From positions 62,001-126,000 of the forward strand of contig JAHDLC010000014.1 in assembly GCA_018436595.1 (NCBI GenBank): 64,000 bases of DNA, given 5' to 3'. This DNA is from Synergistaceae bacterium. GTDB taxonomy: Bacteria; Synergistota; Synergistia; Synergistales; Aminobacteriaceae. The notes beneath the pieces are model-generated. The model made no database searches. It was not told the DNA's origin and saw nothing but the letters and a program-made list of their open reading frames with translations. This document shows, in pieces, positions 1-64,000 of this stretch; within the stretch, counting starts at the first letter, position 1, and each line of letters opens with the position of its first letter. Made by a program: the position numbers and the translations under genes.

Positions 1-647
1 TACATCCAGCCTCCGGCGGTCATCTGGCCGTAGTTGGTCACGCCGAGCTGCATCCCCCGGTGCCACTCGTCCTGGTTGTCGAACAGCCCCACCAGCATGC
101 CGTTGGTCAGGATCACCCGGGGCGCGTCGGGGCGGGATCTGAACAGGCCGAGGGGGTGCCCGCTCTCAAGGACGAGGGTGGTGTCCTCGGTGAGCTCCTC
201 CAGGTATTTTTTGATGAGGCGGTACTGGAGCCAGTTCTGGCACACCTGGCCCGTCTCGCCGTAGGTGACCAGTTCGTAGGGGTAGAGGGCGATGTCGAAG
301 TCGAGGTTGTTGTCGATCATCACCTGGAAGGCCTTTCCCGCCAGGCATTTCCCCTGGTACTGATTGACTGAAAGCCCCCGGATCCGGCCCTCGGGGCGGA
401 AACGGTAGGCGTAGATCCGTCCCCGGGTGCGGAGTTCCTCCAGGAACTCGGGGAGAAGGGCTTCGTGGTACTCCTCCGGCACGTACCGGAGGGCGTTCTT
501 CACCGCCAGCTCCGTCTCGGCCCGGTTCAGGGTCCAGCCCCGGTCGGGCGCCCGGCGGATTCCCTCCGCAAAGGCAGGGTAGTCGGGAAGGGGGCCTTCC
601 AGCCTGATGGTCATTGCCTCCCGGTTCAGTTCATTCACCTGAAACAT
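1..647 (-). CDS. hutU: Urocanate hydratase, N-terminal part (runs off the window start)
   Basis: Urocanate hydratase converts urocanate to imidazolonepropionate in histidine breakdown, in the cytoplasm, with tightly bound NAD. Only the first 215 residues are inside the window. I read the start from ATG at 645-647, preceded by GGAGGTGG at a good distance. Recognisable blocks are YQGKCLAGKAFQVM near residue 125, an NLDFDIALYPYELVTYGETG block, LESGHPLGLF, PRVILTNGM and NYGQMTAGGWM at the window edge, which match the urocanase family. The YGETG...QNW...GHPLGLF wording resembles the longer clade that includes animal urocanase rather than the common 550-residue bacterial HutU. The start overlaps the 3' end of the IclR gene by 17 bases, so the two are probably cotranscribed and the regulator may control histidine use. 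The family call is firm; the clade call is moderate. Confidence 0.88.
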   Translation of the reverse strand, partial: MFQVNELNREAMTIRLEGPLPDYPAFAEGIRRAPDRGWTLNRAETELAVKNALRYVPEEYHEALLPEFLEELRTRGRIYAYRFRPEGRIRGLSVNQYQGKCLAGKAFQVMIDNNLDFDIALYPYELVTYGETGQVCQNWLQYRLIKKYLEELTEDTTLVLESGHPLGLFRSRPDAPRVILTNGMLVGLFDNQDEWHRGMQLGVTNYGQMTAGGWM

Positions 648-1434
648 GGTTTCCACCTCCGAAAATATGAGTGTCCATCTTCCGTTCCACGCATAGGGCA
701 GCCTCTTTCAGCCGCCTCAGGTTGCTTTCGAAATCCCGGAACACGCTGTCAGCGATTCCCGCCACGCCCATCTGGGCAACGAAAACGCCCCGTCCGTCGA
801 AAAGGGGCACGCTGATATCGCCCGCATGGGGCATCCATTCCTCCCTGCTGAAGGCGAACCCCTGTTGCCGGATCCGCACCAGCTCCTTTTCCAGTTCCGT
901 CCTGTCCACCAATCCGTCTCCCCGGGGCGGACGGAGGGACGATGCCAGCACCCGGGCCCTGATTTCAGGGGCGCAGTGGGCGAGGAGCACCTTTCCCGTG
1001 GCCCCTGCGTGGAGGGGAATGGCCATCCCCCGGTGGGCCGTGAACTTCACCGATGCCGGGGGCTCCACCGAATGGATGCACAGCCCCGAGGTCCCCTCGG
1101 TGACGCTGAGGATCGCCGTGTTTCCTGTCGTCTTCATCAGTTCGCGCATCTCGGGGTCCGCCGTGCGGATCAGTTCGTCGTAAAAGGACGAGGCGCCGGA
1201 AAGAAGAAAGAAGCGGATGCCCGGCCGGTACCCCTCGGTCAGCGGGTCCCGGAAGGCCCACTGCTGCTCCTCCAGGGACAGAAGAAACCGGTGCGCCGTG
1301 CTCCGAGGAATGCCGGTGATCTCTTCCACATCACGGATTGTCAGGGGCGCCCTGGACGAACACAGGGCCTCCATGATCGCCGTTACCTTGACGGCTCCGT
1401 CCATTTTTCCCCCCTGCCCGTTTTCCTGTGCCAT
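631..1434 (-). CDS. IclR-family transcriptional regulator
   Basis: A 267-residue IclR-type regulator. The N-terminal winged helix-turn-helix covers about residues 15-75, with the recognition region DVEEITGIPRSTAHRF. The C-terminal effector-binding domain follows, with the family-typical GATGKVLLA block and a long FAFSREEW segment. The start ATG at 1432-1434 has GGAGG eight bases upstream. It lies immediately upstream of and overlaps the urocanase gene, so histidine or urocanate catabolism is a reasonable target (inference). A perfect 27-base palindrome sits directly behind its ribosome binding site and probably mediates autoregulation. The effector cannot be read from sequence. Confidence 0.93.
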   Translation of the reverse strand: MAQENGQGGKMDGAVKVTAIMEALCSSRAPLTIRDVEEITGIPRSTAHRFLLSLEEQQWAFRDPLTEGYRPGIRFFLLSGASSFYDELIRTADPEMRELMKTTGNTAILSVTEGTSGLCIHSVEPPASVKFTAHRGMAIPLHAGATGKVLLAHCAPEIRARVLASSLRPPRGDGLVDRTELEKELVRIRQQGFAFSREEWMPHAGDISVPLFDGRGVFVAQMGVAGIADSVFRDFESNLRRLKEAALCVERKMDTHIFGGGNHVSGE

Positions 1435-1447
1435 ACATCAACCTCCG

Positions 1448-1474
1448 AAAAATGGGACATAATGTCCCATTTTT
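1448..1474. promoter_or_regulatory. Perfect palindrome, candidate IclR operator
   Basis: Two 13-base arms, AAAAATGGGACAT (1448-1460) and its exact complement (1462-1474), are separated by one base. The site touches the Shine-Dalgarno of the IclR gene, so a bound dimer would cover the promoter or leader. IclR proteins commonly bind such palindromes and repress their own gene. It is not followed by a T tract outside the palindrome, so I prefer operator over terminator. Confidence 0.65.
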
Positions 1475-1521
1475 ATCATCAAGAGAGTATTCTGTCAATA
1501 AGGCTTTGTCATTCCGTGTTT

Positions 1522-1880
1522 TGTCATTCCGAGGAGCGGTTTTTGCTCCGAGGAATCTCGAATTTGATTCTGCTTGCCTGAAAAGCGAGATCCTTCGCGT
1601 TCGCTCAGGATGACAATCCTTTATTATACCGAACGATCGGAGCGATCGCGCAGCATCCCAGGAGGGGGAGGACCCCTGGGCGGTCTTTGTTTGTCTTCCT
1701 GAGGAGCGGGTTTGGGCGACAAAAGATCCGCTATTGATCCCAGGATTCAAGAATCGAGATCCCTCGCGTCCGCTCGGGATGACAACCTAACCCTGTCGTC
1801 CCGAACGAGCGGAGCGAGGAGGGACCTCGATTCTGGTTCTCAGCAGATTCACCCCCGCGATCCCTGCGCTCGGGATGACG
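1522..1880. repeat. Cluster of dispersed inverted repeats (three units)
   Basis: Three related units fill this gene-free stretch: about 1522-1615, 1693-1783 and 1794-1880. Each has an outer end like GTCATTCCGAGGAGCG or GTCGTCCCGAACGAGCG and a complementary far end like CGCTCGGGATGAC, with an inner CGAGATCCCTCGCG-type segment. Such TGTCATTCC...GGATGACA elements are short non-coding repeats seen between genes in many bacterial genomes. A related element occurs at 3204-3277. I see no coding region in 1475-1957; the open frames here are chance readings through the repeats. Confidence 0.65.
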
Positions 1881-1903
1881 CTGTATCCTTCCCCCCGAAA
1901 TGA

Positions 1904-1909
1904 TACAAT
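1904..1909 (+). promoter_or_regulatory. Possible -10 element of the aminotransferase gene
   Basis: TACAAT preceded by TGA lies about 50 bases before the ATG at 1958. The expected -35 position holds CTGTAT, a weak match. Offered only as the best candidate in the leader. Confidence 0.3.
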
Positions 1910-1957
1910 GCGGGCAGTGAACGGGTTGCCAGTCTGCCCGAGAAAAGGGGGAGCATC

Positions 1958-3187
1958 ATGACAGTCTTCGCCCAGAGAATGAAAACCATGGAAAAATCGG
2001 CCTCTATCATCCGGGGCCTCTTCGGCGCCATGAACGATCCCGGCATTATCTCCTTCGGAGGGGGAGCCCCGGCCAGGGAAGCCCTGCCCGTCGACATCGT
2101 CCGGGAGATAACGAACGAGGTGATCACCAGGGACGGCAGGGGAGTGGAGGCCCTCCAGTACGGCAGCGTCATGGGCCTGCCGGACCTCCGTGAAATCGTG
2201 GTGAGCGAACTCCTCGCCCCCAAGGGCGTGAAGGCCGACGCCGGCAGAATTATCATCACCAGCGGCGGCCTGGAGGGCATGAACCTCCTCTGCCAGCTCT
2301 TCATCGACCCCGGCGACGTCATTTTGGTGGAGTCGCCCACCTTCGTCCACTGCGTGGAGATCTTCGAGATGTTCCAGGCCCGGTGCGTCAGCGTCGCCAT
2401 GGACGAGAACGGCATGGTCCCCGAGGATCTGGAGGCCAAGATCAGGGAGTACAGGCCGAAGATGGTCTATGTCATCCCCACCTTCCAGAATCCCACCGGC
2501 CGCACCCTCTCCCTCGAACGGAGAAAGAAAGTGGCCGAACTCGGCAGCCGGTACGACACCATCATCCTCGAGGACGACCCCTACCGGGACATCCGCTACA
2601 GCGGCACGGACCTGCCCCCCATCAAGGCCTTCGACACCACGGGGCACACCGTCCTCGCCAACAGCTTCTCCAAGATCTTCTCCCCCGGCAGCAGGCTGGG
2701 CTACGTCCTCGCGTCGGAGGAAATCACGGCAAAGCTCTTCGACGCCAAGACGGCCACCAACTCCCACACGTCCATGCTGCCCCAGGTCATCTGCGCCGAG
2801 TTCTTCAAGCGGGGGTACTACCCGGCCCACCACAGGATGATCTGCGATCTCTACCGGGAGCGGCGGGACGTCATGATCGAGTCCATCGACACATACTTCC
2901 CGAAGGGAACGGTGCGGACCTTCCCCGACGGGGGGCTCTTCACCTGGGCCCGGCTTCCCGGAGGCATCAACACCACCGGCCTGCTGGCAGAATCGCTGGC
3001 CTCGCCCGACGTGCGGGTGGCCTACGTGGCGGGGGAGGGCTTCTTCATCGAGGGCAACGGCATGGGAAACGACTGCATGCGGATCAGCTTCGGCGGGGTT
3101 CCTCCGGAGAAAATCCGTATCGGGGCCGAGCGCCTGGGCAAACTCATCTGCAGCAGGCTTGACCAGGGACTCAGCTGCGAGGCATAG
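1958..3187 (+). CDS. PLP-dependent aminotransferase, LysN/2-aminoadipate type
   Basis: A 409-residue fold-type I aminotransferase, cytoplasmic. It has the family signatures SFGGGAPA near residue 30, LQYGSVMGLPDLRE, FQNPTGRTLSLERR, the EDDPYRDIRY segment and the PLP-binding lysine in NSFSKIFSPGSRLGY (about K239). The C-terminal GGLFTWARLPGG and MRISFGG motifs match the group that includes 2-aminoadipate and aromatic or branched-chain aminotransferases, so the exact amino acid cannot be assigned. The ATG is preceded by a GGGGGAG site. A GntR regulator follows 140 bases downstream on the same strand. A paralogue with the same architecture lies at 60087-61271. Confidence 0.9.
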   Translation: MTVFAQRMKTMEKSASIIRGLFGAMNDPGIISFGGGAPAREALPVDIVREITNEVITRDGRGVEALQYGSVMGLPDLREIVVSELLAPKGVKADAGRIIITSGGLEGMNLLCQLFIDPGDVILVESPTFVHCVEIFEMFQARCVSVAMDENGMVPEDLEAKIREYRPKMVYVIPTFQNPTGRTLSLERRKKVAELGSRYDTIILEDDPYRDIRYSGTDLPPIKAFDTTGHTVLANSFSKIFSPGSRLGYVLASEEITAKLFDAKTATNSHTSMLPQVICAEFFKRGYYPAHHRMICDLYRERRDVMIESIDTYFPKGTVRTFPDGGLFTWARLPGGINTTGLLAESLASPDVRVAYVAGEGFFIEGNGMGNDCMRISFGGVPPEKIRIGAERLGKLICSRLDQGLSCEA

Positions 3188-3203
3188 AAGACATCTCACC
3201 TGA

Positions 3204-3277
3204 GCGTCATCCCGGGGCAGGACTCATGAGGCTGTCATCCTGAGAGTGACCGCTGCCCGGGATGACAGCCTCATGAG
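3204..3277. repeat. Long inverted repeat between aminotransferase and gntR
   Basis: Two perfect 18-base arms (3223-3240 and 3260-3277, beginning CTCATGAGGCTGTCATCC) enclose a 19-base loop. A second, competing pairing joins GTCATCCCGGGGCAG at 3206-3220 to CTGCCCGGGATGAC at 3253-3266. The GGGATGAC ends relate it to the repeat cluster at 1522-1880. It could end transcription of the upstream gene, though it lacks a clean T tract. Confidence 0.6.
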
Positions 3278-3282
3278 TATAG

Positions 3283-3288
3283 TATAAT
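3283..3288 (+). promoter_or_regulatory. Probable -10 box of the GntR gene
   Basis: A consensus TATAAT lies six bases after the inverted repeat and 40 bases before the gntR start at 3328. The -35 would fall inside the repeat arm (GATGAC), which is a poor match, so the repeat may help define or modulate this promoter. Confidence 0.45.
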
Positions 3289-3327
3289 ATGCAATGTATA
3301 TGATCTTCTGATTCACGGGAGGACGCC

Positions 3328-3996
3328 ATGCTTCTGAAGGAACGGTACAAAACGAAGTCCGGTTTCGTGTACGAGCTCATGCGGGAAAAAATCGTCTCCG
3401 GGGAATGGCCCCAGGGGATGAACATCATTGTCGCCTCCGTGGCGAGGGATCTCGGCGTCTCGGCCATTCCCGTACGGGAAGCCATGAAGCTCCTCGAGTC
3501 CGAAGGCCTCGTCGTGCAGGAACCCCACAAGGGTGCCCGGGTAACGGAGTTCGACCCGGAAAAGATCGTGGAAGTCATGTCCATCCGGGGAACCCTCGAG
3601 GGGTTCGCCGCAAGCGCTGCCCTTCCTTTTCTGAACGCCGGGGCGTTCGCCGACCTTCGCCGCAGGGTGGGAGAGATGGACGGCTACGTGCGGGCCGGAG
3701 AGTGTGAACGGTTCATCGCGGCCAACAAGGAGTTCCACAGGACGATTTATTCAAAGGGGCCGTTCCCCATGCTGAACGAGATGATCTTCAAGCTCTGGGA
3801 CGGCGGCGGGTTCTCCCATATCGTTTTCGCTTTCCGCCCCGAGAGGATGGAAGTGGCCAACAACGACCACAAAGCCATCCTCGATGCACTGGAGAAGGGG
3901 GACGGCGAAAGAGCCGAGCGGCTTATCCGGGAACACAAGCTCGGTCTCGCGAAAGTACTGTGCGACATGGGGAGGAAGGGGTCCTCCGCCCGCTGA
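3328..3996 (+). CDS. GntR-family transcriptional regulator (FadR-like, FCD domain)
   Basis: A 222-residue regulator. The winged helix-turn-helix occupies roughly residues 5-75, with VARDLGVSAIPVREAMKLLESEGLV as the DNA-binding core, followed by an all-helical FCD ligand domain. These regulators usually respond to carboxylic or amino acids. The ATG is preceded by GGGAGGACGCC. It follows the aminotransferase in the same direction and may control it, but no recognisable TGGT-ACCA type operator was seen nearby. Its stop codon abuts the stop of the convergent protease gene with no spacer; the junction itself is the palindrome CGCTGATCAGCG. Confidence 0.9.
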   Translation: MLLKERYKTKSGFVYELMREKIVSGEWPQGMNIIVASVARDLGVSAIPVREAMKLLESEGLVVQEPHKGARVTEFDPEKIVEVMSIRGTLEGFAASAALPFLNAGAFADLRRRVGEMDGYVRAGECERFIAANKEFHRTIYSKGPFPMLNEMIFKLWDGGGFSHIVFAFRPERMEVANNDHKAILDALEKGDGERAERLIREHKLGLAKVLCDMGRKGSSAR

Positions 3997-5787
3997 TCAG
4001 CGGGGAAGGTCCCTTTCTTCCGTCCAGCGGTTCCTGAGCTTTTCGGCCTGCTGCCTCTCCTTTTTCGACATCTTTTTCCAGGCTTCTTCCCTCAGCTCTT
4101 CCGCGTCGATGATATTCCTGTCCGCGGCCATGTCCAGGTAAGCCCAGGCAGCCGCCGGGTCCCGCTCCACGACGCCGCCGGAGTAATAGAGCGACCCGAG
4201 GACGAACCACCCGAATTCGTTCCCCTGCTCCGCGGCCCTGCGGGCCCACCCTTCTGCCGCCTTTCCGTCCGCTTTTACTCCGTGTCCCTTCAGGTACATC
4301 CAGGCCAGCAGTCCCTGGGCAAGGGATTCTTCTTCCTCGGCGGCGTCGAGGGCGAGCAGCCGGGCTCTTTCGAGATCCTCATCGACGGCGACCCCCTCGT
4401 AATACATCCATGCGAGGGCGGCCTTGCCGAGGGAACTGTCCTCCGCCGCGGCCCGTTCTGCCAGGTCGAGGGCCCGTTCATCATTCTCGTCCATCCCCTC
4501 GCCGAAATAGCAGAGAAGGGCCAGAAGCCCCATGCCGTCTGGGTCCCCGCCTTCCGCCGCCTTTTCCGCCCATTCCGCGCATTCGTCCAGGTCCCGTTCG
4601 ATGCCCCACATCTCGCCGTCGTAGAGCAGCCGGGCCAGAAGGCCCTGTATCTCCGGATCCGCTCCGGGCGCGGACGAAGCTTCCCTCAGAAGGGCGACTC
4701 CCCTGCCCGGATCGGCGAAGCCGTCTTCGAAGATCCTGATCAGGCCGAGAAGTGCCTTTGCCCCGGCGTCTCCTCCCGCGGAGCCTTTTTCCAGCCATTC
4801 CACCGCCTTTGACACGTCCTTCGGGAATCCGTCGCCGTCGTAATACATGGCCCCCACGGCTGTCTGGGCTTCCGCGTCTCCCTTCCGGGCGAGGTCCAGC
4901 AGTTCTCCCGGTTCGAATTCATCCCTTCCGGAGGATTCTCCCTGGGGCAGGGACGGTGCAGGAAGGGGGGACGGGATTTTTCCGAGGACCGTTCCCTGGG
5001 CTGAGATTTTCGGGGATATCCCCGCCCTGCGGAGAAAATCCACGATCCGGTCCGCCGGAAGGGAAGCGTTGACGAAGGCACCCTCGTCCTCCTCGGTATA
5101 GCCCCAGGTGTTGATGCCCACCACCTCGCCCCGGCTGTTCACCAAAGGGCCGCCGCTGTTCCCCGAGGCGATGGCGGCAGTATGGATTATGTTCCGCTTG
5201 CCTTGCTTTTCGACGATGGCGCTGACGGTCCCCTCCGTATAGACCACGGGAGGCGCCGTCCTGAGTTCGCCGTTCAGGATCTCGTCTATGCTTTGGTCGA
5301 ACTGGGTGACAAGGAGGGGAAAACCCCAGGCGCTCACCCTGTCCATGCGGCTTACCCGGGGAGAGAACACAATGGAGGGAAGGGACGCTACCGGAGAGAA
5401 ACGGAGCAGGGCGAAGTCGTTCCCTCCAGCCCCCCCGCCGTATTCCCGGCGGACGAGCGTCGCCCGGACAGGTTTCAGAACGGGGTTCACAAGCATAATT
5501 TTTCCTTTGCCCTCCACCACGTGGGCGTTGGTCACCACGTACCCGTCGGCGACCACGAAGCCGGTGCCCATACTGGCGGAATCCCCGTGGTCCACCAGGA
5601 CATAGACCACGGCCCTTTCCATGAGAGCGGCAATTTCCCGCCGCCGGTCCTCGAGGAGTGCGAGAATGTCCGGACCGTCCTGCTGCGCCTCCGCTCCTGG
5701 AAGGGCGGAGAAAACAAGCAAAAGGGCCGCGGCAAGGATGAGAACGCGGGTCATCGTTCGGGCATCGGATCGGTGAAGTGCGGGCAT
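3997..5787 (-). CDS. Secreted trypsin-like serine protease fused to Sel1 repeats
   Basis: A 596-residue exported protein. A signal peptide (about residues 12-34, hydrophobic run ending PGAEA) is followed by a chymotrypsin-fold protease with a complete triad: His in TNAHVV (about H89), Asp in NDFALL (about D124) and Ser in GNSGGP (about S211). No PDZ domain follows, unlike DegP. After a short proline-rich linker come about seven Sel1-type helical repeats (about residues 295-560) of the pattern A...LG.MYY.G.G, ending in a basic helical tail. The start at 5785-5787 is chosen because it has GGGAGG upstream and begins just before the signal peptide; the open frame extends further but would overlap the leader of the divergent SH3 gene. 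Its likely site is the periplasm, where the repeats would recruit a partner. The substrate is unknown. Confidence 0.87.
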   Translation of the reverse strand: MPALHRSDARTMTRVLILAAALLLVFSALPGAEAQQDGPDILALLEDRRREIAALMERAVVYVLVDHGDSASMGTGFVVADGYVVTNAHVVEGKGKIMLVNPVLKPVRATLVRREYGGGAGGNDFALLRFSPVASLPSIVFSPRVSRMDRVSAWGFPLLVTQFDQSIDEILNGELRTAPPVVYTEGTVSAIVEKQGKRNIIHTAAIASGNSGGPLVNSRGEVVGINTWGYTEEDEGAFVNASLPADRIVDFLRRAGISPKISAQGTVLGKIPSPLPAPSLPQGESSGRDEFEPGELLDLARKGDAEAQTAVGAMYYDGDGFPKDVSKAVEWLEKGSAGGDAGAKALLGLIRIFEDGFADPGRGVALLREASSAPGADPEIQGLLARLLYDGEMWGIERDLDECAEWAEKAAEGGDPDGMGLLALLCYFGEGMDENDERALDLAERAAAEDSSLGKAALAWMYYEGVAVDEDLERARLLALDAAEEEESLAQGLLAWMYLKGHGVKADGKAAEGWARRAAEQGNEFGWFVLGSLYYSGGVVERDPAAAWAYLDMAADRNIIDAEELREEAWKKMSKKERQQAEKLRNRWTEERDLPR

Positions 5788-5923
5788 GGCTGTTCCTCCC
5801 TGGCAATATGCTTTTGGCTCATAGTATTCTCCTGAAGCGGGAGTGTCAAATCTTCCCAGACGGCGGAAGGTGGTATATAGTATTTGAGAGGATCTGAAAA
5901 CGCAGACTTTTCCAAAAGGGGCG

Positions 5924-6697
5924 ATGGCGATGTTCACCGGAAAATTGAAAGTGTACCTGGCAGTGGTCGGACTGTTTTTTGCGGCCCCGGCCGCATGCCC
6001 GGAGGAGATGGATCCGGTTCTGGTGAGGATCACGGGATCGTCCGTGAACATCCGTGCCGAGGCATCGAGAACCGGGAGGGTTATCGGCCGTTTTTCCGGC
6101 GGGGAGACCGCCGTGGTGCTGCGTGAGGAGCAGGGGGCCGACCCCTTTCCCTGGTCCCTGGTGATTGCCAGGGTTCCATATCCGGACGGTCCCGTGGTGG
6201 AAGGATGGGTCTACGGACAGTACGTGGAACCCCTACCCCAGGGAGAGTGGTCGGGGAGTGTCTCCGGAGCCCAGGGGCTTGCCTTTGACTCTTTTTACCT
6301 GGCCACCCAGGAGAGGTTCGGCAGTACCCCGGAAGAGGCGGTGCGGAAGCTGGGAAAGCCCCTTTCGCGGAATGACCGGGAGGTACCCGGGCGGCACGAT
6401 CCGTCCTACAAAGTGACATTCACCGAGCTGTCCTATCCGGGGCTTGAACTCCGGTATTTCTCAACGAAGGACAGCAGGGCTCTCATCGGTGCCAGGGTGA
6501 CGGAAGGGGATTACCTTCTCGGCAGGGCGGTCAGACTGGACGCTTCTCCCCGGCAGGTCCTGCTGGAGCTCGGTCCGCCCCAGTTCCAGGACGGCGCGGT
6601 CTTCGGCTGGTCCGACGAGGCGGATTACGCCTCCCTGGAGGTGACCTTTTCAGGCGGGAAGGCGCTCCTGGTGGATTTTTCAGTGGTACTCGACTGA
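5924..6697 (+). CDS. Exported SH3-domain protein
   Basis: A 257-residue protein with a signal peptide (hydrophobic stretch about residues 8-24, followed by CPEE). A bacterial SH3-type domain spans about residues 30-105: VRITGSSVNIRAEASRTGRVIGRF is the classical strand pattern, and VEGWVYGQYVEPL closes it. Such domains bind peptidoglycan or protein ligands in the envelope. The remaining 150 residues are not recognised; they contain a repeated beta-type pattern around LSYPGLELRYFS and FGWSDEADYASLEVTF, like small periplasmic beta-sandwich domains. An in-frame second ATG at 5930 is equally possible. It is transcribed divergently from the protease/Sel1 gene and ends in its own terminator. Confidence 0.75.
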   Translation: MAMFTGKLKVYLAVVGLFFAAPAACPEEMDPVLVRITGSSVNIRAEASRTGRVIGRFSGGETAVVLREEQGADPFPWSLVIARVPYPDGPVVEGWVYGQYVEPLPQGEWSGSVSGAQGLAFDSFYLATQERFGSTPEEAVRKLGKPLSRNDREVPGRHDPSYKVTFTELSYPGLELRYFSTKDSRALIGARVTEGDYLLGRAVRLDASPRQVLLELGPPQFQDGAVFGWSDEADYASLEVTFSGGKALLVDFSVVLD

Positions 6698-6704
6698 TCC
6701 GACG

Positions 6705-6734
6705 GCGGCCCTTTCTTCGGAGGGGCCGCTTTTT
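6705..6734 (+). terminator. Rho-independent terminator after the SH3 gene
   Basis: Stem GCGGCCC (6705-6711) pairs with GGGCCGC (6723-6729), followed by a T-rich run. It separates the SH3 gene from the giant gene that starts at 6786. Confidence 0.75.
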
Positions 6735-6785
6735 CTTTTTCCGCCGGTGCTCCCGGTCCGGAACCTTTTTTCGGAGGTGTCCCCC

Positions 6786-9700
6786 ATGAAGCGATCCCTG
6801 TTTTCCGTCCTGATACTTCTGGTTGTTCTTTTCCTCCCGTGTGGGGGATACGCCGCCCCTTCCGTCCGGGAGAACGAATACTGGCTGAAGGTCAACCCCA
6901 TCGGCAGGCCGCCGGCCCAGCCTTCCGAAGCATACAGCCTTCTCGAGTCGAGGCTCCGGAACGTGCTGGCCGGCGACCTTGACGGCATGGAGTTTTTCCG
7001 GTCCCTCGGCCGGGACGGCATGGCCATGAGAGATGTGATGGCCTTCAAGGAGGAGTTCATCCGACTGCGGGGTGAAGAGCTGCGGAAGACGGAAGCCCTC
7101 TCCCCGGCGGATGCCCTTCCCGGAGCCCTTGAGGCATGGGAGCGGACCTTCGGGGAAGCGGAACGGTCCCTCATGGACGTGCGGCGGAAGGGCGTCGAGC
7201 GTGCCTTCGCCGAGGGGGTCCGGCGGTACAGGGACGCCCATCCGGATTTTCCCTATCTCGTCCGCATGGATGCCGGCGCGTCGTCCCGAGAATCCTACGG
7301 AGAGCTCCGGTTCGAGGGGGACATCGACATTTCCACCCTGGCGGCCCAGGCGGAGAACGCCGCCGCCCTCAGGGATTTTATCTCTTCCTCCATCCGGGAC
7401 AGCTTCAGCCTGGATATGACGTCCCTGGACGCCCTGGTTACCGCCCACCGGCAGGCCACCCTCGACGTGTACATCACCCAGCCCGCCGCGGACTGGGCGG
7501 AGATGGACTCCCTCAAAAGAGGACGGCTGCAGGAGATTGTACTGGAAAACGGGGAGGTGGGCTACCGGGATGTCTCCGACCCGGTGGAGCGGGTCTTCAT
7601 CTTCGCCAATCTGAAGAACAACCTCCGGATGAGGGGCGGCGCGCCGGACGACCTCGCCCGCCTCATGGACGAGCCTCCCGACAGGATGACCCCGGACATG
7701 GAGCCCGCGGTAAGCCTTGAGATGCTTCGCCACATGACCACCGACGCTCTGCAGGCCCGGCTTGCCTACCACGAGAAGATTCTCAAGCTGGCAAAGTACG
7801 TGGACCGGAGCGCCGCCATCGCCCAAGGTCCCCTCGGCGATACGGCCCTGGCTGCCTGGGCCCGGCAGGTGACCCTGGTGAAGCAGAACAGGGGGCTGGA
7901 CGGCGGGCAGAGGCTGAAGCGCATCCTGGAGATCAGCGAACCGCTCCTCGGGGATCCCCGGGACTTCGCCGGTCTCGACCGGGCGATTCTCTCCCTCGGG
8001 GAGCGGGCTTCCGCCCTGATCCGGGACAACGTGTCCAAGGGCATCGACGCCCGGCTGAAGCTCATCGACGATGCCCGGACCCCCGCGGAAAAGGACGGGG
8101 AGCGGAGGAAACTGCTCTCGGAGCTCGAGGAGACCTTCAAGGCCTATGTGGAGAAGGGAGTGGACTTCCCCCCGAAGGCCCACGAGACCATGATCGCCCT
8201 CGCCGACGCCCTGAAGGTGACGGTGCTCAACATTCCGGCGTCGGAGCTTGAGCGGATGAAGCGCTACCTGGACCTGGCCGCCGAAAAGCCCGGTTCCCTC
8301 GACCTGGCCCTCGGCATGGCATGGCGCCTCTTCGAGGGATCCTACACCACCGCCGACGGGGCGATCGACGCCTTCAACAACTGGTTTGACTACCTCGACA
8401 ACCACACGGTGGCCCGCCTCCGGGCCATGAACCCGGACGTGTTTCTTCCCGGCCCCGGGGGAAAGACCCGGGCGGTAACCATCCCCATCGGCAGGATCAA
8501 CGACCGGCTCAACGCGTCCATCCTCGGCGCCGCGGGGAACTCCCTTCCCTTCAAGGCCGTCAACCTGGGCCAGGAGCTCTACGCCTACGTGAGCGGCTTC
8601 CGGGAGGGGAAGGACATGTCCGAATCGGTGTCCAACGTGGCAACCCAGCTCTTCCGGTCCCGGGTTCCGGGAGGAGATATCGTTGAAGCCGTGGTCATGG
8701 AGAACTACACCCGGGCGGCCATCGGCGTGGTCTACCTTCTCTTCCCCACGCTCGCCGTCCCCGAGGCCCTCTACGGCATGGGAACCGCCGCCGCCGAGTG
8801 GTACGTGGGCACGTGGCAGCAGTGGCAGTACGACGAAATGGTGGATGAACTGTACGAGGGAACGGCCTTCGAGCCGACACGGGAGGGGACGTGGAGGGTG
8901 AAGTCCATAACCTACAGCCTTCCCGGCGGAGGTTCGGTCACCGTGGGGCGGGACGAAGCCTTCACCCTGCCGGAGCTGGTGCCGAAGATCTCCAACATTC
9001 TCGTGCCCCAGGTGAGGACCCATCCGTCCATCGCCATGTACCACGAACTCCTGGCGCGGAAGGAGCTCTCCGACGGGCAGAGCGGCATCCCCGTCTGGCC
9101 CCGGAGATACCTGAACCTCAGCCTGTACGGGGAGCGGCTGTATGAGAAGTACGTCTCGGAGGTGAAAAGGGTGACCCGGCAGTACTTCGCCGACGTCATC
9201 GCCGAGCTGGAAAAGCGGAAGGCCTTCGACCAGGGGACGAACGAGAAGAAACTGCGGGAGATCGGAGAGGAACTGGGCTGCGGCGACTCCCTTCTCGAAA
9301 AGACCGGAAGCGGCCGGGAACCCCAGGAGGCGGTTATCGCCGACTGGGAAGAGTGGCTGAAGGTCCATGGCGCCCTTATGGAGTTCCGGGAGCGGTGGAG
9401 CGCCTTTTTCATCCTGGTGCGGAAGCCCTCCTGCTCTCCCGAATCGATCCGGATCGTCCTCGAAGAGGACCGGAAGGACCTCGGGGAGGCGAAAAAGGCC
9501 CTCCGGGAGGCGGCTGTTGCCGTGGAGGAGATCGTCGGCCGGAACGATGCCGATGAAAAGACCCTGCAGCCCGCCGTCCGCACCAGGGCGGGGGCCCTGA
9601 TCTACCCCTCCGGTACCCCGGAGCGGCGCCGGATGATCAGCGAATACAGGGAATATCTCGAATCCCTCCGCAGCAGGCAGACCCCTCCCGGCGCGCGGAT

Positions 9701-12700
9701 TTCAGGTCCGGACACCGTGGGCGAGGGGATGGAAGCGAGTTTTACGGTCGTCCTGGACAGGGAGCTCACATCGGCGCGGTACGGCTGGAAGTTCGCCTCC
9801 GGCGGCGACGGGGAGGTCCTGGAGGGGGACACAACGTCCCGCATCCTGTGGACTCCCTCATCACCGGGAAAGAAAGTCCTGGAAGTGCATGTCCTCGCCG
9901 ATCTTCCCGGAGCCGACTGGGTCCGGGCCGTTCACCCGGTGACCGTTCTCTCCGCCGCGGAGACGCCCCGTCCGAGGCTGCGGCTGACCTGCCCCGTGGA
10001 TTCCTTCCGGGCGGGCGAAATTGTTCCTCTCACGGCGGAGACGGAGGAGTTCGGTCTTGGAGGCGAAGGGTTCGAATGGTACATCTGGTTCGTGGACGGG
10101 AGACGGATCGCCTCCACGGCGGAACGGACCATATCCTTCGACGGCACGGGCTACGAGGGGCGGACCGTGGAGATCCGGGTGGAGGCACGGACGAAGAACC
10201 GTTTCGTCTCGGCGTCCGCCCTTTCTCTGGAGGTTCTGCCTCCCGGGGGAGCCGGAGGAGAACTCCGGGTCTTCCTCGAACCTGATATCACCGAGGCCGC
10301 GGCCGGAACTCCCCTCCGGTTTTCGGGCACGGCCTTCCCGAGAAAGGGTGGAGGAACCCTGAAATACCAGTGGTCCGTCAACGGGGAATTCGCCGGGGAC
10401 GGAGACGCCCTTCATTTCGACACGGCCCCCTGGGAGGGAAAGACGGCGGAGATCGTCTTCTACGCCGCCCAGGTCCTTGAGGGGACGGTGCTCTTCGAGG
10501 GATCGGCGTCCCGGAAGATCTCGGTCGTCAGGGAAGTCCCGCTGTCCGTTGCGCTGGAAACCCACCCGTCGAAGGTGGGCGATACCGAAACGATCCGGCT
10601 TGTCGTGAAGGATCCCCTGGACGGCGTGGAGTACGAATGGCACGAGTGGGACAGCGTCTCCCGGAGATGGAGCTCCGGAGCGGCCGTCGCGGGGAGGCGG
10701 CTGGTGAAGTCCGCTCGTGGCCTGGCGGGCCAGTCTCTCAGGTTCCGGGTGACCGGCCGGGACGGAAAGGGGCGGACCGCGGCCGCCGAGTCGGGGCTCA
10801 TCGAGATCACGGAGCCCTCCTGGCCCGGTCCCGAAGAGGAGGAGCCCGAGGCGGACACAGAGAAGCCCGATACGGACCCGGAAAAAAAGGACGGCGGGAA
10901 GCCTGCCGTTCCAGGAGACGCCGGAGAAGGACCGGAAAAGGATGGAGCGGCTGAAGACGACGGAACGCTGAGGCTCGAACTTCCGGCGACGGTCATGGAG
11001 GGAGAGATCGTGGCCGTGAAGGCCCTTCTGCCCCCCGGCATGGCCGAACAGGCCGCCGACTCCTTCCGGTGGAGCAGCGACCCCAGCCGGGGACGACGGT
11101 CTTTCGTCATCCTCGGCGAGACCGTTGGGGGAACCGACGGCTTCGGCGGCGGCGGGGGAGAACGGACAGCCCGTCCCGAGACGGAGATCCAGTTCACCCC
11201 CCATCAGAACACCCGTGGCGTGAGGGGCAGCGTGGGTGTCACCGTCTACCGGAAGCTGCGGGGGAACCAGAAGGGAGCCCCCATGGAATCTCTCGCCGAA
11301 GCGTACAGGTCCGTGGAGGTCCTTCCCATGGGCTGTTCCGTGGCCGCTTCCGCGTCGTGGGCGGGAGGCCCCAACGAAGAGGGTGTGCTTCTCACCCTTG
11401 ACGAGGATACGTCCCGGGGAAGCGTCCGGGGGGAGTTCCTCCTGCAGATCGGCACATGGAGGGGCAGGACCCTCGAATCGGTGAAGAAGCAGGTGGAGAC
11501 AAACAACCAGTACGGAACCCTCGAGAGGGTCGCCGTGGACGGCTACGAGGGGTATCTCGCCGTGCAGGGCCCGTCGTACAACATCAAGCGATCCCCCGAC
11601 GGCCGGTTCGTCACCGGCGGCCGGGTGGTGCTGAACGGCCTGGTGATCAGGGGAGAGGCAGCCCTCGACTTCCGGTCGGAGATAAAGTTCTCCCTGGCAG
11701 AGGACAACATCCCCGAGGACGACCCCGAGACGGCCCGGTTTGCCCGGGGGCTCATGTCGCAGCTCCGGTCCATCCTGGCGAGCATCCGGGTGGTTCCGGA
11801 CCCGAAGCGGACCACGGGACCGGCGGACGCAGCCGGGGAAGAGAAAAAGGACGCGGTCGTCACGCTCCGGAGGGTGAGCCCTCCGGCAGGCCCCGTGACC
11901 GCCGGAATGCCGGTGGAACTCCTGGCGTCGGCGGAAGGAGCGAAGAAAGGAGACCTGTTCTTCCGGTTCGAGCCCTCCACGGAGGTCTCCTTCTCCCCTC
12001 CGGAATCGGAGGAGGGGCGGACGAAAGCCGTCTTTTCCGAACCCGGAACGGTGCGGATCTGGGCCGTTGCCCTGGACGGGAACGGCACCCTCGGCGAATC
12101 GGAACAGGTCGAAATAGAAGTGGTGGGGCCTGAACTGACCGTCACGGCCATGCCTCCGAAACCGAAGGTAGGGGAGGAAGTGAAAGCGAAGGCCGGGGCG
12201 AAGCCCGGACTGCCGGAAGGGGCCTTCGTCGTGTGGACCCTGGAGGGAAAGGCGTCCCGCAGCGGGGCGAAAGCCGCGGATTCCACGGAATATTCCTTCC
12301 TCCCCCGGGAGGCGGGGAAATACGTCCTGAAAGCGGAGGCCAGAAGTCAAGGAGGGGAGACCCTGGCGGAGAAAACGCTGGCCGTGGAGGTGACGGGGTA
12401 CGAGGTGGCCGTGACGGTTCTCGGCCCGGCAGGACCCCGACCGCAGGAATGGGTGCAGGGGCAGGGCCTCCGCACCGTGGAAAAGGACACCTTTCTCCGG
12501 GACGAGCACGTCCGGATGAAGGCGGAAGTGAAGGACGCCGATGCGCCGAAGGATCTCCGGTGGAAGTGGATTCCGGGGCCGGAGACGTCCCTGGCGTCTT
12601 CGGGCATCGGGCAGGAGGCGACTCTGTACGGCACCGCCGCCGGAACGGCATCGGCCCTGGTGGAGGTGCGGGACACGGAGGACCTTCTTCTGGGCGCGGC

Positions 12701-15395
12701 CTCCGTCTCTTTCCCCGTGATGGAGCTGCCCCCCGAGCTGAAGGTTCCTCCCCTGAAAGGGGCCGTCAGGGCGGACCCCGAGCCCGGGACGGTGAACGGG
12801 AGAATCACCCTCTCCGCTTCCGCGGAAGGGGGCAAGCCCCCCTATACCTTCCGGTGGGGAGGTCCGGTTACCAGGTCGGGGGATATTCTCACCTTCATCC
12901 CCGACCGGCCGGGGACGTTCCGGTTCACCCTGCTGGTCCTCGATTCGGCGGGGCGGCAGGTCACGGTGAACCGGGATGTGGAAGTGAAGCCCTTCACCGT
13001 CACCATATCCGGCATCCCCCAACGGGCGATTCTCGGGGAAACGGTCTCCTGCCGGGTGGACTACCCTCTCTCCCCTCCGGGATCGAGGGTGAACCGGTCT
13101 CCGGTGCCGCGGATCCGCCTCTCCGGCAGCCCGGAAGTGCAGTGGAACCCCGCGGAGGGAACGGGGCCGGGATTCAGCGGCCGGGTGGCCCGGCCGGGCA
13201 TTGCTGACATCCGGGCCGAAGTGCGGGGAGCAGGAGGAGTGGTTCTCGGTGTCTCCGAGCCCGTGCAGGTGACGGTGGACACGCCTCCCCTCTCCCTGGC
13301 GCTTCCGGAATACGTGACCCCGGGCGACAGTTTCCGGGCCTCCGTAAAGCTTCCGCCGGGAGTGAACGCAGACGAAGTGTTCGATTTTGACTGGAAGGCG
13401 GCCTTTCCCGCCGCCCGGCAGTACGGCCGTGAAGGGGGAAGCGCCCTCGTCGGGCCGGTGAGCGGGCTCGATCCTGTCCCGGTGTCGGTTCTTGTCCGGG
13501 ACAAGGGAGGAAAAACGGCGGCGGAACTTTCGGGGGCCGTTTCCGTGCGGTCCCTGGATGTCACCGTCAGGGTCCGGGCCTTCTCCGAGAGAGGGCAGAT
13601 CGTGCTGCCTGACGGACGGGTGGACTATCCCCCCAGGGAGGAGTGGATCGAAGGGCAGACGGCCGAGTTCAAGGCTTTTGTCTCCCCCGCGAAAGCCGTG
13701 ACCTGGGAATGGTCGGCCACGGGGCCCGGAACAATCGGCCATGCGTCATGGGACACTGCCTCGGTGACCCTGAACGGAACAGGGTCCCTGGCCGTCACGG
13801 TCCTGGCGAAAGTAGGGGGGAAAGAAGCGGGCAGGGCGGAAGTGATCCTCCCCGTGACCGTGGCAAAGAGCAGAATCCAGGCGGCGAGGGAGTACCAGGC
13901 CGGGCGGAACGAGTGGAACGCCGCCCGCCGGGACCGGGCGGTCATCGCCATGGAACGGGCGGCATCCCTGGATCCGGGCAATCCCGCCATCGAGCGGGAA
14001 CTGGCGCGGATGAAGGGCGAGGCGGAAAAGTCCCGGGCCGAAGATGCCCGGAAGCGGGCCGTGGATGTCTGGAACCAGGCCGCGGAACTCCAGAAGAAGG
14101 AAAAGTATGAAGATGCCCTTGAAAAATACCGGGAGGGCCTGAAAATCAGCGATGAAAAGGCTGTCCGTGATCACGTGAAGAAGCTCGAGGACTTCATAGC
14201 CGACAGGAAGCGCAGACAGGAGCAGGCCGAAGCCGATGCCCGGGCCCGGGCGGAGGCCGTCTGGCGCAGGGCGGCGGAGCTGCAGAAGGGAAAACGGTAC
14301 GAAGATGCCCTGGAGAAATACAGGGAAGGCCTTGCCATCTTCCCCGACCCGGTGGTGGAGGAGCACGTCCGGAAGCTGGAGGACTATATCGCCAGGATGA
14401 AGAATGCGGCGGAAGCAAAGAAACCCGCAGAGGCTCCTTCTTCCGGCGGAGGGAAGGATCCGGGGGCGGAAACGCCGGCGAAGAAACCCGGAACTCCACC
14501 GGCCGACACGGAGCAGCATTGGAGAGGATGGAAGAGCTTCACCCTCGCCGGAATCCGGTACGAGATCCCCGCCGGAGGCTTCCAGAGCGTGAAAAGCTCC
14601 TCGGGGAAGGAAAACGGAAAATACCCCTTCGCAAACTACGATTATTACATGAACGGCAAGCGGGTGGCCGTCGTCCGCATCGGCACCCTGGCGCCGGGGC
14701 TCACCGACGGCAAAATCAAGGGGCTCTATACCGGAAAGACCGCCAACCGGATCTTCGACTCCCTCTCCGGCGAGGGAACGGTGACCCTGGGCGGCCGGAA
14801 GGCCTACTACCTCCAGGGGAACGCCCCCGGAGTGACCCGGAAGTTCTTCTTCATAGCCGACGGAGCCGAGGGCGGCATGGGAGCCTACCTTCACGTGGTG
14901 GCCGGCAGCGGGAGCGGCTGGAAAAAGTACGCCCCCATGTTCGGGGAGATCGCCGGAAGAATGTCGTTCACGGCGGGAAAAACTCCTCCGCAGAGCGGGG
15001 CGGACAAGGGGGCGGGAACGCTGCCCTCAGGCTGGAAATCCGTGACCATCGGGAACGTCACCTTCGGCATTCCCTCTACCTGGAACGGGAAGACAATGAA
15101 GGAACATGACGTGGAATCGCTTCACGTCTACTGGCAGGGAAGCTTCGACAACCCGGTCCACGGCGTCTCCGGAGGGGTGACGAAGAAGTATGGGGAGGCG
15201 AAAAAGGAGCTCCGAGGTGCCCGGACGGTCTCCCTCGGAGGGGTGAAGGTGCTCCGGGCGGACGAGGACGGAGCGGTGAACCTTCTCTTTCCGCCCCTTG
15301 GCGGCAACAGGGGCGTGGCCCTCGTCCTCTTCCGGGGAAAGGGCGGCAAACAGGCGACCCTGGAGGCCATACTGAAGACTGTCACGGTACAGTAA
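6786..15395 (+). CDS. Giant secreted multidomain protein (2869 aa), Ig-like and TPR-like regions
   Basis: I do not recognise this protein as a whole. The ATG at 6786 has GGAGG upstream and opens a signal peptide (residues 1-24, ending YAA). Residues about 25-960 are mainly helical and charged, with one strongly hydrophobic stretch near 642-665 that could insert in a membrane. From about 970 to 1345, and again from about 1690 to 2360, there are successive beta-rich segments with Ig/PKD-like wording (YQWSVNGE, FRWGGPVTRSG, PPYTFRW, tryptophan mid-strand). They are split by an acidic E/D/K/P linker (about 1350-1395) and a separate domain (about 1505-1680). Residues about 2365-2540 hold TPR-like helices, including two near-identical AAELQK...YEDALEKYREGL units. 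Two related C-terminal domains (about 2580-2735 and 2746-2869) each open with GWKS(F/V)T and a Y/F-x-IP motif. It is probably a cell-envelope or surface scaffold. It sits between secreted SH3, protease and Sel1 proteins. Confidence 0.8.
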   Translation: MKRSLFSVLILLVVLFLPCGGYAAPSVRENEYWLKVNPIGRPPAQPSEAYSLLESRLRNVLAGDLDGMEFFRSLGRDGMAMRDVMAFKEEFIRLRGEELRKTEALSPADALPGALEAWERTFGEAERSLMDVRRKGVERAFAEGVRRYRDAHPDFPYLVRMDAGASSRESYGELRFEGDIDISTLAAQAENAAALRDFISSSIRDSFSLDMTSLDALVTAHRQATLDVYITQPAADWAEMDSLKRGRLQEIVLENGEVGYRDVSDPVERVFIFANLKNNLRMRGGAPDDLARLMDEPPDRMTPDMEPAVSLEMLRHMTTDALQARLAYHEKILKLAKYVDRSAAIAQGPLGDTALAAWARQVTLVKQNRGLDGGQRLKRILEISEPLLGDPRDFAGLDRAILSLGERASALIRDNVSKGIDARLKLIDDARTPAEKDGERRKLLSELEETFKAYVEKGVDFPPKAHETMIALADALKVTVLNIPASELERMKRYLDLAAEKPGSLDLALGMAWRLFEGSYTTADGAIDAFNNWFDYLDNHTVARLRAMNPDVFLPGPGGKTRAVTIPIGRINDRLNASILGAAGNSLPFKAVNLGQELYAYVSGFREGKDMSESVSNVATQLFRSRVPGGDIVEAVVMENYTRAAIGVVYLLFPTLAVPEALYGMGTAAAEWYVGTWQQWQYDEMVDELYEGTAFEPTREGTWRVKSITYSLPGGGSVTVGRDEAFTLPELVPKISNILVPQVRTHPSIAMYHELLARKELSDGQSGIPVWPRRYLNLSLYGERLYEKYVSEVKRVTRQYFADVIAELEKRKAFDQGTNEKKLREIGEELGCGDSLLEKTGSGREPQEAVIADWEEWLKVHGALMEFRERWSAFFILVRKPSCSPESIRIVLEEDRKDLGEAKKALREAAVAVEEIVGRNDADEKTLQPAVRTRAGALIYPSGTPERRRMISEYREYLESLRSRQTPPGARISGPDTVGEGMEASFTVVLDRELTSARYGWKFASGGDGEVLEGDTTSRILWTPSSPGKKVLEVHVLADLPGADWVRAVHPVTVLSAAETPRPRLRLTCPVDSFRAGEIVPLTAETEEFGLGGEGFEWYIWFVDGRRIASTAERTISFDGTGYEGRTVEIRVEARTKNRFVSASALSLEVLPPGGAGGELRVFLEPDITEAAAGTPLRFSGTAFPRKGGGTLKYQWSVNGEFAGDGDALHFDTAPWEGKTAEIVFYAAQVLEGTVLFEGSASRKISVVREVPLSVALETHPSKVGDTETIRLVVKDPLDGVEYEWHEWDSVSRRWSSGAAVAGRRLVKSARGLAGQSLRFRVTGRDGKGRTAAAESGLIEITEPSWPGPEEEEPEADTEKPDTDPEKKDGGKPAVPGDAGEGPEKDGAAEDDGTLRLELPATVMEGEIVAVKALLPPGMAEQAADSFRWSSDPSRGRRSFVILGETVGGTDGFGGGGGERTARPETEIQFTPHQNTRGVRGSVGVTVYRKLRGNQKGAPMESLAEAYRSVEVLPMGCSVAASASWAGGPNEEGVLLTLDEDTSRGSVRGEFLLQIGTWRGRTLESVKKQVETNNQYGTLERVAVDGYEGYLAVQGPSYNIKRSPDGRFVTGGRVVLNGLVIRGEAALDFRSEIKFSLAEDNIPEDDPETARFARGLMSQLRSILASIRVVPDPKRTTGPADAAGEEKKDAVVTLRRVSPPAGPVTAGMPVELLASAEGAKKGDLFFRFEPSTEVSFSPPESEEGRTKAVFSEPGTVRIWAVALDGNGTLGESEQVEIEVVGPELTVTAMPPKPKVGEEVKAKAGAKPGLPEGAFVVWTLEGKASRSGAKAADSTEYSFLPREAGKYVLKAEARSQGGETLAEKTLAVEVTGYEVAVTVLGPAGPRPQEWVQGQGLRTVEKDTFLRDEHVRMKAEVKDADAPKDLRWKWIPGPETSLASSGIGQEATLYGTAAGTASALVEVRDTEDLLLGAASVSFPVMELPPELKVPPLKGAVRADPEPGTVNGRITLSASAEGGKPPYTFRWGGPVTRSGDILTFIPDRPGTFRFTLLVLDSAGRQVTVNRDVEVKPFTVTISGIPQRAILGETVSCRVDYPLSPPGSRVNRSPVPRIRLSGSPEVQWNPAEGTGPGFSGRVARPGIADIRAEVRGAGGVVLGVSEPVQVTVDTPPLSLALPEYVTPGDSFRASVKLPPGVNADEVFDFDWKAAFPAARQYGREGGSALVGPVSGLDPVPVSVLVRDKGGKTAAELSGAVSVRSLDVTVRVRAFSERGQIVLPDGRVDYPPREEWIEGQTAEFKAFVSPAKAVTWEWSATGPGTIGHASWDTASVTLNGTGSLAVTVLAKVGGKEAGRAEVILPVTVAKSRIQAAREYQAGRNEWNAARRDRAVIAMERAASLDPGNPAIERELARMKGEAEKSRAEDARKRAVDVWNQAAELQKKEKYEDALEKYREGLKISDEKAVRDHVKKLEDFIADRKRRQEQAEADARARAEAVWRRAAELQKGKRYEDALEKYREGLAIFPDPVVEEHVRKLEDYIARMKNAAEAKKPAEAPSSGGGKDPGAETPAKKPGTPPADTEQHWRGWKSFTLAGIRYEIPAGGFQSVKSSSGKENGKYPFANYDYYMNGKRVAVVRIGTLAPGLTDGKIKGLYTGKTANRIFDSLSGEGTVTLGGRKAYYLQGNAPGVTRKFFFIADGAEGGMGAYLHVVAGSGSGWKKYAPMFGEIAGRMSFTAGKTPPQSGADKGAGTLPSGWKSVTIGNVTFGIPSTWNGKTMKEHDVESLHVYWQGSFDNPVHGVSGGVTKKYGEAKKELRGARTVSLGGVKVLRADEDGAVNLLFPPLGGNRGVALVLFRGKGGKQATLEAILKTVTVQ

Positions 15396-15428
15396 AACAA
15401 CGGGGCCCCTTCAGGGGCCCCGTTGTTT
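15395..15428. terminator. Strong bidirectional terminator
   Basis: A perfect 15-base stem (AAACAACGGGGCCCC at 15395-15409 with its complement at 15414-15428) closes on a TTCA loop. It has T-rich ends on both strands, so it can serve both the giant gene and the convergent Sel1 gene. Confidence 0.9.
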
Positions 15429-15436
15429 CAGAACGG

Positions 15437-16474
15437 TTATTTCACGTTCCGGTACTTCATGTACTTCACAGAGTTGATTTTATAGAGCAGCCGCTGGGCG
15501 TATGCGAGGTTCTTCCCAGCCGCCTGCTCCAGGAGGCCGATACCCTTTTTCTCATCCTTCGGGACGCCCCGGCCCTGGTAATAGACCTCGCCGAGGTAGG
15601 CCATGCCGAGGGGGGATCCCTTTTCAGCGGCCTTCGAATACCACTGGAAGGCCTTCTCCCTGCTGAACACGGCTCCATCACCTTTTTCATAGAGTACTCC
15701 GAGGTTCACCATGGCGTCGATGAAGCCGTTCTTCGCCGACTCGTCAAACCAGTAATAGGCTTTCAGGGCGTCCTTGGGCCGTCCCATGGCCTTGTAATGC
15801 ATCAGCCCGAGGCGGAACTGGGCGAAGGCCCTGTTCTGCTGGGCAGCCTGCTCGTACCACCTGTAGGCCTCGCCATAATCCGGCTTTCCGAGAAAATCAC
15901 CGTAATAGAGATGGCCGAGCTGCTCCGCCGCGCTGGAATATTTGTTCCTGGCCGACTGGAGGAAATAGTCCCGGGCTTTTTTATAATCCTTTTTCGTTCC
16001 CTCGCCGTTTTTGTGCATGATACCCATGTTGTACTGGGCCACCGCATGCCCTTTCGCCGCCGCCCGGCCCCACAGCCTGAGGGCCTCGGCGTAGCTCTGG
16101 GCGGTTCCGTTCTGTCCCTTGTAGGCGTTCATCCCCATCTTGAAGAGCTGGTCCACCGTGTAGGATGGTTCCTTCGGTTCCGCCTTGGGTTTCGGCTTCG
16201 GTTTGGGCTGCGGTTTCGGCTGGGGCTTCTGTGCCGGCTTGGGCTCGGGTTTCGGTTCCGGCTTGGGCTGCGGCACAGGTTTTATCTCCTGCTCCGGTTT
16301 TTTCGGCTCCGGGGTCTCCTCGCCGAAGACGGGCGGCGGAGGCGGTGCGATCTCTTCCTCGTCTCCGGGAAGAGGGGGCGGGGTGAAGGCTGATGACGGA
16401 AGGGCGGTGAAAAGAGCCCCTCCCAGGAACAGAAGGGCAAGAAGCAACGCTCCGGTTCTCCTGCGTTCGGTCAT
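15437..16474 (-). CDS. Exported Sel1-repeat protein with TonB-like proline linker
   Basis: A 345-residue protein. A signal or anchor segment covers about residues 8-29 (LLLALLFLGGALFTALPSSA). An acidic/proline stretch follows, then about 35 residues of alternating Pro-Lys/Glu/Gln (PKPEPKPEPKP type, about residues 60-103), like the extended periplasm-spanning arm of TonB. The rest is about six Sel1 repeats (YNMGIMHKNGEGTKKDYKKA, LGVLYEKGDGA and similar) to the C-terminus. The Shine-Dalgarno AGGAGG lies upstream of the ATG at 16472-16474. It converges on the giant gene and shares its terminator. A role in an envelope complex with its neighbours is inferred from context only. Confidence 0.85.
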   Translation of the reverse strand: MTERRRTGALLLALLFLGGALFTALPSSAFTPPPLPGDEEEIAPPPPPVFGEETPEPKKPEQEIKPVPQPKPEPKPEPKPAQKPQPKPQPKPKPKPKAEPKEPSYTVDQLFKMGMNAYKGQNGTAQSYAEALRLWGRAAAKGHAVAQYNMGIMHKNGEGTKKDYKKARDYFLQSARNKYSSAAEQLGHLYYGDFLGKPDYGEAYRWYEQAAQQNRAFAQFRLGLMHYKAMGRPKDALKAYYWFDESAKNGFIDAMVNLGVLYEKGDGAVFSREKAFQWYSKAAEKGSPLGMAYLGEVYYQGRGVPKDEKKGIGLLEQAAGKNLAYAQRLLYKINSVKYMKYRNVK

Positions 16475-16547
16475 GGCGGAACCTCCTTGTGTTTGCCTTC
16501 AGGCAGTCTTTTCAATAATGAAACGACAAAGGGCCCGGGAAGTCAAC

Positions 16548-16580
16548 AGAAAAACGGCGGGGCGCAATGGCCCCGCCGTT
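16548..16580 (-). terminator. Terminator downstream of adhE
   Basis: An 11-base stem (16553-16563 with 16570-16580, GC-rich) is followed on the minus strand by a run of Ts. It lies 26 bases past the adhE stop codon. Confidence 0.85.
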
Positions 16581-16606
16581 CCTTGTGGGCGGCCTGCAGT
16601 TTTCCC

Positions 16607-19228
16607 CTACCTGAACGCCCGGAGGTAAAGCTCCCGTATCTCGGATATCAGGGGATACCTGGGGTTGTTCCCCGTGCACTGGTCGTCGAAGGCCAGTTCG
16701 CTCAGCTCGTCCACTTTCGCCATGAACTCCTCTTCGTTCACCCCCGCCCCGGAGATGGTGGCAGGCAGGTCCAGGGACTTCCGCAGGTCGGCGACGGCGG
16801 CGATGAGATTTTCCACCTTGCCGTCCTCGTCCGTGCCCCCCAGGCCGAGGTAGTCGGCCACCCGGGCGTACCGGGTCTTTGCATCGGGGTACTTGTACTG
16901 GGGGAAGGCGGCCTGCTTCCGGGGGGAGTCCGTCTTGTTGAACCGGATCACCTCCGTGATGAGGATGCCGTTGGCCACGCCGTGGGCCACGTGGAAGGCC
17001 GACCCGAGCTTGTGGGACATGGAGTGGCACAGCCCGAGAAAGGCGTTGGCGAAGGCCATGCCGGCCATGGTTGCGGCGTTGTGGACCTGCTCCCGGGCTT
17101 CGGGGTTTGCGGCCCCGTCCCGGTAGGAGGCCGGGAGGTACGTGAAGAGCAGGCGAAGGGCTTCCATGGCGATGCCGTTGGTGTACTCCGTGGCCGTGGT
17201 GGCGGCTATGGCCTCGAGGGCGTGGGTGACGGCGTCGATGCCCGACGCGGCCGTAACGGACCGGGGCATGGAGAGCACCAGGTCCGAGTCCACGATGGCC
17301 ATGTCCGGGGTGAGCTCGTAGTCGGCGACGGGGTACTTGATGCCCTGGGCGTCGTCGGTGATCACGGCGAAGGGGGTCACTTCCGATCCCGTGCCGGAGG
17401 TGGTTGGAATGGCCACCATGACGGCTTTCTTTCCCAGGGAGGGGAACCGGCAGACCCTCTTGCGGATGTCCATGAACCGCATGGCGAGGTGGCTGAACTT
17501 CACGTCCGGATTTTCGTAGAGCAGCCACATGATCTTGGCCGCGTCGATGGGAGACCCTCCTCCGAGGGCCAGGACGGCGTCCGGGTTGAAAGCCCTCATG
17601 CGCTCGAGTCCCCGGTTCACCGTGGTAAGGTCGGGATCGGGCTTCACGTCGCAGAACACCTCCACGTCCATACCGAGGCGCTCCAGGTGGGCAATGACCT
17701 TTCCGGAGTATCCCAGGTCGTGGAGGGGCCTGTCGGTGACAAGGAACGCTTTTTTTCGTCCGGCAAGCTCGTTCAGGGCCTCGCCCAGGCAGCCCGGTTT
17801 GAAGTAGACCTGGGAGGGGATGCGGAACCACAGCATATTCTCCCGCCGTTCCGCCACGGTTTTCACGTTGATCAGGTGCCGGATGCCCACGTTTTCGCTC
17901 ACGCTGTTCCCTCCCCATGAGCCGCATCCCAGGGTCAGGGACGGCTCCAGCCGGAAATTGTAGACGTCGCCGATGGCTCCCTGGGAACTCGGCATATTGA
18001 TGAGCACCCTTCCTGTGGAGAGCCTGCGGCTGTACCGTTTAATCCTGTCCCGGTTCTCCGGCCGGGTGTAGAGCACCGACGTGTGCCCCATTCCGGCGAA
18101 TTCCACCAGGGCGGCGGCCTTTTCCACGGCGTCGTCGAAATCCTTCGCCCTGTACATCCCCAGCACAGGGGAAAGCTTCTCGAAGCTCAGGGGTTCCTCC
18201 CTGCCGATAACCTCGGCCTCGCCGATGAGGACCTTGGCCGTCTCGGGAACCTCGAAGCCGGCGAGGGCGGCGATCTTCCAGGCGGGCCGGCCGACGATGT
18301 CCGTGTTCAGGTGCCCGTCGATGAGGAGAATGTTCCGGAGCATTTCCCGCCGCTGTTCGTCGAGGATGACCGCCCCCCGGCGGGTAAACTCCGCCGCCAC
18401 GGCGTCGTAGACGGCATCGCAGACCACCACGGACTGCTCCGAGGCGCAGATGAGGCCGTTGTCGAAGGTCTTGCTGAGCAGGATGGAGTTCACCGCCATT
18501 TTGATGTCGCAGGTTTCGTCGATCACTGCGGGAGTGTTTCCCGACCCCACGCCGATGGCGGGCTTTCCGGAGGAGTAGGCCGCCCGGACCATGCCGGGGC
18601 CGCCGGTGGCCAGGGTCATGCTGATGTCACGGTGGGCCATGAGGTACTGGGAGCCTTCCACCGTCGGATTATCGATCCACCCGATGATCCCCTCCGGGGC
18701 GCCCGCTTTCACCGCCGCATCGTGGATCAGCTTCGCGGCCATCACGGTACACTTCTTCGCCCGGGGATGGGGGGAAAAGATGATCCCGTTCTTCGTCTTC
18801 AGTGCCAGGAGAGCCTTGAAGATGGCCGTGGAGGTCGGGTTCGTGGTGGGGATGATCCCGGCCAGCACCCCGATGGGCTCGGCGATGCGGAAGTAGCCGT
18901 TGGTCTCGTCCTTTTCTATGACGCCGCAGGTTTTTTCGTTCCTGTACTTGTTGTAGACGAACTCCGACGCGAAATGGTTCTTGATGACCTTGTCCTCCAG
19001 GACGCCCATGCCCGTTTCCTCGAACGCGGCCTTCGCCAGGGGAATGCGGGCGGCGTTGGCGGCCATGGCGGCGGAGAAGAAGATCTCGTTCACCTTCTCC
19101 TGGCAGAACGTGGCGAAGCGGCGCTGGGCCGCCCGGGTCCTGGCCACCGCGGCATCGATGGATTCGCGGATGAACTGGACGGAATCAAGAACCTGGACTT
19201 CTTCCCGGGGGGCTTTCTTCGTGACCAT
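16607..19228 (-). CDS. adhE: Bifunctional aldehyde/alcohol dehydrogenase
   Basis: An 873-residue AdhE, which reduces acetyl-CoA to acetaldehyde and on to ethanol, regenerating NAD in fermentation. The N-terminal half is a CoA-acylating aldehyde dehydrogenase with its catalytic cysteine in NGLICASEQ (about residue 250) and the IPTTNPTSTAIFK cofactor region. The C-terminal half is an iron-dependent alcohol dehydrogenase with the GGGSPIDAAKIMW nucleotide loop and the metal-ligand region HSMSHKLGSAFHVAHG. The length matches the family (about 870-890). The start at 19226-19228 has AGGAGG upstream; the frame extends 17 codons further but without a ribosome site. It is a single gene with its own terminator and a palindromic site upstream. 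AdhE usually forms filaments called spirosomes. Confidence 0.96.
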   Translation of the reverse strand: MVTKKAPREEVQVLDSVQFIRESIDAAVARTRAAQRRFATFCQEKVNEIFFSAAMAANAARIPLAKAAFEETGMGVLEDKVIKNHFASEFVYNKYRNEKTCGVIEKDETNGYFRIAEPIGVLAGIIPTTNPTSTAIFKALLALKTKNGIIFSPHPRAKKCTVMAAKLIHDAAVKAGAPEGIIGWIDNPTVEGSQYLMAHRDISMTLATGGPGMVRAAYSSGKPAIGVGSGNTPAVIDETCDIKMAVNSILLSKTFDNGLICASEQSVVVCDAVYDAVAAEFTRRGAVILDEQRREMLRNILLIDGHLNTDIVGRPAWKIAALAGFEVPETAKVLIGEAEVIGREEPLSFEKLSPVLGMYRAKDFDDAVEKAAALVEFAGMGHTSVLYTRPENRDRIKRYSRRLSTGRVLINMPSSQGAIGDVYNFRLEPSLTLGCGSWGGNSVSENVGIRHLINVKTVAERRENMLWFRIPSQVYFKPGCLGEALNELAGRKKAFLVTDRPLHDLGYSGKVIAHLERLGMDVEVFCDVKPDPDLTTVNRGLERMRAFNPDAVLALGGGSPIDAAKIMWLLYENPDVKFSHLAMRFMDIRKRVCRFPSLGKKAVMVAIPTTSGTGSEVTPFAVITDDAQGIKYPVADYELTPDMAIVDSDLVLSMPRSVTAASGIDAVTHALEAIAATTATEYTNGIAMEALRLLFTYLPASYRDGAANPEAREQVHNAATMAGMAFANAFLGLCHSMSHKLGSAFHVAHGVANGILITEVIRFNKTDSPRKQAAFPQYKYPDAKTRYARVADYLGLGGTDEDGKVENLIAAVADLRKSLDLPATISGAGVNEEEFMAKVDELSELAFDDQCTGNNPRYPLISEIRELYLRAFR

Positions 19229-19282
19229 AGGTGACTTCCTCCTGAATTCGATATTTTTTGAACGTAGGGTACTATGCATTTG

Positions 19283-19308
19283 TTATTGTAATCACTATCA
19301 CACAATAA
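19283..19308. promoter_or_regulatory. Inverted repeat upstream of adhE, candidate redox-regulator site
   Basis: TTATTGT (19283-19289) and ACAATAA (19302-19308) are perfect arms with a 12-base spacer, about 55-80 bases before the adhE start. The TTGTG...ACAA wording on the minus strand loosely resembles Rex operators, and Rex commonly controls adhE; the inner bases do not match the Rex consensus well. Confidence 0.4.
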
Positions 19309-19653
19309 TCAAGGGACCGGAATGAAGTCTCAAGAAACGAAAAATTTGGTACAGAAAGACCGGCGGGGCGATGTGGGGGAGGAGAAAAGAGGTCCCGGGC
19401 ATATCTGCGGCCGGACTGTTCTCCGGTCATCTCGTGTTTTCCACGGTACGGTCCGGAGAGGGGTAAATGCATAAAAAAATAAAAAGTGAAGCGGAGTGAA
19501 AATAAACAAAATGAGCAAAACCTCAATTCTCAAAAGAGAACGTAAGATAAAAATATAACTATATGGATGATGTGGGCTGTGGTATGATAAAGTACTAAAA
19601 TCGAACATTCTGCAGAATCGAAAATCCGTAGAGGAAAAAGGGAGAGGATAGAG
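19309..19653. other. AT-rich intergenic region between adhE and a chemoreceptor gene
   Basis: No gene is supported here. GC content falls sharply from about 19470 to 19630, as expected for a promoter region of the chemoreceptor gene at 19654. I could not place a convincing sigma-70 or flagellar sigma-28 promoter. A long frame on the minus strand crossing this stretch is a shadow of the chemoreceptor. Confidence 0.5.
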
Positions 19654-21690
19654 ATGAACACCCTGAGAGGAAGGCTGCTTGGAATTTTTCTTGTATTGAG
19701 TCTTGGAGGGCTGGCGATCATCGGTTTCCTGGCGGTGAACAGCTCGAGCCGGGCGCTGGTATCGTCGGCGGAGAAGGAAGGGCTCGCCCTGGGCAAGGGG
19801 CTGGCGGTTGAAACGGACATGTTCTTCCGGGAGCGGCTGAATTTCCTCAATCTGCAGTCTGAACGGAACGTCGTCAGGACCATGAAGTGGGAGACCCAGA
19901 AGCAGGGGCTTGAGGAAGCGGCGAACCTCTACGGCGACCTGGTCGACATCTGGGTGGTCTCTCCCGACGGTTCGGAAAACCATCTCACCGGAACGCTGGC
20001 CGGGTTCGAAGGAAAAGAGGGACTGCGGAAAGTGCTTTCCGACGGCAAAACCTATGTTTCTCCCGTGACGGTTCTGAAGAGCGCCGGAAAGAATGTCGTG
20101 GTTTTCGGCGTTCCCGTCGAATCGGACGGACAGCGGGTCGGTGTCCTTTCGGCCGCCTTTGACGCGGCGGGACTCAGCAAATTCATCGATCCCGTCCGCT
20201 GGGGAACCACGGGATACGCCTACGCCACCGACAGAAACGGCGTCATCCTTGCCCATCAGAACAAGGGGCACATCGGCGTGCTGGACACATCGAAAGCCGC
20301 CGGGGCCATCACACCTGAACTGGCGGAGGCCATGAACAAGGGGCTGGCCGGGCAGCAGGGACTCGCCGGATACTCCTACGAGGGAAGCGACAAGTACGTG
20401 GCCTACTACCCCATTCCCACCATCGGCGGTGTCCTGGGCATGACCTCAACGGTGGAGGAGTTCCTCGCCCCTGTCCGGGCGATCCGGAATACGGTGATCA
20501 TTGCGGCGGCTGTAGTGGCACTGCTTGTCATTGCCGTGTCGCTGTGGATGGCGGGCAGCATTGCTTCCCCTGTCCGCCGGGTGGCCGAAAAGATGGAACT
20601 CGTGGCGGCAGGTGACCTGACCTCCACGGTGGAGCTCCGGAGCAGCCTTGCCGAAGTCAAGCTGCTGGTGGACGGCATCAACTCCATGATCACCCTGGTG
20701 GCCGGGTCGATGCGGGACATCTCAAAGAGCTCCCGGGCCGTACTCGCCAGGGCTGAGGACATGAGCGCCGCCGCCGAGGAATCAACTGCGTCCATCGAGG
20801 AAGTGATGGCCATGGCGGAGAAGGCCAGCTCGAATACTGAATCCGCCGCCGCTTCGGTGGAAGAGACCAATGCCGGGGTGGAGGAAGTGGCCGCCGGAGC
20901 CCAGGCTGGGGCGAAGGCGGCGGTGGAGGCCGGAGAGGAGGCCGCCCTTATCTCCGATGCCGCCCGGAAGGGCGGGAAGGCCGTGGAGGACATGGCCGGC
21001 CTGATCACCGAGACGGCGAAGGCCGGCGAAGATGTGAGCAGTGCGGTGACCAATCTCGCCGGGACCGTGAAGAATATTTCCGGTTTCGTGAGCATCATTA
21101 CGTCCATCGCCGACCAGACGAACCTTCTGGCCCTGAACGCCGCCATCGAGGCCGCCCGGGCCGGTGAAGCCGGACGGGGGTTCGCCGTGGTCGCTGAAGA
21201 AGTGCGCAAGCTCGCCGAGGAATCGAACAGGGCCGCAGGCGAGGTCGGCAAGCTCATCGGCGAGATCTCGAGCCGTACGGACAGTGCCCTCCGGGATTCC
21301 GCCAACTCGTCGAAGATCCTGAAGGATCTCGTAGTCCGGGCGGACGAGACGAGCATCCTCATCGCCGACGTGGTGAAGCGGGTGAACAACGTGGCGGAAA
21401 ACATCCAGACCATCGCCGCCACCATGGAGGAACAGTCGGCAAGCGCCGAGGAAATGACCGCCGGTATGGACAGCGTGGCGAAAAGCAATACAGAAATTGC
21501 GGACCAGGTTTCGGGCATCGCGGGGGCCATGCAGGAGCAGTCGAAGGTCGTGGAGTCCATTGCCTCCGCCTCGGAGGAGCTGGTCAACCTGAGCGCCGCC
21601 ATGGAACAGGCCGTGTCCAGGTTCCGGACAGGGGAGGAGAACCGGGGGCTTTTCCCTGAAACCTCGGTATCGGTCAAAGGGAAGAAATGA
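19654..21690 (+). CDS. Methyl-accepting chemotaxis protein with Cache sensor domain
   Basis: A 678-residue chemoreceptor in the inner membrane. The first membrane helix is at about residues 7-27. The periplasmic region (about 30-275) looks like a Cache domain: [35 protein letters not shown]. The second helix is at about 283-303, followed by HAMP and the coiled signalling domain. The hairpin tip for CheA/CheW is the invariant [38 protein letters not shown] (about residues 487-525, key residues [14 protein letters not shown]). Alanine- and glutamate-rich methylation helices are present on both arms. The ligand is unknown; Cache receptors often sense amino acids or organic acids. GGGAGAGGATAG precedes the ATG. 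A second receptor follows at 23159. Confidence 0.95.
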
Positions 21691-21703
21691 TCCGTAACAG
21701 GTG

Positions 21704-21730
21704 CCGGGCCTCCTTCGGGGGGCCTTTTTC
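21704..21730 (+). terminator. Terminator after the Cache chemoreceptor
   Basis: The stem GGCCTCC with GGGGGGCC (one G-T pair), small loop, is followed by TTTTTC. A second GC-rich hairpin, GCCCCCGG with CCGGGGGC (21731-21757 region), follows at once but is trailed by As rather than Ts. Confidence 0.75.
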
Positions 21731-21804
21731 GCCCCCGGAGAATCTCCCGGGGGCAAAAAATGGGCGAAAGAAGAGCGGAAAGGATGATTTTCCCGTCTTT
21801 TCCC

Positions 21805-21834
21805 TTTTCACCTTGCGGGAAAGGCGGCTATAAT
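21805..21834 (+). promoter_or_regulatory. Probable promoter of the aminotransferase at 21885
   Basis: A consensus TATAAT at 21829-21834 is preceded by TTTTCA at 21805-21810 with an 18-base spacer. It lies 50 bases before the start codon. Confidence 0.5.
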
Positions 21835-21884
21835 GAGCCGGAATGACCGGTCCGTCCGGAATTTTTAACGAAGGCTGTGATTGA

Positions 21885-22991
21885 ATGAAGGTGCGGGATT
21901 TTCTTCTGGAGCGGTACTTCGCCAGATACGAGTTTTCGGTTCGTCACCTGCTGAGCCCCTCGGACTGCGAATCCCTCCGGGCGGAAGAGCTGCTGGAGGG
22001 AAGCGGTCCCGGAATTGCCGAACTGTGGAGGGAGCTTCGTCTCACCTATACCGAGTCCAGGGGGCATCCCCTGCTCAGGGAGGAGATTGCCGCCGCCTCA
22101 GGCGTCACCCCCGGTGACACCCTTGTGCTCAACCCGGAGGAAGGCATTTTTCTCACCATGAACGCCCTCCTGGACGAGAAGGACCATGTCATCGTCCTCA
22201 GCCCCGGGTACCAGTCCCTGTACGAGATCCCAAAGTCCCTCGGGTGCGAGGTCACCAGGTGGTATCTGAAAAAGGAGAACGGGGCATGGAAACTCGACCT
22301 TCCCTTCCTCCAGGAAGCGGCAAAGGAGAATACCCGGCTGATCGTCATCAACTTTCCCCACAACCCCACCGGGTTTCTCCCGACGGAGAAAGAACTGTCC
22401 GCCGTGGTGGATTTCGCCTCGAAAAAGGGCATTTTCCTCTTTTCCGACGAAATGTACCGCGGGCTGGAGCATGATCCGGAAAAGCGCCTGCCTTCCGTTC
22501 CCTCCCTCTACAGGAAGAGCGCGGCTCTCGGCGGCCTCTCCAAGACCTATGGCCTGCCGGGCCTGCGGATCGGCTGGATCACCTCAAAGGATGAATGGCT
22601 TCTCGACCGGGTGGCGTCACTGAAGGACTACACCACCATCTGTTCCTCCGCTCCGTCGGAGATCCTGGCCATCGCCGCACTCCGGAGGCGGGACGAACTC
22701 GCGGAACGCTGCCGTGCGATCGTGGGGAGGAATCTCGCCCTTGCCAGGGAATTTTTCTCCGGGCGGAAGGACAGGTTTGAGTGGTTCGAGCCGGAAGGGG
22801 GTTCCACGGCATTTCCCAAGCTTCTGGGCTCCCAGCCGGTCCGGGATTTCTGCGAGCGGGCCGTGGAGGAGAAAAGTCTCATGGTCCTTCCCGACTTTGT
22901 GTTCGACGTTGACTGGAACCATTTCCGCATCGGCCTCGGAAGGGAAACCTTCCCGGAAGCTCTGGAGGTTCTCGGGAATTTCCTCGGCTAA
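21885..22991 (+). CDS. PLP-dependent aminotransferase class I/II
   Basis: A 368-residue fold-type I enzyme. Signatures are the PGYQSLYEIPKSLG segment, NFPHNPTGFLPTEKE with the substrate-site Asn, SDEMYRGLEHDP with the Asp that pairs with the pyridine nitrogen, and the PLP lysine in GLSKTYGLPGLRIGW (about K220). The C-terminal FRIGLGR supplies the carboxylate-binding Arg. It is shorter and clearly different from the LysN-type enzymes at 1958 and 60087, closer to alanine/aspartate-type or cyclic-amino-acid aminotransferase branches. The substrate is undetermined. It lies between two chemoreceptor genes but has its own promoter candidate and a strong terminator. Confidence 0.88.
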   Translation: MKVRDFLLERYFARYEFSVRHLLSPSDCESLRAEELLEGSGPGIAELWRELRLTYTESRGHPLLREEIAAASGVTPGDTLVLNPEEGIFLTMNALLDEKDHVIVLSPGYQSLYEIPKSLGCEVTRWYLKKENGAWKLDLPFLQEAAKENTRLIVINFPHNPTGFLPTEKELSAVVDFASKKGIFLFSDEMYRGLEHDPEKRLPSVPSLYRKSAALGGLSKTYGLPGLRIGWITSKDEWLLDRVASLKDYTTICSSAPSEILAIAALRRRDELAERCRAIVGRNLALAREFFSGRKDRFEWFEPEGGSTAFPKLLGSQPVRDFCERAVEEKSLMVLPDFVFDVDWNHFRIGLGRETFPEALEVLGNFLG

Positions 22992-23012
22992 CAATTGTGA
23001 CATCAGCAAAAG

Positions 23013-23052
23013 AAAGGACCGCCGGTTAAAATTCCGGCGGTCCTTTCTTTTT
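23013..23052 (+). terminator. Strong terminator after the aminotransferase
   Basis: A perfect 13-base stem (AAAGGACCGCCGG at 23013-23025 with 23034-23046) is followed by CTTTTT. Confidence 0.9.
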
Positions 23053-23158
23053 GTTCCTGGGTATTCATGATATAGTTTTTGCCGATTCGGGATGTCCGGG
23101 GGCTCCCTGGAAGGGGAAAAGGACAATTCCGCCACACTTTTTTCTTGAGGTGAGATGA

Positions 23159-25303
23159 TTGCTGAAGAATGTGAAGATCGGATCAAAGCTCGCAGCGGGA
23201 TTTGCCGTTGTGCTCGTCATTTTTTCCGCCGCCGGATGGTTTGCCTGGCGCAACATGAACACAGTGATATCCGAAGTAGGGACTCTCGAACAGCGATATG
23301 TTCCGGGCATCGAGCTTTCCAACGAAATCGAGAACATAGCCCAGACCCTGATGCTCCACATCCGCACATACGTTCTCGCGGACAGCTTCCAGGACCTCCA
23401 GGCGGCCCGGGAGGATTTCGAGGCCATGGCGGAGGTGCTGAAAAAGGCGGGAGAACATGCGTCGGTCCATCCGGGCCTTGAGCTTCTGGCCGAAGGCGTG
23501 AAAAAGTCAGAGGACCAGATGGCATCCTACAAGGCCCTCCTGGAGAAATCCCAGGGACTCATCGCCGCCATGGCCGGTCAGAAGCGGAAGGCTGCCGAGG
23601 CGGGGGAGTCCATGAGAAAAATCGCCTACGATCTGCTCTATGACGAAAAGGACGCCCTCGAAAAAGACCTGAACGACCCCGCATCCCGGGGCAACGTCCC
23701 CACCAGGCTTGAGAATATCGCCCTCCTCGACGTCCTGGTGGAATCGGTCCACAAGGCGGAACACGTGACCCTCACGGCCATTGCCAACAGGAAAACGGAA
23801 TTGATCGTCCAGGCCAAAAAAGACCTGGAAGAGGTCCGCAGCCTGCTCGGCGAGGTCAGGATGACGGCCTTCGAGGAAAAACTGATCCGGAATCTCGAAA
23901 AGGCCGTGAAGGACGTGGACGACTACACCCTGGCCCTTGACGATTTTCTGAAGGCATGGGCAGACCTGGACAGCGTCAATGCCGAGAGGGCCGCTGCGGG
24001 TGAGGCGGTTCTTGCCGCTGCCGGGGAAGTCATGAAGTTCAGCGTCGGCAGGACGCTGGAGATATCGGGCGTGGTGACCGGCCAGGCCCGGAGTGTTTCC
24101 AACATGCTTCTCCTTTCGATTTTCGCCGCTGTGCTCGTCGGAATGGCGGTGGCGGTGGTCATCACCCGCATGATCACACGGCCCCTCCGGAAGGCGGTGG
24201 ACCTTGCGGAACGGGCCGGAAACGGAGATCTCACCATTTCCAGGGAGGATTTCCAGTATGAATCCTCCGACGAGATCGGGGCCCTGGCCGACGCTCTCGC
24301 GGGAATGGCGGAACTCCAGGCCGGTGCCGTCAGGGAGATCGCCGCCGCCGCCGAGGAAGTCGCCAGGGGAGCGGAAACTCTCGCGGCCCTCTCCCAGGAG
24401 ACCAACGCCTCCGTGGAGGAAGTGAGGGGATCCCTGGAACAGGTGGCTTCCATTTCCGAAAGCAATTCCGCGGCTCTCGAGGAGTCCAACGCAGGAGTGG
24501 AGGAAGTCGCCGCAGGCGCCCAGGCGGCGGCGAAGGCCTCGTCCGACGGTGTGGCGGCGGCGAACCAGACCGCATCCATGGCAAAGGAAGCGGTTGCGAA
24601 GGTGGAGGAAGTCATCCGGGAAGTGCGCGCCGTCGGCGGGAAGTCCGGGACGAACATGGAGAAGATCCGGGCCCTGGCTGAGTCCGTGGAGGAGATCTCC
24701 GGTTTCGTCACGGTAATTACCTCCATCGCCGACCAGACCAACCTTCTGGCCCTGAACGCAGCCATCGAGGCGGCCCGGGCCGGGGAAGCGGGCCGCGGCT
24801 TCGCCGTGGTGGCCGACGAGGTGCGGAAGCTCGCCGAGGATTCCAGCAGGGCGGCCAGGGAAGTGGAGTCCCTCATCACCACCCTCCACGGAAACGCCCG
24901 GGAATCCATGGAGGTGACCGAAGAGACCGGCAGGGTGATGCAGTCCACGGTGGCCGAAGCGGCAGACGCCCAGGGCAGGCTGTCCGGAGTGCTCGGGGAA
25001 ATCGCCAGGATAGAAAAATCCATCGCCCACATCGCGGAGCTCTCCAGGTCCCAGGCTTCGGCCAGCGAGGAAATGGCCGGGGCCATAGACCAGGTCTCCC
25101 ACGCCACCATCGACGTGGTCCAGAGGGTGGACGCCATCCGGTCCGCCTCAGGGGAGACGGCGGCGGCGTCGGAGGGGGTCGCCCGGGAGGCGTCGGCCAT
25201 GGCCGACAGGGCCGAGCACATGCGGAATCTCCTGTCCCGGTTCATCCTGTCGAAAGACACGGAGAAGGAAGAGGAAGAGGCGGGGCTCGTCCCGGCCGAG
25301 TAA
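23159..25303 (+). CDS. Methyl-accepting chemotaxis protein with four-helix sensor region
   Basis: A 714-residue chemoreceptor. The start is TTG at 23159, supported by TTGAGGTGA six bases upstream; the nearby ATG is in another frame. Membrane helix one is at about residues 11-29. The periplasmic part (about 30-315) is almost entirely helical with heptad patterning, as in four-helix or double four-helix (HBM) sensor domains, with no Cache motifs. Helix two is at about 318-340, followed by HAMP ([19 protein letters not shown]) and the signalling coiled coil with tip [24 protein letters not shown]. The C-terminus is acidic ([13 protein letters not shown]) and lacks a CheR/CheB tethering pentapeptide. 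The ligand is unknown. Confidence 0.94.
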
Positions 25304-25311
25304 ACTGATGG

Positions 25312-25345
25312 GGCGGACCGGTTTTTTTCCGGTCCGCCGTTTTTT
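25312..25345. terminator. Bidirectional terminator between chemoreceptor and FadR-type gene
   Basis: Stem GGCGGACCGG pairs with CCGGTCCGCC around a T-rich loop, with TTTTTT behind it on the plus strand. The stop codon of the convergent regulator lies in this T run. Confidence 0.85.
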
Positions 25346-26102
25346 ATTTCAGGACGGAATCCATCCTCTGGGCGAAGAAGTTGGAGAGAGGAGTAACCCT
25401 GCTGAGTTCCACGAGGGTGTCGATGGTGAACTTCAGGTGGAGCCTGGATGCCTCCCTGGCGCGGAGGAGATTCCGGTCCCGGATGGCCGCCACGAGGGTC
25501 CTGTGCTGGTCGAGAATTTTCTCCGTCCGGTCCGGTGCCGCCGAGTCGAGGACTTCCATCCTCATGGCGGAGATTCCCTTTTCGGACATTTCGAGGAGGG
25601 ACTCATAGAGCCTTGAAAGAAGGGTGTTCCCCGTGGCCCTGAAAATGGTGGCGTGGAGGACGGTGTTCCAGTAGGCGCCGAGAGGCGCTTCGTGAGGATC
25701 CTGCTCTGTGTGGATTTTTTCGAGCATGGAGATGCATTCGTCCATTTTCTCAAGGTCCCGGTCCTTCCGCCGCAGGGCGGCCAGCGCCGCCGCGCCCGGG
25801 TCCAGGAGCTGCCGTATCTCCATGACCTGGGAGAGCACTTCCATGGGCCATATTTGGGCCTGGCCGAGAACTCTCTTGATTTCCTCCGGGTTCCCCTCGG
25901 CGAGGAAGATGCCCTGCCTGTCCCTGATATCCAGCAGGCCGAGGGCTTCAAGGGCGATAAGGCCTTCCCTCAGAAGGGGCCTGGTGGTGCCGAGCAGAGC
26001 GGCAAGCTCCCGTTCCGGAGGCAGCTTGCCCCCGGTCACCACGTTCCCCTGTGACACAAGGTCCGTCAAGCGCCTGATCAGGTCCTTTCGCGTTTCGTTC
26101 AT
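25344..26102 (-). CDS. FadR/GntR-family regulator of the adjacent catabolic operon
   Basis: A 252-residue regulator of the FadR subfamily. A winged helix-turn-helix lies at about residues 5-70 (GGKLPPERELAALLGTTRPLLREGLIALEALGLL), followed by a helical FCD ligand domain whose metal-binding histidines are plausible in LHATIF and the late LHLKF segment. The start at 26100-26102 is preferred because GGGAGG precedes it; the frame extends 14 codons further upstream. It is divergent from the oxidoreductase/TRAP/LarA operon. A palindrome of the TGGT-ACCA type recognised by FadR-like proteins lies between the two, so it is very probably the local repressor. The inducer is presumably the hydroxy acid or a product. 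Confidence 0.9.
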   Translation of the reverse strand: MNETRKDLIRRLTDLVSQGNVVTGGKLPPERELAALLGTTRPLLREGLIALEALGLLDIRDRQGIFLAEGNPEEIKRVLGQAQIWPMEVLSQVMEIRQLLDPGAAALAALRRKDRDLEKMDECISMLEKIHTEQDPHEAPLGAYWNTVLHATIFRATGNTLLSRLYESLLEMSEKGISAMRMEVLDSAAPDRTEKILDQHRTLVAAIRDRNLLRAREASRLHLKFTIDTLVELSRVTPLSNFFAQRMDSVLK

Positions 26103-26184
26103 GGGGGCCTCCCAACGGTTCAGAATGGTTTTCGGGCCTGACAAAAAGTTAAAAAAAGAACTTGAAATTTTCTGTTGATTCCCC

Positions 26185-26212
26185 TTGTCTCTCTTCCTGC
26201 CACCATGATAAT
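26185..26212 (+). promoter_or_regulatory. Promoter candidate of the oxidoreductase operon
   Basis: TTGTCT at 26185-26190 and GATAAT at 26207-26212 are spaced by 16 bases, in an AT-rich stretch unlike its surroundings. Transcription would start near 26219, upstream of the operator at 26239. Confidence 0.5.
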
Positions 26213-26238
26213 ATAAAATCGGTTTGATTGGAATACCT

Positions 26239-26248
26239 TGGTCGACCA
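26239..26248. promoter_or_regulatory. TGGTCGACCA palindrome, candidate FadR-type operator
   Basis: A perfect ten-base palindrome matches the TGGT-N-ACCA core bound by FadR, PdhR and LldR type regulators. It lies downstream of the candidate promoter and about 30 bases before the chosen GTG start, a position suited to roadblock repression. Confidence 0.6.
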
Positions 26249-26277
26249 GATGTTTTCCCGAAAGCGGGTGTTACAGG

Positions 26278-27765
26278 GTGGTTCAGGAGTACGACGTTCT
26301 TGTCATTGGAGGAGGAGTGGTAGGCTGCGCCATCGCCAGGGAGCTTTCGAAGTTCCGGGTGAGGACGGCCGTCGTCGAGAAGGAGATGGACGTAGGCCTG
26401 GGGACGAGCTGCAGAAACAGCGGCGTGCTCCACGCTGGGTTCAACTACGCTCCCGGAACGCTCCGGGCGATTCTCGACGTGAAGGGCAATCAAATGATGG
26501 ACGATCTCTGCCGGGACCTCAAGGTGAAGATCAAGCGGATAGGCAAGCTGACGGTGGCGCTGGACGACGAGGATGAAGCCACCCTCCGGAGGCTGAAGGA
26601 GCAGGGGGAGGCCAACGGCGTTCCGGGGCTCGAGCTCATCGGCAGGGAACGGATGCAGCAGATCCAGCCCGGCGTGGAAGGAACCCTCGCGCTCCATTCG
26701 CCGACCAGTTCGATCATTTCTCCCTATGGGCTCACCATCGGCCTGGCGGAGAATGCCCTCGCCAACGGGGTGAACTTTCACCTCGGGCAGCGGGTGACGT
26801 CCCTTTCCCCCCTCGCCGGGGGAGGATGGTCCGTGGGAACCGGCTCGGGGGAAACCTTCACGGCGAAAGTCCTCGTGAACGCCGCCGGGCTCTTCTCCGC
26901 TGAAGTGTGCCGGATGGCGGGGATCACCGACTACGTTATCTACCCCTGCCGGGGAGAGTATTACGTCCTTGACCGGCGGCTCGACGGCACCCTGAAGGCC
27001 CTGATCTACCCGGCGCCGAAGAAGAACGCGCCCGGACTGGGCATTCACCTGACGCCCACCGTGGACGGCAATATCCTCATCGGCCCCAGTGCCGAGTACC
27101 TCAACGATCCGGAGGACCACGGCTGCACTTCCGACGTGATGAAGGAACTCCGCAGGGAGGGGAGGGAACTTCTCCCCGAGATCCGCATGACAGACTACAT
27201 CCGGAATTTCGCGGGCATCCGCCCGAAACAGACGCCCCCCGAAGTGGGAGGAAACAAGGACTTTGTCATCGAGGACCGGAAAGATGTCCTGGGCTTCATC
27301 AACCTGGTGGGCATCGAGAGCCCCGGGCTGACGAGCGCGCCGGCCATCGCCGGGATGGTCAGGGAAATGGTGGAGAAGCACATTCCTCTCCTCCCCGATC
27401 CCTCCTTCAATCCCGTGCGGCCCGGCAGCCCCCTGTTCTTCTCCGAGCTGCCGGCGGAAGAGAAAGCGGCCCTCATCGCGGACAACCCCAACTACGGCGA
27501 GATCATCTGCCGGTGCGAAAAGATAACCAAGCAGGAGATTCTTGACGCCATCAGCAATCCTCTCGGAGCCCGGACGCTGGTGAGCATCAAATACAGGGCC
27601 AGGGCCTCCATGGGCCGCTGCCAGGGCGGATTCTGCGTTCCCCGCATTACGAGGATCCTCCGGGACGAGTTCGGCTGGAAGCCGCAAGACTTCCTGAAGA
27701 GAAGCGCCGGTTCGCCCCTGTTCGTGGGCAATGTCCGGCCGGAGAAGGGAGGAGCTGTCCGATGA
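26278..27765 (+). CDS. FAD-dependent dehydrogenase (GlpA/LhgO-like) with BFD-type [2Fe-2S] domain
   Basis: A protein of about 495 residues. An N-terminal Rossmann FAD site (YDVLVIGGGVVGCAIAREL) begins a DAO-family fold. GTSCRNSGVLHAGFNYAPGT-like wording (key residues NSGVLHAG) is typical of glycerol-3-phosphate and L-2-hydroxyglutarate dehydrogenases. The C-terminal 90 residues are a BFD-like domain with CRC and GRCQGGFC cysteines for a [2Fe-2S] cluster. I chose GTG at 26278 because the frame upstream of it runs through the operator; the ribosome site is weak. It is translationally coupled to the next gene (ATGA overlap). The same three-gene set (GlpA-like, FAD/NAD oxidoreductase, DUF1667) occurs in Thermotoga-like anaerobes. 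The substrate is probably a hydroxy acid or glycerol-3-phosphate; context favours the former. Confidence 0.87.
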   Translation: MVQEYDVLVIGGGVVGCAIARELSKFRVRTAVVEKEMDVGLGTSCRNSGVLHAGFNYAPGTLRAILDVKGNQMMDDLCRDLKVKIKRIGKLTVALDDEDEATLRRLKEQGEANGVPGLELIGRERMQQIQPGVEGTLALHSPTSSIISPYGLTIGLAENALANGVNFHLGQRVTSLSPLAGGGWSVGTGSGETFTAKVLVNAAGLFSAEVCRMAGITDYVIYPCRGEYYVLDRRLDGTLKALIYPAPKKNAPGLGIHLTPTVDGNILIGPSAEYLNDPEDHGCTSDVMKELRREGRELLPEIRMTDYIRNFAGIRPKQTPPEVGGNKDFVIEDRKDVLGFINLVGIESPGLTSAPAIAGMVREMVEKHIPLLPDPSFNPVRPGSPLFFSELPAEEKAALIADNPNYGEIICRCEKITKQEILDAISNPLGARTLVSIKYRARASMGRCQGGFCVPRITRILRDEFGWKPQDFLKRSAGSPLFVGNVRPEKGGAVR

Positions 27766-29024
27766 ACGGTGCGAAGCAATCGATTCCCGCGGTGCACAGG
27801 GACGTGGTGGTCATCGGCGGCGGGCCTGCCGGACTCGCGGCGGCCATAGCGGCGAAGGAGGCGGGCTGCGGCGACGTTCTGCTCATCGAGCGGGACCGCA
27901 TTCTCGGAGGCATCCTGAACCAGTGCATCCATGACGGGTTCGGCCTCCATACATTCAAGGAAGCCCTTTCGGGCCCGGAGTATGCCGCCAGGTTCATCGA
28001 CCGCTTCAGGGAACTCGGCATCGCCGCCATGGAGGAGACTATCGTCCTCTCCCTGTCATCGGACAGGGTCCTGGAGGTGAGCACCCGGGGAACATTCCAG
28101 CGCATCGAGGCCGGGGCCGTGATTCTCGCCATGGGATGCAGGGAGCGTACCAGGGGGGCCATCTCCATTCCGGGGCACCGTCCCTCGGGGGTGTACACCG
28201 CAGGCGCGGCCCAGAACTTCATGAATCTCGAGAACATCATGGTGGGGAAAAAGGTCTGCATCCTCGGCTCCGGCGACATCGGACTCATCATGGCCCGCAG
28301 GATGACCCTGGAAGGTGCGAAGGTGGAGGCGGTCTTCGAGATACTGCCCTATTCCAGCGGCCTTCCCCGGAACATCCAGCAGTGCCTCAACGACTACGGC
28401 ATCCCTCTCCACCTCAACACCACGGTGACGGACATCGTGGGCAAGGGGCGCCTTGAAGGCATCAGGGTAGCCCAGGTGGGCGAAGACCGGTCCCCCATTC
28501 CCGAGACGGAGCGGTATATTCCCTGCGACACCCTGCTGCTGTCCGTGGGTCTTATCCCTGAAAACGAGCTGACCCGGGATGCCGGTGTGGAAATGGATCC
28601 CGTGACCGGCGGGGCGGTGGTGGACGATTCCTTCATGACGTCCGTTCCGGGTATTTTCGCCTGCGGCAACGTCCTCCACGTTCATGACCTCGTGGACTGG
28701 GTCTCCGTGGAAGCGGCGGAAGCGGGAAAATACGCCGCCTGTTTCGTCAGGGAGGGAAGCTGCGCCCTGCCGAGCCCCATCGGGGTGAAACCGGGGAGCG
28801 GTGTCCGGTACACCCTTCCCCAGTCCGTGTCGGGAGAAAGGGACGTGACCCTGTCCCTCCGGGTTTCCGCGCCGTGGAGGGACCGGTGCGTGGTGGTAAA
28901 GGACGAAGGCAGGGAGATCGCCAGAAAGCGGGAAATGAGGCTTCACCCGGCGGAGATGATCCGGATCGACCTGAAGAAGGAAACTGTTTCGGGCTGTTCC
29001 TCCCTGGAGGTGACGGTTGAATGA
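27762..29024 (+). CDS. NAD/FAD-dependent oxidoreductase, partner subunit
   Basis: A 420-residue flavoprotein of the pyridine nucleotide-disulfide oxidoreductase fold. It has two dinucleotide-binding motifs: VVVIGGGPAGLAAAIAAKEAG near residue 15 for FAD and VCILGSGDIGLIMARRM near residue 165 for NAD(P). FMTSVPGIFACGNVLHVHDLVD is the conserved FAD-proximal block late in the protein. There is no CxxxxC redox disulfide, so it likely passes electrons rather than reducing a disulfide. Its start overlaps the upstream stop by four bases and its stop overlaps the next start, so the three proteins are probably made in fixed ratio as one complex that moves electrons from the dehydrogenase to NAD or another carrier. 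Confidence 0.88.
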   Translation: MNGAKQSIPAVHRDVVVIGGGPAGLAAAIAAKEAGCGDVLLIERDRILGGILNQCIHDGFGLHTFKEALSGPEYAARFIDRFRELGIAAMEETIVLSLSSDRVLEVSTRGTFQRIEAGAVILAMGCRERTRGAISIPGHRPSGVYTAGAAQNFMNLENIMVGKKVCILGSGDIGLIMARRMTLEGAKVEAVFEILPYSSGLPRNIQQCLNDYGIPLHLNTTVTDIVGKGRLEGIRVAQVGEDRSPIPETERYIPCDTLLLSVGLIPENELTRDAGVEMDPVTGGAVVDDSFMTSVPGIFACGNVLHVHDLVDWVSVEAAEAGKYAACFVREGSCALPSPIGVKPGSGVRYTLPQSVSGERDVTLSLRVSAPWRDRCVVVKDEGREIARKREMRLHPAEMIRIDLKKETVSGCSSLEVTVE

Positions 29025-29398
29025 GCACGAGAGAATTTACCTGCGTGGTCTGCCCCAACGGCTGCAGCATAGTTGTGGATGTTGACAACGACGAGACTCC
29101 CGTCGTTACGAGGGTTCAGGGAAACGTGTGCAAGCGGGGTGAACTGTGGGCCCGCCAGGAGGTGGAAAACCCCATGCGCACCATCGCGTCCAGCGTGCCG
29201 GTGCAGCGGGGTGATTTCCCCCTGGCCAGCGTCCGGACAAGCCGCCCCATACCCCTGGCAAAAATACGGGAGGTGATGGAGGAGATCCGGAAGGTGTCAG
29301 TGGAAGCCCCGGTGGAGATAGGGGATGTCGTTCTTCCGTCCCCGGCGGGGTGCGATACGGAGGTCATCGCGACCAGGAAGGTTCGGAAAGTCCGTTAG
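29021..29398 (+). CDS. DUF1667 small cysteine protein
   Basis: A 125-residue protein with four conserved cysteines: C8, C11 and C15 (CVVCPNGC) and C37 (GNVCKRG), a likely iron-sulfur or zinc site. The family, DUF1667, is found next to GlpA-like and FAD/NAD oxidoreductases, where it probably acts as the third subunit or electron-transfer link. It overlaps the upstream gene by four bases. A TAXI binding protein gene starts 24 bases later. The biochemical role of the family is not established. Confidence 0.85.
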   Translation: MSTREFTCVVCPNGCSIVVDVDNDETPVVTRVQGNVCKRGELWARQEVENPMRTIASSVPVQRGDFPLASVRTSRPIPLAKIREVMEEIRKVSVEAPVEIGDVVLPSPAGCDTEVIATRKVRKVR

Positions 29399-29422
29399 GA
29401 TTTCCAGACACAAAAGGAGGGA

Positions 29423-30439
29423 ATGAATGTGAGGAAAAGCATCATCGCAGCAGTGGTCGTTCTCGCGCTTGTTTTTGCCGCAGGTCCCATGATCGTCGGC
29501 GCCGAGGCCAAGTCCTACCGGCTCAACATCGCCACCGCCACAACGGGCGGAGCCTATTACCCCATCGGCAACGCCATGGCCCAGATCTGGTCCAAGAACA
29601 TCAAGGAGGTCATCAGGGCCTCCGCACAGTCCACGGCGGGCACCCCCCAGAACGTGGAACTGATGAGGAACGAGGAAGTCCAGATCGCCATCGGCCAGAA
29701 CGGCATCTGCTACTATGCCTTCAACGGCAAGGGAACCTACGAGGGCAAGCCTCCCTACAAGGAGATGCGGGGCATGTTCACCCTCTATCCCAACGTGATG
29801 CACTGGATCGTCCGCAAGGACGCCGGGATCAAGTCCGTCGCCGACTTCAAGGGCAAAAAGTTCGTCCCCGGCCAGGTGGCCAGCGCCACGGAGGTCAACA
29901 GCCGCGAGATGATGGAAGTGTACGGCCTGAACTACATGAAGGACCAGGGCGAGACCAACGTCACCGCTGATTACCTCGGCTACAACGAGGCGGTGGACCT
30001 TATCAAGAACGCCCAGACCGACGGGGCCCACATCGCCGGCGGCGTTCCCACGGCGGCCATCATGGACGTGCTTTCTTCCGGCGCCGGTGAACTCATCTCC
30101 ATGGAAGAGGACAAGATCAAGGAAATCGTGGAGAAATTCCCCTGGTACTTCCCCTTCACCATTCCGGCAGGCTCCTATCCCAACCAGGACAAGGAAATCA
30201 GGACCATCGCCCTGTCCAACATCCTCTTCACCGACGTCCGCCAGGACGAGGAGCTCATCTATCTTCTGACCAAGGCCACCTATGACTTCCACGACGACCT
30301 CGTGGCGGCCCACAAGGCAACTGCCTATACGCTGCTGGAGAACTCCCTGAACGGAATGACCATTCCCCTTCACAAGGGAGCGGTGAAGTATCTGAAGGAA
30401 AAGGGAGTCAACGTACCGGAGAAGCTTATTGTAGACTAG
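29423..30439 (+). CDS. TAXI-family TRAP transporter solute-binding protein
   Basis: A 338-residue periplasmic binding protein. The signal peptide is about residues 1-29 (ends VGAEA). The mature protein shows the TAXI signatures: LNIATATTGGAYYPIGNAMAQIW at the start, QSTAGTPQNVELM, IAIGQNGICYYAF, and a late FPFTIPAGSYPNQDKEIRTIAL block. It captures the substrate and delivers it to the fused permease encoded next. TAXI proteins bind carboxylates such as glutamate or 2-oxoglutarate, which fits a hydroxy- or keto-acid substrate here. AAAGGAGGGA precedes the ATG. Confidence 0.94.
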   Translation: MNVRKSIIAAVVVLALVFAAGPMIVGAEAKSYRLNIATATTGGAYYPIGNAMAQIWSKNIKEVIRASAQSTAGTPQNVELMRNEEVQIAIGQNGICYYAFNGKGTYEGKPPYKEMRGMFTLYPNVMHWIVRKDAGIKSVADFKGKKFVPGQVASATEVNSREMMEVYGLNYMKDQGETNVTADYLGYNEAVDLIKNAQTDGAHIAGGVPTAAIMDVLSSGAGELISMEEDKIKEIVEKFPWYFPFTIPAGSYPNQDKEIRTIALSNILFTDVRQDEELIYLLTKATYDFHDDLVAAHKATAYTLLENSLNGMTIPLHKGAVKYLKEKGVNVPEKLIVD

Positions 30440-30458
30440 CACCGGTTGTGTTTTTCAG

Positions 30459-30485
30459 GGGGAGGGGACGGGCTGTTCCCTCCCC
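30459..30485 (+). promoter_or_regulatory. Stem-loop between TRAP binding protein and permease genes
   Basis: GGGGAGGG (30459-30466) pairs with CCCTCCCC (30478-30485). No T tract follows, so it may stabilise the upstream message or attenuate readthrough, favouring excess binding protein over permease. Confidence 0.5.
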
Positions 30486-30513
30486 TCATTCGTCCGTGCG
30501 GAGGTAATAGGCT

Positions 30514-32496
30514 GTGACTGATCAGAACGTTAAACTCAACGAGAATCAAGAACCGGCTGTTGACGTTATTTCGGAAGAAGAGGCGGAGAAGGTCCTCGAA
30601 AAAGCGGACGCGGAATCCCGCTTCCGGAAATATTCGGGAAAGTGGGCGGCGGTCATAACGGTCATCGCCTTTGCCATGTCCCTGTTCCACCTTTACACCT
30701 CGGGCTTCGGGACACTGATGGCCATGAAGCAGCGGAGCGTCCACCTTGCCTTCCTCGTGCTCCTGACCTTCCTTCTGTACCCCGGGTCGAAGCGGGCTCC
30801 CAGGGAACGGCCTTCGGTGATTGACTACATCTGGCTCGCCCTTTCCCTGTCGTCGAGCCTGTACATCCTCTTCGCCTTCGACGCCTTCAGCATCCGGGGA
30901 ACCGCCATAACACCGGACTACGTCATGGGCACCGTCCTCATCGTCTGCATCCTCGAGGCGACGAGGCGGACCGTGGGCAAGGAGCTGATGATTCTTTCCA
31001 TGCTCTTCCTCGCCTACGGCTACTGGGGGGAATACATTCCCGGCGTCCTCGGGCACACCGGGTTCACCTTCCGGCGCATCGTGTACCAGCTTTTCCTCTC
31101 CTCCGAGGGTATTTTCGGCATCTCCCTCGGCGTGTCGTCCACCTACATTTTCCTCTTCATCCTCTTCGGTGCCTTCCTCACCGAGACGGGCATGGGACGG
31201 TTCATCAAGGACCTCGCCATGTCACTGGCGGGAAGGACCATCGGCGGCGAGGCCAAGGTATCCATCGTGGCCAGCGGCCTCATGGGGATGATCAACGGAA
31301 GCGCCGTGGGCAACGTGGCGGCCACCGGAACCTTCACCATTCCCCTCATGACCGGCGCCGGCTTCAAGCCCGTCTTCGCATCTGCTGTCGTCGCCGTGGC
31401 GGGAACGGGAGGCATGATCATGCCCCCCGTCATGGGCGCGGCATCCTTCATCATGGCCGAGTTTCTCGGGGTCCACTATGCCAAGATCATGCTGGCTGCG
31501 GCCATTCCGGCGGTGCTCTACTACCTTGCCGAGTACGCCGTCATCCACATCGAGGCCGTCAAGATGGGCATGAAACCCATCCCCAGGGAAGAAATCATCC
31601 CCATCAGAAAGGTCATGAGAGAGCGGGGGCACCTGCTCGTTCCCATCATCGTCATCGTGTACCTCCTGCTCATCGGCCGGACACCTCTTTATGCGGCTTT
31701 CTACGGCATCATCGCCTCGGTGGGCGTGAGCTTCATCACGAAGGAAACACGGCTTACCTGGAAGTCCTTCCTCAAGGCCATGGAATCGGGCGCCCGGCAG
31801 AGCGTGGGCGTGGGCATCGCCTGCGCCGTGGTGGGCAACATCATCGGCATCACCAACCTCACCGGCCTGGGGCTCGTCCTGGGCGACAACATCGTCTCCC
31901 TCGCGGGAGGCAGCATCCTCATCACCACCTTCCTCACCATGATCGTCTGCGTCATCCTGGGCATGGGGCTTCCCACGACGGCCTGCTACATCGTCACCGC
32001 CACCATCGCGGCCCCCGCCCTTGTGAAGCTCGGTGTGAACCCCCTGGCGGCCCACATGTTCTCCTACTACTTCGCCTGCCTTTCCAACCTGACGCCTCCC
32101 GTGGCCATCGCATCCTACGGAGCGGCGGGCCTGTCGGGGCAGAGCCCGTCGGCAGTGGGCTGGACGGGATTCCGGATTTCCCTCGCGGGATTTCTCATCC
32201 CCTTCACCTTCATCTACAATCCGGACCTGCTGCTCGTGGGAGGGGATTACTTGTCCATCGCCCTGTCTACCGTGACGAGCCTGGTGGGCGTCATCGCCCT
32301 CGCGGCATCACTGCAGAATTATCTCTATGTGCCGATGAACGTCCTCCAGAGGCTCGGCATGTTTGTCGGCTCGCTGCTGCTCATTTTCCCCGGCGCCGTG
32401 ACGGACGCGGCAGGAGTTGCCCTTGCGGCGGGCGTGTTCCTCTGGCAGAGGTCCCAGCGAAATGCCGCCGGTTCCGGTCGTGGGCTGCCCCGCTGA
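30514..32496 (+). CDS. TRAP transporter fused permease (DctQ-DctM type)
   Basis: A 660-residue membrane protein. GTG at 30514 has GGAGGTAATAGGCT upstream. A charged cytosolic N-terminus is followed by about four helices equivalent to DctQ (about residues 45-150) and then about twelve to thirteen helices equivalent to DctM. Helical hairpin motifs include GLMGMINGSAVGNVAATG, AGTGGMIMPPVMGAASF and a late MGLPTTACYIVTA with TPPVAIASY, which form the ion and substrate path. These fused permeases pair with TAXI binding proteins and run on a sodium or proton gradient. The upstream gene supplies that partner, so import is encoded in one operon. Confidence 0.95.
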   Translation: MTDQNVKLNENQEPAVDVISEEEAEKVLEKADAESRFRKYSGKWAAVITVIAFAMSLFHLYTSGFGTLMAMKQRSVHLAFLVLLTFLLYPGSKRAPRERPSVIDYIWLALSLSSSLYILFAFDAFSIRGTAITPDYVMGTVLIVCILEATRRTVGKELMILSMLFLAYGYWGEYIPGVLGHTGFTFRRIVYQLFLSSEGIFGISLGVSSTYIFLFILFGAFLTETGMGRFIKDLAMSLAGRTIGGEAKVSIVASGLMGMINGSAVGNVAATGTFTIPLMTGAGFKPVFASAVVAVAGTGGMIMPPVMGAASFIMAEFLGVHYAKIMLAAAIPAVLYYLAEYAVIHIEAVKMGMKPIPREEIIPIRKVMRERGHLLVPIIVIVYLLLIGRTPLYAAFYGIIASVGVSFITKETRLTWKSFLKAMESGARQSVGVGIACAVVGNIIGITNLTGLGLVLGDNIVSLAGGSILITTFLTMIVCVILGMGLPTTACYIVTATIAAPALVKLGVNPLAAHMFSYYFACLSNLTPPVAIASYGAAGLSGQSPSAVGWTGFRISLAGFLIPFTFIYNPDLLLVGGDYLSIALSTVTSLVGVIALAASLQNYLYVPMNVLQRLGMFVGSLLLIFPGAVTDAAGVALAAGVFLWQRSQRNAAGSGRGLPR

Positions 32497-32511
32497 AGGA
32501 GGTCATGTGCT

Positions 32512-33777
32512 GTGAAAACGAAACTGAAATGGGGAAGGGAGGATATCTTCCTTTCCATCCCCGACAAAAATGTTCTAGCGGTGCTCGAACCCTCGGGAGG
32601 GGAGCCCGTGGCCGATCTGGCCGCAGAGGTTGCCGGGCTGGTGAAGCGTCCCACTGCAGGGCCGTCCCTGGAGGAAATCGTCTCCGCCCATAAACCGGAG
32701 ACGGCAGCTATCATCGTCAACGACATGACCCGGTCAACCCCCACGGCCGAGATGCTTCCTCCCCTGCTGGAGGAGCTGGAGCGGCTGGGCGTTCCCTCCT
32801 CGGGGATCGCCATAGTGGTGGCCACGGGAACCCACCGTCCCATGAGCGACGACGAAACGAGGCAGACCGTCGGGGATGCCGTCTTTTCCAAATACCGGGT
32901 GGAGAACCACGACTGCGATTCCCCCGATCTCGTGGACATGGGAACCCTCTCCACCGGCAACCGGCTGATGATCAACAAGACCGTGGCAGAGGCCGATCTC
33001 AGGCTCGCCATCGGCGAAGTGCTCCTGCACTACTATGCCGGGTTTGCGGGGGGGCGGAAGAGTATCCTCCCCGGAGTGGCCGGCCGGGAAACGGTGATGA
33101 CGAACCACCGCATGATGACCGCCCCCGGAGTGGGCATCGGCATTGTTGACGGCAACGTCCTCAGCGAGGAAATGGTGGAGGCGGTGCGGGATTTCTGTCC
33201 GCTCCACTTCATCCTCAACTGCGTGTCCGACAGCTCGAAGCACATCGTCCGGGTGGTGGGGGGCCACTGGTACGACGCCTGGCGGGAGGGCATCGTCACC
33301 TTCAGGAAGTTCAATTTCGCCCCCATTGCGAAAAAGGCTGACGTGGTGTTCCTGTCGGCAGGGGGATTCCCCAAGGACATCAACATGTACCAGGCCCACA
33401 AGGCCCTCTACATGGCCTCGAGGGCCGTCCGCCCCGGGGGGACCCTGGTCTTCTTCGCCGAGCTGGCGGAAGGGTACGGCCACAAGGTCTTCGAGGAGTG
33501 GGCGAAGCGGCGTCTCGGCATCGACGGCGCCATCGATGCCTTCGAGGCCGATTTCCGGTTCGGAGCCCACAAGCTGTACTACCTGGCCCGGCTGGCGAAG
33601 GAATGCACCATCCTGCTGTACTCCAGGTCCGGCAGGGAGGACAGCGAACTGATGTTCTGCGAGAAGGCGGAGTCCCTGGCGGACATCCTGCCCTCACTGG
33701 CGGAGAAGTACGGCGAGAATTTCACGTCCTACGTGATCCCCCAGGGGGGCATCGTCCTGCCCATGGAGGATGCCTGA
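32512..33777 (+). CDS. LarA-family nickel-pincer enzyme (lactate racemase-like)
   Basis: A 421-residue cytosolic protein of the LarA superfamily. Motifs are NDMTRSTPT, VATGTHRPMS (metal-site His), HYYAGFAGGRKSILPGVAG (the lysine that carries the pyridinium dithiocarboxylate nickel cofactor in LarA) and NHRMM, followed by FPKDINMYQAHKAL. Family members racemise or epimerise 2-hydroxy acids by hydride transfer. GTG at 32512 follows GGAGG. It is the last gene of the operon, 15 bases after the permease, suggesting that the imported hydroxy acid is converted to the isomer the dehydrogenase accepts. larB, larC and larE for cofactor synthesis are not in the window. The substrate may not be lactate. 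Confidence 0.88.
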   Translation: MKTKLKWGREDIFLSIPDKNVLAVLEPSGGEPVADLAAEVAGLVKRPTAGPSLEEIVSAHKPETAAIIVNDMTRSTPTAEMLPPLLEELERLGVPSSGIAIVVATGTHRPMSDDETRQTVGDAVFSKYRVENHDCDSPDLVDMGTLSTGNRLMINKTVAEADLRLAIGEVLLHYYAGFAGGRKSILPGVAGRETVMTNHRMMTAPGVGIGIVDGNVLSEEMVEAVRDFCPLHFILNCVSDSSKHIVRVVGGHWYDAWREGIVTFRKFNFAPIAKKADVVFLSAGGFPKDINMYQAHKALYMASRAVRPGGTLVFFAELAEGYGHKVFEEWAKRRLGIDGAIDAFEADFRFGAHKLYYLARLAKECTILLYSRSGREDSELMFCEKAESLADILPSLAEKYGENFTSYVIPQGGIVLPMEDA

Positions 33778-33864
33778 ATTATATGGATTCGGAACCATCT
33801 GGTTTAGCTAACATATTAATCCCTTTGGCAGCGGGGAGCGTTACCGGTGCTCGCTTGGGCCGCC

Positions 33865-33920
33865 GGCGCACATTGTCATCCCTGACAACTGCGCCTGAAA
33901 CCGACATCCCTGTCGGTTTC
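33865..33920. repeat. Tandem hairpins with identical TCCC loops, REP-like
   Basis: Hairpin one has outer arms GGCGCA/TGCGCC (33865-33870 and 33890-33895) and inner arms TTGTCA/TGACAA. Hairpin two has ten-base arms GAAACCGACA/TGTCGGTTTC (33897-33906 and 33911-33920). Both close on TCCC. Paired short hairpins of this kind resemble REP elements; they could also stop transcription of the operon. Confidence 0.55.
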
Positions 33921-33992
33921 TCGGCCTTGGCGCTGTGCCCGGCAACACTCCCTCTGCTTTAAGGATCTCAGACAGAAGAACGGTTCCCCCTT

Positions 33993-34020
33993 TGCCCTTC
34001 ATGGGGTACAATGAAGGGCA
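33993..34020. promoter_or_regulatory. Inverted repeat over a possible -10 box
   Basis: TGCCCTTCAT (33993-34002) and its exact complement (34011-34020) flank eight bases. TACAAT at 34007-34012, a -10-like hexamer, starts in the spacer and enters the right arm. It could be an operator for the gene at 34108 or a simple hairpin. Confidence 0.4.
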
Positions 34021-34107
34021 GCTCATTATCAGGATGCCTTTCCCGGGCGGGCGACTCGCGAAGTCCGCCCGCCCGGACGCTTCCGGAAAGCCCAGGGGGG
34101 AAACTCC

Positions 34108-35232
34108 GTGCGACCCGTTCATCTCGTTTATGTCAGCGCCGGAAACGGCCATCGGATGGCCGCGAGAGCCATCCGGGAGTCCCTTGACCACCGGGGGGTG
34201 CCCAACGTGGTCATGGACCTTCTCGACTTCTCCAGCGACCTCTTCAAGTGGTCCTACAGCGACGTCTACGCCTTTGTAAGCGAACACTCCCATCTTGCCT
34301 GCCGCATCATGTACGACCTTACGGACAAAAACCGGGAGGAGAGCGCGGCCCTCAGGCTTTTCGAAAAGATTTCCACCGAGAACGTGAAGAAATTCATGCG
34401 CTATATCTCCGAGAATGAACCCCGCAAATGCATCTGCACCCATTATTTTCCCCTGAACGTCCTCTCCCGCATGAAGGCGGCGGGGATGTACAGCGGTGAA
34501 TTGTATACGGTGATCACCGATTTCGGTCTCCGGCGGATGTGGGTGAAGGACTACGTGGACCGGTACTTCATCTCCGGCGACAGGGTTCTCAAGGGACTTC
34601 TCGCCCTCGGAGTGCCAAGGGAGAAGATATCCGTGACGGGTATTCCGGTCTCCCGGAAGTTTGCCTCCCTGAAACGGGAGGGACGGAACTTCTCGAAAAA
34701 GCGCCTTTCCTTCCTCTTCGTCGCCAGCAGCATCCCGAATATTCTCGCCCTCGATATCCTGGCCGCCCTTTCGAGGACGGGCCACCCCATTGACGTGACA
34801 GTGGTCACGGGACGGAACAAGGACCTCATGGCGGACCTGGAGAACGTCACTGTCGGAGGGAGCATGACACTGAAGGTCCTGGGGTTTGTGGACAACCTGG
34901 AGGAGCTCATGGCCGGGGCTTCGGTGCTCATCACCAAGCCCGGAGGCCTGACGGTGAGCGAGGCCCTCTGCTCCGGCGTGCCCATGATCCTCGTCAATCC
35001 CATCCCGAAGCAGGAGACCAACAATTCGGCCTATCTCCAGGACAAGGGAGCGGGCCTTCTCGCCAGAAGCGCGGCGGATGTGGAGCGGATCGTCGATGGC
35101 CTTTTCTCCGACCGGTCCGTTCTTTCGTCGATGGAAAGGGCAGCCTCGTCCATCGCCTTCCCCGGCGCGGCCGACGCGGTGGCGTCACTGATCCTTGACG
35201 GGGACGGAGGAGATGGTTCCTATGCAGGGTGA
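34108..35232 (+). CDS. Glycosyltransferase, MGDG synthase/diacylglycerol glucosyltransferase type
   Basis: A 374-residue GT-B fold enzyme of family GT28. The N-terminal YVSAGNGHRMAARAIRESL is the glycine-rich acceptor motif of MGDG synthases and UgtP-type enzymes. CTHYFPLNVLS and TDFGLRRMWV follow, and the C-terminal donor site contains TKPGGLTVSEALCSGVPMILVNPIPKQETNN. Such enzymes transfer glucose or galactose from a nucleotide sugar to diacylglycerol at the inner face of the membrane; MurG is a distant relative. GTG at 34108 follows AGGGGGG. Its end overlaps the next gene by 11 bases, coupling it to a c-di-GMP enzyme. The sugar and lipid are undetermined. Confidence 0.88.
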   Translation: MRPVHLVYVSAGNGHRMAARAIRESLDHRGVPNVVMDLLDFSSDLFKWSYSDVYAFVSEHSHLACRIMYDLTDKNREESAALRLFEKISTENVKKFMRYISENEPRKCICTHYFPLNVLSRMKAAGMYSGELYTVITDFGLRRMWVKDYVDRYFISGDRVLKGLLALGVPREKISVTGIPVSRKFASLKREGRNFSKKRLSFLFVASSIPNILALDILAALSRTGHPIDVTVVTGRNKDLMADLENVTVGGSMTLKVLGFVDNLEELMAGASVLITKPGGLTVSEALCSGVPMILVNPIPKQETNNSAYLQDKGAGLLARSAADVERIVDGLFSDRSVLSSMERAASSIAFPGAADAVASLILDGDGGDGSYAG

Positions 35233-36976
35233 TGATTTCGCCGGAAGGTTCGGCGAGCTCTTCGGCTGCGACGAAGGGACGGACAGAGTGCGGCGCGCCC
35301 TGCAGATCATTTCCACCGTGTTTTCCAGCACGGTGGAAGGAATCGTGGTTACCGATCCCAGGGGCATCATACGCATGGTGAACCCGGCTTTTTCCTCCAT
35401 TACGGGGTACAGCGCCGACGAGGCGGCGGGACGTAATCCCCGGATACTCAAGTCGGACCGCCATCCGCCGGAGTTCTACGAGAGCTTCTGGAGAACGCTG
35501 ATCAACGAGGGAAAGTGGGAAGGGGAGATCTGGAACCGAAGAAAGAGCGGAGAAGTCTACCCCGAGTGGCTCTGCTGTTCCGCCGTCCATGATGAAAAGG
35601 GGAACGTCACCGACTACATCGCCGTCTTCAACGACCTGTCGGAGGTCCATTTCAAGGATGCCCAGATCGAGCTCCGGTCCAATGTCGACCAGCTTACCGG
35701 CCTTTCGAGCCGGACAGTGTTCTATTCCCGGCTGGAAGGGGAGCTTGAGCGCCGGGACCGGGACGGGCGGCGCCTCGCCCTCCTGGTGCTGGACATCAAC
35801 CGCTTCAAGAACATCAACGACTCCCTCGGCCATTTCGCCGGAGACGGCGTGCTGCAGCAGGTGGGCGCCAGGCTGTCCCGCCATCTCGGCGGCAGGGACA
35901 GGGCGTCCCGGATCGGCGGCGACGACTTTCACATCCTCATTCCCGATGCCCCTTCGGTGAAGGAGATCGCCTCCGGGGCGGAGAAAATTCTCTCCCTGCT
36001 GAACGATCCCGTGGACGCGGCGGGAAACAGGCTCTTTCTCAGCGCTTCCCTCGGCATCGCCGTTTTCCCCGATGACGGCCGGACGGCGGAAACGCTGCTC
36101 AAGAAGGCCGACATGGCCATGCACAAGGCCAAGGAGCTGGGAATCAGCAATTACCGGTTTTTCACCGGAGAGCTGGGAGAACAGGCGTCCTCGAAGCTGC
36201 TGCTGGAGAATTCCCTGCGGGCCGGGCTTGGACGGGGCGAGTTCCGCCTCGTGTACCAGCCGAAATACGACCTCCGGGAGGACCGGGTGTCCGGCATGGA
36301 GGCCCTGCTCCGGTGGCATGCTCCTGACCGGGTGATTCCGCCCTGGGAATTCATCCCCCTGGCGGAGGAGACGGGGCTTATCCTTCCCCTGGGCGAATGG
36401 GTCTTCAGGGAGGTTTGCCGCCAGGTTTCCCAGTGGGCGTCGGAGGGGCATCCTCCTCCCGAGGTGGCGGTGAATCTGTTTGCCCGGCAGCTCCACCAGG
36501 AGGGGCTGCCCGCCTTCCTGAAGGGGGTCATGGATGAATATGCCGTGGATCCCTCACGGATCGGCATCGAGATCACCGAGTCGGGGATCATGGAGGACCT
36601 GGTTGATTCGGTGTCCGTCCTCTCCGGGATCAAGGACCTGGGGATGACGGTCTACGTGGACGACTTCGGGACCGGGTATTCCTCCCTGAACTATCTCAAG
36701 CGCCTTCCCATCGACGTGCTGAAGATCGATAAGTCCTTCGTCGACGGCGTGCTCACCGACAGGAATGACGCGGCCATCACCAGGGCCGTCATCGTTTTGG
36801 GTCGTTCCCTGGGCATGTCGGTGCTGGCGGAGGGGGTGGAAACGCGGGATCAGCTCGAATTCCTGAGGCAGAACGGGTGCGACGGAATCCAGGGGTATCT
36901 GCTGAGCCCTCCCCTGCCTCCGGAGGATACCCTGCGGTTCAGAAAAACGGGGCATACCCCTTTGTTTCCGGCATAG
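35222..36976 (+). CDS. PAS-GGDEF-EAL c-di-GMP enzyme
   Basis: A 584-residue soluble protein. A PAS sensor lies at about residues 27-130 (EGIVVTDPRGIIRMVNPAFSSITGY). The GGDEF domain (about 150-310) carries GGDDF instead of GG(D/E)EF near residue 235, so cyclase activity may be weak or lost. The EAL domain (about 325-575) keeps the phosphodiesterase motifs EALLRW, ITES, DDFGTGYSSLNYL, LKIDKSFV and AEGVET, so c-di-GMP breakdown is the likely output. No membrane helix is present. I chose ATG at 35222, nine bases after GGAGGAG; an in-frame TTG at 35195 and ATG at 35213 have worse spacing. PAS could hold haem or flavin, which would suit the oxygen-sensing neighbours, but this is not visible. Confidence 0.92.
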   Translation: MQGDDFAGRFGELFGCDEGTDRVRRALQIISTVFSSTVEGIVVTDPRGIIRMVNPAFSSITGYSADEAAGRNPRILKSDRHPPEFYESFWRTLINEGKWEGEIWNRRKSGEVYPEWLCCSAVHDEKGNVTDYIAVFNDLSEVHFKDAQIELRSNVDQLTGLSSRTVFYSRLEGELERRDRDGRRLALLVLDINRFKNINDSLGHFAGDGVLQQVGARLSRHLGGRDRASRIGGDDFHILIPDAPSVKEIASGAEKILSLLNDPVDAAGNRLFLSASLGIAVFPDDGRTAETLLKKADMAMHKAKELGISNYRFFTGELGEQASSKLLLENSLRAGLGRGEFRLVYQPKYDLREDRVSGMEALLRWHAPDRVIPPWEFIPLAEETGLILPLGEWVFREVCRQVSQWASEGHPPPEVAVNLFARQLHQEGLPAFLKGVMDEYAVDPSRIGIEITESGIMEDLVDSVSVLSGIKDLGMTVYVDDFGTGYSSLNYLKRLPIDVLKIDKSFVDGVLTDRNDAAITRAVIVLGRSLGMSVLAEGVETRDQLEFLRQNGCDGIQGYLLSPPLPPEDTLRFRKTGHTPLFPA

Positions 36977-37082
36977 GTCAGGATATAATCACAGCATAAC
37001 GTTCCGGGCGACACCTTCTCCCCGGGGCTATGACAGCCGACAATGAAATCCAATTGTTTATTTCGGGAAGGAGTTGGGTTAT

Positions 37083-37856
37083 ATGCAGCATATACGTTCC
37101 CTTTCCCTGTTCGACCAGGGCGATCACCGGTTCATCATGCTCGGCTGGGAGGAGCAGGAAGAAGAGGTGGCCGTCCAGACGAACCAGTACGTCATTTCTT
37201 CCGGAGGCGAGGTGGTGCTTCTCGATCCGGGCGGAGCCCACGTCTTCCCCCGTGTCCTGGCCAACGTCGCGGAACTGTTCGAACTGAAAAACATCAGGCA
37301 CATCTTCTATTCCCACCAGGATCCCGACGTGTCCTCGGGAATCACCCTGTGGCTCTCCATGGCGGAAAAGGCCTCGGTCCACATCTCCGGGCTGTGGGTG
37401 CGCTTCCTGCCCCATTTCGGCATCTATGACGTGAAGCGCATCTCGCCGATCCCCGATAAGGGGGAGACCCTTTCTCTCGCCAACGGGAAAAAACTGGTTA
37501 TCCTGCCGTCCCACTTTCTTCACTCCACAGGGTGTTTCTCCCTCTACGATCCGGCGTCGAAAATCCTCTTCAGCGGCGACATCGGCGCGGCCATCTTTCC
37601 CAGGGGGGGCCGGTACCCCGTGGCGGAGGACCTGGACTCCCACCTGAAGTACATGGAGGGATTCCACAGGAGGTACATGGCGTCCAACGCCGCGTGCCGC
37701 CGATGGGTGAAAATGGTGTCCGCACTGGACGTGGAGCACATCGCCCCCCAGCACGGCGCCTTCATCAAGGGGCGGCAGAACGTGAAGAAGTTCCTTTCCT
37801 GGTTCGAGAACCTCGCCTGCGGGGTGGACGTTCTCGATGAAATCTACGGCCGCTGA
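37083..37856 (+). CDS. ODP-type oxygen-binding di-iron protein, metallo-beta-lactamase fold
   Basis: A 257-residue cytosolic protein of the FprA-like branch of the metallo-beta-lactamase fold, without the flavodoxin part. Metal ligands are visible as YSHQDPD (about H78, D80, D82), FLHSTGCFSLYD (His), FSGDIGAA (Asp) and APQHGAF (His), i.e. a di-iron rather than di-zinc pattern. Its closest known type is the ODP of Treponema denticola, which binds oxygen or reports iron redox state to a chemoreceptor. The next gene is a soluble chemoreceptor, the same pairing. I start at ATG 37083, nine bases after GGAAGGAG; a TTG at 37074 is the alternative. A simple flavodiiron-type oxygen reductase role is less likely because no FMN domain is attached. 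Confidence 0.85.
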   Translation: MQHIRSLSLFDQGDHRFIMLGWEEQEEEVAVQTNQYVISSGGEVVLLDPGGAHVFPRVLANVAELFELKNIRHIFYSHQDPDVSSGITLWLSMAEKASVHISGLWVRFLPHFGIYDVKRISPIPDKGETLSLANGKKLVILPSHFLHSTGCFSLYDPASKILFSGDIGAAIFPRGGRYPVAEDLDSHLKYMEGFHRRYMASNAACRRWVKMVSALDVEHIAPQHGAFIKGRQNVKKFLSWFENLACGVDVLDEIYGR

Positions 37857-37881
37857 CGGCCTGGGCCGGGAGGACGACGGA

Positions 37882-38724
37882 ATGGAACGCAGCTATTCGG
37901 AAGTGATCCACCAGCTCGGCAGTGCCTACTTTGCCAACACGCTGATGAACTCCTTCATGGCCCAGCTCGACGAGGTGCTGGTGAACCGGGTGAAGGCGGT
38001 GGAGGGGGAGATAGCCGAGACGTCGGAGCGGTTCGTGCAGCTCAGCCGCATCCTGGGAGATCTCCAGGCCGAGTTCGACCGGAGCGGCCGGGAGACCAGG
38101 GAAACGGTTGAGGAGATCAACCGGATGAACGGCGACCTGTCGGCGGAGCTTCAGCGCTCCGGCACCGATCTTGACGGCATGAGCGAGAACGTGTCCAGGA
38201 CGGTGGATGCCACCACCGGCACCCTGGAATCTTTCCTTGAGATCGAGAAGATGTCGAAGGAAATCCAGAGGATAGCAAAGCAGACCAACCTCCTGGCCCT
38301 GAACGCCTCCATCGAGGCTGCCAGGGCGGGAGAGCACGGAAGGGGATTCGCCATCGTGGCGAAGAACGTCCAGGAGCTCGCCGCCGAGACCAAGGCGGCT
38401 TCCGAGTCCATCGGCGCCAAGGTGGGGGAGATCTCCGGTTCGGTGGAGCGGGCCATGGAGGATATCCGGGGGATCAGCGACATGTTCGACATGATCCGCC
38501 GCTCTCTGACGACGTTCACCCGGTTCCTCGACACCAACAAGGCCTTCATGGAAAGAATGGAGAACACCATGGCGGACGCCGGGGAAAAGGTCAACAGGAG
38601 CTCGGGAGAGATGGAGAGCTCCGTGGCGGTGATGGAGAACGCGTCCAGGAAGTTCGGCTCCATGGCGGCCACCATCTCCGCCATCGTCCTGGCCCAGAAG
38701 AATCTCAAGAAGATTCGGCTCTGA
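37882..38724 (+). CDS. Soluble chemoreceptor signalling protein (ODP partner)
   Basis: A 280-residue protein made of a chemoreceptor signalling coiled coil with no membrane segment, HAMP or ligand domain. The hairpin tip is conserved ([35 protein letters not shown], about residues 148-182; key residues [16 protein letters not shown]). The N-terminal 40 residues are helical and may contact the ODP protein. GGGAGG precedes ATG 37882; the frame upstream overlaps the ODP gene. With ODP encoded just upstream it looks like a two-piece cytoplasmic oxygen or redox chemoreceptor signalling through CheW/CheA. The HD-GYP gene begins two bases after its stop. Confidence 0.88.
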   Translation: MERSYSEVIHQLGSAYFANTLMNSFMAQLDEVLVNRVKAVEGEIAETSERFVQLSRILGDLQAEFDRSGRETRETVEEINRMNGDLSAELQRSGTDLDGMSENVSRTVDATTGTLESFLEIEKMSKEIQRIAKQTNLLALNASIEAARAGEHGRGFAIVAKNVQELAAETKAASESIGAKVGEISGSVERAMEDIRGISDMFDMIRRSLTTFTRFLDTNKAFMERMENTMADAGEKVNRSSGEMESSVAVMENASRKFGSMAATISAIVLAQKNLKKIRL

Positions 38725-38726
38725 AC

Positions 38727-39944
38727 ATGGGAGAGTCATCCGCGGCGCAGGCGGCACCATGGGAAACTTCCGGTGAGAACGTGAGATACGTTCCCCTGGA
38801 CGACCTTTGCCATTACAGGGGCAGGGTGGCCGAGGACATCCTCTCCGAGGACGGGGCGCTGCTCCTGCCCCGGGGAAGCGACATCCCGGCGATCCTCGAG
38901 TCCATGCCCGGCATAACGAAGACGCTCCGACGCTGGAACAGGGAATTCATCCCCGTCCAGGTATCTTCGGACATCACCGAGAAGGAATTCGAAGCTGTTC
39001 TCCGGGCCATCGAGCCGAAAACACGCATGCTTGACCCAAACCTGGCGATGAGAGCCATCCACCAGGTCGAGGAAGTATACTCCAGAATTTCGGAGGACGG
39101 GAATTCACGGGAGGGAATCGAAACCCTTGCCAGGGAGGCCGACAGGCTTGCCCGGGAAGTTGTTCAAACGCCCCAGATCCTGCTCTGTCTCGGAAAGGTG
39201 AAGGATTCCGACGAATACACCTTTATCCACTCCCTCAACGTGGCCCTCCTGTCGGGGTACCTGGCCTCGATCCTCCACCCCGGCGACGAGGAGCTCGTGA
39301 AGACCATGACCTTCGGCGGCCTGCTCCACGACCTCGGAAAGGCGAAGGTTCCCCCGGAGATACTGAACAAGCCCGGCAGGCTGACCTCCGAGGAGTTTGA
39401 AGTGATGAAGACCCACGCCATCCAGGGAATGGTCTCCGCCGTGGCCTCGGGAGTGGACGACCGGCGGATACTCTCGGTGGTGAGGAACCACCACGAGCGC
39501 TGGGGAGAGGACGGATACCCCGACGGCCTGAAGGAGAACCGGATATCCCTGTTCGCCAGGATCGCCGCCGTGGCAGACGTGTTCGACGCCCTGACGGCGA
39601 AACGGGTGTACAAGGACCCCATGAGAAGCAGGGAAGCGGTCTCCATGATTCTCGAGTCCTCGGGGAGCAGTTTTGACGGGGCCATAGTCCGGGCCCTGCT
39701 CGTCTCGGTGGGCCTCTACCCTCCCGGGACGGTGGTGGAACTGTCGGACTACAGCGTCGGTGTGGTCACCGGCGTCCGGAACAAAGACCTGCTCCGCCCG
39801 CAGGTCTTTCTCTCGGTGGATCCCAGGGGACGCAGGCCGGATACGCCCACCATCATCGACCTCTCCCTCGTCGGAAACATCTTCATCCGGCGGTCCCTGG
39901 ACGACATGGGAAAGGGCGTCGTCTACAGGCGGGACGAAACCTGA
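38727..39944 (+). CDS. HD-GYP domain c-di-GMP phosphodiesterase
   Basis: A 405-residue soluble protein. The N-terminal 130 residues resemble the DUF3391-like partner region common in HD-GYP proteins (GRVAEDILSEDGALLLPRG). The HD-GYP domain (about residues 150-310) has LLHDLGKAKVPPEILNKPGRLT near residue 202, the HHE motif and DGYPDGL near residue 265, a complete metal and substrate set that hydrolyses c-di-GMP. The C-terminal SVGVVTGVRN segment is a small beta-barrel typical of this subgroup. It follows the soluble chemoreceptor by two bases and is likely translated with it, tying oxygen sensing to c-di-GMP turnover. Confidence 0.92.
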   Translation: MGESSAAQAAPWETSGENVRYVPLDDLCHYRGRVAEDILSEDGALLLPRGSDIPAILESMPGITKTLRRWNREFIPVQVSSDITEKEFEAVLRAIEPKTRMLDPNLAMRAIHQVEEVYSRISEDGNSREGIETLAREADRLAREVVQTPQILLCLGKVKDSDEYTFIHSLNVALLSGYLASILHPGDEELVKTMTFGGLLHDLGKAKVPPEILNKPGRLTSEEFEVMKTHAIQGMVSAVASGVDDRRILSVVRNHHERWGEDGYPDGLKENRISLFARIAAVADVFDALTAKRVYKDPMRSREAVSMILESSGSSFDGAIVRALLVSVGLYPPGTVVELSDYSVGVVTGVRNKDLLRPQVFLSVDPRGRRPDTPTIIDLSLVGNIFIRRSLDDMGKGVVYRRDET

Positions 39945-39947
39945 GGT

Positions 39948-41582
39948 TCACCTGAGGGAATCTTCTATTTCCCCGATTTTTTCCTCGAAGCCGTAGATGG
40001 TGGGATCGATGTCGTTCACCACGGCGTTCAGATCTTTCATGGAGCGGAAGGCGTACCCTTTCGGCAGGCGGTTGGCGTACCGCTTCACCTTCAGCAGCGC
40101 CTGGAGGTAGTTCCGCTCGAAGGGGAGGATGACCTGGGCCGCCATGATGGCTCCGGGCATCTCCTCGGTGAAGAAAAGATAGGCCATCTCCAGGTTCTCC
40201 TCGATGTCCATCTCGTCGTACCAGAGTGCCGCCAGCAGCTTCCTGAACTTCTTCTTTTCGTGTCCTCCCACCAGCTTCCGCACCGCCCGGTCGATCCGGT
40301 TCATCCCTGAACGCAGAATGTGCTCCATGAGACAGGGGTCTCCTTTCGGCCAGGAGAACTCCGCGATATACTCCGCTTCAGCCTCGGGAAGGACCTGCTT
40401 CCGGAGGAGCCTGCCGAAGGAGGGCCGCAGGATCACCGATGCGGGTTCCGGAGGAGCGTCCACCAGTTCCCGGAAGATATCGCCCGTTGAAAACCCCCTT
40501 CTCTCGAAGGGCGAGTTGAGAAGCCATGTGACGTAACCGGGGTCGAAGAGGCCCTTCCGTCCCGCCCTTCCTGCCATCTGGGAGAACTCGTTCCTGGAGA
40601 TGGGCCGGTCGGAATGGTAATGGACGAGCTGGGCGAAGACCACGGTCTCGGCGGGAAGGTTCACCCCCAGGGCGAGGGCGTTGGTGCCGCACACCACGTC
40701 GAGGATCCGCTCCCGGAAGGCCCGTTCCACCAGCAGCTTTTCCTTGGGCAGCATTCCCCCGTGGTAAATGCCCACCCCCGTAAAAAGGGGCGGCTGGATC
40801 CTGGGCACCTCGAGAATGGAGGCTATTTCCTGGAGCCGGTCCCTCTGGCCGGCCGAAATCCTCTTCCGGTGCCTGGAGGTCATGAAGGCCAGCTCCACGG
40901 CACCTTTCTGGGAAAAAAGGAAGACCAGGGCATCCTTCAGCCTGTCCGTTTTCGCCGGTTTGGCCGGAGTGTAGATCAGCTCCGTCTCCCGGCGGGTGTT
41001 TTCGTACAGGGTAAACTTCCGTCCGGTCACCCCTCCGAGGTAGTCCGCCACGGAGGAGGCGCCTCCGAGGGTCGCCGACATGACGAGGACGGCGGTGGTG
41101 GGGGCCGTGTCCCGGATGCCGTCGATATAGGCCCGCGCGCGGTCCGGATCGTCGAAGATGTAGTGGAATTCGTCCACGATGAGCTTCTGCCCCGGGACGA
41201 AGGCGTACTTCAGGGAATAGATTTCCTGGGTGCAGCAGATGATGGAGGCTCCTTCATTCTTCTTGAAGTCCCCCGTCTCGATGCCGACATCGAATCCCAT
41301 CTTCCTGAGATCGAGGTACCGTTCGTTGCTCAATGCCTTGATGGGAGCGGTGAAGATGATCCTGCCCCCTTCAGGGTACGCAGGGAAACCCTCTTCGTCG
41401 AGAATGCCCGCCCAGAGATAGGCAACAAGAGTTTTTCCCGACCCTGTTGGTGCGGAGAGCACCGCGTTCCTGTCCCGAATGGCCCGGTAGGCCTTCAGCT
41501 GCCATGGATAGTAGGAAAAAGTGTCCAGAGAATTTGTCTCCTTCCGCCCGGGAAAACAGGCTTGGGTTTTTCCGTTTCTCAT
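39948..41582 (-). CDS. DEAD/DEAH-box helicase, Ski2-like
   Basis: A helicase of about 544 residues. Motif I is SAPTGSGKT, motif Ia TAPIKALSNERY, motif II DEFH (IVDEFHYIF), motif III SAT, then a second RecA domain with IYHGGMLPKEK, TNALALGVNLPAETVVF and the QMAGRAGRKG motif VI, the signature of Ski2/Mtr4-type RNA helicases. A helical C-terminal region follows. These unwind RNA or DNA with ATP. The start is uncertain: ATG at 41580-41582 lacks a clear ribosome site, while GGAAGGAG lies downstream within the frame. It converges on the HD-GYP gene with only three bases between stops, and is divergent from the small protein at 41648. Confidence 0.85.
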   Translation of the reverse strand: MRNGKTQACFPGRKETNSLDTFSYYPWQLKAYRAIRDRNAVLSAPTGSGKTLVAYLWAGILDEEGFPAYPEGGRIIFTAPIKALSNERYLDLRKMGFDVGIETGDFKKNEGASIICCTQEIYSLKYAFVPGQKLIVDEFHYIFDDPDRARAYIDGIRDTAPTTAVLVMSATLGGASSVADYLGGVTGRKFTLYENTRRETELIYTPAKPAKTDRLKDALVFLFSQKGAVELAFMTSRHRKRISAGQRDRLQEIASILEVPRIQPPLFTGVGIYHGGMLPKEKLLVERAFRERILDVVCGTNALALGVNLPAETVVFAQLVHYHSDRPISRNEFSQMAGRAGRKGLFDPGYVTWLLNSPFERRGFSTGDIFRELVDAPPEPASVILRPSFGRLLRKQVLPEAEAEYIAEFSWPKGDPCLMEHILRSGMNRIDRAVRKLVGGHEKKKFRKLLAALWYDEMDIEENLEMAYLFFTEEMPGAIMAAQVILPFERNYLQALLKVKRYANRLPKGYAFRSMKDLNAVVNDIDPTIYGFEEKIGEIEDSLR

Positions 41583-41647
41583 GGTACCACAAAACGGAGA
41601 GGGAAAAACATGGTAAGATACTGCCGAAAGAAGAAGGAGGTGTTCTC

Positions 41648-42109
41648 TTGGCCGAGTTTCGGGTTGCGGCAGGAGAAGAAGAGGCACGGGACGGAGAAGT
41701 GCTTGTGTTCAGGCTCGAAACGCGGAAGCCCTATGTTTCCCGGCGCAGGGAGGACGCCTTCTGGCGAAAGACCGGCGACGACGTCACCCAGGCGGCTGCG
41801 GACGCAGGACTGCCTTTCGAGGCGGTAACCCTGTTCCTGAAGAAAGCCGTTCAATCGTCCGGCACGGCGGTGAGCCTCTACGGTCCGGTGCCGCAGGACG
41901 GCGGGACTGCCGACGAAGGATGGAGAGTCCTGACAAAACCCGGAAGGAACGGGAAAGGAGGATCCCTCATGGAGAAAGAACAAATCCAGTTCGAGGAAGC
42001 GAAGCTCATTGCCGAAGAGATCGCCAAGCGGAACAGGGACTTTCTGCCCGATGAAGAAGAGGAGATTGTCACCCCCGACGAGCTTGAGAACATGCTGAAA
42101 GGCGAATGA
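41648..42109 (+). CDS. Small hypothetical protein, 153 aa, with internal start signal
   Basis: I do not recognise this protein. TTG at 41648 follows AAGGAGG with seven-base spacing. The first 90 residues are mixed and include an AFWRKTGDDVTQAAADAGLPFEAVTLFLKKAV segment (helical, possibly DNA- or RNA-contacting; key residues WRKTGDDV). The last 46 residues are highly acidic and helical, ending DELENMLKGE. Within the frame, ATG at 41969 is preceded by AAAGGAGG at ideal spacing, so a short C-terminal product may also be made. It is divergent from the helicase and about 100 bases ahead of the Na/Pi transporter. Confidence 0.6.
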   Translation: MAEFRVAAGEEEARDGEVLVFRLETRKPYVSRRREDAFWRKTGDDVTQAAADAGLPFEAVTLFLKKAVQSSGTAVSLYGPVPQDGGTADEGWRVLTKPGRNGKGGSLMEKEQIQFEEAKLIAEEIAKRNRDFLPDEEEEIVTPDELENMLKGE

Positions 42110-42117
42110 CCTGACCG

Positions 42118-42145
42118 ACTCTCCCCTGCCCCGTGCGGGGGAGAG
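42118..42145. terminator. Hairpin after the small hypothetical gene
   Basis: ACTCTCCCC (42118-42126) pairs with GGGGAGAGT (42137-42145). There is no T tract, so termination is not certain. Confidence 0.4.
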
Positions 42146-42215
42146 TCCCTGTGTCCGGCGGCGCCATGAGGCTTCATACAGAAAACGGAACGAAGAAGGG
42201 GCAGGGGATGTTGTT

Positions 42216-43826
42216 GTGACGTGGGGCAGTGCGTTTCAGATTCTCGGCGGCGTAGGTCTTTTCCTTTTCGGCATCAAGCTCATGAGCGAGGCCCTTCAGT
42301 ATCTCGCCGGCGACAAGATGCGGCAGCTCATCGGCTCCCTGACCAAGACCCCCATCAGGGGGGTGTTCATCGGAGCCCTGGTGGCCATGCTCATCCAGAG
42401 CAGCAGCGGCACCACGGTCATGACGGTGAGCTTCGTTCACGCGGGGCTCATGACCCTGAAGCAGGCTGTGGGGGTCATCATGGGGGCCAACATCGGCACC
42501 ACGGTGACCGCCCAGATCGTGGCCTTCAAGATCAAGGACTTTGCCCTTCCGATACTGGGGCTGGGAGTTCTCCTTGTTCTCTTCGGGAGGACCAAGCGGC
42601 AGAAGTACATCGGCAACGGAATGGTGGGCTTCGGCCTCCTGTTCCTTGGAATGCAGACCATGGAATCGTCCATGGTTTTCCTGCGGGACAGGAAGGACCT
42701 CTTCCTTGCCTTCAGCTCCAACCCCCTGCTCGGGGTCCTCGTCGGAACGGCGGTCACCATGGTGGTCCAGGCCAGCTCCGCCACCATCGGTCTCACCATG
42801 GCCATGGCGGCCCAGGGGCTCCTGACCCTGGACGCTGCCATACCGATCCTCCTCGGTGACAACATCGGCACCACCATAACGGCGGTCATCGCCTCCATCG
42901 GCTCCAACAGGTCGGCGAAACAGGCGGCCACGGCCCACGTGCTCTTCAACGTCATCGGGGCGACCATTTTTCTTGCGGCCTTTCCCCTGTTCAAGGACGT
43001 CATCGTGTCCACCTCGGGCGACATCAGCAGGCAGCTCGCCAACGCCCACACCATCTTCAACGTGACCAACACGGTGATGTTTCTTCCCTTCGTGTCCCTC
43101 TTCGTCTGGCTCATCCGACGCATCGTCCCGGTGAGGGGGGAGGCAATGGCGGCCGGGCCGATATACCTCGACCTGAAGCTTATCGGCGCATCCCCGGCGG
43201 CAGCCGTGGATGCCGTGAAGAAAGAGATCCTTCACATGGGCACCCTTGCTGCGTCCATGCTGCGGGATGTGCGCCGGGCCTTCGAGGAAAACGACCCGAA
43301 GATGATCAACGAGGTAAACCAGACGGAGAAGGGCGTGAACGAAATCAACCGCGCCATCACCTCCTATGCCTCGGAAATATGGCAGAGGGGACTTTCCAGT
43401 GACCTGTCCACGGTGCTGGGCTCGTATGTCAACGGTGTGGGGGACATCGAACGGATAGGAGACCATGCCACGAACCTCATCGAACTCTATGAATACAAGA
43501 TCGACCACGGGGTCGAGTTTTCCTCCCTCGCCATGGAAGAATTCAGGGACATGTTCAACGCCGTGCAGGAAGCAGTACGGCTGAGTTTCGAATCTCTCGA
43601 CGAGGAGAACGTGGAGAAGGCCAGGGAAGTGGACAGCCTCGAAGACGAGGTGGACCGCAAGGAGAAGACACTGAGAAAGAACCACATCACCAGGCTCAAT
43701 CGGGGAGAATGCACTCCCCAGGGAGGAGTCATCTTCATCGACATCCTCAGCAACCTGGAGAGAGTCTGTGACCATGCCCACAACCTTTCCTTCATCGCCA
43801 TAGACATTTCCAGGCTCCACCGCTGA
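42216..43826 (+). CDS. Na+/phosphate cotransporter family protein with PhoU domain
   Basis: A 536-residue inner-membrane transporter of the NptA/YjbB type. The first 310 residues form two inverted repeats of helices, each with a QSSS-type motif: IQSSSGTTVMTVSF and VQASSATIGLTMAM, plus MGANIGTTVTAQI and LGDNIGTTITAV. The C-terminal 200 residues are a helical PhoU-like domain with INEINRAI and DIERIGDHATNLIELYE. It probably moves phosphate with sodium, inward or outward, with PhoU-like control. GTG at 42216 follows a purine-rich GGGGCAGGGG stretch. A MATE transporter gene follows 59 bases later. Confidence 0.92.
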   Translation: MTWGSAFQILGGVGLFLFGIKLMSEALQYLAGDKMRQLIGSLTKTPIRGVFIGALVAMLIQSSSGTTVMTVSFVHAGLMTLKQAVGVIMGANIGTTVTAQIVAFKIKDFALPILGLGVLLVLFGRTKRQKYIGNGMVGFGLLFLGMQTMESSMVFLRDRKDLFLAFSSNPLLGVLVGTAVTMVVQASSATIGLTMAMAAQGLLTLDAAIPILLGDNIGTTITAVIASIGSNRSAKQAATAHVLFNVIGATIFLAAFPLFKDVIVSTSGDISRQLANAHTIFNVTNTVMFLPFVSLFVWLIRRIVPVRGEAMAAGPIYLDLKLIGASPAAAVDAVKKEILHMGTLAASMLRDVRRAFEENDPKMINEVNQTEKGVNEINRAITSYASEIWQRGLSSDLSTVLGSYVNGVGDIERIGDHATNLIELYEYKIDHGVEFSSLAMEEFRDMFNAVQEAVRLSFESLDEENVEKAREVDSLEDEVDRKEKTLRKNHITRLNRGECTPQGGVIFIDILSNLERVCDHAHNLSFIAIDISRLHR

Positions 43827-43885
43827 GGGAAGAGTGTCCCAAAGGATGAAAACGGAAGAACCGCCGTAAAAATGAGTTTGAAACG

Positions 43886-45244
43886 ATGAAAAAAGAAAAC
43901 TCCCAATATCTCAGCATGACGCAGATGCCCGTGGGCAGGCTCGTCGTTTCCCTTGCGGTGCCGACGATCATCAGCATGCTGGTGACGGCTGTGTACAATA
44001 TCGGCGATACCTATTTCGTCTCGAAGCTCGGCACAAGCGCCTCGGGCGCTGTTGGTATCGTTTTTTCCCTGATGGCAATTATCCAGGCGGTGGGGTTCAC
44101 CATCGGCATGGGTTCCGGAGCGCAGATCTCCCGGCTCCTGGGAGCACAGAAACCCGAAGAGGCCGACAGGGTCGCGGCAAGCGGACTTCTCGCGGCGGTC
44201 TCCTTCGGAACCCTCCTCGCAGTCTTCGGCCTGCTGTTTCGTGACGGCCTGATGCGTCTCCTCGGCGCCACGGAGACCATACTGCCCTACGCCCGGGATT
44301 ATGCCGGCTATATCCTGTATGCTGCGCCCGTCATGGCGTCGTCCTTCCTGCTGAACAACATCCTCAGGGCCGAAGGGAAGGCGAGGTTCGCCATGGTGGG
44401 GCTGACGACGGGAGGCATTCTCAACCTGCTGCTGGATCCCCTCTTTATCTTCGGTTTCGGGATGGGTATCGCCGGGGCGGCCATCGCCACGGCCATCAGC
44501 CAGTGCGTCAGCTTCTGCATTCTCCTCTCATGGTTTCTTCGGGGAAAGACCATCGTCCGCCTGAGCCCGGCAGGAATCGCGGGCAGTCCCGGAACCTACC
44601 TCAGGATTCTCAAGAACGGACTTCCCTCCTTCTGCCGCCAGGCCCTCGCGAGCATCGCCACCATTGCCCTCAACGTCAGCGCCGCCGTCTACGGCGATGC
44701 CGCCGTGGCCGCCATGTCCATCGTCGGCAGGCTCTTCATGTTTGTCTTTGCCGTCAACCTCGGCATCGGGCAGGGATACATGCCTGTCGCCGGGTACAAC
44801 TACGGTGCGGGACGTTTTGACAGGGTCCGGAAAGCGTTCTTTTTCACCCTGAAAGTCACGGCCGTCCTGATGACGATTTCCGGGATCGCCGGCTTCGCGG
44901 CAGCCCCGTTCCTGATCAGGCTCTTTATCAGGAACGACGCCGACGTGGTGCTCATAGGCGTCGGCGCCCTCCGGGCCATGTGCCTCGCCATGCCCCTGGT
45001 CCCCCTGGGTGTCGTCTGCAACATGACCTTTCAGTCCATCGGAAGGTCGTGGGCAGCCACTGTGCTGTCCCTCGCCCGGCAGGGAATCTTTTTTCTCCCC
45101 CTGATTCTGACGCTTCCGGGATTCATCGGACTGAAAGGGGTGCAGATCACCCAGCCCCTGGCCGATGCACTGACGTTTCTGAGCTGCCTTCCCCTCACGT
45201 ATGCTTTTTTCAGGGGGCTCGAACCTGAAACCCGTACCGGCTGA
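43886..45244 (+). CDS. MATE-family efflux transporter
   Basis: A 452-residue inner-membrane protein with about twelve helices in two homologous halves. The N-terminal QMPVGRLVVSLAVPTIISMLVTAVYNIGDTYFV is typical of the family (key residues VPTIISMLV and NIGDTYF). Conserved glycines and prolines follow in GGILNLLLDPLFIF and the second-half LGIGQGYMPVAGYNYGAG. Family members export cationic drugs, dyes or metabolites using sodium or proton gradients. It starts 59 bases after the phosphate transporter and may be cotranscribed with it. The substrate is unknown. Confidence 0.93.
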   Translation: MKKENSQYLSMTQMPVGRLVVSLAVPTIISMLVTAVYNIGDTYFVSKLGTSASGAVGIVFSLMAIIQAVGFTIGMGSGAQISRLLGAQKPEEADRVAASGLLAAVSFGTLLAVFGLLFRDGLMRLLGATETILPYARDYAGYILYAAPVMASSFLLNNILRAEGKARFAMVGLTTGGILNLLLDPLFIFGFGMGIAGAAIATAISQCVSFCILLSWFLRGKTIVRLSPAGIAGSPGTYLRILKNGLPSFCRQALASIATIALNVSAAVYGDAAVAAMSIVGRLFMFVFAVNLGIGQGYMPVAGYNYGAGRFDRVRKAFFFTLKVTAVLMTISGIAGFAAAPFLIRLFIRNDADVVLIGVGALRAMCLAMPLVPLGVVCNMTFQSIGRSWAATVLSLARQGIFFLPLILTLPGFIGLKGVQITQPLADALTFLSCLPLTYAFFRGLEPETRTG

Positions 45245-45287
45245 CGGTTTCCCGTCCCTGTTTCCGGAGGGGGCTGGAAGTCCGGTC

Positions 45288-45328
45288 TTGACTTTTCCCC
45301 GTTCTCCGCTATGTTTGGGAAAACGTTT
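45288..45328 (+). promoter_or_regulatory. Promoter and possible operator of uxaA-uxaB
   Basis: TTGACT (45288-45293) and TATGTT (45310-45315) are separated by 16 bases. AAACGTTT (45321-45328) just downstream is a CG-centred palindrome like LacI-family half-site cores, and could serve a hexuronate repressor not encoded here. Confidence 0.5.
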
Positions 45329-45376
45329 ATTGGGCGGAAGGCAACCCGCCGTGGAACAAAAAGGGAGGGGTCCGTT

Positions 45377-46864
45377 GTGGCAGAACGGGATAAAAGAGAC
45401 ATCCGCTGTATAGTGCTGAAGCCCGGGGATTCCGTGGCGGTGCTCCCGGAGGGGGGAAAGGCGGGAGAATGCCTTTCAGGAACCGGAGTGGTGCTTCGGG
45501 AAGATGTTCCGGCGGGTCACAAGGCCGCCCTTCGGAGCGTTCTCCGGGGGGAACCGGTGATCAAGTACGGCCATCCCATGGGCCGGGCCGCCATGAATAT
45601 CGTTCCGGGGGAAAAGGTTCATGTTCATAACGTGGAGTCCGCTCTCCGGGCGGAATGGGACATGACCTGGACACCTTCCGGCGCGGCCTTCCGGGAACCT
45701 TCGGTGCCCGTTCCGGTGTTTGCGGGGTACGCAAGGGAGCAGGGAGCTCCGGGCATACGGAACGAACTCTGGATCATTCCCCTTGTGGGATGCGTCAATG
45801 ACTACCTCAAATTCCTCGCCGACGGCTATTCCCCCCCTTCATGGATAGAACGGATCCGGGTTCTCTCCCACCCCTACGGGTGTTCTCAGCTCGGCGACGA
45901 CCTTGACAGGACCGCTGCGGTCCTGGAGGGCCTCGCGAGAAATCCCTGCGCGGCGGGCGTCGTCGTGGCGGGGCTCGGGTGCGAGAATCTCCGGAGGGTC
46001 TTCATGGAGACCAGGCTCTCGGACCTCCGGAAGGTCCGGTTTTTCTCCCTCCAGGAGGCGGAGGACGACCGGCGCCTCCTTTATGGACTCCTCGACGGCC
46101 TGGCGGAGGCGGCGCCAAGGGCCCGGACGGAATTTCCCCTTTCCGACGTGACCATCGGGGTGAAGTGCGGCGGCAGCGACGGGTTTTCGGGGCTCTCGGC
46201 CAATCCCCTGGCGGGGGAAGTCGCCGACATGATGTGTGCATGGGGCGGCAGGGTCGTGGCCACGGAAATTCCGGAGATGTTCGGCGCCGAGGACGTGCTC
46301 GCCTCCCGGATTGCCGACGGGGAGGTCTTCAGGGCCTTCGCCGGCACCATCAGGTGGTTCCGGGACTATTACGACGCCCACAACCAGCCGGTGTACGAAA
46401 ACCCCTCTCCGGGAAACAAGGACGGCGGCATCACCACCCTGGAGGAAAAGTCCCTGGGAGCGGTGAACAAGTGCGGATCCTCTCCCGTGACCGACGTGCT
46501 CACCATGGGCGCCCAGGCAGTCCGCCGGGGCGTCTCGGTGGTCTTCGGCCCGGGAAACGACCTCATTTCCTCCACCGTCATGGCCGCAGGCGGCGCCCAG
46601 GTGATCCTGTTCACCACGGGACGGGGAACGCCCTATTCCACGGTGGTTCCCACCATAAAGATCTCGTCGAACACCGCCCTCTACAACCGGAAGAGAGGAT
46701 GGATCGACTTCGACGCGGGGCCCCTGCTTTCCGGGGCGGACAGGAGCGAGACAGCCCGCGCTCTCGTGTCTCTCATCGCGGAGACGGCTTCGGGGCGGCT
46801 TACCAGGAACGAAGAAAACAGGTGCGGGGAAATCGCCATTTTCAAGGACGGCGTCACCCTTTAG
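45377..46864 (+). CDS. uxaA: Altronate dehydratase
   Basis: A 495-residue enzyme, the same length as E. coli UxaA, that dehydrates D-altronate to 2-keto-3-deoxygluconate in galacturonate breakdown. An N-terminal SAF-like domain (CIVLKPGDSVAVLP through KVHVHNVES) precedes the catalytic domain with NELWIIPLVGCVND, HPYGCSQLGDD, KCGGSDGFSGLSANP and a late TGRGTPYSTVVPTIKI. The GTG start is chosen because AGGGAGGGG lies six bases upstream; the frame extends 22 codons further through the promoter. uxaB follows 18 bases later. The close homologue galactarate dehydratase is possible but less likely beside uxaB and uxaC. Confidence 0.92.
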   Translation: MAERDKRDIRCIVLKPGDSVAVLPEGGKAGECLSGTGVVLREDVPAGHKAALRSVLRGEPVIKYGHPMGRAAMNIVPGEKVHVHNVESALRAEWDMTWTPSGAAFREPSVPVPVFAGYAREQGAPGIRNELWIIPLVGCVNDYLKFLADGYSPPSWIERIRVLSHPYGCSQLGDDLDRTAAVLEGLARNPCAAGVVVAGLGCENLRRVFMETRLSDLRKVRFFSLQEAEDDRRLLYGLLDGLAEAAPRARTEFPLSDVTIGVKCGGSDGFSGLSANPLAGEVADMMCAWGGRVVATEIPEMFGAEDVLASRIADGEVFRAFAGTIRWFRDYYDAHNQPVYENPSPGNKDGGITTLEEKSLGAVNKCGSSPVTDVLTMGAQAVRRGVSVVFGPGNDLISSTVMAAGGAQVILFTTGRGTPYSTVVPTIKISSNTALYNRKRGWIDFDAGPLLSGADRSETARALVSLIAETASGRLTRNEENRCGEIAIFKDGVTL

Positions 46865-46882
46865 GACCGGGAAGAAAGGAGA

Positions 46883-48190
46883 ATGGCCATGAACTATACG
46901 GTGCTGCAGTTCGGTGAGGGAAACTTCATCCGGGCGTTTTTCGACTGGATGCTGCAAAAAATAGGGGACGCCACGGGAGAGGAGCACAGGGTCTTCCTGG
47001 TGCAGCCCATCGATCGGGGGCGGGTGGAGGAGATCGCGGCCGCCGGGGAGTACCATGTCCTCCTCAGGGGCTACCAGGAGGGGGAATACCGTGAAATACT
47101 CGACCCCGTCCGGGTGGTGGCCGGAGGAACGAACCCCTTCACCCCGGAAGGTCTGATGGCCATGTATGAAGCGGCCCTCTCCCCGGACCTCAGGGTGGTG
47201 ACGTCCAACACCACCGAGGCCGGGATCTTCTTCGAGGAGAGAAGGACTCCCCACAACTATCCTTCCCTCCTCGCCGCGGCCCTCGAGAAAAGGGCCGCGG
47301 AAGGATTGCCCCCCCTTCACGTCGTTCCCCTGGAGCTGATAGAGAACAACGGCGCCGTCCTGAAGGAGTGCCTGGAGAAGTACGGGAAGCTCTGGAACTA
47401 CGGCCCGGCCTATTTCAGCTACCTCGAGGGGTGTACCTTCTACGACACCCTTGTGGACCGCATCGTCACCGGATTCCCCGCAAAAGAGGCGGCGGAGGTC
47501 TTCCGGAAGATCGGGCACGAGGACAGAAACGTCACCGCAGGGGAACTCTTCCACCTCTTTGTCCTCCAGGGAGACAAATCCATCCTGGACGTGCTTCCCT
47601 TCCACAAGGCCGGTTTGAACGCCGTGATCACCGGTGACAGGCTGTCGTTCTACCGGGACAGAAAAGTTCGGGTGCTCAACGGCGTCCACACGGCCTCCGT
47701 CCCGGTGGCCCTCCTTGCCGGCGTGGAATACGTGAAGGATTTCGTGGAGGATCCGCGGTTCGCTCCCAGGCTGAGGAGCCTGGTCCATGACGAGATTGTC
47801 CCCGCCTTCTCCGATGACGCCGAAGCACACCAGTACGGCGACGATGTCCTGGAACGGTTCAGGAATCCCGCCCTGGAGCACGCCTTCCGGTCCATTGCCC
47901 TGAATTCGGTGGCCAAGTCGAACACAAGGCTCCGTCCCACCCTGGAGGGGTATTTCGGGAAATTCGGCGAGCTGCCCCCCATCCTCACGGAGTGCATAGC
48001 GGCGATGACGGAGCTGTATGACTGTGACGGCGTGAAGGATCTGCCCGGCGGAACCCTTGAGCTTTCCGACCACCGGCAGCTTCGGGGCAGGAGCCTCGCG
48101 GAGATGACCGACGGCTTCTTCCCCGGCCTGTCGCCGGATCTCAGGGCGGTTCTTCTTTCCCGACTCGGAGAGCTTCGGAGAGTAAAATAG
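46883..48190 (+). CDS. uxaB: Tagaturonate reductase (altronate oxidoreductase)
   Basis: A 435-residue NAD-dependent enzyme of the long-chain mannitol dehydrogenase family that interconverts D-tagaturonate and D-altronate. The N-terminus carries the QFGEGNFIRAFFDWML nucleotide-binding signature. VTSNTTEAGI, LELIENNGAVLKE and the catalytic lysine region DRKVRVLNGVHTASVPVA follow. AAGGAGA precedes ATG GCC ATG. It forms an operon with uxaA: UxaC makes tagaturonate, UxaB reduces it and UxaA dehydrates the product. It ends at a strong terminator shared with the convergent TRAP operon. Confidence 0.92.
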   Translation: MAMNYTVLQFGEGNFIRAFFDWMLQKIGDATGEEHRVFLVQPIDRGRVEEIAAAGEYHVLLRGYQEGEYREILDPVRVVAGGTNPFTPEGLMAMYEAALSPDLRVVTSNTTEAGIFFEERRTPHNYPSLLAAALEKRAAEGLPPLHVVPLELIENNGAVLKECLEKYGKLWNYGPAYFSYLEGCTFYDTLVDRIVTGFPAKEAAEVFRKIGHEDRNVTAGELFHLFVLQGDKSILDVLPFHKAGLNAVITGDRLSFYRDRKVRVLNGVHTASVPVALLAGVEYVKDFVEDPRFAPRLRSLVHDEIVPAFSDDAEAHQYGDDVLERFRNPALEHAFRSIALNSVAKSNTRLRPTLEGYFGKFGELPPILTECIAAMTELYDCDGVKDLPGGTLELSDHRQLRGRSLAEMTDGFFPGLSPDLRAVLLSRLGELRRVK

Positions 48191-48210
48191 GATATTTCCG
48201 GGATTCCGGA

Positions 48211-48256
48211 AAAACAGCCCGGCCCTTCCGATCGGAAGGGCCGGGCTGTTTTTTTC
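48211..48256. terminator. Strong bidirectional terminator between uxaB and TRAP genes
   Basis: A perfect 38-base palindrome (48213-48250, 19-base arms centred on GATC) has As before and a long T run after, so it can end both convergent operons. Confidence 0.92.
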
Positions 48257-48262
48257 TTTTTC

Positions 48263-49564
48263 CTATTTCCCCATGACCAGTTCGGGAACGAAGAGAACCA
48301 CCTGTGGCACAAAGGTAATGATCAGAAGCACCACCACCATGGCCGCATAGAAAGGCAGCATGGCCCGGGTCGCCTTCTCCAGGGAAATCTTCCCCACCGC
48401 GCACCCGACAAAGAGGGCGGAGCCCACCGGAGGCGTGCAGAGGCCTATGCCCAGGTTGAGCATCATCATGATGCCGAACTGGACGGGGTGCATTCCCAGG
48501 GTGCCCACCACCACGGGGAAGAGAATGGGAGTGGTGATGAGGATCAGGGGGGCCATGTCCATGATGCAGCCCAGTCCAAGGAGAAGAAGGTTGACGAGAA
48601 GCAGCAGGAGCACCGGGCTGTCCGTTATTGCAAGCAGCGCGCTCGTGGCGAGGGCCGGGATCTTGAGGTACGAAAGCAGCCACCCGAAGGCCTTCGCCGC
48701 GGCGATGAGGCTCATCACCATGGCGAGGGTCTTGAGGGAGGAGTAGAGAATCTTGTTCATCCGTGACAGGGGAATTTCCCTGTAGACGAAGAAGGTGACG
48801 AAGAAGGCATAAACGCAGGCGACGGCCGCCGATTCTGTTGCCGTGAAGACGCCGGAGATGACGCCGCCGATGATGATGACGGCGGTGAAGATTCCGAGGA
48901 CGGCCTCCCTGGAAATCCGGAGGGCCTCCTTCCAGGTGCAGGGCTGTTCCTTGGGGTAATTCCGTCTCACGGCGATGATGTAGCTGATGATCATGAGGGC
49001 GATGCCGAGGATGACCCCCGGGACGAAGCCGCCGAGAAAGAGGCGTCCCACCGAGACCCCTCCCGCGGCCAGGGAGTAGATGATCATGTTGTGGCTCGGG
49101 GGGATGATGATGCCCTGGCATGCGCTGGTCACCGTGACCGCCACGGAGTAGTCGGCGTCGTATCCCTCTTTTTTCATCATGGGGATGAGGATGGTCCCGA
49201 TGGAGGACACATCCGCCACGGCGGAGCCGGAAATGCCGCCGAAAAACATGCTTGCCAGGACGTTCACCTGGGCGAGGCCTCCCCGGACCCTCCCCACCAG
49301 GAGGTTGGAGAAGGCGATGAGCCGCCTGGAAATGCCTCCTTCGCCCATCATCTCACCGGCAATGATGAAGAAGGGGATGGCGAGGAGGGAGAAGGAGTTC
49401 ACTCCCTGGACCATCTGCTGCATGATGGCCATGAGGGGGATCTTCAGGTAGACGGCGGTGATGATTGAGGATACCGCCAGGGAGAATGTGATGGGAACCT
49501 TGAGGACCAGGAAGACGGCGAAGGATCCGAGGAGAAGCCAGGAGGCGGTGGAAGGGTCAGGCAT
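48263..49564 (-). CDS. TRAP transporter large permease (DctM type)
   Basis: A 433-residue membrane protein with about twelve helices. Family motifs are SLLAIPFFIIAGEMM, FGGISGSAVADVSSIGTILIPMM, ACQGIIIPPSHNMIIYS and TPPVGSALFVGCA, which form the two substrate and ion hairpins. It is the channel-forming subunit, with DctQ as its partner, encoded just upstream with an eight-base overlap. The location in a uxaC operon points to galacturonate or glucuronate uptake. Confidence 0.95.
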   Translation of the reverse strand: MPDPSTASWLLLGSFAVFLVLKVPITFSLAVSSIITAVYLKIPLMAIMQQMVQGVNSFSLLAIPFFIIAGEMMGEGGISRRLIAFSNLLVGRVRGGLAQVNVLASMFFGGISGSAVADVSSIGTILIPMMKKEGYDADYSVAVTVTSACQGIIIPPSHNMIIYSLAAGGVSVGRLFLGGFVPGVILGIALMIISYIIAVRRNYPKEQPCTWKEALRISREAVLGIFTAVIIIGGVISGVFTATESAAVACVYAFFVTFFVYREIPLSRMNKILYSSLKTLAMVMSLIAAAKAFGWLLSYLKIPALATSALLAITDSPVLLLLLVNLLLLGLGCIMDMAPLILITTPILFPVVVGTLGMHPVQFGIMMMLNLGIGLCTPPVGSALFVGCAVGKISLEKATRAMLPFYAAMVVVLLIITFVPQVVLFVPELVMGK

Positions 49565-50084
49565 CGGAAACGCACCTCCCCCCGGAGAGTTTTTCGTCCA
49601 TGCCGGCGTCTCCCTTGTCGAGGCCGAGAAGGTTCATGAATCCCTCGTAGGTCACAAGAATTCCGGAGAGAACCAGCGGAAAGTACATCACCGACGCGGG
49701 AAACTCGGTGGCGGGAAGGATGGATCTGCTGGTGAACTGAACGAGAATCCACCCGTACCTGACCATGACGTATCCCAGAAAAAGGGTCGCCAGGTCCGTG
49801 ATTTTCGCCAGGAGGAAGTCCGTTCGGGGAGAAATCCGTTCGGGCAGAAGGCAGAGGCTGATATGAAGACGGTGTTTCACTCCCAGGGCAAGGGAGATGA
49901 AGGTGAACCAGACCACGATGACGATTGAAACTTCCTCGGACCACGGGATGCCCGAGTTCAGGACGTATCTCATGAAGACGTTTGAGAAAATAAGGACCAC
50001 CATGGCCAGGAGGAGTATTTTGGCGAAGGCCACGAGGGCGAGATGAATGAATCTGAAGACGGCGGTGAAAAATTTCAAGCTCAT
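49557..50084 (-). CDS. TRAP transporter small permease (DctQ type)
   Basis: A 175-residue protein with four membrane helices: about residues 12-32, 48-66, 88-108 and 128-148. The WSEEVSIVIVVWFTFISLALGVKHRLHISL segment (key residues WSEE and H...HI) is the family signature. It partners the large permease and contacts the binding protein. A hairpin followed by Ts separates it from the upstream binding-protein gene, a likely expression step-down. Confidence 0.93.
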   Translation of the reverse strand: MSLKFFTAVFRFIHLALVAFAKILLLAMVVLIFSNVFMRYVLNSGIPWSEEVSIVIVVWFTFISLALGVKHRLHISLCLLPERISPRTDFLLAKITDLATLFLGYVMVRYGWILVQFTSRSILPATEFPASVMYFPLVLSGILVTYEGFMNLLGLDKGDAGMDEKLSGGRCVSDA

Positions 50085-50106
50085 TCCCCCCCGGAAAGGA
50101 AAAAAA

Positions 50107-50131
50107 GGGGAAAGCCTGTACAGGCTTCCCC
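50107..50131 (-). terminator. Attenuating terminator between dctP-type and dctQ-type genes
   Basis: A hairpin (GGGGAAAGCCTG with CAGGCTTCCCC, one mismatch) is followed on the minus strand by seven Ts. It lies inside the operon, so partial termination would yield more binding protein than permease. Confidence 0.65.
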
Positions 50132-50142
50132 CTGCGGGACAG

Positions 50143-51123
50143 CTATTTCACTTCCTGGATCTTCTTGACCATTGCCTGAAGTTCCGGCGTGAGTTCGGAG
50201 TAGAGGGGCTCCATGGCCTTCTGGAATTCGGCGACGGCTTCCGGAGTGAGGTGGGTGACTATCGACCCGGCAGCGGTGACTTTTTCCTCGGAGACCTTCT
50301 CGAACTCTTTCCAGAGCTTGATCTGGAAAGGCATGGAATCCTTTGCCGCCTTGCGGATGACGTCCTGGTCTTCCTTCGAGAGCCTGTCCATGGTCATCTT
50401 GCTGGCGATGAGGATTTCGGGGACCCGGGTGTGGCCGTCGAGGGTGAAGTACTTCGCCACCTCGTAGTGGCTCGTGGAGAAATAGCTCGGCCAGTTGTTC
50501 TCCGCTCCTTCGATGACGCCTGTCTGGAGGGCGCTGTAGACCTCGCCGAAGGGCATGGGGGTGGGAACGGCGCCGAGGGCGGAGACAAGGCCCATCATGA
50601 GCTTGCTCTCCTGGACCCGGATCTTCAGTCCCTTCAGGTCGGCCACGGACTTGATCTCCCTCTTGGAGTTGTAGAAATTCCGGGCGCCGGAATCATACCA
50701 GGCCAGGCCCACGAAGTTGGCGGGCTCGAGGCTGTTCAGGAATTCTTCGCCGATGGGTCCGTTGAGGACCTTCCACATGTGCTCCTCTCCCCGGTAAAGG
50801 TAGGGCATCTGCAGGGCGTCGAAGGCGGGGGCGAAGGCTGCGAGAGGAGAGATGCTCACCCGGGTGAAGTCGATGGCCCCGAACTGCACCTGTTCGATGA
50901 CGGCCTTTTCCTCGCCGAGCTGCTTGCTGTGGTAGACCTCGATCTTGATCCTGCCCCCGGTGCGCTCCTCAACGAGGCGGGCGAATTCCATATCGCCCTT
51001 GGTGGTGGGGTAATCCGCCACGTGGGTTTCGCCCAGACGGAGCACCATCTCCGGAGCCGCCGCCGCCGGAAGGGAAGAGGCCATTACCGAAAGAACCGCA
51101 AGAACCACAAGGAACCGTTTCAT
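50143..51123 (-). CDS. TRAP transporter solute-binding protein (DctP type), hexuronate context
   Basis: A 326-residue periplasmic protein. The start is ATG at 51121-51123 after AAAGGAGGAGA, directly before a signal peptide (about residues 1-23, ending AAAAP). Family features are RLGETHVADYPTTKGDMEFARLVEERTGGRI, the KQLGEEKAVIEQVQFGAIDFT block, KSVADLKGLKIRVQES with the conserved Arg that clamps the substrate carboxylate, and GVIEGAENNWPSYF. It delivers the ligand to the adjacent DctQ/DctM pair. Between uxaC and the permease genes, galacturonate or glucuronate is the likely ligand. Confidence 0.93.
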   Translation of the reverse strand: MKRFLVVLAVLSVMASSLPAAAAPEMVLRLGETHVADYPTTKGDMEFARLVEERTGGRIKIEVYHSKQLGEEKAVIEQVQFGAIDFTRVSISPLAAFAPAFDALQMPYLYRGEEHMWKVLNGPIGEEFLNSLEPANFVGLAWYDSGARNFYNSKREIKSVADLKGLKIRVQESKLMMGLVSALGAVPTPMPFGEVYSALQTGVIEGAENNWPSYFSTSHYEVAKYFTLDGHTRVPEILIASKMTMDRLSKEDQDVIRKAAKDSMPFQIKLWKEFEKVSEEKVTAAGSIVTHLTPEAVAEFQKAMEPLYSELTPELQAMVKKIQEVK

Positions 51124-51225
51124 CCAATCTCCTCCTTTAAATTTCGAAATAGAAACCTTTCTCATTGTAGTCGGCTTATTCCGAAAACGCAATCAGAAAC
51201 CGGCTGTGAATGAAAGTGTGTTTTG

Positions 51226-52638
51226 TCAGACGGAATGGAGCCGAAAATACTCCTTCGCGTTGTTCCAGCAGATGTCCCGGACCATGCCTCCAAGGAGGGC
51301 ATAGTCCTCGGGAAGCTCGCCCCTTTCTACGTCGCCGCCGATGACATTGCAGAGGATTCTGCGGAAGTACTCGTGTCTCGGGTATGAGAGAAGGCTCCGG
51401 GAGTCGGTGAGCATCCCCACGAATCCCGAGAGCACGCCGACGGAGGAGAGAGCCTCGATCTGCCGGGTCATGCCGTCCTTCGTGTCGGTGAACCACCAGG
51501 CGGATCCCATCTGCATCTTCCCCGGCACCTGGCCGTCCTGGAAGCATCCCAGTATGGAGGGGATCATGTCGTTGTCCCTGGGATTGAGGGAATACACGAT
51601 GGTCCTGGCGAGCTTTCCGGTCCGCTCCAGCCTGTCGAGCAGCCGGGCGAGGGGCCGTCCCTGTTCGAAATCGCCCATGGCGTCGTATCCTGTGTCCGGC
51701 CCGAGCTTTGCCAGCATCCTCGAGTTTGTGCTGCGCAGCGCTCCCAGGTGGAGCTGCTGGGTCCATCCCTGGGAGGCGTCCATGGACAGCAGCTCGTAGA
51801 GCACCGCGGACCGGAACCTGAGGAGGGGTTCCCCGGAGAGGGCGCGGCCGCTCCTCAGGACGGCGAAGGATGATTCCACCTCCTCCGATGTCCAGTCGGA
51901 GGAATAGCATGTTTCGATGCCGTAGTCGGAAAGGCGGCAGCCGTTGTCATGGAAGAACCGGTGCCTCTTCCAGAGGCATTCGACGAACCGGCCGAAGGAG
52001 TCGATCTTGACTTCGGCCAGTTCCGCCAGTCTGTCGAGCCAGGGGTTGAACCGTTCGGGAAGATGCCCCTCCAGCGCCCTGTCGGGCCGGAAAGCTGGAG
52101 CCACGATGGTCTCGAAGCCGCTCTCCCGGATCTGCCGGTGCTCTTCGAGGGAGGATGAAGGATCATCGGTGGTGCAGAGAGCCTCCACCCTGAACTTCCT
52201 GATAATGGACCGGGCCGAGAATTCCTTCTTCCCGAGGAGGGCGGTGCAATGACTGTAAATCGCCCCCGCGGTGCCGGGGTTCAGGAGCTCGTTCACGCCG
52301 AAGACCCTCTGGAGCTCGAGGTGGGTCCAGTGGTACAGGGGATTGCGGACGATCCGGGGGACCACCCCCGCCCAGGCGGCGAACTTTTCCTCGTCCGGGG
52401 CGTCTCCCGTGATGAACCGTTCGTCCACGCCGCAGGCCCTCATGGCCCTCCACTTGTAGTGGTCGCCGCCGAGCCAGATTTCCGTGAGATTTGAAAACTG
52501 CCTGTCCGAGAGGATGTCCGAGGGGGGGATGTGGCAGTGGTAGTCGAAAATGGGCATGGGCGCCGCGTATTCATGGTAGAGTTTCTGGGCGGGCTTGGAT
52601 TCGAGAAGGAAATCCTTGTCCAGGAATTTTTTCGCCAT
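51226..52638 (-). CDS. uxaC: Glucuronate/galacturonate isomerase
   Basis: A 470-residue uronate isomerase, the first step of hexuronate breakdown, giving fructuronate or tagaturonate. Amidohydrolase-like motifs are FDYHCHIPPSDIL near residue 30 (metal-site His-x-His), LCTTDDPSSSLEEH, APAFRPDRAL and HLGALRSTNSRM, with a late FVGMLTDSRSLLSYPRHEYFRR containing the conserved Asp and Arg. The length matches the family. AAGGAGG precedes the ATG. It heads the operon uxaC-dctP-dctQ-dctM, and faces uxaA-uxaB. No kdgK or eda gene is in the window, so the lower pathway must be elsewhere. Confidence 0.95.
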   Translation of the reverse strand: MAKKFLDKDFLLESKPAQKLYHEYAAPMPIFDYHCHIPPSDILSDRQFSNLTEIWLGGDHYKWRAMRACGVDERFITGDAPDEEKFAAWAGVVPRIVRNPLYHWTHLELQRVFGVNELLNPGTAGAIYSHCTALLGKKEFSARSIIRKFRVEALCTTDDPSSSLEEHRQIRESGFETIVAPAFRPDRALEGHLPERFNPWLDRLAELAEVKIDSFGRFVECLWKRHRFFHDNGCRLSDYGIETCYSSDWTSEEVESSFAVLRSGRALSGEPLLRFRSAVLYELLSMDASQGWTQQLHLGALRSTNSRMLAKLGPDTGYDAMGDFEQGRPLARLLDRLERTGKLARTIVYSLNPRDNDMIPSILGCFQDGQVPGKMQMGSAWWFTDTKDGMTRQIEALSSVGVLSGFVGMLTDSRSLLSYPRHEYFRRILCNVIGGDVERGELPEDYALLGGMVRDICWNNAKEYFRLHSV

Positions 52639-52691
52639 AGCGCTTTTCCTCCTTGCGATGGGGTATCTTCGGTTTCATTCTTTGGAAATAC

Positions 52692-52733
52692 ATTTTACTC
52701 CCTGGGAAGAAATTGCGCCACATACTGCAATTT
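52692..52733 (-). promoter_or_regulatory. Possible uxaC promoter and inverted-repeat operator
   Basis: On the minus strand a TAAAAT hexamer (52692-52697) follows a perfect inverted repeat AAATTGC/GCAATTT (52710-52716 and 52727-52733, spacer ten) flanked by GGGA and TCCC. The -35 is poor, so an activator site or an overlapping operator is possible. Confidence 0.4.
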
Positions 52734-52761
52734 TCCCAAATCCGCAGGCAGCGGGGGAATG

Positions 52762-53511
52762 TCACCGGATCCCGTCGGCGTCCTCTTTCTCCGGAAGGTG
52801 TTTCCAGTACTTTTTCGGCATGAACTGCCGCTGCAGTCCGGGATTTTTCCTGGTCTGCACCGCCGTGGAGGAGAAATAGCGCTTCCAGAGATCCCGGATC
52901 TCCCGTTCCCTTCCGGAGAGAGGCAGGGGGCCGCCGGTGCTGAAACCGGCAATCCGCCAGGTTCCGTTCTCATACACCGCCGCCTTGCTTCTCCCCGTGT
53001 CGTGGATGATCCATCGTTCTCCCCCCAGCCTCCGGGCGAAATGTCCCGCCACAAGGGGAAGGATGTCCCCTTCGGGTTCGAAGGGAGCATACAGCACCCC
53101 GCCCAGCTCCGAAAACCTCAGGAGACCCAGAAATCTGTGCCGCTCCCTCGAAACGGCGCGGCCCGCCTCGTGCACTGTTCTCACCCTCTCGTCCGCCAGG
53201 AGCCCCGCAGCTCCCGGGCCTGCGGTCCAGGCGAGGGCGAAATACCGGTAGACCGCCATCTCCCTTCCGGGCATGGCGCTGAGAAAGGCGTAGTAGCCCT
53301 CGGTGAGGACTCTTCGCGACAGCCTGGCGGCCAGGGCGGTGCGTACGGAAGCCGCCAGTCCCTCATCCGTTTCCGTCGGCACCGTTTCAAAAAGGAAGGG
53401 CTGATTTTTGCCCCCGCCGAGGATCCCCTCCGGCCGTTCCTTTCTCCGCGAGGATTCGTGGATAAGGCAGAGAAAACCGTTGAAGGTTCCGTCAAAGGTC
53501 CAGACAGCCAT
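52762..53511 (-). CDS. TIGR03915-type putative DNA repair protein (DUF4130)
   Basis: A 249-residue protein of the DUF4130/TIGR03915 group. It opens with WTFDGTFNGFLCLIHES, the family start pattern. The middle has RTVHEAGRAVSRERHRFLGLLRF and LPLVAGHFARRLGGERWIIHDTGR, and it ends in YWKHLPE. The family is found beside a radical SAM partner and has been proposed to act in DNA repair or modification; its uracil-DNA-glycosylase-like role is only suggested. The radical SAM gene is directly upstream (two-base gap), so the two form one unit. Confidence 0.87.
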   Translation of the reverse strand: MAVWTFDGTFNGFLCLIHESSRRKERPEGILGGGKNQPFLFETVPTETDEGLAASVRTALAARLSRRVLTEGYYAFLSAMPGREMAVYRYFALAWTAGPGAAGLLADERVRTVHEAGRAVSRERHRFLGLLRFSELGGVLYAPFEPEGDILPLVAGHFARRLGGERWIIHDTGRSKAAVYENGTWRIAGFSTGGPLPLSGREREIRDLWKRYFSSTAVQTRKNPGLQRQFMPKKYWKHLPEKEDADGIR

Positions 53512-53513
53512 GG

Positions 53514-54749
53514 TCAGAATTCCAGGCGGAGCTGGCGGGAATCCTCCTTCCCCCGGGGAGGGGAGGAGAGCAGTCTCCTGAGGTCGCCGCCGGCAGGAAA
53601 AGCGGGAAATGCCGGGCTTTTGCAGGCGACGAAGAACCGGGCCCGTTTCATCACCACGCCCAGTTTTCCCAGGTCGTCGCCGTCGAGGAGGTGCCCCCTC
53701 CTGGCGGTGAGAATTCTTTGTGCGGACCTGACGCCGATTCCTGGAACGCGGAGTATTTCTTCGTAGGATGCCCTGTTCACGTCCACCGGGAAGAAGTCCG
53801 GATGGCCCAGGGCCCAGCCCGTCTTGGGGTCGAGGGCCACGTCGAGGTCAGGCTGTTCCGGGGTCAGGACTTCTTCGGCCCGGAAGCCGTAGAACCGGAG
53901 GAGCCAGTCCGCCTGGTAGAGCCGGTGTTCCCTGAGCATGGGAGGCTTCGTGGCGCGGGCCGGAAGGAGGGGGTTATCCGCCACGGGTATGTAGGCGGAG
54001 TAATAGACCCGCTTGAGCCCGAAGCTCCGGTAGAGTCCTTCGGACAGGCGCAGAATGGTAAAGTCGTTCTCCGGGGAGGCCCCCACCATGAGCTGGGTGC
54101 TCTGTCCCGCGGGAACGAAGGCCGGTCCGGACCGGCCGGAACGCCTCCATTTTTTTCGTTCCTCGATGGTTCCGCCGATGAAGGCCATGGGGCGGAGGAT
54201 GGAGTTCCTGCTCTTCTGGGGGGCGAGGGCCCGGAGGCTTGTCTCGGAAGGCAGCTCGATATTCACGCTCATCCTGTCGGCGAGGAGCCCGAGAGCGCCG
54301 AGAAGGGACGCCGAGGCGCCGGGGATGGCCTTGGCGTGAATGTAGCCTCCGAAACGGTGCTCCTCCCGGAGGATTGTCGCCGTCCGGACGAGCTGTATCA
54401 TGGTGTCGTCCGGCGAACCGACGACGGCGGAGCTGAGAAAGAGCCCTTCGATATAGTTTCTCCGGTACATCTGGATGGTCAGGTCCGCGAGTTCCCGGGG
54501 AGTGAAGGTGGCCCGCGGGACGTCGGCGCTCCGCCTGTTCACGCAGTAGGCGCAGTCGAAAACGCAGTCGTTGGAGAACAGGACCTTGAGCAGGGAGATG
54601 CACCGCCCGTCGTCGGACCAGCTATGGCAGATGCCGCCGAGGGAGGTGCTGCCCACGGCGCCCCGCCTCCCGGCGCTTCCGCTGGACGAGCAGGACACGT
54701 CGTATTTCGCTCCTTCGGCGAGCACCGCGAGCTTTCCCAAAGTCTCCAT
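53514..54749 (-). CDS. Radical SAM protein, TIGR03916-type putative DNA repair/modification
   Basis: A 411-residue protein. The [4Fe-4S] cysteines appear as CVFDCAYC (about C62, C66, C69), the canonical CxxxCxxC, followed by a radical SAM barrel. Additional cysteines at about 20, 41 and 50 may hold another cluster or zinc. The C-terminal VNRASYEEILRVPGIGVRSAQRILTARR is a helix-hairpin-helix DNA-binding element (key residues VPGIGVRSAQRI). This combination matches the putative DNA modification/repair radical SAM family that always travels with the DUF4130 protein encoded next. The reaction is not known. Confidence 0.9.
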   Translation of the reverse strand: METLGKLAVLAEGAKYDVSCSSSGSAGRRGAVGSTSLGGICHSWSDDGRCISLLKVLFSNDCVFDCAYCVNRRSADVPRATFTPRELADLTIQMYRRNYIEGLFLSSAVVGSPDDTMIQLVRTATILREEHRFGGYIHAKAIPGASASLLGALGLLADRMSVNIELPSETSLRALAPQKSRNSILRPMAFIGGTIEERKKWRRSGRSGPAFVPAGQSTQLMVGASPENDFTILRLSEGLYRSFGLKRVYYSAYIPVADNPLLPARATKPPMLREHRLYQADWLLRFYGFRAEEVLTPEQPDLDVALDPKTGWALGHPDFFPVDVNRASYEEILRVPGIGVRSAQRILTARRGHLLDGDDLGKLGVVMKRARFFVACKSPAFPAFPAGGDLRRLLSSPPRGKEDSRQLRLEF

Positions 54750-54851
54750 GACAACCTCCGCCCGTTGTGTGATAACGAAATGTTAGCATCCTGCGGGCGA
54801 AAAGAAAAGAGGGCATAAGGTGCCGTAAAAGGGAATAGGCTTTTTTTTTGA

Positions 54852-54857
54852 TATAAT
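54852..54857 (+). promoter_or_regulatory. -10 box of the sensor diguanylate cyclase gene
   Basis: A consensus TATAAT, following a run of nine Ts, lies 42 bases before the TTG start. No convincing -35 is present. Confidence 0.5.
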
Positions 54858-54899
54858 GTACCCATTGCATCTATCCAAAAGAATCAGGAGAACAGGGTC

Positions 54900-57776
54900 T
54901 TGAGACGAACACGCAGCCGATTGTCCCTTCCGGCGCGGAAGGGGCGTTTCGATCCGTTCAGGCGCGCTTTTATTTTTTTCCTCCTTCTGGCTGCCGGAGC
55001 AGTAGCCGTTCTGTCGGTCCTTGACGGTCGTGCGGTTGCCCGGCAGGAAGAAATAGTGAACGACCAGCAGTTCCTCTCCGCGACCCTCGCGCGCCTTGCC
55101 GCCGAGGACCGGTTTTCCTCTGTCGACGCCTCTGCCGGGTTCCTTCTGAACCACGTCTTTTCCCGTACCCTCGACGGAACCATGACCGTGGCGGAAGCCC
55201 AGAACTATCTTCAGCCCATGGTATACAACATGCCGGAGGTACTCGGCTTTTATTTCCTTCCCAACGTACCGGGAAAGGATTTTCCGCCGGTCACGGCCTT
55301 CCGTTCCACGCCAGCGGGAAATGACGGCCGGGTCTTCGCCGCCTCGACGGCGGACCGCCTCGGTCCCGGCCTCTTTTCCCAGGATGATGCCGTGGCCCTT
55401 TCCGGATCCGTGATGGTGACACCCCAGCAGCGGATGGCCCTTTTCTGCCACGGATTTTCCGGAGGAGGCTCCCTTCGGGGAGTGCTTCTCACGGTGGTGG
55501 ACCTCTCTGCGGTGCTGTCCCGGTACGTCGTTCCCACGGCCAGGGGAAGGAGCGGATTTTCCATGGTGCTTACCGAGGACGGCACCCCGGTGTGGTTCAA
55601 CGATCCTTCGCAGCGCGGCCCCGAAGGGAGCTTCGGCAGGGAATCCCCTGAACTGGAGAGTGTCCGGAGCCTCGTTTCCGGGGCCGTTTCCGGAAAAAGC
55701 AGCCTGGAAATACCGGGCGCTAAGGGCGGCAGCAGGCTGCTCGTGGCATGGAACACCCTCCGGATGGGTGGAAAGCGTCTCGCCGTGGTGCTGGCTTCTC
55801 CCGCGGAAGAAGCGGAAGCGGCTCTCAGCGGCCTGAGAACCCAGAGAAACCTGCTTTTGGGTCCCCTCCTCCTTCTCGTCGTTCTGGGGAGCGCCTTTTT
55901 CACGGGAAAACAGCGGCAGGAGGAGATCAAAAGAAGGGAAGCCGGTTTCAGGGCCGTTTTCGACAATGCCTCCTCCGGAATCGCCATCCTCAGCGTCGAA
56001 GGGAGATTTCTCTCATGCAACGCCACCTGGGAGACCATGACGGGCCTTTCGCAGGAACGGCTGCGGCAGAAAACCATTTTTGACCTTGCCGCTCCCGGCC
56101 AGGGACGGGATGAACTCGGCCGGATCCTTGGAGGGAACGGGGGAAGCCGCAGGTCCGAGGCCAGGTTTTCCCGGGCCGACGGAGTCTCGTTCTGGGGAGA
56201 TGTCACCCTCACTCCCATGGATGCCGATCCGTCCCTGCCGCCCGGTGCGCTCCTGGCGCTCATCACCGACATTTCCGGTATGAAGCGGGCCGAAGACCTC
56301 CTGAAGCAGAATGCCGCAACCCTGGAGGCCCAGAAGGCGGAACTTGAAAAACTCGCCTCAGACCAGGGGATGCTCCTCGACCTCTTCGCCCTCTTCGCCG
56401 AAGCGGAGAGTCCCAGGGAGATCCACAGAGCCCTCTTCGCCTCCCTTCCCGTCATCATCACCTTCAGGAACCTCTTCCTGTGCGTTCGGGAACCCGGAAA
56501 GGACGGCCGCTACACCACCCTGGACGCCATGAACGAGGTGGAACGGTCGGGGCAGGCGGGCTTCGGCTCCGAGGGCAAAGGCATCGTGGGATACGTCCTG
56601 AGGACGGGCAAGGCCTACATCGCCGGCGACCTGGCCATGGACCCCTACTACGTTTCCCACTCTGAGGAAGCCCGGTCCCTGGTCGCCGTTCCCATCTCCT
56701 ACAAGGGAAAGGATTGGGGGGTGCTCTGCCTGGACAGCGCCGTGAGGTATGCCTTCGGGGTCCGGGAGAGGGACCTCCTCGGTCTCGTAGGCTTCTATGT
56801 GGCCCTCCATCTCGAGGAGGTGGAGGCCAGGGCCGAACTTGGAAAAAAGGCGAAGCAGCTCGGGTTCCTTCACAGGGTGATACAGCACTTTGCCGCGGAA
56901 CGGACGAACGAGGATCTGTCCAGGAGAATTGTGGACATCCTGGGGGCGGAACTCGGCTTCCCCCTGGTGGGAATCCTTGCTCCCGGAGGGGAGGACGGAG
57001 AAAACATGACCCTGCTGGCCGGCCATCCCGGCGATACGGGAGGAGATGACATGATGTCCCTTTTCGCCTCCCGGGCGAGGGACGCTCTGCGGACAGGACT
57101 CCCCGTCGCAGGGGGAGAAAACGAACGGCCCGGGACCCTGGCGGTGCCCCTCTCGTTCAACGGAACGGTGTTCGCCGTCCTTGCCGCCTGGAACGAGAGA
57201 GGCTTTACCCCCTCCGAAAAGGAGCTTCTGGAAATCACGGCGGAACACGGCGCCACCTTCTGGGTGCTGAACAACCTGTTGGCCGAACGGCGCCACGAGG
57301 CCCTGATCGACCCCCTCACCCAGGTGTGGAACCGCAGGTACATCATGCGGCGGCTGGAAGAGGAAAATTCGAGGATCTCCAGGAACGGAAGCAGGGGAGC
57401 GGTGGTCCTGGTTGACCTCGGGGACTTCAAGAGCATCAACGACCGGTTCGGCCACGTGGCGGGCGACGAAGTGCTCAGGGAAACAGCGTCCCTCATGAGC
57501 AAAAACCTGAGAACCTGCGATATGATAGGAAGATACGGCGGAGACGAATTCCTTCTTTATCTCCCGGACGTAACCGTCGACCAGGCCGCCGCGGCCATGC
57601 TCCGCATGGAAGACCGGGTTGCCGGCCTGAAAATCCCCGGAGTGAACGCCGCAGTGGTGCTGGATTACGGCATAGCCTCCTGCCCGGGTGACGGAAACGA
57701 CCTCGTGGAGGCCATAGGAGTCGCCGACGCAAGGATGTACGAGAACAAGGCGAGACGAAAGGCGGAAACTGCATGA
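54900..57776 (+). CDS. Multi-sensor diguanylate cyclase (periplasmic-PAS-GAF-GAF-GGDEF)
   Basis: A 958-residue inner-membrane protein. The start is TTG at 54900, with AGGAG ten bases upstream. The first membrane helix is at about residues 24-43 and the second at about 313-333. The 270-residue periplasmic part between them is likely a double Cache-type sensor. Cytosolic domains are PAS (about 345-467; GIAILSVEGRFLSCNATWETMTG), two GAF domains (about 490-637 and 657-797) and GGDEF (about 800-955) with DPLTQVWNRR, DLGDFKSINDRFGHVAGDEVL and an intact GGDEF near residue 880. It therefore synthesises c-di-GMP in response to several inputs. An RxxD inhibitory-site motif was not obvious. The next gene overlaps its stop by four bases. 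Confidence 0.93.
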   Translation: MRRTRSRLSLPARKGRFDPFRRAFIFFLLLAAGAVAVLSVLDGRAVARQEEIVNDQQFLSATLARLAAEDRFSSVDASAGFLLNHVFSRTLDGTMTVAEAQNYLQPMVYNMPEVLGFYFLPNVPGKDFPPVTAFRSTPAGNDGRVFAASTADRLGPGLFSQDDAVALSGSVMVTPQQRMALFCHGFSGGGSLRGVLLTVVDLSAVLSRYVVPTARGRSGFSMVLTEDGTPVWFNDPSQRGPEGSFGRESPELESVRSLVSGAVSGKSSLEIPGAKGGSRLLVAWNTLRMGGKRLAVVLASPAEEAEAALSGLRTQRNLLLGPLLLLVVLGSAFFTGKQRQEEIKRREAGFRAVFDNASSGIAILSVEGRFLSCNATWETMTGLSQERLRQKTIFDLAAPGQGRDELGRILGGNGGSRRSEARFSRADGVSFWGDVTLTPMDADPSLPPGALLALITDISGMKRAEDLLKQNAATLEAQKAELEKLASDQGMLLDLFALFAEAESPREIHRALFASLPVIITFRNLFLCVREPGKDGRYTTLDAMNEVERSGQAGFGSEGKGIVGYVLRTGKAYIAGDLAMDPYYVSHSEEARSLVAVPISYKGKDWGVLCLDSAVRYAFGVRERDLLGLVGFYVALHLEEVEARAELGKKAKQLGFLHRVIQHFAAERTNEDLSRRIVDILGAELGFPLVGILAPGGEDGENMTLLAGHPGDTGGDDMMSLFASRARDALRTGLPVAGGENERPGTLAVPLSFNGTVFAVLAAWNERGFTPSEKELLEITAEHGATFWVLNNLLAERRHEALIDPLTQVWNRRYIMRRLEEENSRISRNGSRGAVVLVDLGDFKSINDRFGHVAGDEVLRETASLMSKNLRTCDMIGRYGGDEFLLYLPDVTVDQAAAAMLRMEDRVAGLKIPGVNAAVVLDYGIASCPGDGNDLVEAIGVADARMYENKARRKAETA

Positions 57777-58216
57777 TCCTGTCGCTGCATCATCCGAGCT
57801 TTACAGTGGAGAACCTCGAGCGGTCCGCGGCGTTCTACAGGGATGTCCTCGGCCTCACCCTCGAAGGAATATGGGAGCGTGACCCGGCCTATTCCGAGGG
57901 GGTCACCGGCATTCCCGGGGCTCATCTGAAAGTGGCCTATTTCACCCTGCCCAACGCCTCCTTCGAGCTGGTGGAGTACATGGAAGGAAAGGGAGTCAAG
58001 ATCGACACGTCCACCAACAACACGGGCAGCGCCCACGTCTGTTTCGTCACCGATGATTTCGATGGCCTGATGGACCGGCTGCGCCGGGCGGGAGCGGTCT
58101 TCTCCGGGGAGGTCAACATCGTTCCCGGCGGATCCAACAGGGGAAAGAAAATCGTCTACGTGGAGGACCCTGACAACAATACCCTGGAGATTATCTCGTC
58201 CACGGTTTCCGGCTAG
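57773..58216 (+). CDS. VOC-family (glyoxalase/epimerase-like) protein
   Basis: A 147-residue cytosolic protein of the vicinal oxygen chelate fold. It starts with HHPSFTVENLERSAAFYRDVLGL and has two beta-alpha-beta-beta-beta modules. Metal ligands are likely the His in LHHPSF, the Glu in FELVEY, the His in SAHVCFVTDD and the Glu in NTLEII, a full set. Relatives include lactoylglutathione lyase, methylmalonyl-CoA epimerase and dioxygenases, so the substrate is open. It is translationally coupled (ATGA) to the diguanylate cyclase, an unusual partner. Confidence 0.83.
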   Translation: MILSLHHPSFTVENLERSAAFYRDVLGLTLEGIWERDPAYSEGVTGIPGAHLKVAYFTLPNASFELVEYMEGKGVKIDTSTNNTGSAHVCFVTDDFDGLMDRLRRAGAVFSGEVNIVPGGSNRGKKIVYVEDPDNNTLEIISSTVSG

Positions 58217-58299
58217 CACGGGCAGGGGAGGAGGGCTCTTTCTCCCGGCCCCGCAGGAGTGCGGCAACTCCGGCATGACATAAGCAAGGAGGGAAGAAC

Positions 58300-58494
58300 A
58301 TGCTCGGACAATATTATCTGGCCACAGGCATCGGGGCTTTTTCGCTCGTGGCCGTCGCGGTAATTACCGGATTGTTCGGACGGCGGCTCAGGAAGGTGTT
58401 TTCAGCGCCGAAAGTGCTTCTTGTCCACAAGGCATCAGCCCTTGCCGGCGCCTTCCTGGCACTGCTCCACGTACTGGGCGTTCACGGATACTGA
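58300..58494 (+). CDS. Small two-helix membrane protein, 64 aa
   Basis: I do not recognise this protein. AAGGAGGGA precedes the ATG. It has a hydrophobic helix at about residues 5-25, a basic loop (GRRLRKVFSAPK) and a second helix at about 42-60 holding two histidines (LVHKAS and LLHVLG) 14 residues apart, plus a C-terminal VHGY. Paired histidines in a membrane helix can ligate haem, as in b-type cytochromes, but one helix with two histidines is not proof. It lies between the VOC gene and the response regulator. Confidence 0.7.
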   Translation: MLGQYYLATGIGAFSLVAVAVITGLFGRRLRKVFSAPKVLLVHKASALAGAFLALLHVLGVHGY

Positions 58495-58544
58495 GAAAAC
58501 CGGCCCGCCGCCGGCTGCAATGTAAAAAGAAAGGGGGGACCCCC

Positions 58545-59558
58545 GTGCCGCCGCTGACGCACCAGAAAATACTCGTCGCGGAGGATTCCCTCTCCCAGAG
58601 GGCAATAATCTCCAGGCACCTGAGAAAATGGAATTACGATGTGCTGGAGGCTTCCGACGGCCTCCAGGCCCTGTCGCTCTTCAGGCGGGAAAGCCCGCCC
58701 ATCGTGATCACCGACCTGGACATGCCGGGAATCGACGGTTTCCGGCTGATAGAAGCCATACGGAAGAGCGAAATCTTCAGAACCTTCATCATCGTCCTGA
58801 GCGCCTCGGGCGACAAGTCGAGCGTCGTCTCCTCCCTCGCCATGGGGGCGGACGACTACCTGGTGAAGCCCTACCACCCGGAAGAGCTTCGGGTGCGCCT
58901 TTCCGGAGCGGAGCGGGTGCTTCTGCTCCAGAACCAGGAACTGCTGATCTTCGCCATGGCCCAGATGGTGGATACAAGAAGCAGGGAGACGGGAGCCCAT
59001 CTCGACAGGGTGCAGTTTTTCTGCAGGAAGCTCGCCGAGGGGCTGGCCGCCATGGGCGAGGAGATCGTCACGCCCTCCTGGACCAACCAGCTCTTTTCCC
59101 TGTCTCCCCTTCACGACGTGGGAAAGATCGGCATCCCGGACGCCGTTCTGAACAAGCCCGGACGGCTGACTCCCGAGGAATTCGAGGTCATGAAGGAGCA
59201 TGTGACCATCGGGGCAGACATCATCGCCCGTATCCACGAGAAGACGGGGTACGCCCCCTTCGCCTTCGCCGAGGACATCATCCGGTACCACCACGAAAAA
59301 TTCGACGGCTCGGGCTACCCGGAGGGTCTGTCCGGGGACGCCATACCCCTGGCGGCCCGTATCGTCGCCCTGGCGGACGTCTACGACGCCATCAGCAGCA
59401 AGAGGGTATACAAGCCCGGTTTTTCGAGAGAAGCATGCTGGGACATCATCAACGAAGGCAGGGGAACCCATTTCGACCCCCGCCTGACGGACATCTTCAA
59501 AGAAGAGGAATCCTTCTTCTGGGGCATAGTGGAGGAATACCGTGACCTCGACATGTAA
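58545..59558 (+). CDS. Response regulator with HD-GYP output
   Basis: A 337-residue soluble protein. The receiver domain (about residues 7-125) has the acidic pair in VAEDS, the phosphoacceptor Asp in VITDLDMPGIDG (about D57), Ser in LSAS and Lys in YLVKPY. The HD-GYP domain (about 140-330) has LHDVGKIGIPD, NKPGRLTPEE, YHHEKFDGSGYPEGL and ALADVYDAISSKR, a complete c-di-GMP phosphodiesterase set. The start is GTG at 58545 behind an AAAGGGGGG stretch. An Hpt gene overlaps its 3' end by 17 bases, so phosphorelay control is likely. No histidine kinase is adjacent. Confidence 0.93.
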   Translation: MPPLTHQKILVAEDSLSQRAIISRHLRKWNYDVLEASDGLQALSLFRRESPPIVITDLDMPGIDGFRLIEAIRKSEIFRTFIIVLSASGDKSSVVSSLAMGADDYLVKPYHPEELRVRLSGAERVLLLQNQELLIFAMAQMVDTRSRETGAHLDRVQFFCRKLAEGLAAMGEEIVTPSWTNQLFSLSPLHDVGKIGIPDAVLNKPGRLTPEEFEVMKEHVTIGADIIARIHEKTGYAPFAFAEDIIRYHHEKFDGSGYPEGLSGDAIPLAARIVALADVYDAISSKRVYKPGFSREACWDIINEGRGTHFDPRLTDIFKEEESFFWGIVEEYRDLDM

Positions 59559-59994
59559 GCCTCCCGTTCCTGAAGGGAAGGGAAACCCCTGGATGGACTC
59601 CCCTGCGGTGCGGCCCGGGAACGCTGAAGAGCGGGCGAACCGGGAACGGTGGGAAAAAGATCTTTCCGGGATGCTCGTCGAACTGTGCGGAGACGAGGAA
59701 GGCCTTGAGGAAATGATCGCCACCTTTCTCGACGAGCTGCCGGGCCTCAGGCAGCGTTGGGCCCTCTTCCTTGAGGAGGGGAAGACGGCGGAGGCGGCTC
59801 GGGAGTTCCACAAGCTGAAAGGAAGCCTCTCCTACCTCGTCGGGCCGGAAGAAAGAGACCTCGCCCGGCGGGCGGAAGAGGAGGCCCGGCAGGGGGTCCT
59901 TTCCCCCCGCAGCGGGACAGTCAGGAAACTGGAACGGTTCCTCGACGGCTTCGACCGTTTCCTTCGGGAGCGGAAAAAGAAAACCGCCCGCTGA
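59542..59994 (+). CDS. Hpt-domain phosphotransfer protein
   Basis: A 150-residue protein starting at GTG 59542 with GGAGG just upstream inside the preceding gene. Residues about 40-145 form a four-helix Hpt domain. The phosphorylatable histidine is H90 in the motif FHKLKGSLSYLVG. It should relay phosphate between a hybrid kinase elsewhere and a receiver; the coupled HD-GYP response regulator is the obvious partner (inference from overlap). Confidence 0.88.
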   Translation: MTSTCKPPVPEGKGNPWMDSPAVRPGNAEERANRERWEKDLSGMLVELCGDEEGLEEMIATFLDELPGLRQRWALFLEEGKTAEAAREFHKLKGSLSYLVGPEERDLARRAEEEARQGVLSPRSGTVRKLERFLDGFDRFLRERKKKTAR

Positions 59995-60049
59995 CAGGCT
60001 GATATTTCTTCCCCAAAAGAAAAGGCTTTCCCCTCCCGGGGCTGGAGAG

Positions 60050-60055
60050 TATAAT
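60050..60055 (+). promoter_or_regulatory. -10 box of the aminotransferase at 60087
   Basis: A consensus TATAAT lies 32 bases before the start codon. The -35 region (TTTCCC) is weak. Confidence 0.45.
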
Positions 60056-60086
60056 CCCACGTAACCCAACGACAGGAGGCTACGCA

Positions 60087-61271
60087 ATGAACCCGAAATT
60101 CGCCCGGCGGATGATCCGCTTCCAGGAGTCGGATCTCACGCCCATTCTCCGTCTCGCCGCCAACCCCGAGGTGATCTCCTTCGCCGGCGGCCTGCCGGCT
60201 CCGGAACTGTTTCCCGTGGAACCCCTGAAAAAAGTTGCCGCCCGCGTGCTGGACGAGCATGGAAAGAGAGCCCTCCAGTATTCCACCACCGAGGGACATC
60301 TCCCCCTCCGGGAGAAGATCGCCGCGAGGACAAACAAAAATCTGAAAACCTCCCTCGGGGCGGAGAACATCGTGATCACCACGGGATCCCAGCAGTCCCT
60401 GGACATCCTCGCCAAGATGTACATCGACGACGGCGACTGCATCCTCTGCGAAAGCCCCACCTACCTCGGGGCCCTGTCGGCCTTCAACGCCTGCCAGCCC
60501 ACCTACCGGGAAGTGGACACCGACGGCGAGGGCATGGTGATCGCCGACCTGGAGAAGGCCCTGGCGGAAGAGAAGCGGGCCAAGCTCATTTACGTGATCC
60601 CCGATTTCCAGAACCCCTCCGGAAAGACATGGTCTCTCGAACGGCGGAAGGCCTTCATGGAGACCGTTTCACAGCATGACATCCTCGTGGTGGAGGACAA
60701 CCCCTACGGCGAACTCCGGTTCGAGGGAACCACGCCCCCATCCCTGAAATCCATGGACACGAAGGGACAGGTGGTGGTCCTGGGCACCTTCTCCAAGATC
60801 TTCTGCCCCGGCCTCCGGGTGGCCTGGGTCTGCGGCGAGCCGTCCTTCCTCGAGAGCTTCTGCAACCTGAAGCAGGCGGCGGACCTCCACACCTCCACCC
60901 TCAGCCAGTACGAGATCGACGCCTTTCTGTCGGAGTACGACATCGAGGAGCATGTCCGGAAGCTGGTCTCGGTCTACCGGGAGCGGCGGGACATCATGAT
61001 CCGCACCATGGACGAAGCCTTCCCCGCAGAAGTGACGTTCACCAGGCCCGAGGGCGGCCTCTTCACCTGGGCCGAGATGCCCGAAAAGATCAGCGGAAGG
61101 GATCTCTTCATGACGGCCCTGGAGAAGAAAGTTGCCTTCGTCCCCGGCGGAGCCTTCTACCCCAACGGCGGCCACGAGAACACCATGCGACTCAACTACT
61201 CCAACATGCCCCCCGAGAAGATCGTGGAGGGCATCCGGCGCCTCGGGGAAGCCCTACGGGAAGCCCTGTAA
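60087..61271 (+). CDS. PLP-dependent aminotransferase, LysN/2-aminoadipate type
   Basis: A 394-residue fold-type I enzyme. Signatures are SFAGGLPAPELFP, LQYSTTEGHLPLRE, TTGSQQSLD, FQNPSGKTWSLERR, VEDNPYGELRF and the PLP lysine in GTFSKIFCPGLRVAW (about K237), ending with MRLNYSN for the carboxylate-binding Arg. It belongs to the same broad-specificity group as the protein at 1958-3187, which includes 2-aminoadipate, aromatic and branched-chain aminotransferases, and probably serves amino-acid fermentation. ACAGGAGG precedes the ATG. It is a single gene with its own -10 candidate and terminator. Confidence 0.92.
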   Translation: MNPKFARRMIRFQESDLTPILRLAANPEVISFAGGLPAPELFPVEPLKKVAARVLDEHGKRALQYSTTEGHLPLREKIAARTNKNLKTSLGAENIVITTGSQQSLDILAKMYIDDGDCILCESPTYLGALSAFNACQPTYREVDTDGEGMVIADLEKALAEEKRAKLIYVIPDFQNPSGKTWSLERRKAFMETVSQHDILVVEDNPYGELRFEGTTPPSLKSMDTKGQVVVLGTFSKIFCPGLRVAWVCGEPSFLESFCNLKQAADLHTSTLSQYEIDAFLSEYDIEEHVRKLVSVYRERRDIMIRTMDEAFPAEVTFTRPEGGLFTWAEMPEKISGRDLFMTALEKKVAFVPGGAFYPNGGHENTMRLNYSNMPPEKIVEGIRRLGEALREAL

Positions 61272-61303
61272 ACTGTAAACCCGAAATACACAGAGACAGC
61301 AGG

Positions 61304-61355
61304 AACCCGGCCGCGGTCAGGCATTTATGCCTGCCGAGGCCGGGTTCTTTTCTTT
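61304..61355. terminator. Terminator between aminotransferase and hsdR
   Basis: AACCCGGCC pairs with GGCCGGGTT (61339-61347), and the loop contains a second hairpin (AGGCATTTATGCCT). CTTTTCTTT follows. The convergent hsdR stop is 12 bases further on. Confidence 0.85.
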
Positions 61356-61366
61356 CAGCGGCGGCT

Positions 61367-64000
61367 CTAGACCAGCCCCAGGTACTTCTCGAAAAACTGC
61401 ATGAGCCGGGCGATGACGCTTTGCTTTTTGGCCGCCCGTGTCCCGCCGCCGAAGCGCGAAGCCGGGGGCAGGATCTTGTCGATGTCCGTGCCGGTGGTTT
61501 TCAGCGTTCCGTCCCGGAAGGAATTGTTCAGGAATTTCCGTGTCTCTTCCTCCTTCAGCTTTTCCTCGCCGATGATCACGTTGAGGTCGGTCTCCTTCTG
61601 TTCCCGGACGAACTTCCGCCAGTCCTCATCCACATTGGTGGAGGCGTTGACGGTCCCGATGAAGTGCTCGATCAGCTCCTTCTTGCTGCGGAGCTGGATG
61701 CTTGAGTTGACCGCCTTGGAGATGGAGACCAGTATGCTCTTGTCCTCGCAGTTGGATTCGTGGTACTTCGCCACGAGCATGAGGATGTAGTCGATGTTGA
61801 TCTCGATCTGCCGTATCAGCTCGATTTCAAAGACGATATCGTCGTTGATCTTTTCCCTGTCGGCGTGCCTGCCTTTCGCAAGCTCCTGGTACAGGTCGAT
61901 ATAGGTGCTCTGGTAGTCCTGGTAATCGCGGACCGGCAGGATCTCGGCGCCTGAAAACCCGTCGAAGGCTGTCAGGATATTCCGAAGGCGCAGGATGGCC
62001 CCGAACAGGCTGATGAAGTCCTTTTGGTTCTGCTCTCCGGTGATTGCCCGCCCCAGGGGGAACCGCTCCTCCAGCTCTTCGATCAGTTCGGTGTACCCCG
62101 GATGGTGCCTGCCGTTCTCGTCGTAGCCGTAATAGTAGGCCTCGTAGTTCTTCAGCAGAACGATGCTGCCGGCGTCCTTGTCGCCGAACAGGGCGATGGC
62201 CTCGTCAGTATCCTGCTGCAGGTCCCGGAAGCAGACGATGTTGCCGAAGGTCTTGACGGAGTTGAGTATCCGGTTCGTGCGGGAAAATGCCTGGATCAGC
62301 CCGTGCTGCCGGAGGTTTTTGTCCACCCACAGGGTATTGAGCGTCGTGGCGTCGAAGCCGGTCAGGAACATGTTGACCACCACCAGGAGGTCCACTTCCC
62401 GCCGCTTCATGCGCATGGACAGGTCCTTGTAGTAGTTCTGGAACTTCTCGGAGGACGTATCGAAGTTGACGCTGAAATCGGCATTGTAATCGGCGATGGC
62501 CGACTCGAGAAAATCCCGGGAGGTGCGGTCGAGGCTCTCCGTGTCGAAGCCCTCGTCGGGAACACCGTCCTCGGGATCGGCCTCGTTGGCGCTGTAGCTG
62601 AAAATGACGGCGATGTTCAGCGTGCGCCCCCGCTCGGAAAGCTGCTTCTTCAGCTCGGTGTAATACTTCATGGCGGCAGGAATGGAGCTGACCGCCAGAA
62701 GGGAGTTGAAGCCCGACACCCGCTGCCCCTGCAGGGAATAGAAGCTGCCGCGCTTTGTCTTCTGGTCGAAATGGTCGAGGATGTAGTTCACCACTTCCCG
62801 GATGCGGTTCGGGTCCGCGAGGGCCTTATCCGTGTCGATGGCCTGCACGCTTTTATCCTTCACGCCGTCCTTCATCTTCACCGTATTGATGTAGTCGATG
62901 CGGAAGGGCAGCACGTTCCCGTCATTGATGGCGTCCACGATGGTGTAGGTGTGCAGCTTGTCCCCGAAGGCCTGGGGCGTGGTCCTGAGCAGGGGGTTGC
63001 CTCCGCTTCCGGCATTGGCCGCGAAGATGGGGGTGCCCGTAAAGCCGAAGAGGTGGTAGTTCCTGAAGGACTTCACGATCTTGGCGTGCATGTCGCCGAA
63101 CTGGGACCGGTGGCACTCGTCGAAGATGAGGACCACGTGTTTTTTGAAGACCTCGTGCCCCCTGTTCTTCGACACGAAGACGTCAAGCTTCTGAATGGTG
63201 GTGATGATGATGCGGGAGGTGCCGTCCTCGAGCTGCCTCTGCAGTACCCTCGTGGAGGTGTTGCTGTTGGCGGCCCCTTTTTGGAAACGGTCGTACTCCT
63301 TCATGGTCTGGTAGTCCAGGTCTTTCCTGTCCACCACGAAAAGCACCTTGTCGATGTAGGGCAGCGCCGATGCGATCTGGGCTGTCTTGAAGGACGTGAG
63401 CGTCTTGCCGCTGCCCGTGGTGTGCCAGATGTACCCTCCGGCCTCGATGGTGCCCGTTTTTTTGTAGTTGGCGGAAATCTCTATCCGGGAGAGGATGCGC
63501 TCTGTGGCCGCGATCTGGTAGGGGCGCAGGACGAGCAGCAGGTCCTCGGACGTGAACACGCAGTATTTTGTCAGCACGTTCAGCAGGGTATGCTTCGCCA
63601 GAAACGTCCTGGTGAAGTCCGCCAGCTCGGGAATGGCCCTGTTGTTCCCGTCCGCCCAGAAGGAGGTGAACTCGAAGCTGTTGCTGGTCTTTTTGCTTTT
63701 CCTGCGCTCGCTTTCGGCGTTTTCCCTGACGTGGCTCGCCCGGGTGGTGTTGGAGTAGTACTTGGTGGAGGTGCCGTTGGAGATAATGAAGATCTGCACG
63801 TACTCGAACAGGCCGCTTGCCGCCCAAAAGCTGTCCCGCTGGTAGCGTTTGATCTGGTTGAACGCCTCCCGGATGGCCACGCCCCTCCGCTTCAGTTCCG
63901 CGTGGACCAGCGGCAGGCCGTTCACCAGTATGGTCACGTCGTACCTGCTTTCATGGGTTCCTCGGGACTCCTCATACTGGTTGATGACCTGCAGGCGGTT
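61367..64000 (-). CDS. hsdR: Type I restriction enzyme R subunit, 5' end missing
   Basis: The C-terminal 877 residues of HsdR, the motor and nuclease subunit of a type I restriction-modification complex; the frame stays open to the window edge, so the true start lies beyond. The edge shows the tail of the nuclease domain, RYDVTILVNGLPLVHAELK, i.e. the D...ExK catalytic set. SF2 helicase motifs follow: IWHTTGSGKT (Walker A), IFDECHRSQFGD (DEAD-like box), FGFTGTPIF, and MFLTGFDATTLNTLWVDK with QAFSRTNR. The helical C-terminus binds the M subunit. It translocates DNA with ATP and cuts unmodified DNA. hsdM and hsdS, if present, are outside the window. Confidence 0.95.
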   Translation of the reverse strand, partial: NRLQVINQYEESRGTHESRYDVTILVNGLPLVHAELKRRGVAIREAFNQIKRYQRDSFWAASGLFEYVQIFIISNGTSTKYYSNTTRASHVRENAESERRKSKKTSNSFEFTSFWADGNNRAIPELADFTRTFLAKHTLLNVLTKYCVFTSEDLLLVLRPYQIAATERILSRIEISANYKKTGTIEAGGYIWHTTGSGKTLTSFKTAQIASALPYIDKVLFVVDRKDLDYQTMKEYDRFQKGAANSNTSTRVLQRQLEDGTSRIIITTIQKLDVFVSKNRGHEVFKKHVVLIFDECHRSQFGDMHAKIVKSFRNYHLFGFTGTPIFAANAGSGGNPLLRTTPQAFGDKLHTYTIVDAINDGNVLPFRIDYINTVKMKDGVKDKSVQAIDTDKALADPNRIREVVNYILDHFDQKTKRGSFYSLQGQRVSGFNSLLAVSSIPAAMKYYTELKKQLSERGRTLNIAVIFSYSANEADPEDGVPDEGFDTESLDRTSRDFLESAIADYNADFSVNFDTSSEKFQNYYKDLSMRMKRREVDLLVVVNMFLTGFDATTLNTLWVDKNLRQHGLIQAFSRTNRILNSVKTFGNIVCFRDLQQDTDEAIALFGDKDAGSIVLLKNYEAYYYGYDENGRHHPGYTELIEELEERFPLGRAITGEQNQKDFISLFGAILRLRNILTAFDGFSGAEILPVRDYQDYQSTYIDLYQELAKGRHADREKINDDIVFEIELIRQIEINIDYILMLVAKYHESNCEDKSILVSISKAVNSSIQLRSKKELIEHFIGTVNASTNVDEDWRKFVREQKETDLNVIIGEEKLKEEETRKFLNNSFRDGTLKTTGTDIDKILPPASRFGGGTRAAKKQSVIARLMQFFEKYLGLV

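Follow-up and report, generated by a model that had tools for sequence, protein, structure and literature searches.

The closest described counterpart of the locus analysed here is the system of Muok et al. 2019 (pmid 31270241), as related in later articles (PMC7666581, PMC7319448, PMC6978683), in which an oxygen-binding di-iron protein (ODP) is combined with a chemoreceptor that carries neither transmembrane nor sensing modules. In addition, operons joining ODPs to other signalling genes, and fusions of ODPs to signalling domains, are already reported in one of these articles (PMC7319448), so an association of ODP with c-di-GMP enzymes may not be new as such. A related logic, in which c-di-GMP enzymes are under the control of a non-heme di-iron sensor, is described in a 2022 review for the hemerythrin sensors Bhr-DGC of Vibrio cholerae and Bhr-HD-GYP of Ferrovum, which have an unrelated fold and are fused single chains (PMC8846402). 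For c-di-GMP networks, that review tabulates O2 and redox sensors of the heme PAS, globin, and hemerythrin types; ODP is not among them, nor is the term used in the review (PMC8846402). Flavodiiron proteins have the metallo-β-lactamase di-iron core in common with ODP, whereas ODP has Asp for Glu in the H-x-[E/D]-x-D motif and no flavodoxin domain.

The locus lies in a stretch of 64,000 nucleotides (hereafter the window; G000:C38:62001-126000) of the genome of an anaerobic bacterium of the Synergistaceae, the family that also includes Fretibacterium fastidiosum. On the + strand, a gene for a PAS-GGDEF-EAL protein (PGE) is followed by genes for ODP, a soluble chemoreceptor (MCP), and an HD-GYP protein, and then by a DEAD helicase gene on the opposite strand (Table 1). 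As in the system of Muok et al. 2019, the ODP belongs to the family represented by the structures 6qrq and 6qnm, has the same ligands, and lies beside a receptor without transmembrane and sensing modules; in contrast to what is related of that system, the window has the receptor directly after ODP and an HD-GYP gene 2 nt further on. Unlike in the hemerythrin sensors, the putative sensor and the enzyme are encoded by separate genes. ODP-receptor pairs are already known for chemotaxis, and it is the HD-GYP neighbour that makes the window locus a variant. The reading we favour, and consider reasonably probable, is that ODP, MCP, and HD-GYP form a transcription unit whose core is a split oxygen/iron receptor and in which the HD-GYP protein is a co-expressed motility partner.

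Table 1. Features of the ODP locus in the window (positions counted from the first nucleotide of the window).
Feature	Position	Strand	Description	Basis
PGE	35213..36976	+	PAS-GGDEF-EAL protein; neighbour of the ODP transcription unit	domain profiles
TATAAT	36984..36989	+	possible -10 element of a promoter for ODP	kept in G000, G001, G002, G004
odp	37083..37856	+	257-aa ODP-type di-iron protein	PF19583, 6qrq/6qnm alignments, ligand columns
MCP	37882..38724	+	soluble chemoreceptor, 280 aa	MCPsignal, hydropathy, 3g67/3g6b alignment, N-terminal conservation
HD-GYP	38727..39944	+	predicted HD-GYP phosphodiesterase, 405 aa	HD_5/HD, active-site columns, AlphaFold model and Foldseek
Stem-loop	39956..39973	+	terminator-like stem-loop followed by a T run	lies 11 nt behind the HD-GYP stop

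ODP and its soluble receptor

In a Pfam profile search, ODP matches PF19583 (‘ODP’) with 254 bits over residues 31-225 (curated cut-off 27.2 bits) and PF00753, the metallo-β-lactamase superfamily, with 77.8 bits. These are its only Pfam matches; it is a stand-alone protein in which this search found neither a flavodoxin domain nor a fused redox partner. Its closest solved relatives by phmmer are 6qrq (380 bits) and 6qnm (280 bits). Both carry the title ‘oxygen-binding di-iron protein’, and in both alignments the stretches HQDPD, FLH/FMH, SGD, and PQHG are shared with the window protein. The predicted ligands (H78, D80, D82, H147, D166, and H224) are identical in both structures and occupy columns that are invariant or nearly so across an alignment of 102 rows. 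The HxHxDH zinc motif is absent, its place being taken by the ligand pattern H-x-D-x-D, and a flavodiiron-like protein encoded by the same genome has Glu at the position equivalent to Asp80. By this comparison, the window ODP is predicted to bind Fe and O2.

The receptor reads best from the ATG listed in Table 1, which lies 25 nt after the ODP stop and directly behind a purine-rich stretch. It matches MCPsignal in Pfam with 88.6 bits, the Pfam scan found no sensor domain in it, and it has no hydrophobic stretch, its maximum hydropathy over 19 residues being 0.81, where a membrane MCP from elsewhere in the window reaches 2.9. Its best solved relative, 3g67/3g6b, aligns with 127 bits and gap-free across 210 residues; the next matches, 4jpb and 3ur1, are both short receptor fragments. 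The 3g67/3g6b receptor and the 6qrq ODP, the closest solved relatives of the two window proteins, are presumably both from Thermotoga maritima. The window differs from them in its HD-GYP neighbour and in a segment of ~43 residues that precedes the aligned stretch at the receptor N terminus. This segment, outside the signalling hairpin, contains a motif, SFM.QLDE.LV.RV, that is conserved in an alignment of ODP-linked receptors, mostly from Synergistota, and is a candidate contact site for ODP. The receptor is predicted to be all-helical, and its single-protein model is one long helix, uninformative on ODP contact.

ODP is present in 40 of 188 Synergistota genomes, and at every one of the 38 intact Synergistota loci read it is immediately followed by a co-directional MCP gene; an MCP also adjoins ODP at most of the Nitrospirota loci read. 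CheA occurs in 38 of the 40 genomes with ODP and in 92 of the 148 without it (Fisher p ~3e-5, for genomes that are related and so not independent). Fretibacterium fastidiosum (G009, 89% complete) has the ODP-MCP pair at locus L008 and no match to the CheA dimerisation domain. The combination of ODP with a sensorless receptor has been described before, and the window pair is its ordinary Synergistota version. The preliminary description of the window had read the two genes as a split cytoplasmic receptor made of an ODP-type di-iron protein and a membrane-free chemoreceptor 25 nt behind it, and this reading holds at every point that can be tested by sequence.

The HD-GYP neighbour and the gene order

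The HD-GYP protein starts 2 nt after the receptor stop, matches HD_5 in Pfam with 105.6 bits, and has all core residues in the alignment of active-site columns (H168, H201-D202, K205, H230, H255-H256, G263-Y264-P265, and D284), and it is predicted to be an active c-di-GMP phosphodiesterase. In its AlphaFold model, the HD-GYP core is preceded by an N-terminal α/β domain and followed by a small β domain at the C terminus. Foldseek matches of the model include 4mcw, 4r8z, and 9rbz; the confident ones are confined to HD-GYP proteins and other known types of HD-domain protein, and no extra sensor fold was found among them. In PGE, the EAL motifs are intact and the GGDEF site is changed to GGDDF, as also in its relatives, so PGE is probably mainly a phosphodiesterase. 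Both genes were correctly placed in the preliminary description, two bases after the receptor and upstream of ODP, respectively, with a correction to the GGDEF motif, which reads GGDDF. A second c-di-GMP neighbourhood lies near the window end, where a GAF/PAS-GGDEF gene (54900-57776) is found near a response-regulator HD-GYP gene (58545-59558).

ODP begins 106 nt behind the PGE stop. Directly after that stop, the candidate -10 box is kept in all four genus members compared, while the remaining spacer sequence of G004 has diverged, and a consensus scan found no full sigma-70 site. The MCP and HD-GYP genes are co-directional and 1-2 nt apart within the genus. Given the 106-nt gap, the kept TATAAT, and the terminator-like stem behind HD-GYP, the three genes ODP-MCP-HD-GYP are probably a transcription unit of their own, with PGE outside it. 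PGE was also considered as a required part of the ODP module and rejected, as its presence in relatives does not follow that of ODP-MCP and a separate -10 box for ODP is probable in the genus.

The preliminary description had named missing conservation of the gene order in relatives as a result that would speak against it; the order is kept in nearby genera and was not found beyond them. The genes ODP, MCP, and HD-GYP adjoin one another in g1 (the genus of the window), three g9 members, and the g5 genome G059. In g7, whose ODP lies on one contig and MCP-HD-GYP on another, the same arrangement is probable; it was not found in the rest of Synergistota. Being kept in these relatives, the order is not due to chance. 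An HD-GYP relative (E <= 1e-30) is nevertheless present in 18 of the 20 genera of the family that were sampled, most of them without ODP, and the orthologues in ODP-less genomes are intact in their active-site columns, neither lost nor decayed. In G012 and G063 (g9), ODP and MCP are both missing and HD-GYP comes directly after PGE; G021 lacks PGE as well as ODP and MCP, and its HD-GYP gene stands behind a glycosyltransferase gene. In the HD-GYP tree, g1 has G021 as its sister, and the ODP-linked g9 members have G012 and G063 together as theirs; the ODP-linked copies are not one clade and at least three changes, gain or loss, are forced. Conversely, ODP-MCP without an adjoining HD-GYP gene is found in G009, G014, G016, and G058 of the same family and is the commoner state in the phylum. 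Between the window and g9, identity is 85-89% for ODP and 82-83% for MCP, compared with 60-63% for HD-GYP, 68% for PGE, and 62-85% for the flanking genes, and HD-GYP ranks last or close to last in conservation within the cluster. Hence, from the joint absence of ODP and MCP where HD-GYP is kept, and from these identities, ODP and receptor appear as one unit that comes and goes together, and HD-GYP as a loosely attached neighbour that does not follow it.

These observations bear directly on the further proposal of the preliminary description, that the same sensor feeds c-di-GMP turnover. According to it, ODP would, directly or via the soluble MCP, also control the HD-GYP protein, and one oxygen signal would set both CheA activity and the c-di-GMP level. 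The 1-2 nt spacing and the tight order of the three genes in g1, in two further genera (g9 and g5), and probably in a third (g7) agree with this proposal. The HD-GYP orthologue, however, is widespread and intact without ODP, is kept where ODP-MCP is missing, and diverges fastest or nearly fastest in the cluster, while the pair commonly lacks an HD-GYP neighbour, and no ODP/HD-GYP fusion occurs among the ODP frames examined. Owing to this independence of HD-GYP, its direct control by ODP is possible but argued against at the window locus, and the proposal as a whole is in our judgement unlikely, though it retains some weight.

ODP beside c-di-GMP enzymes in other lineages

More weight for such a coupling comes from other loci. 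In g24, another Synergistota genus, a GGDEF-HD-GYP gene lies directly before ODP-MCP (CHASE4-PAS-GGDEF-HD-GYP in L010 and L016, the two copies scanned with Pfam), and in Thermodesulfovibrio (L018) a PAS-GAF-PAS-GGDEF-EAL gene lies directly after the pair. Elsewhere, the receptor is missing from between sensor and enzyme. Four Oceanospirillum genomes (L020, L022, L023, and L026; e.g. L020:5872-8817) have the order ODP-ODP-HD-GYP with no MCP between, and in the three HD-GYP copies aligned HHE..GYP is kept and the HDxGK motif is lost. In phyla sampled around L018 and L029, a tandem-HD, HD-GYP-like protein is encoded directly after ODP without an MCP (L221:158-2229, where the two reading frames overlap, L188:1-2229, and L179:1492-3726), and at L214 and L220 a GGDEF(-EAL) gene follows ODP directly, again with no MCP between. 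Outside Synergistota, the association recurs at 8 of 91 loci with a same-strand neighbour, a frequency that is high by comparison with no more than a rough expectation of ~1%. No fusion of ODP to HD-GYP or another c-di-GMP enzyme was found among the ODP reading frames scanned. In five Pseudomonadales loci (L136, L137, L143, L147, and L155), weakly MCP-like proteins of ~210-245 aa are encoded before ODP, in reversed order, and are strongly diverged or shortened receptors.

This recurrent and differently arranged linkage, with independent neighbourhoods at L010, L016, L018, L221, L179, L188, L214, and L220, is the best general support for an ODP signal with two outputs, and such support is stronger at those loci than in the window. 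It is joined by the precedent of the hemerythrins, another di-iron sensor family, described as controlling both a DGC and an HD-GYP enzyme (PMC8846402). Direct control of c-di-GMP by ODP is therefore credible for some bacteria. A broader generalisation, which we put forward as a tentative and rather doubtful one, is that ODP is a portable oxygen/iron sensor subunit wired to c-di-GMP enzymes in several lineages, either via a soluble receptor, as at the window locus, or as the immediate partner of HD-GYP or GGDEF(-EAL) proteins; swimming direction and c-di-GMP state would then both be set by a single di-iron protein. The question of ODP control over c-di-GMP is testable at loci with ODP directly before an HD-GYP or GGDEF(-EAL) gene and no receptor between, among which the ODP/tandem-HD loci L221, L188, and L179 offer the cleanest natural test; sister genomes with and without ODP-MCP at the same place are a second testable setting. 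For the window locus itself, the survey is mostly sobering, as the pair is ordinary and old and HD-GYP is a separable neighbour.

Possible outputs at the flagellum

A profile search found one CheA in the window's genome. Its operon also encodes an SRP54-type GTPase (FlhF-like), a YcgR-type PilZ protein, CheB, CheD, and a sigma-70-type factor, and the PilZ brake gene (G000:C2; L093:3179-3856) lies directly before the genes for CheB and the only CheA. Since the single CheA and the YcgR-like brake are encoded in one flagellar operon, a receptor output to CheA and a c-di-GMP output to the brake are both possible and could meet at the flagellum. A candidate second CheA at G000:C39 was rejected, being by eye a CheV-like CheW-receiver protein of which only the CheW part was matched by a profile. 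Additional CheW-type proteins are encoded in the genome, as are at least 13 MCPs; two HAMP-domain MCPs of the window, of dCache and 4HB type (19654-21690 and 23159-25303), flank an aminotransferase gene.

Under the favoured reading of a split receptor with a co-expressed HD-GYP partner, ODP would bind Fe and O2 in the cytoplasm, and would alter the state of the membrane-free chemoreceptor encoded beside it, which would act through the genome's single CheA on flagellar switching. The HD-GYP protein, made from the same message, would most likely lower c-di-GMP when the taxis module is expressed and thereby relieve the YcgR-like flagellar brake. Its most likely standing is that of a co-expressed motility partner, not of a demonstrated direct target of ODP. 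For this scheme, we infer contact between ODP and MCP, the sign of the signal, and co-transcription of the three genes. Two observations count against it: ODP is repeatedly found beside c-di-GMP enzymes in varied layouts, more than a chance neighbour suggests, and G009 has the ODP-MCP pair without a CheA match.

One may argue that motility and c-di-GMP genes merely gather in a syntenic region, LarA-GT28-PGE-[ODP-MCP]-HD-GYP|DEAD-NaPi, with neither shared regulation nor shared signalling, and the independent presence or absence of PGE, ODP-MCP, and HD-GYP in relatives fits such a view. However, the gap of only 1-2 nt between MCP and HD-GYP within the genus, a terminator-like site found only after HD-GYP, and a position of HD-GYP that is kept across deep branches of its tree make this quite improbable. 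Least probable is that ODP is not a sensor but an enzyme with unrelated neighbours, either a hydrolase using zinc or a di-iron protein that handles O2 or NO, such as a flavodiiron enzyme: its metallo-β-lactamase superfamily membership is compatible with this and sequence does not reveal metal content, but it was rejected on ligands (H-x-D-x-D without HxHxDH, identical to those of two solved oxygen-binding ODPs), on length (no fused flavodoxin domain or redox partner), and on neighbours (the invariable receptor pairing), and a flavodiiron-like protein, with Glu where ODP has Asp80, is encoded separately in the genome. Elsewhere in the window, an open reading frame of 2882 residues (6747-15395) has weak PKD-like matches and possibly encodes a giant surface protein.
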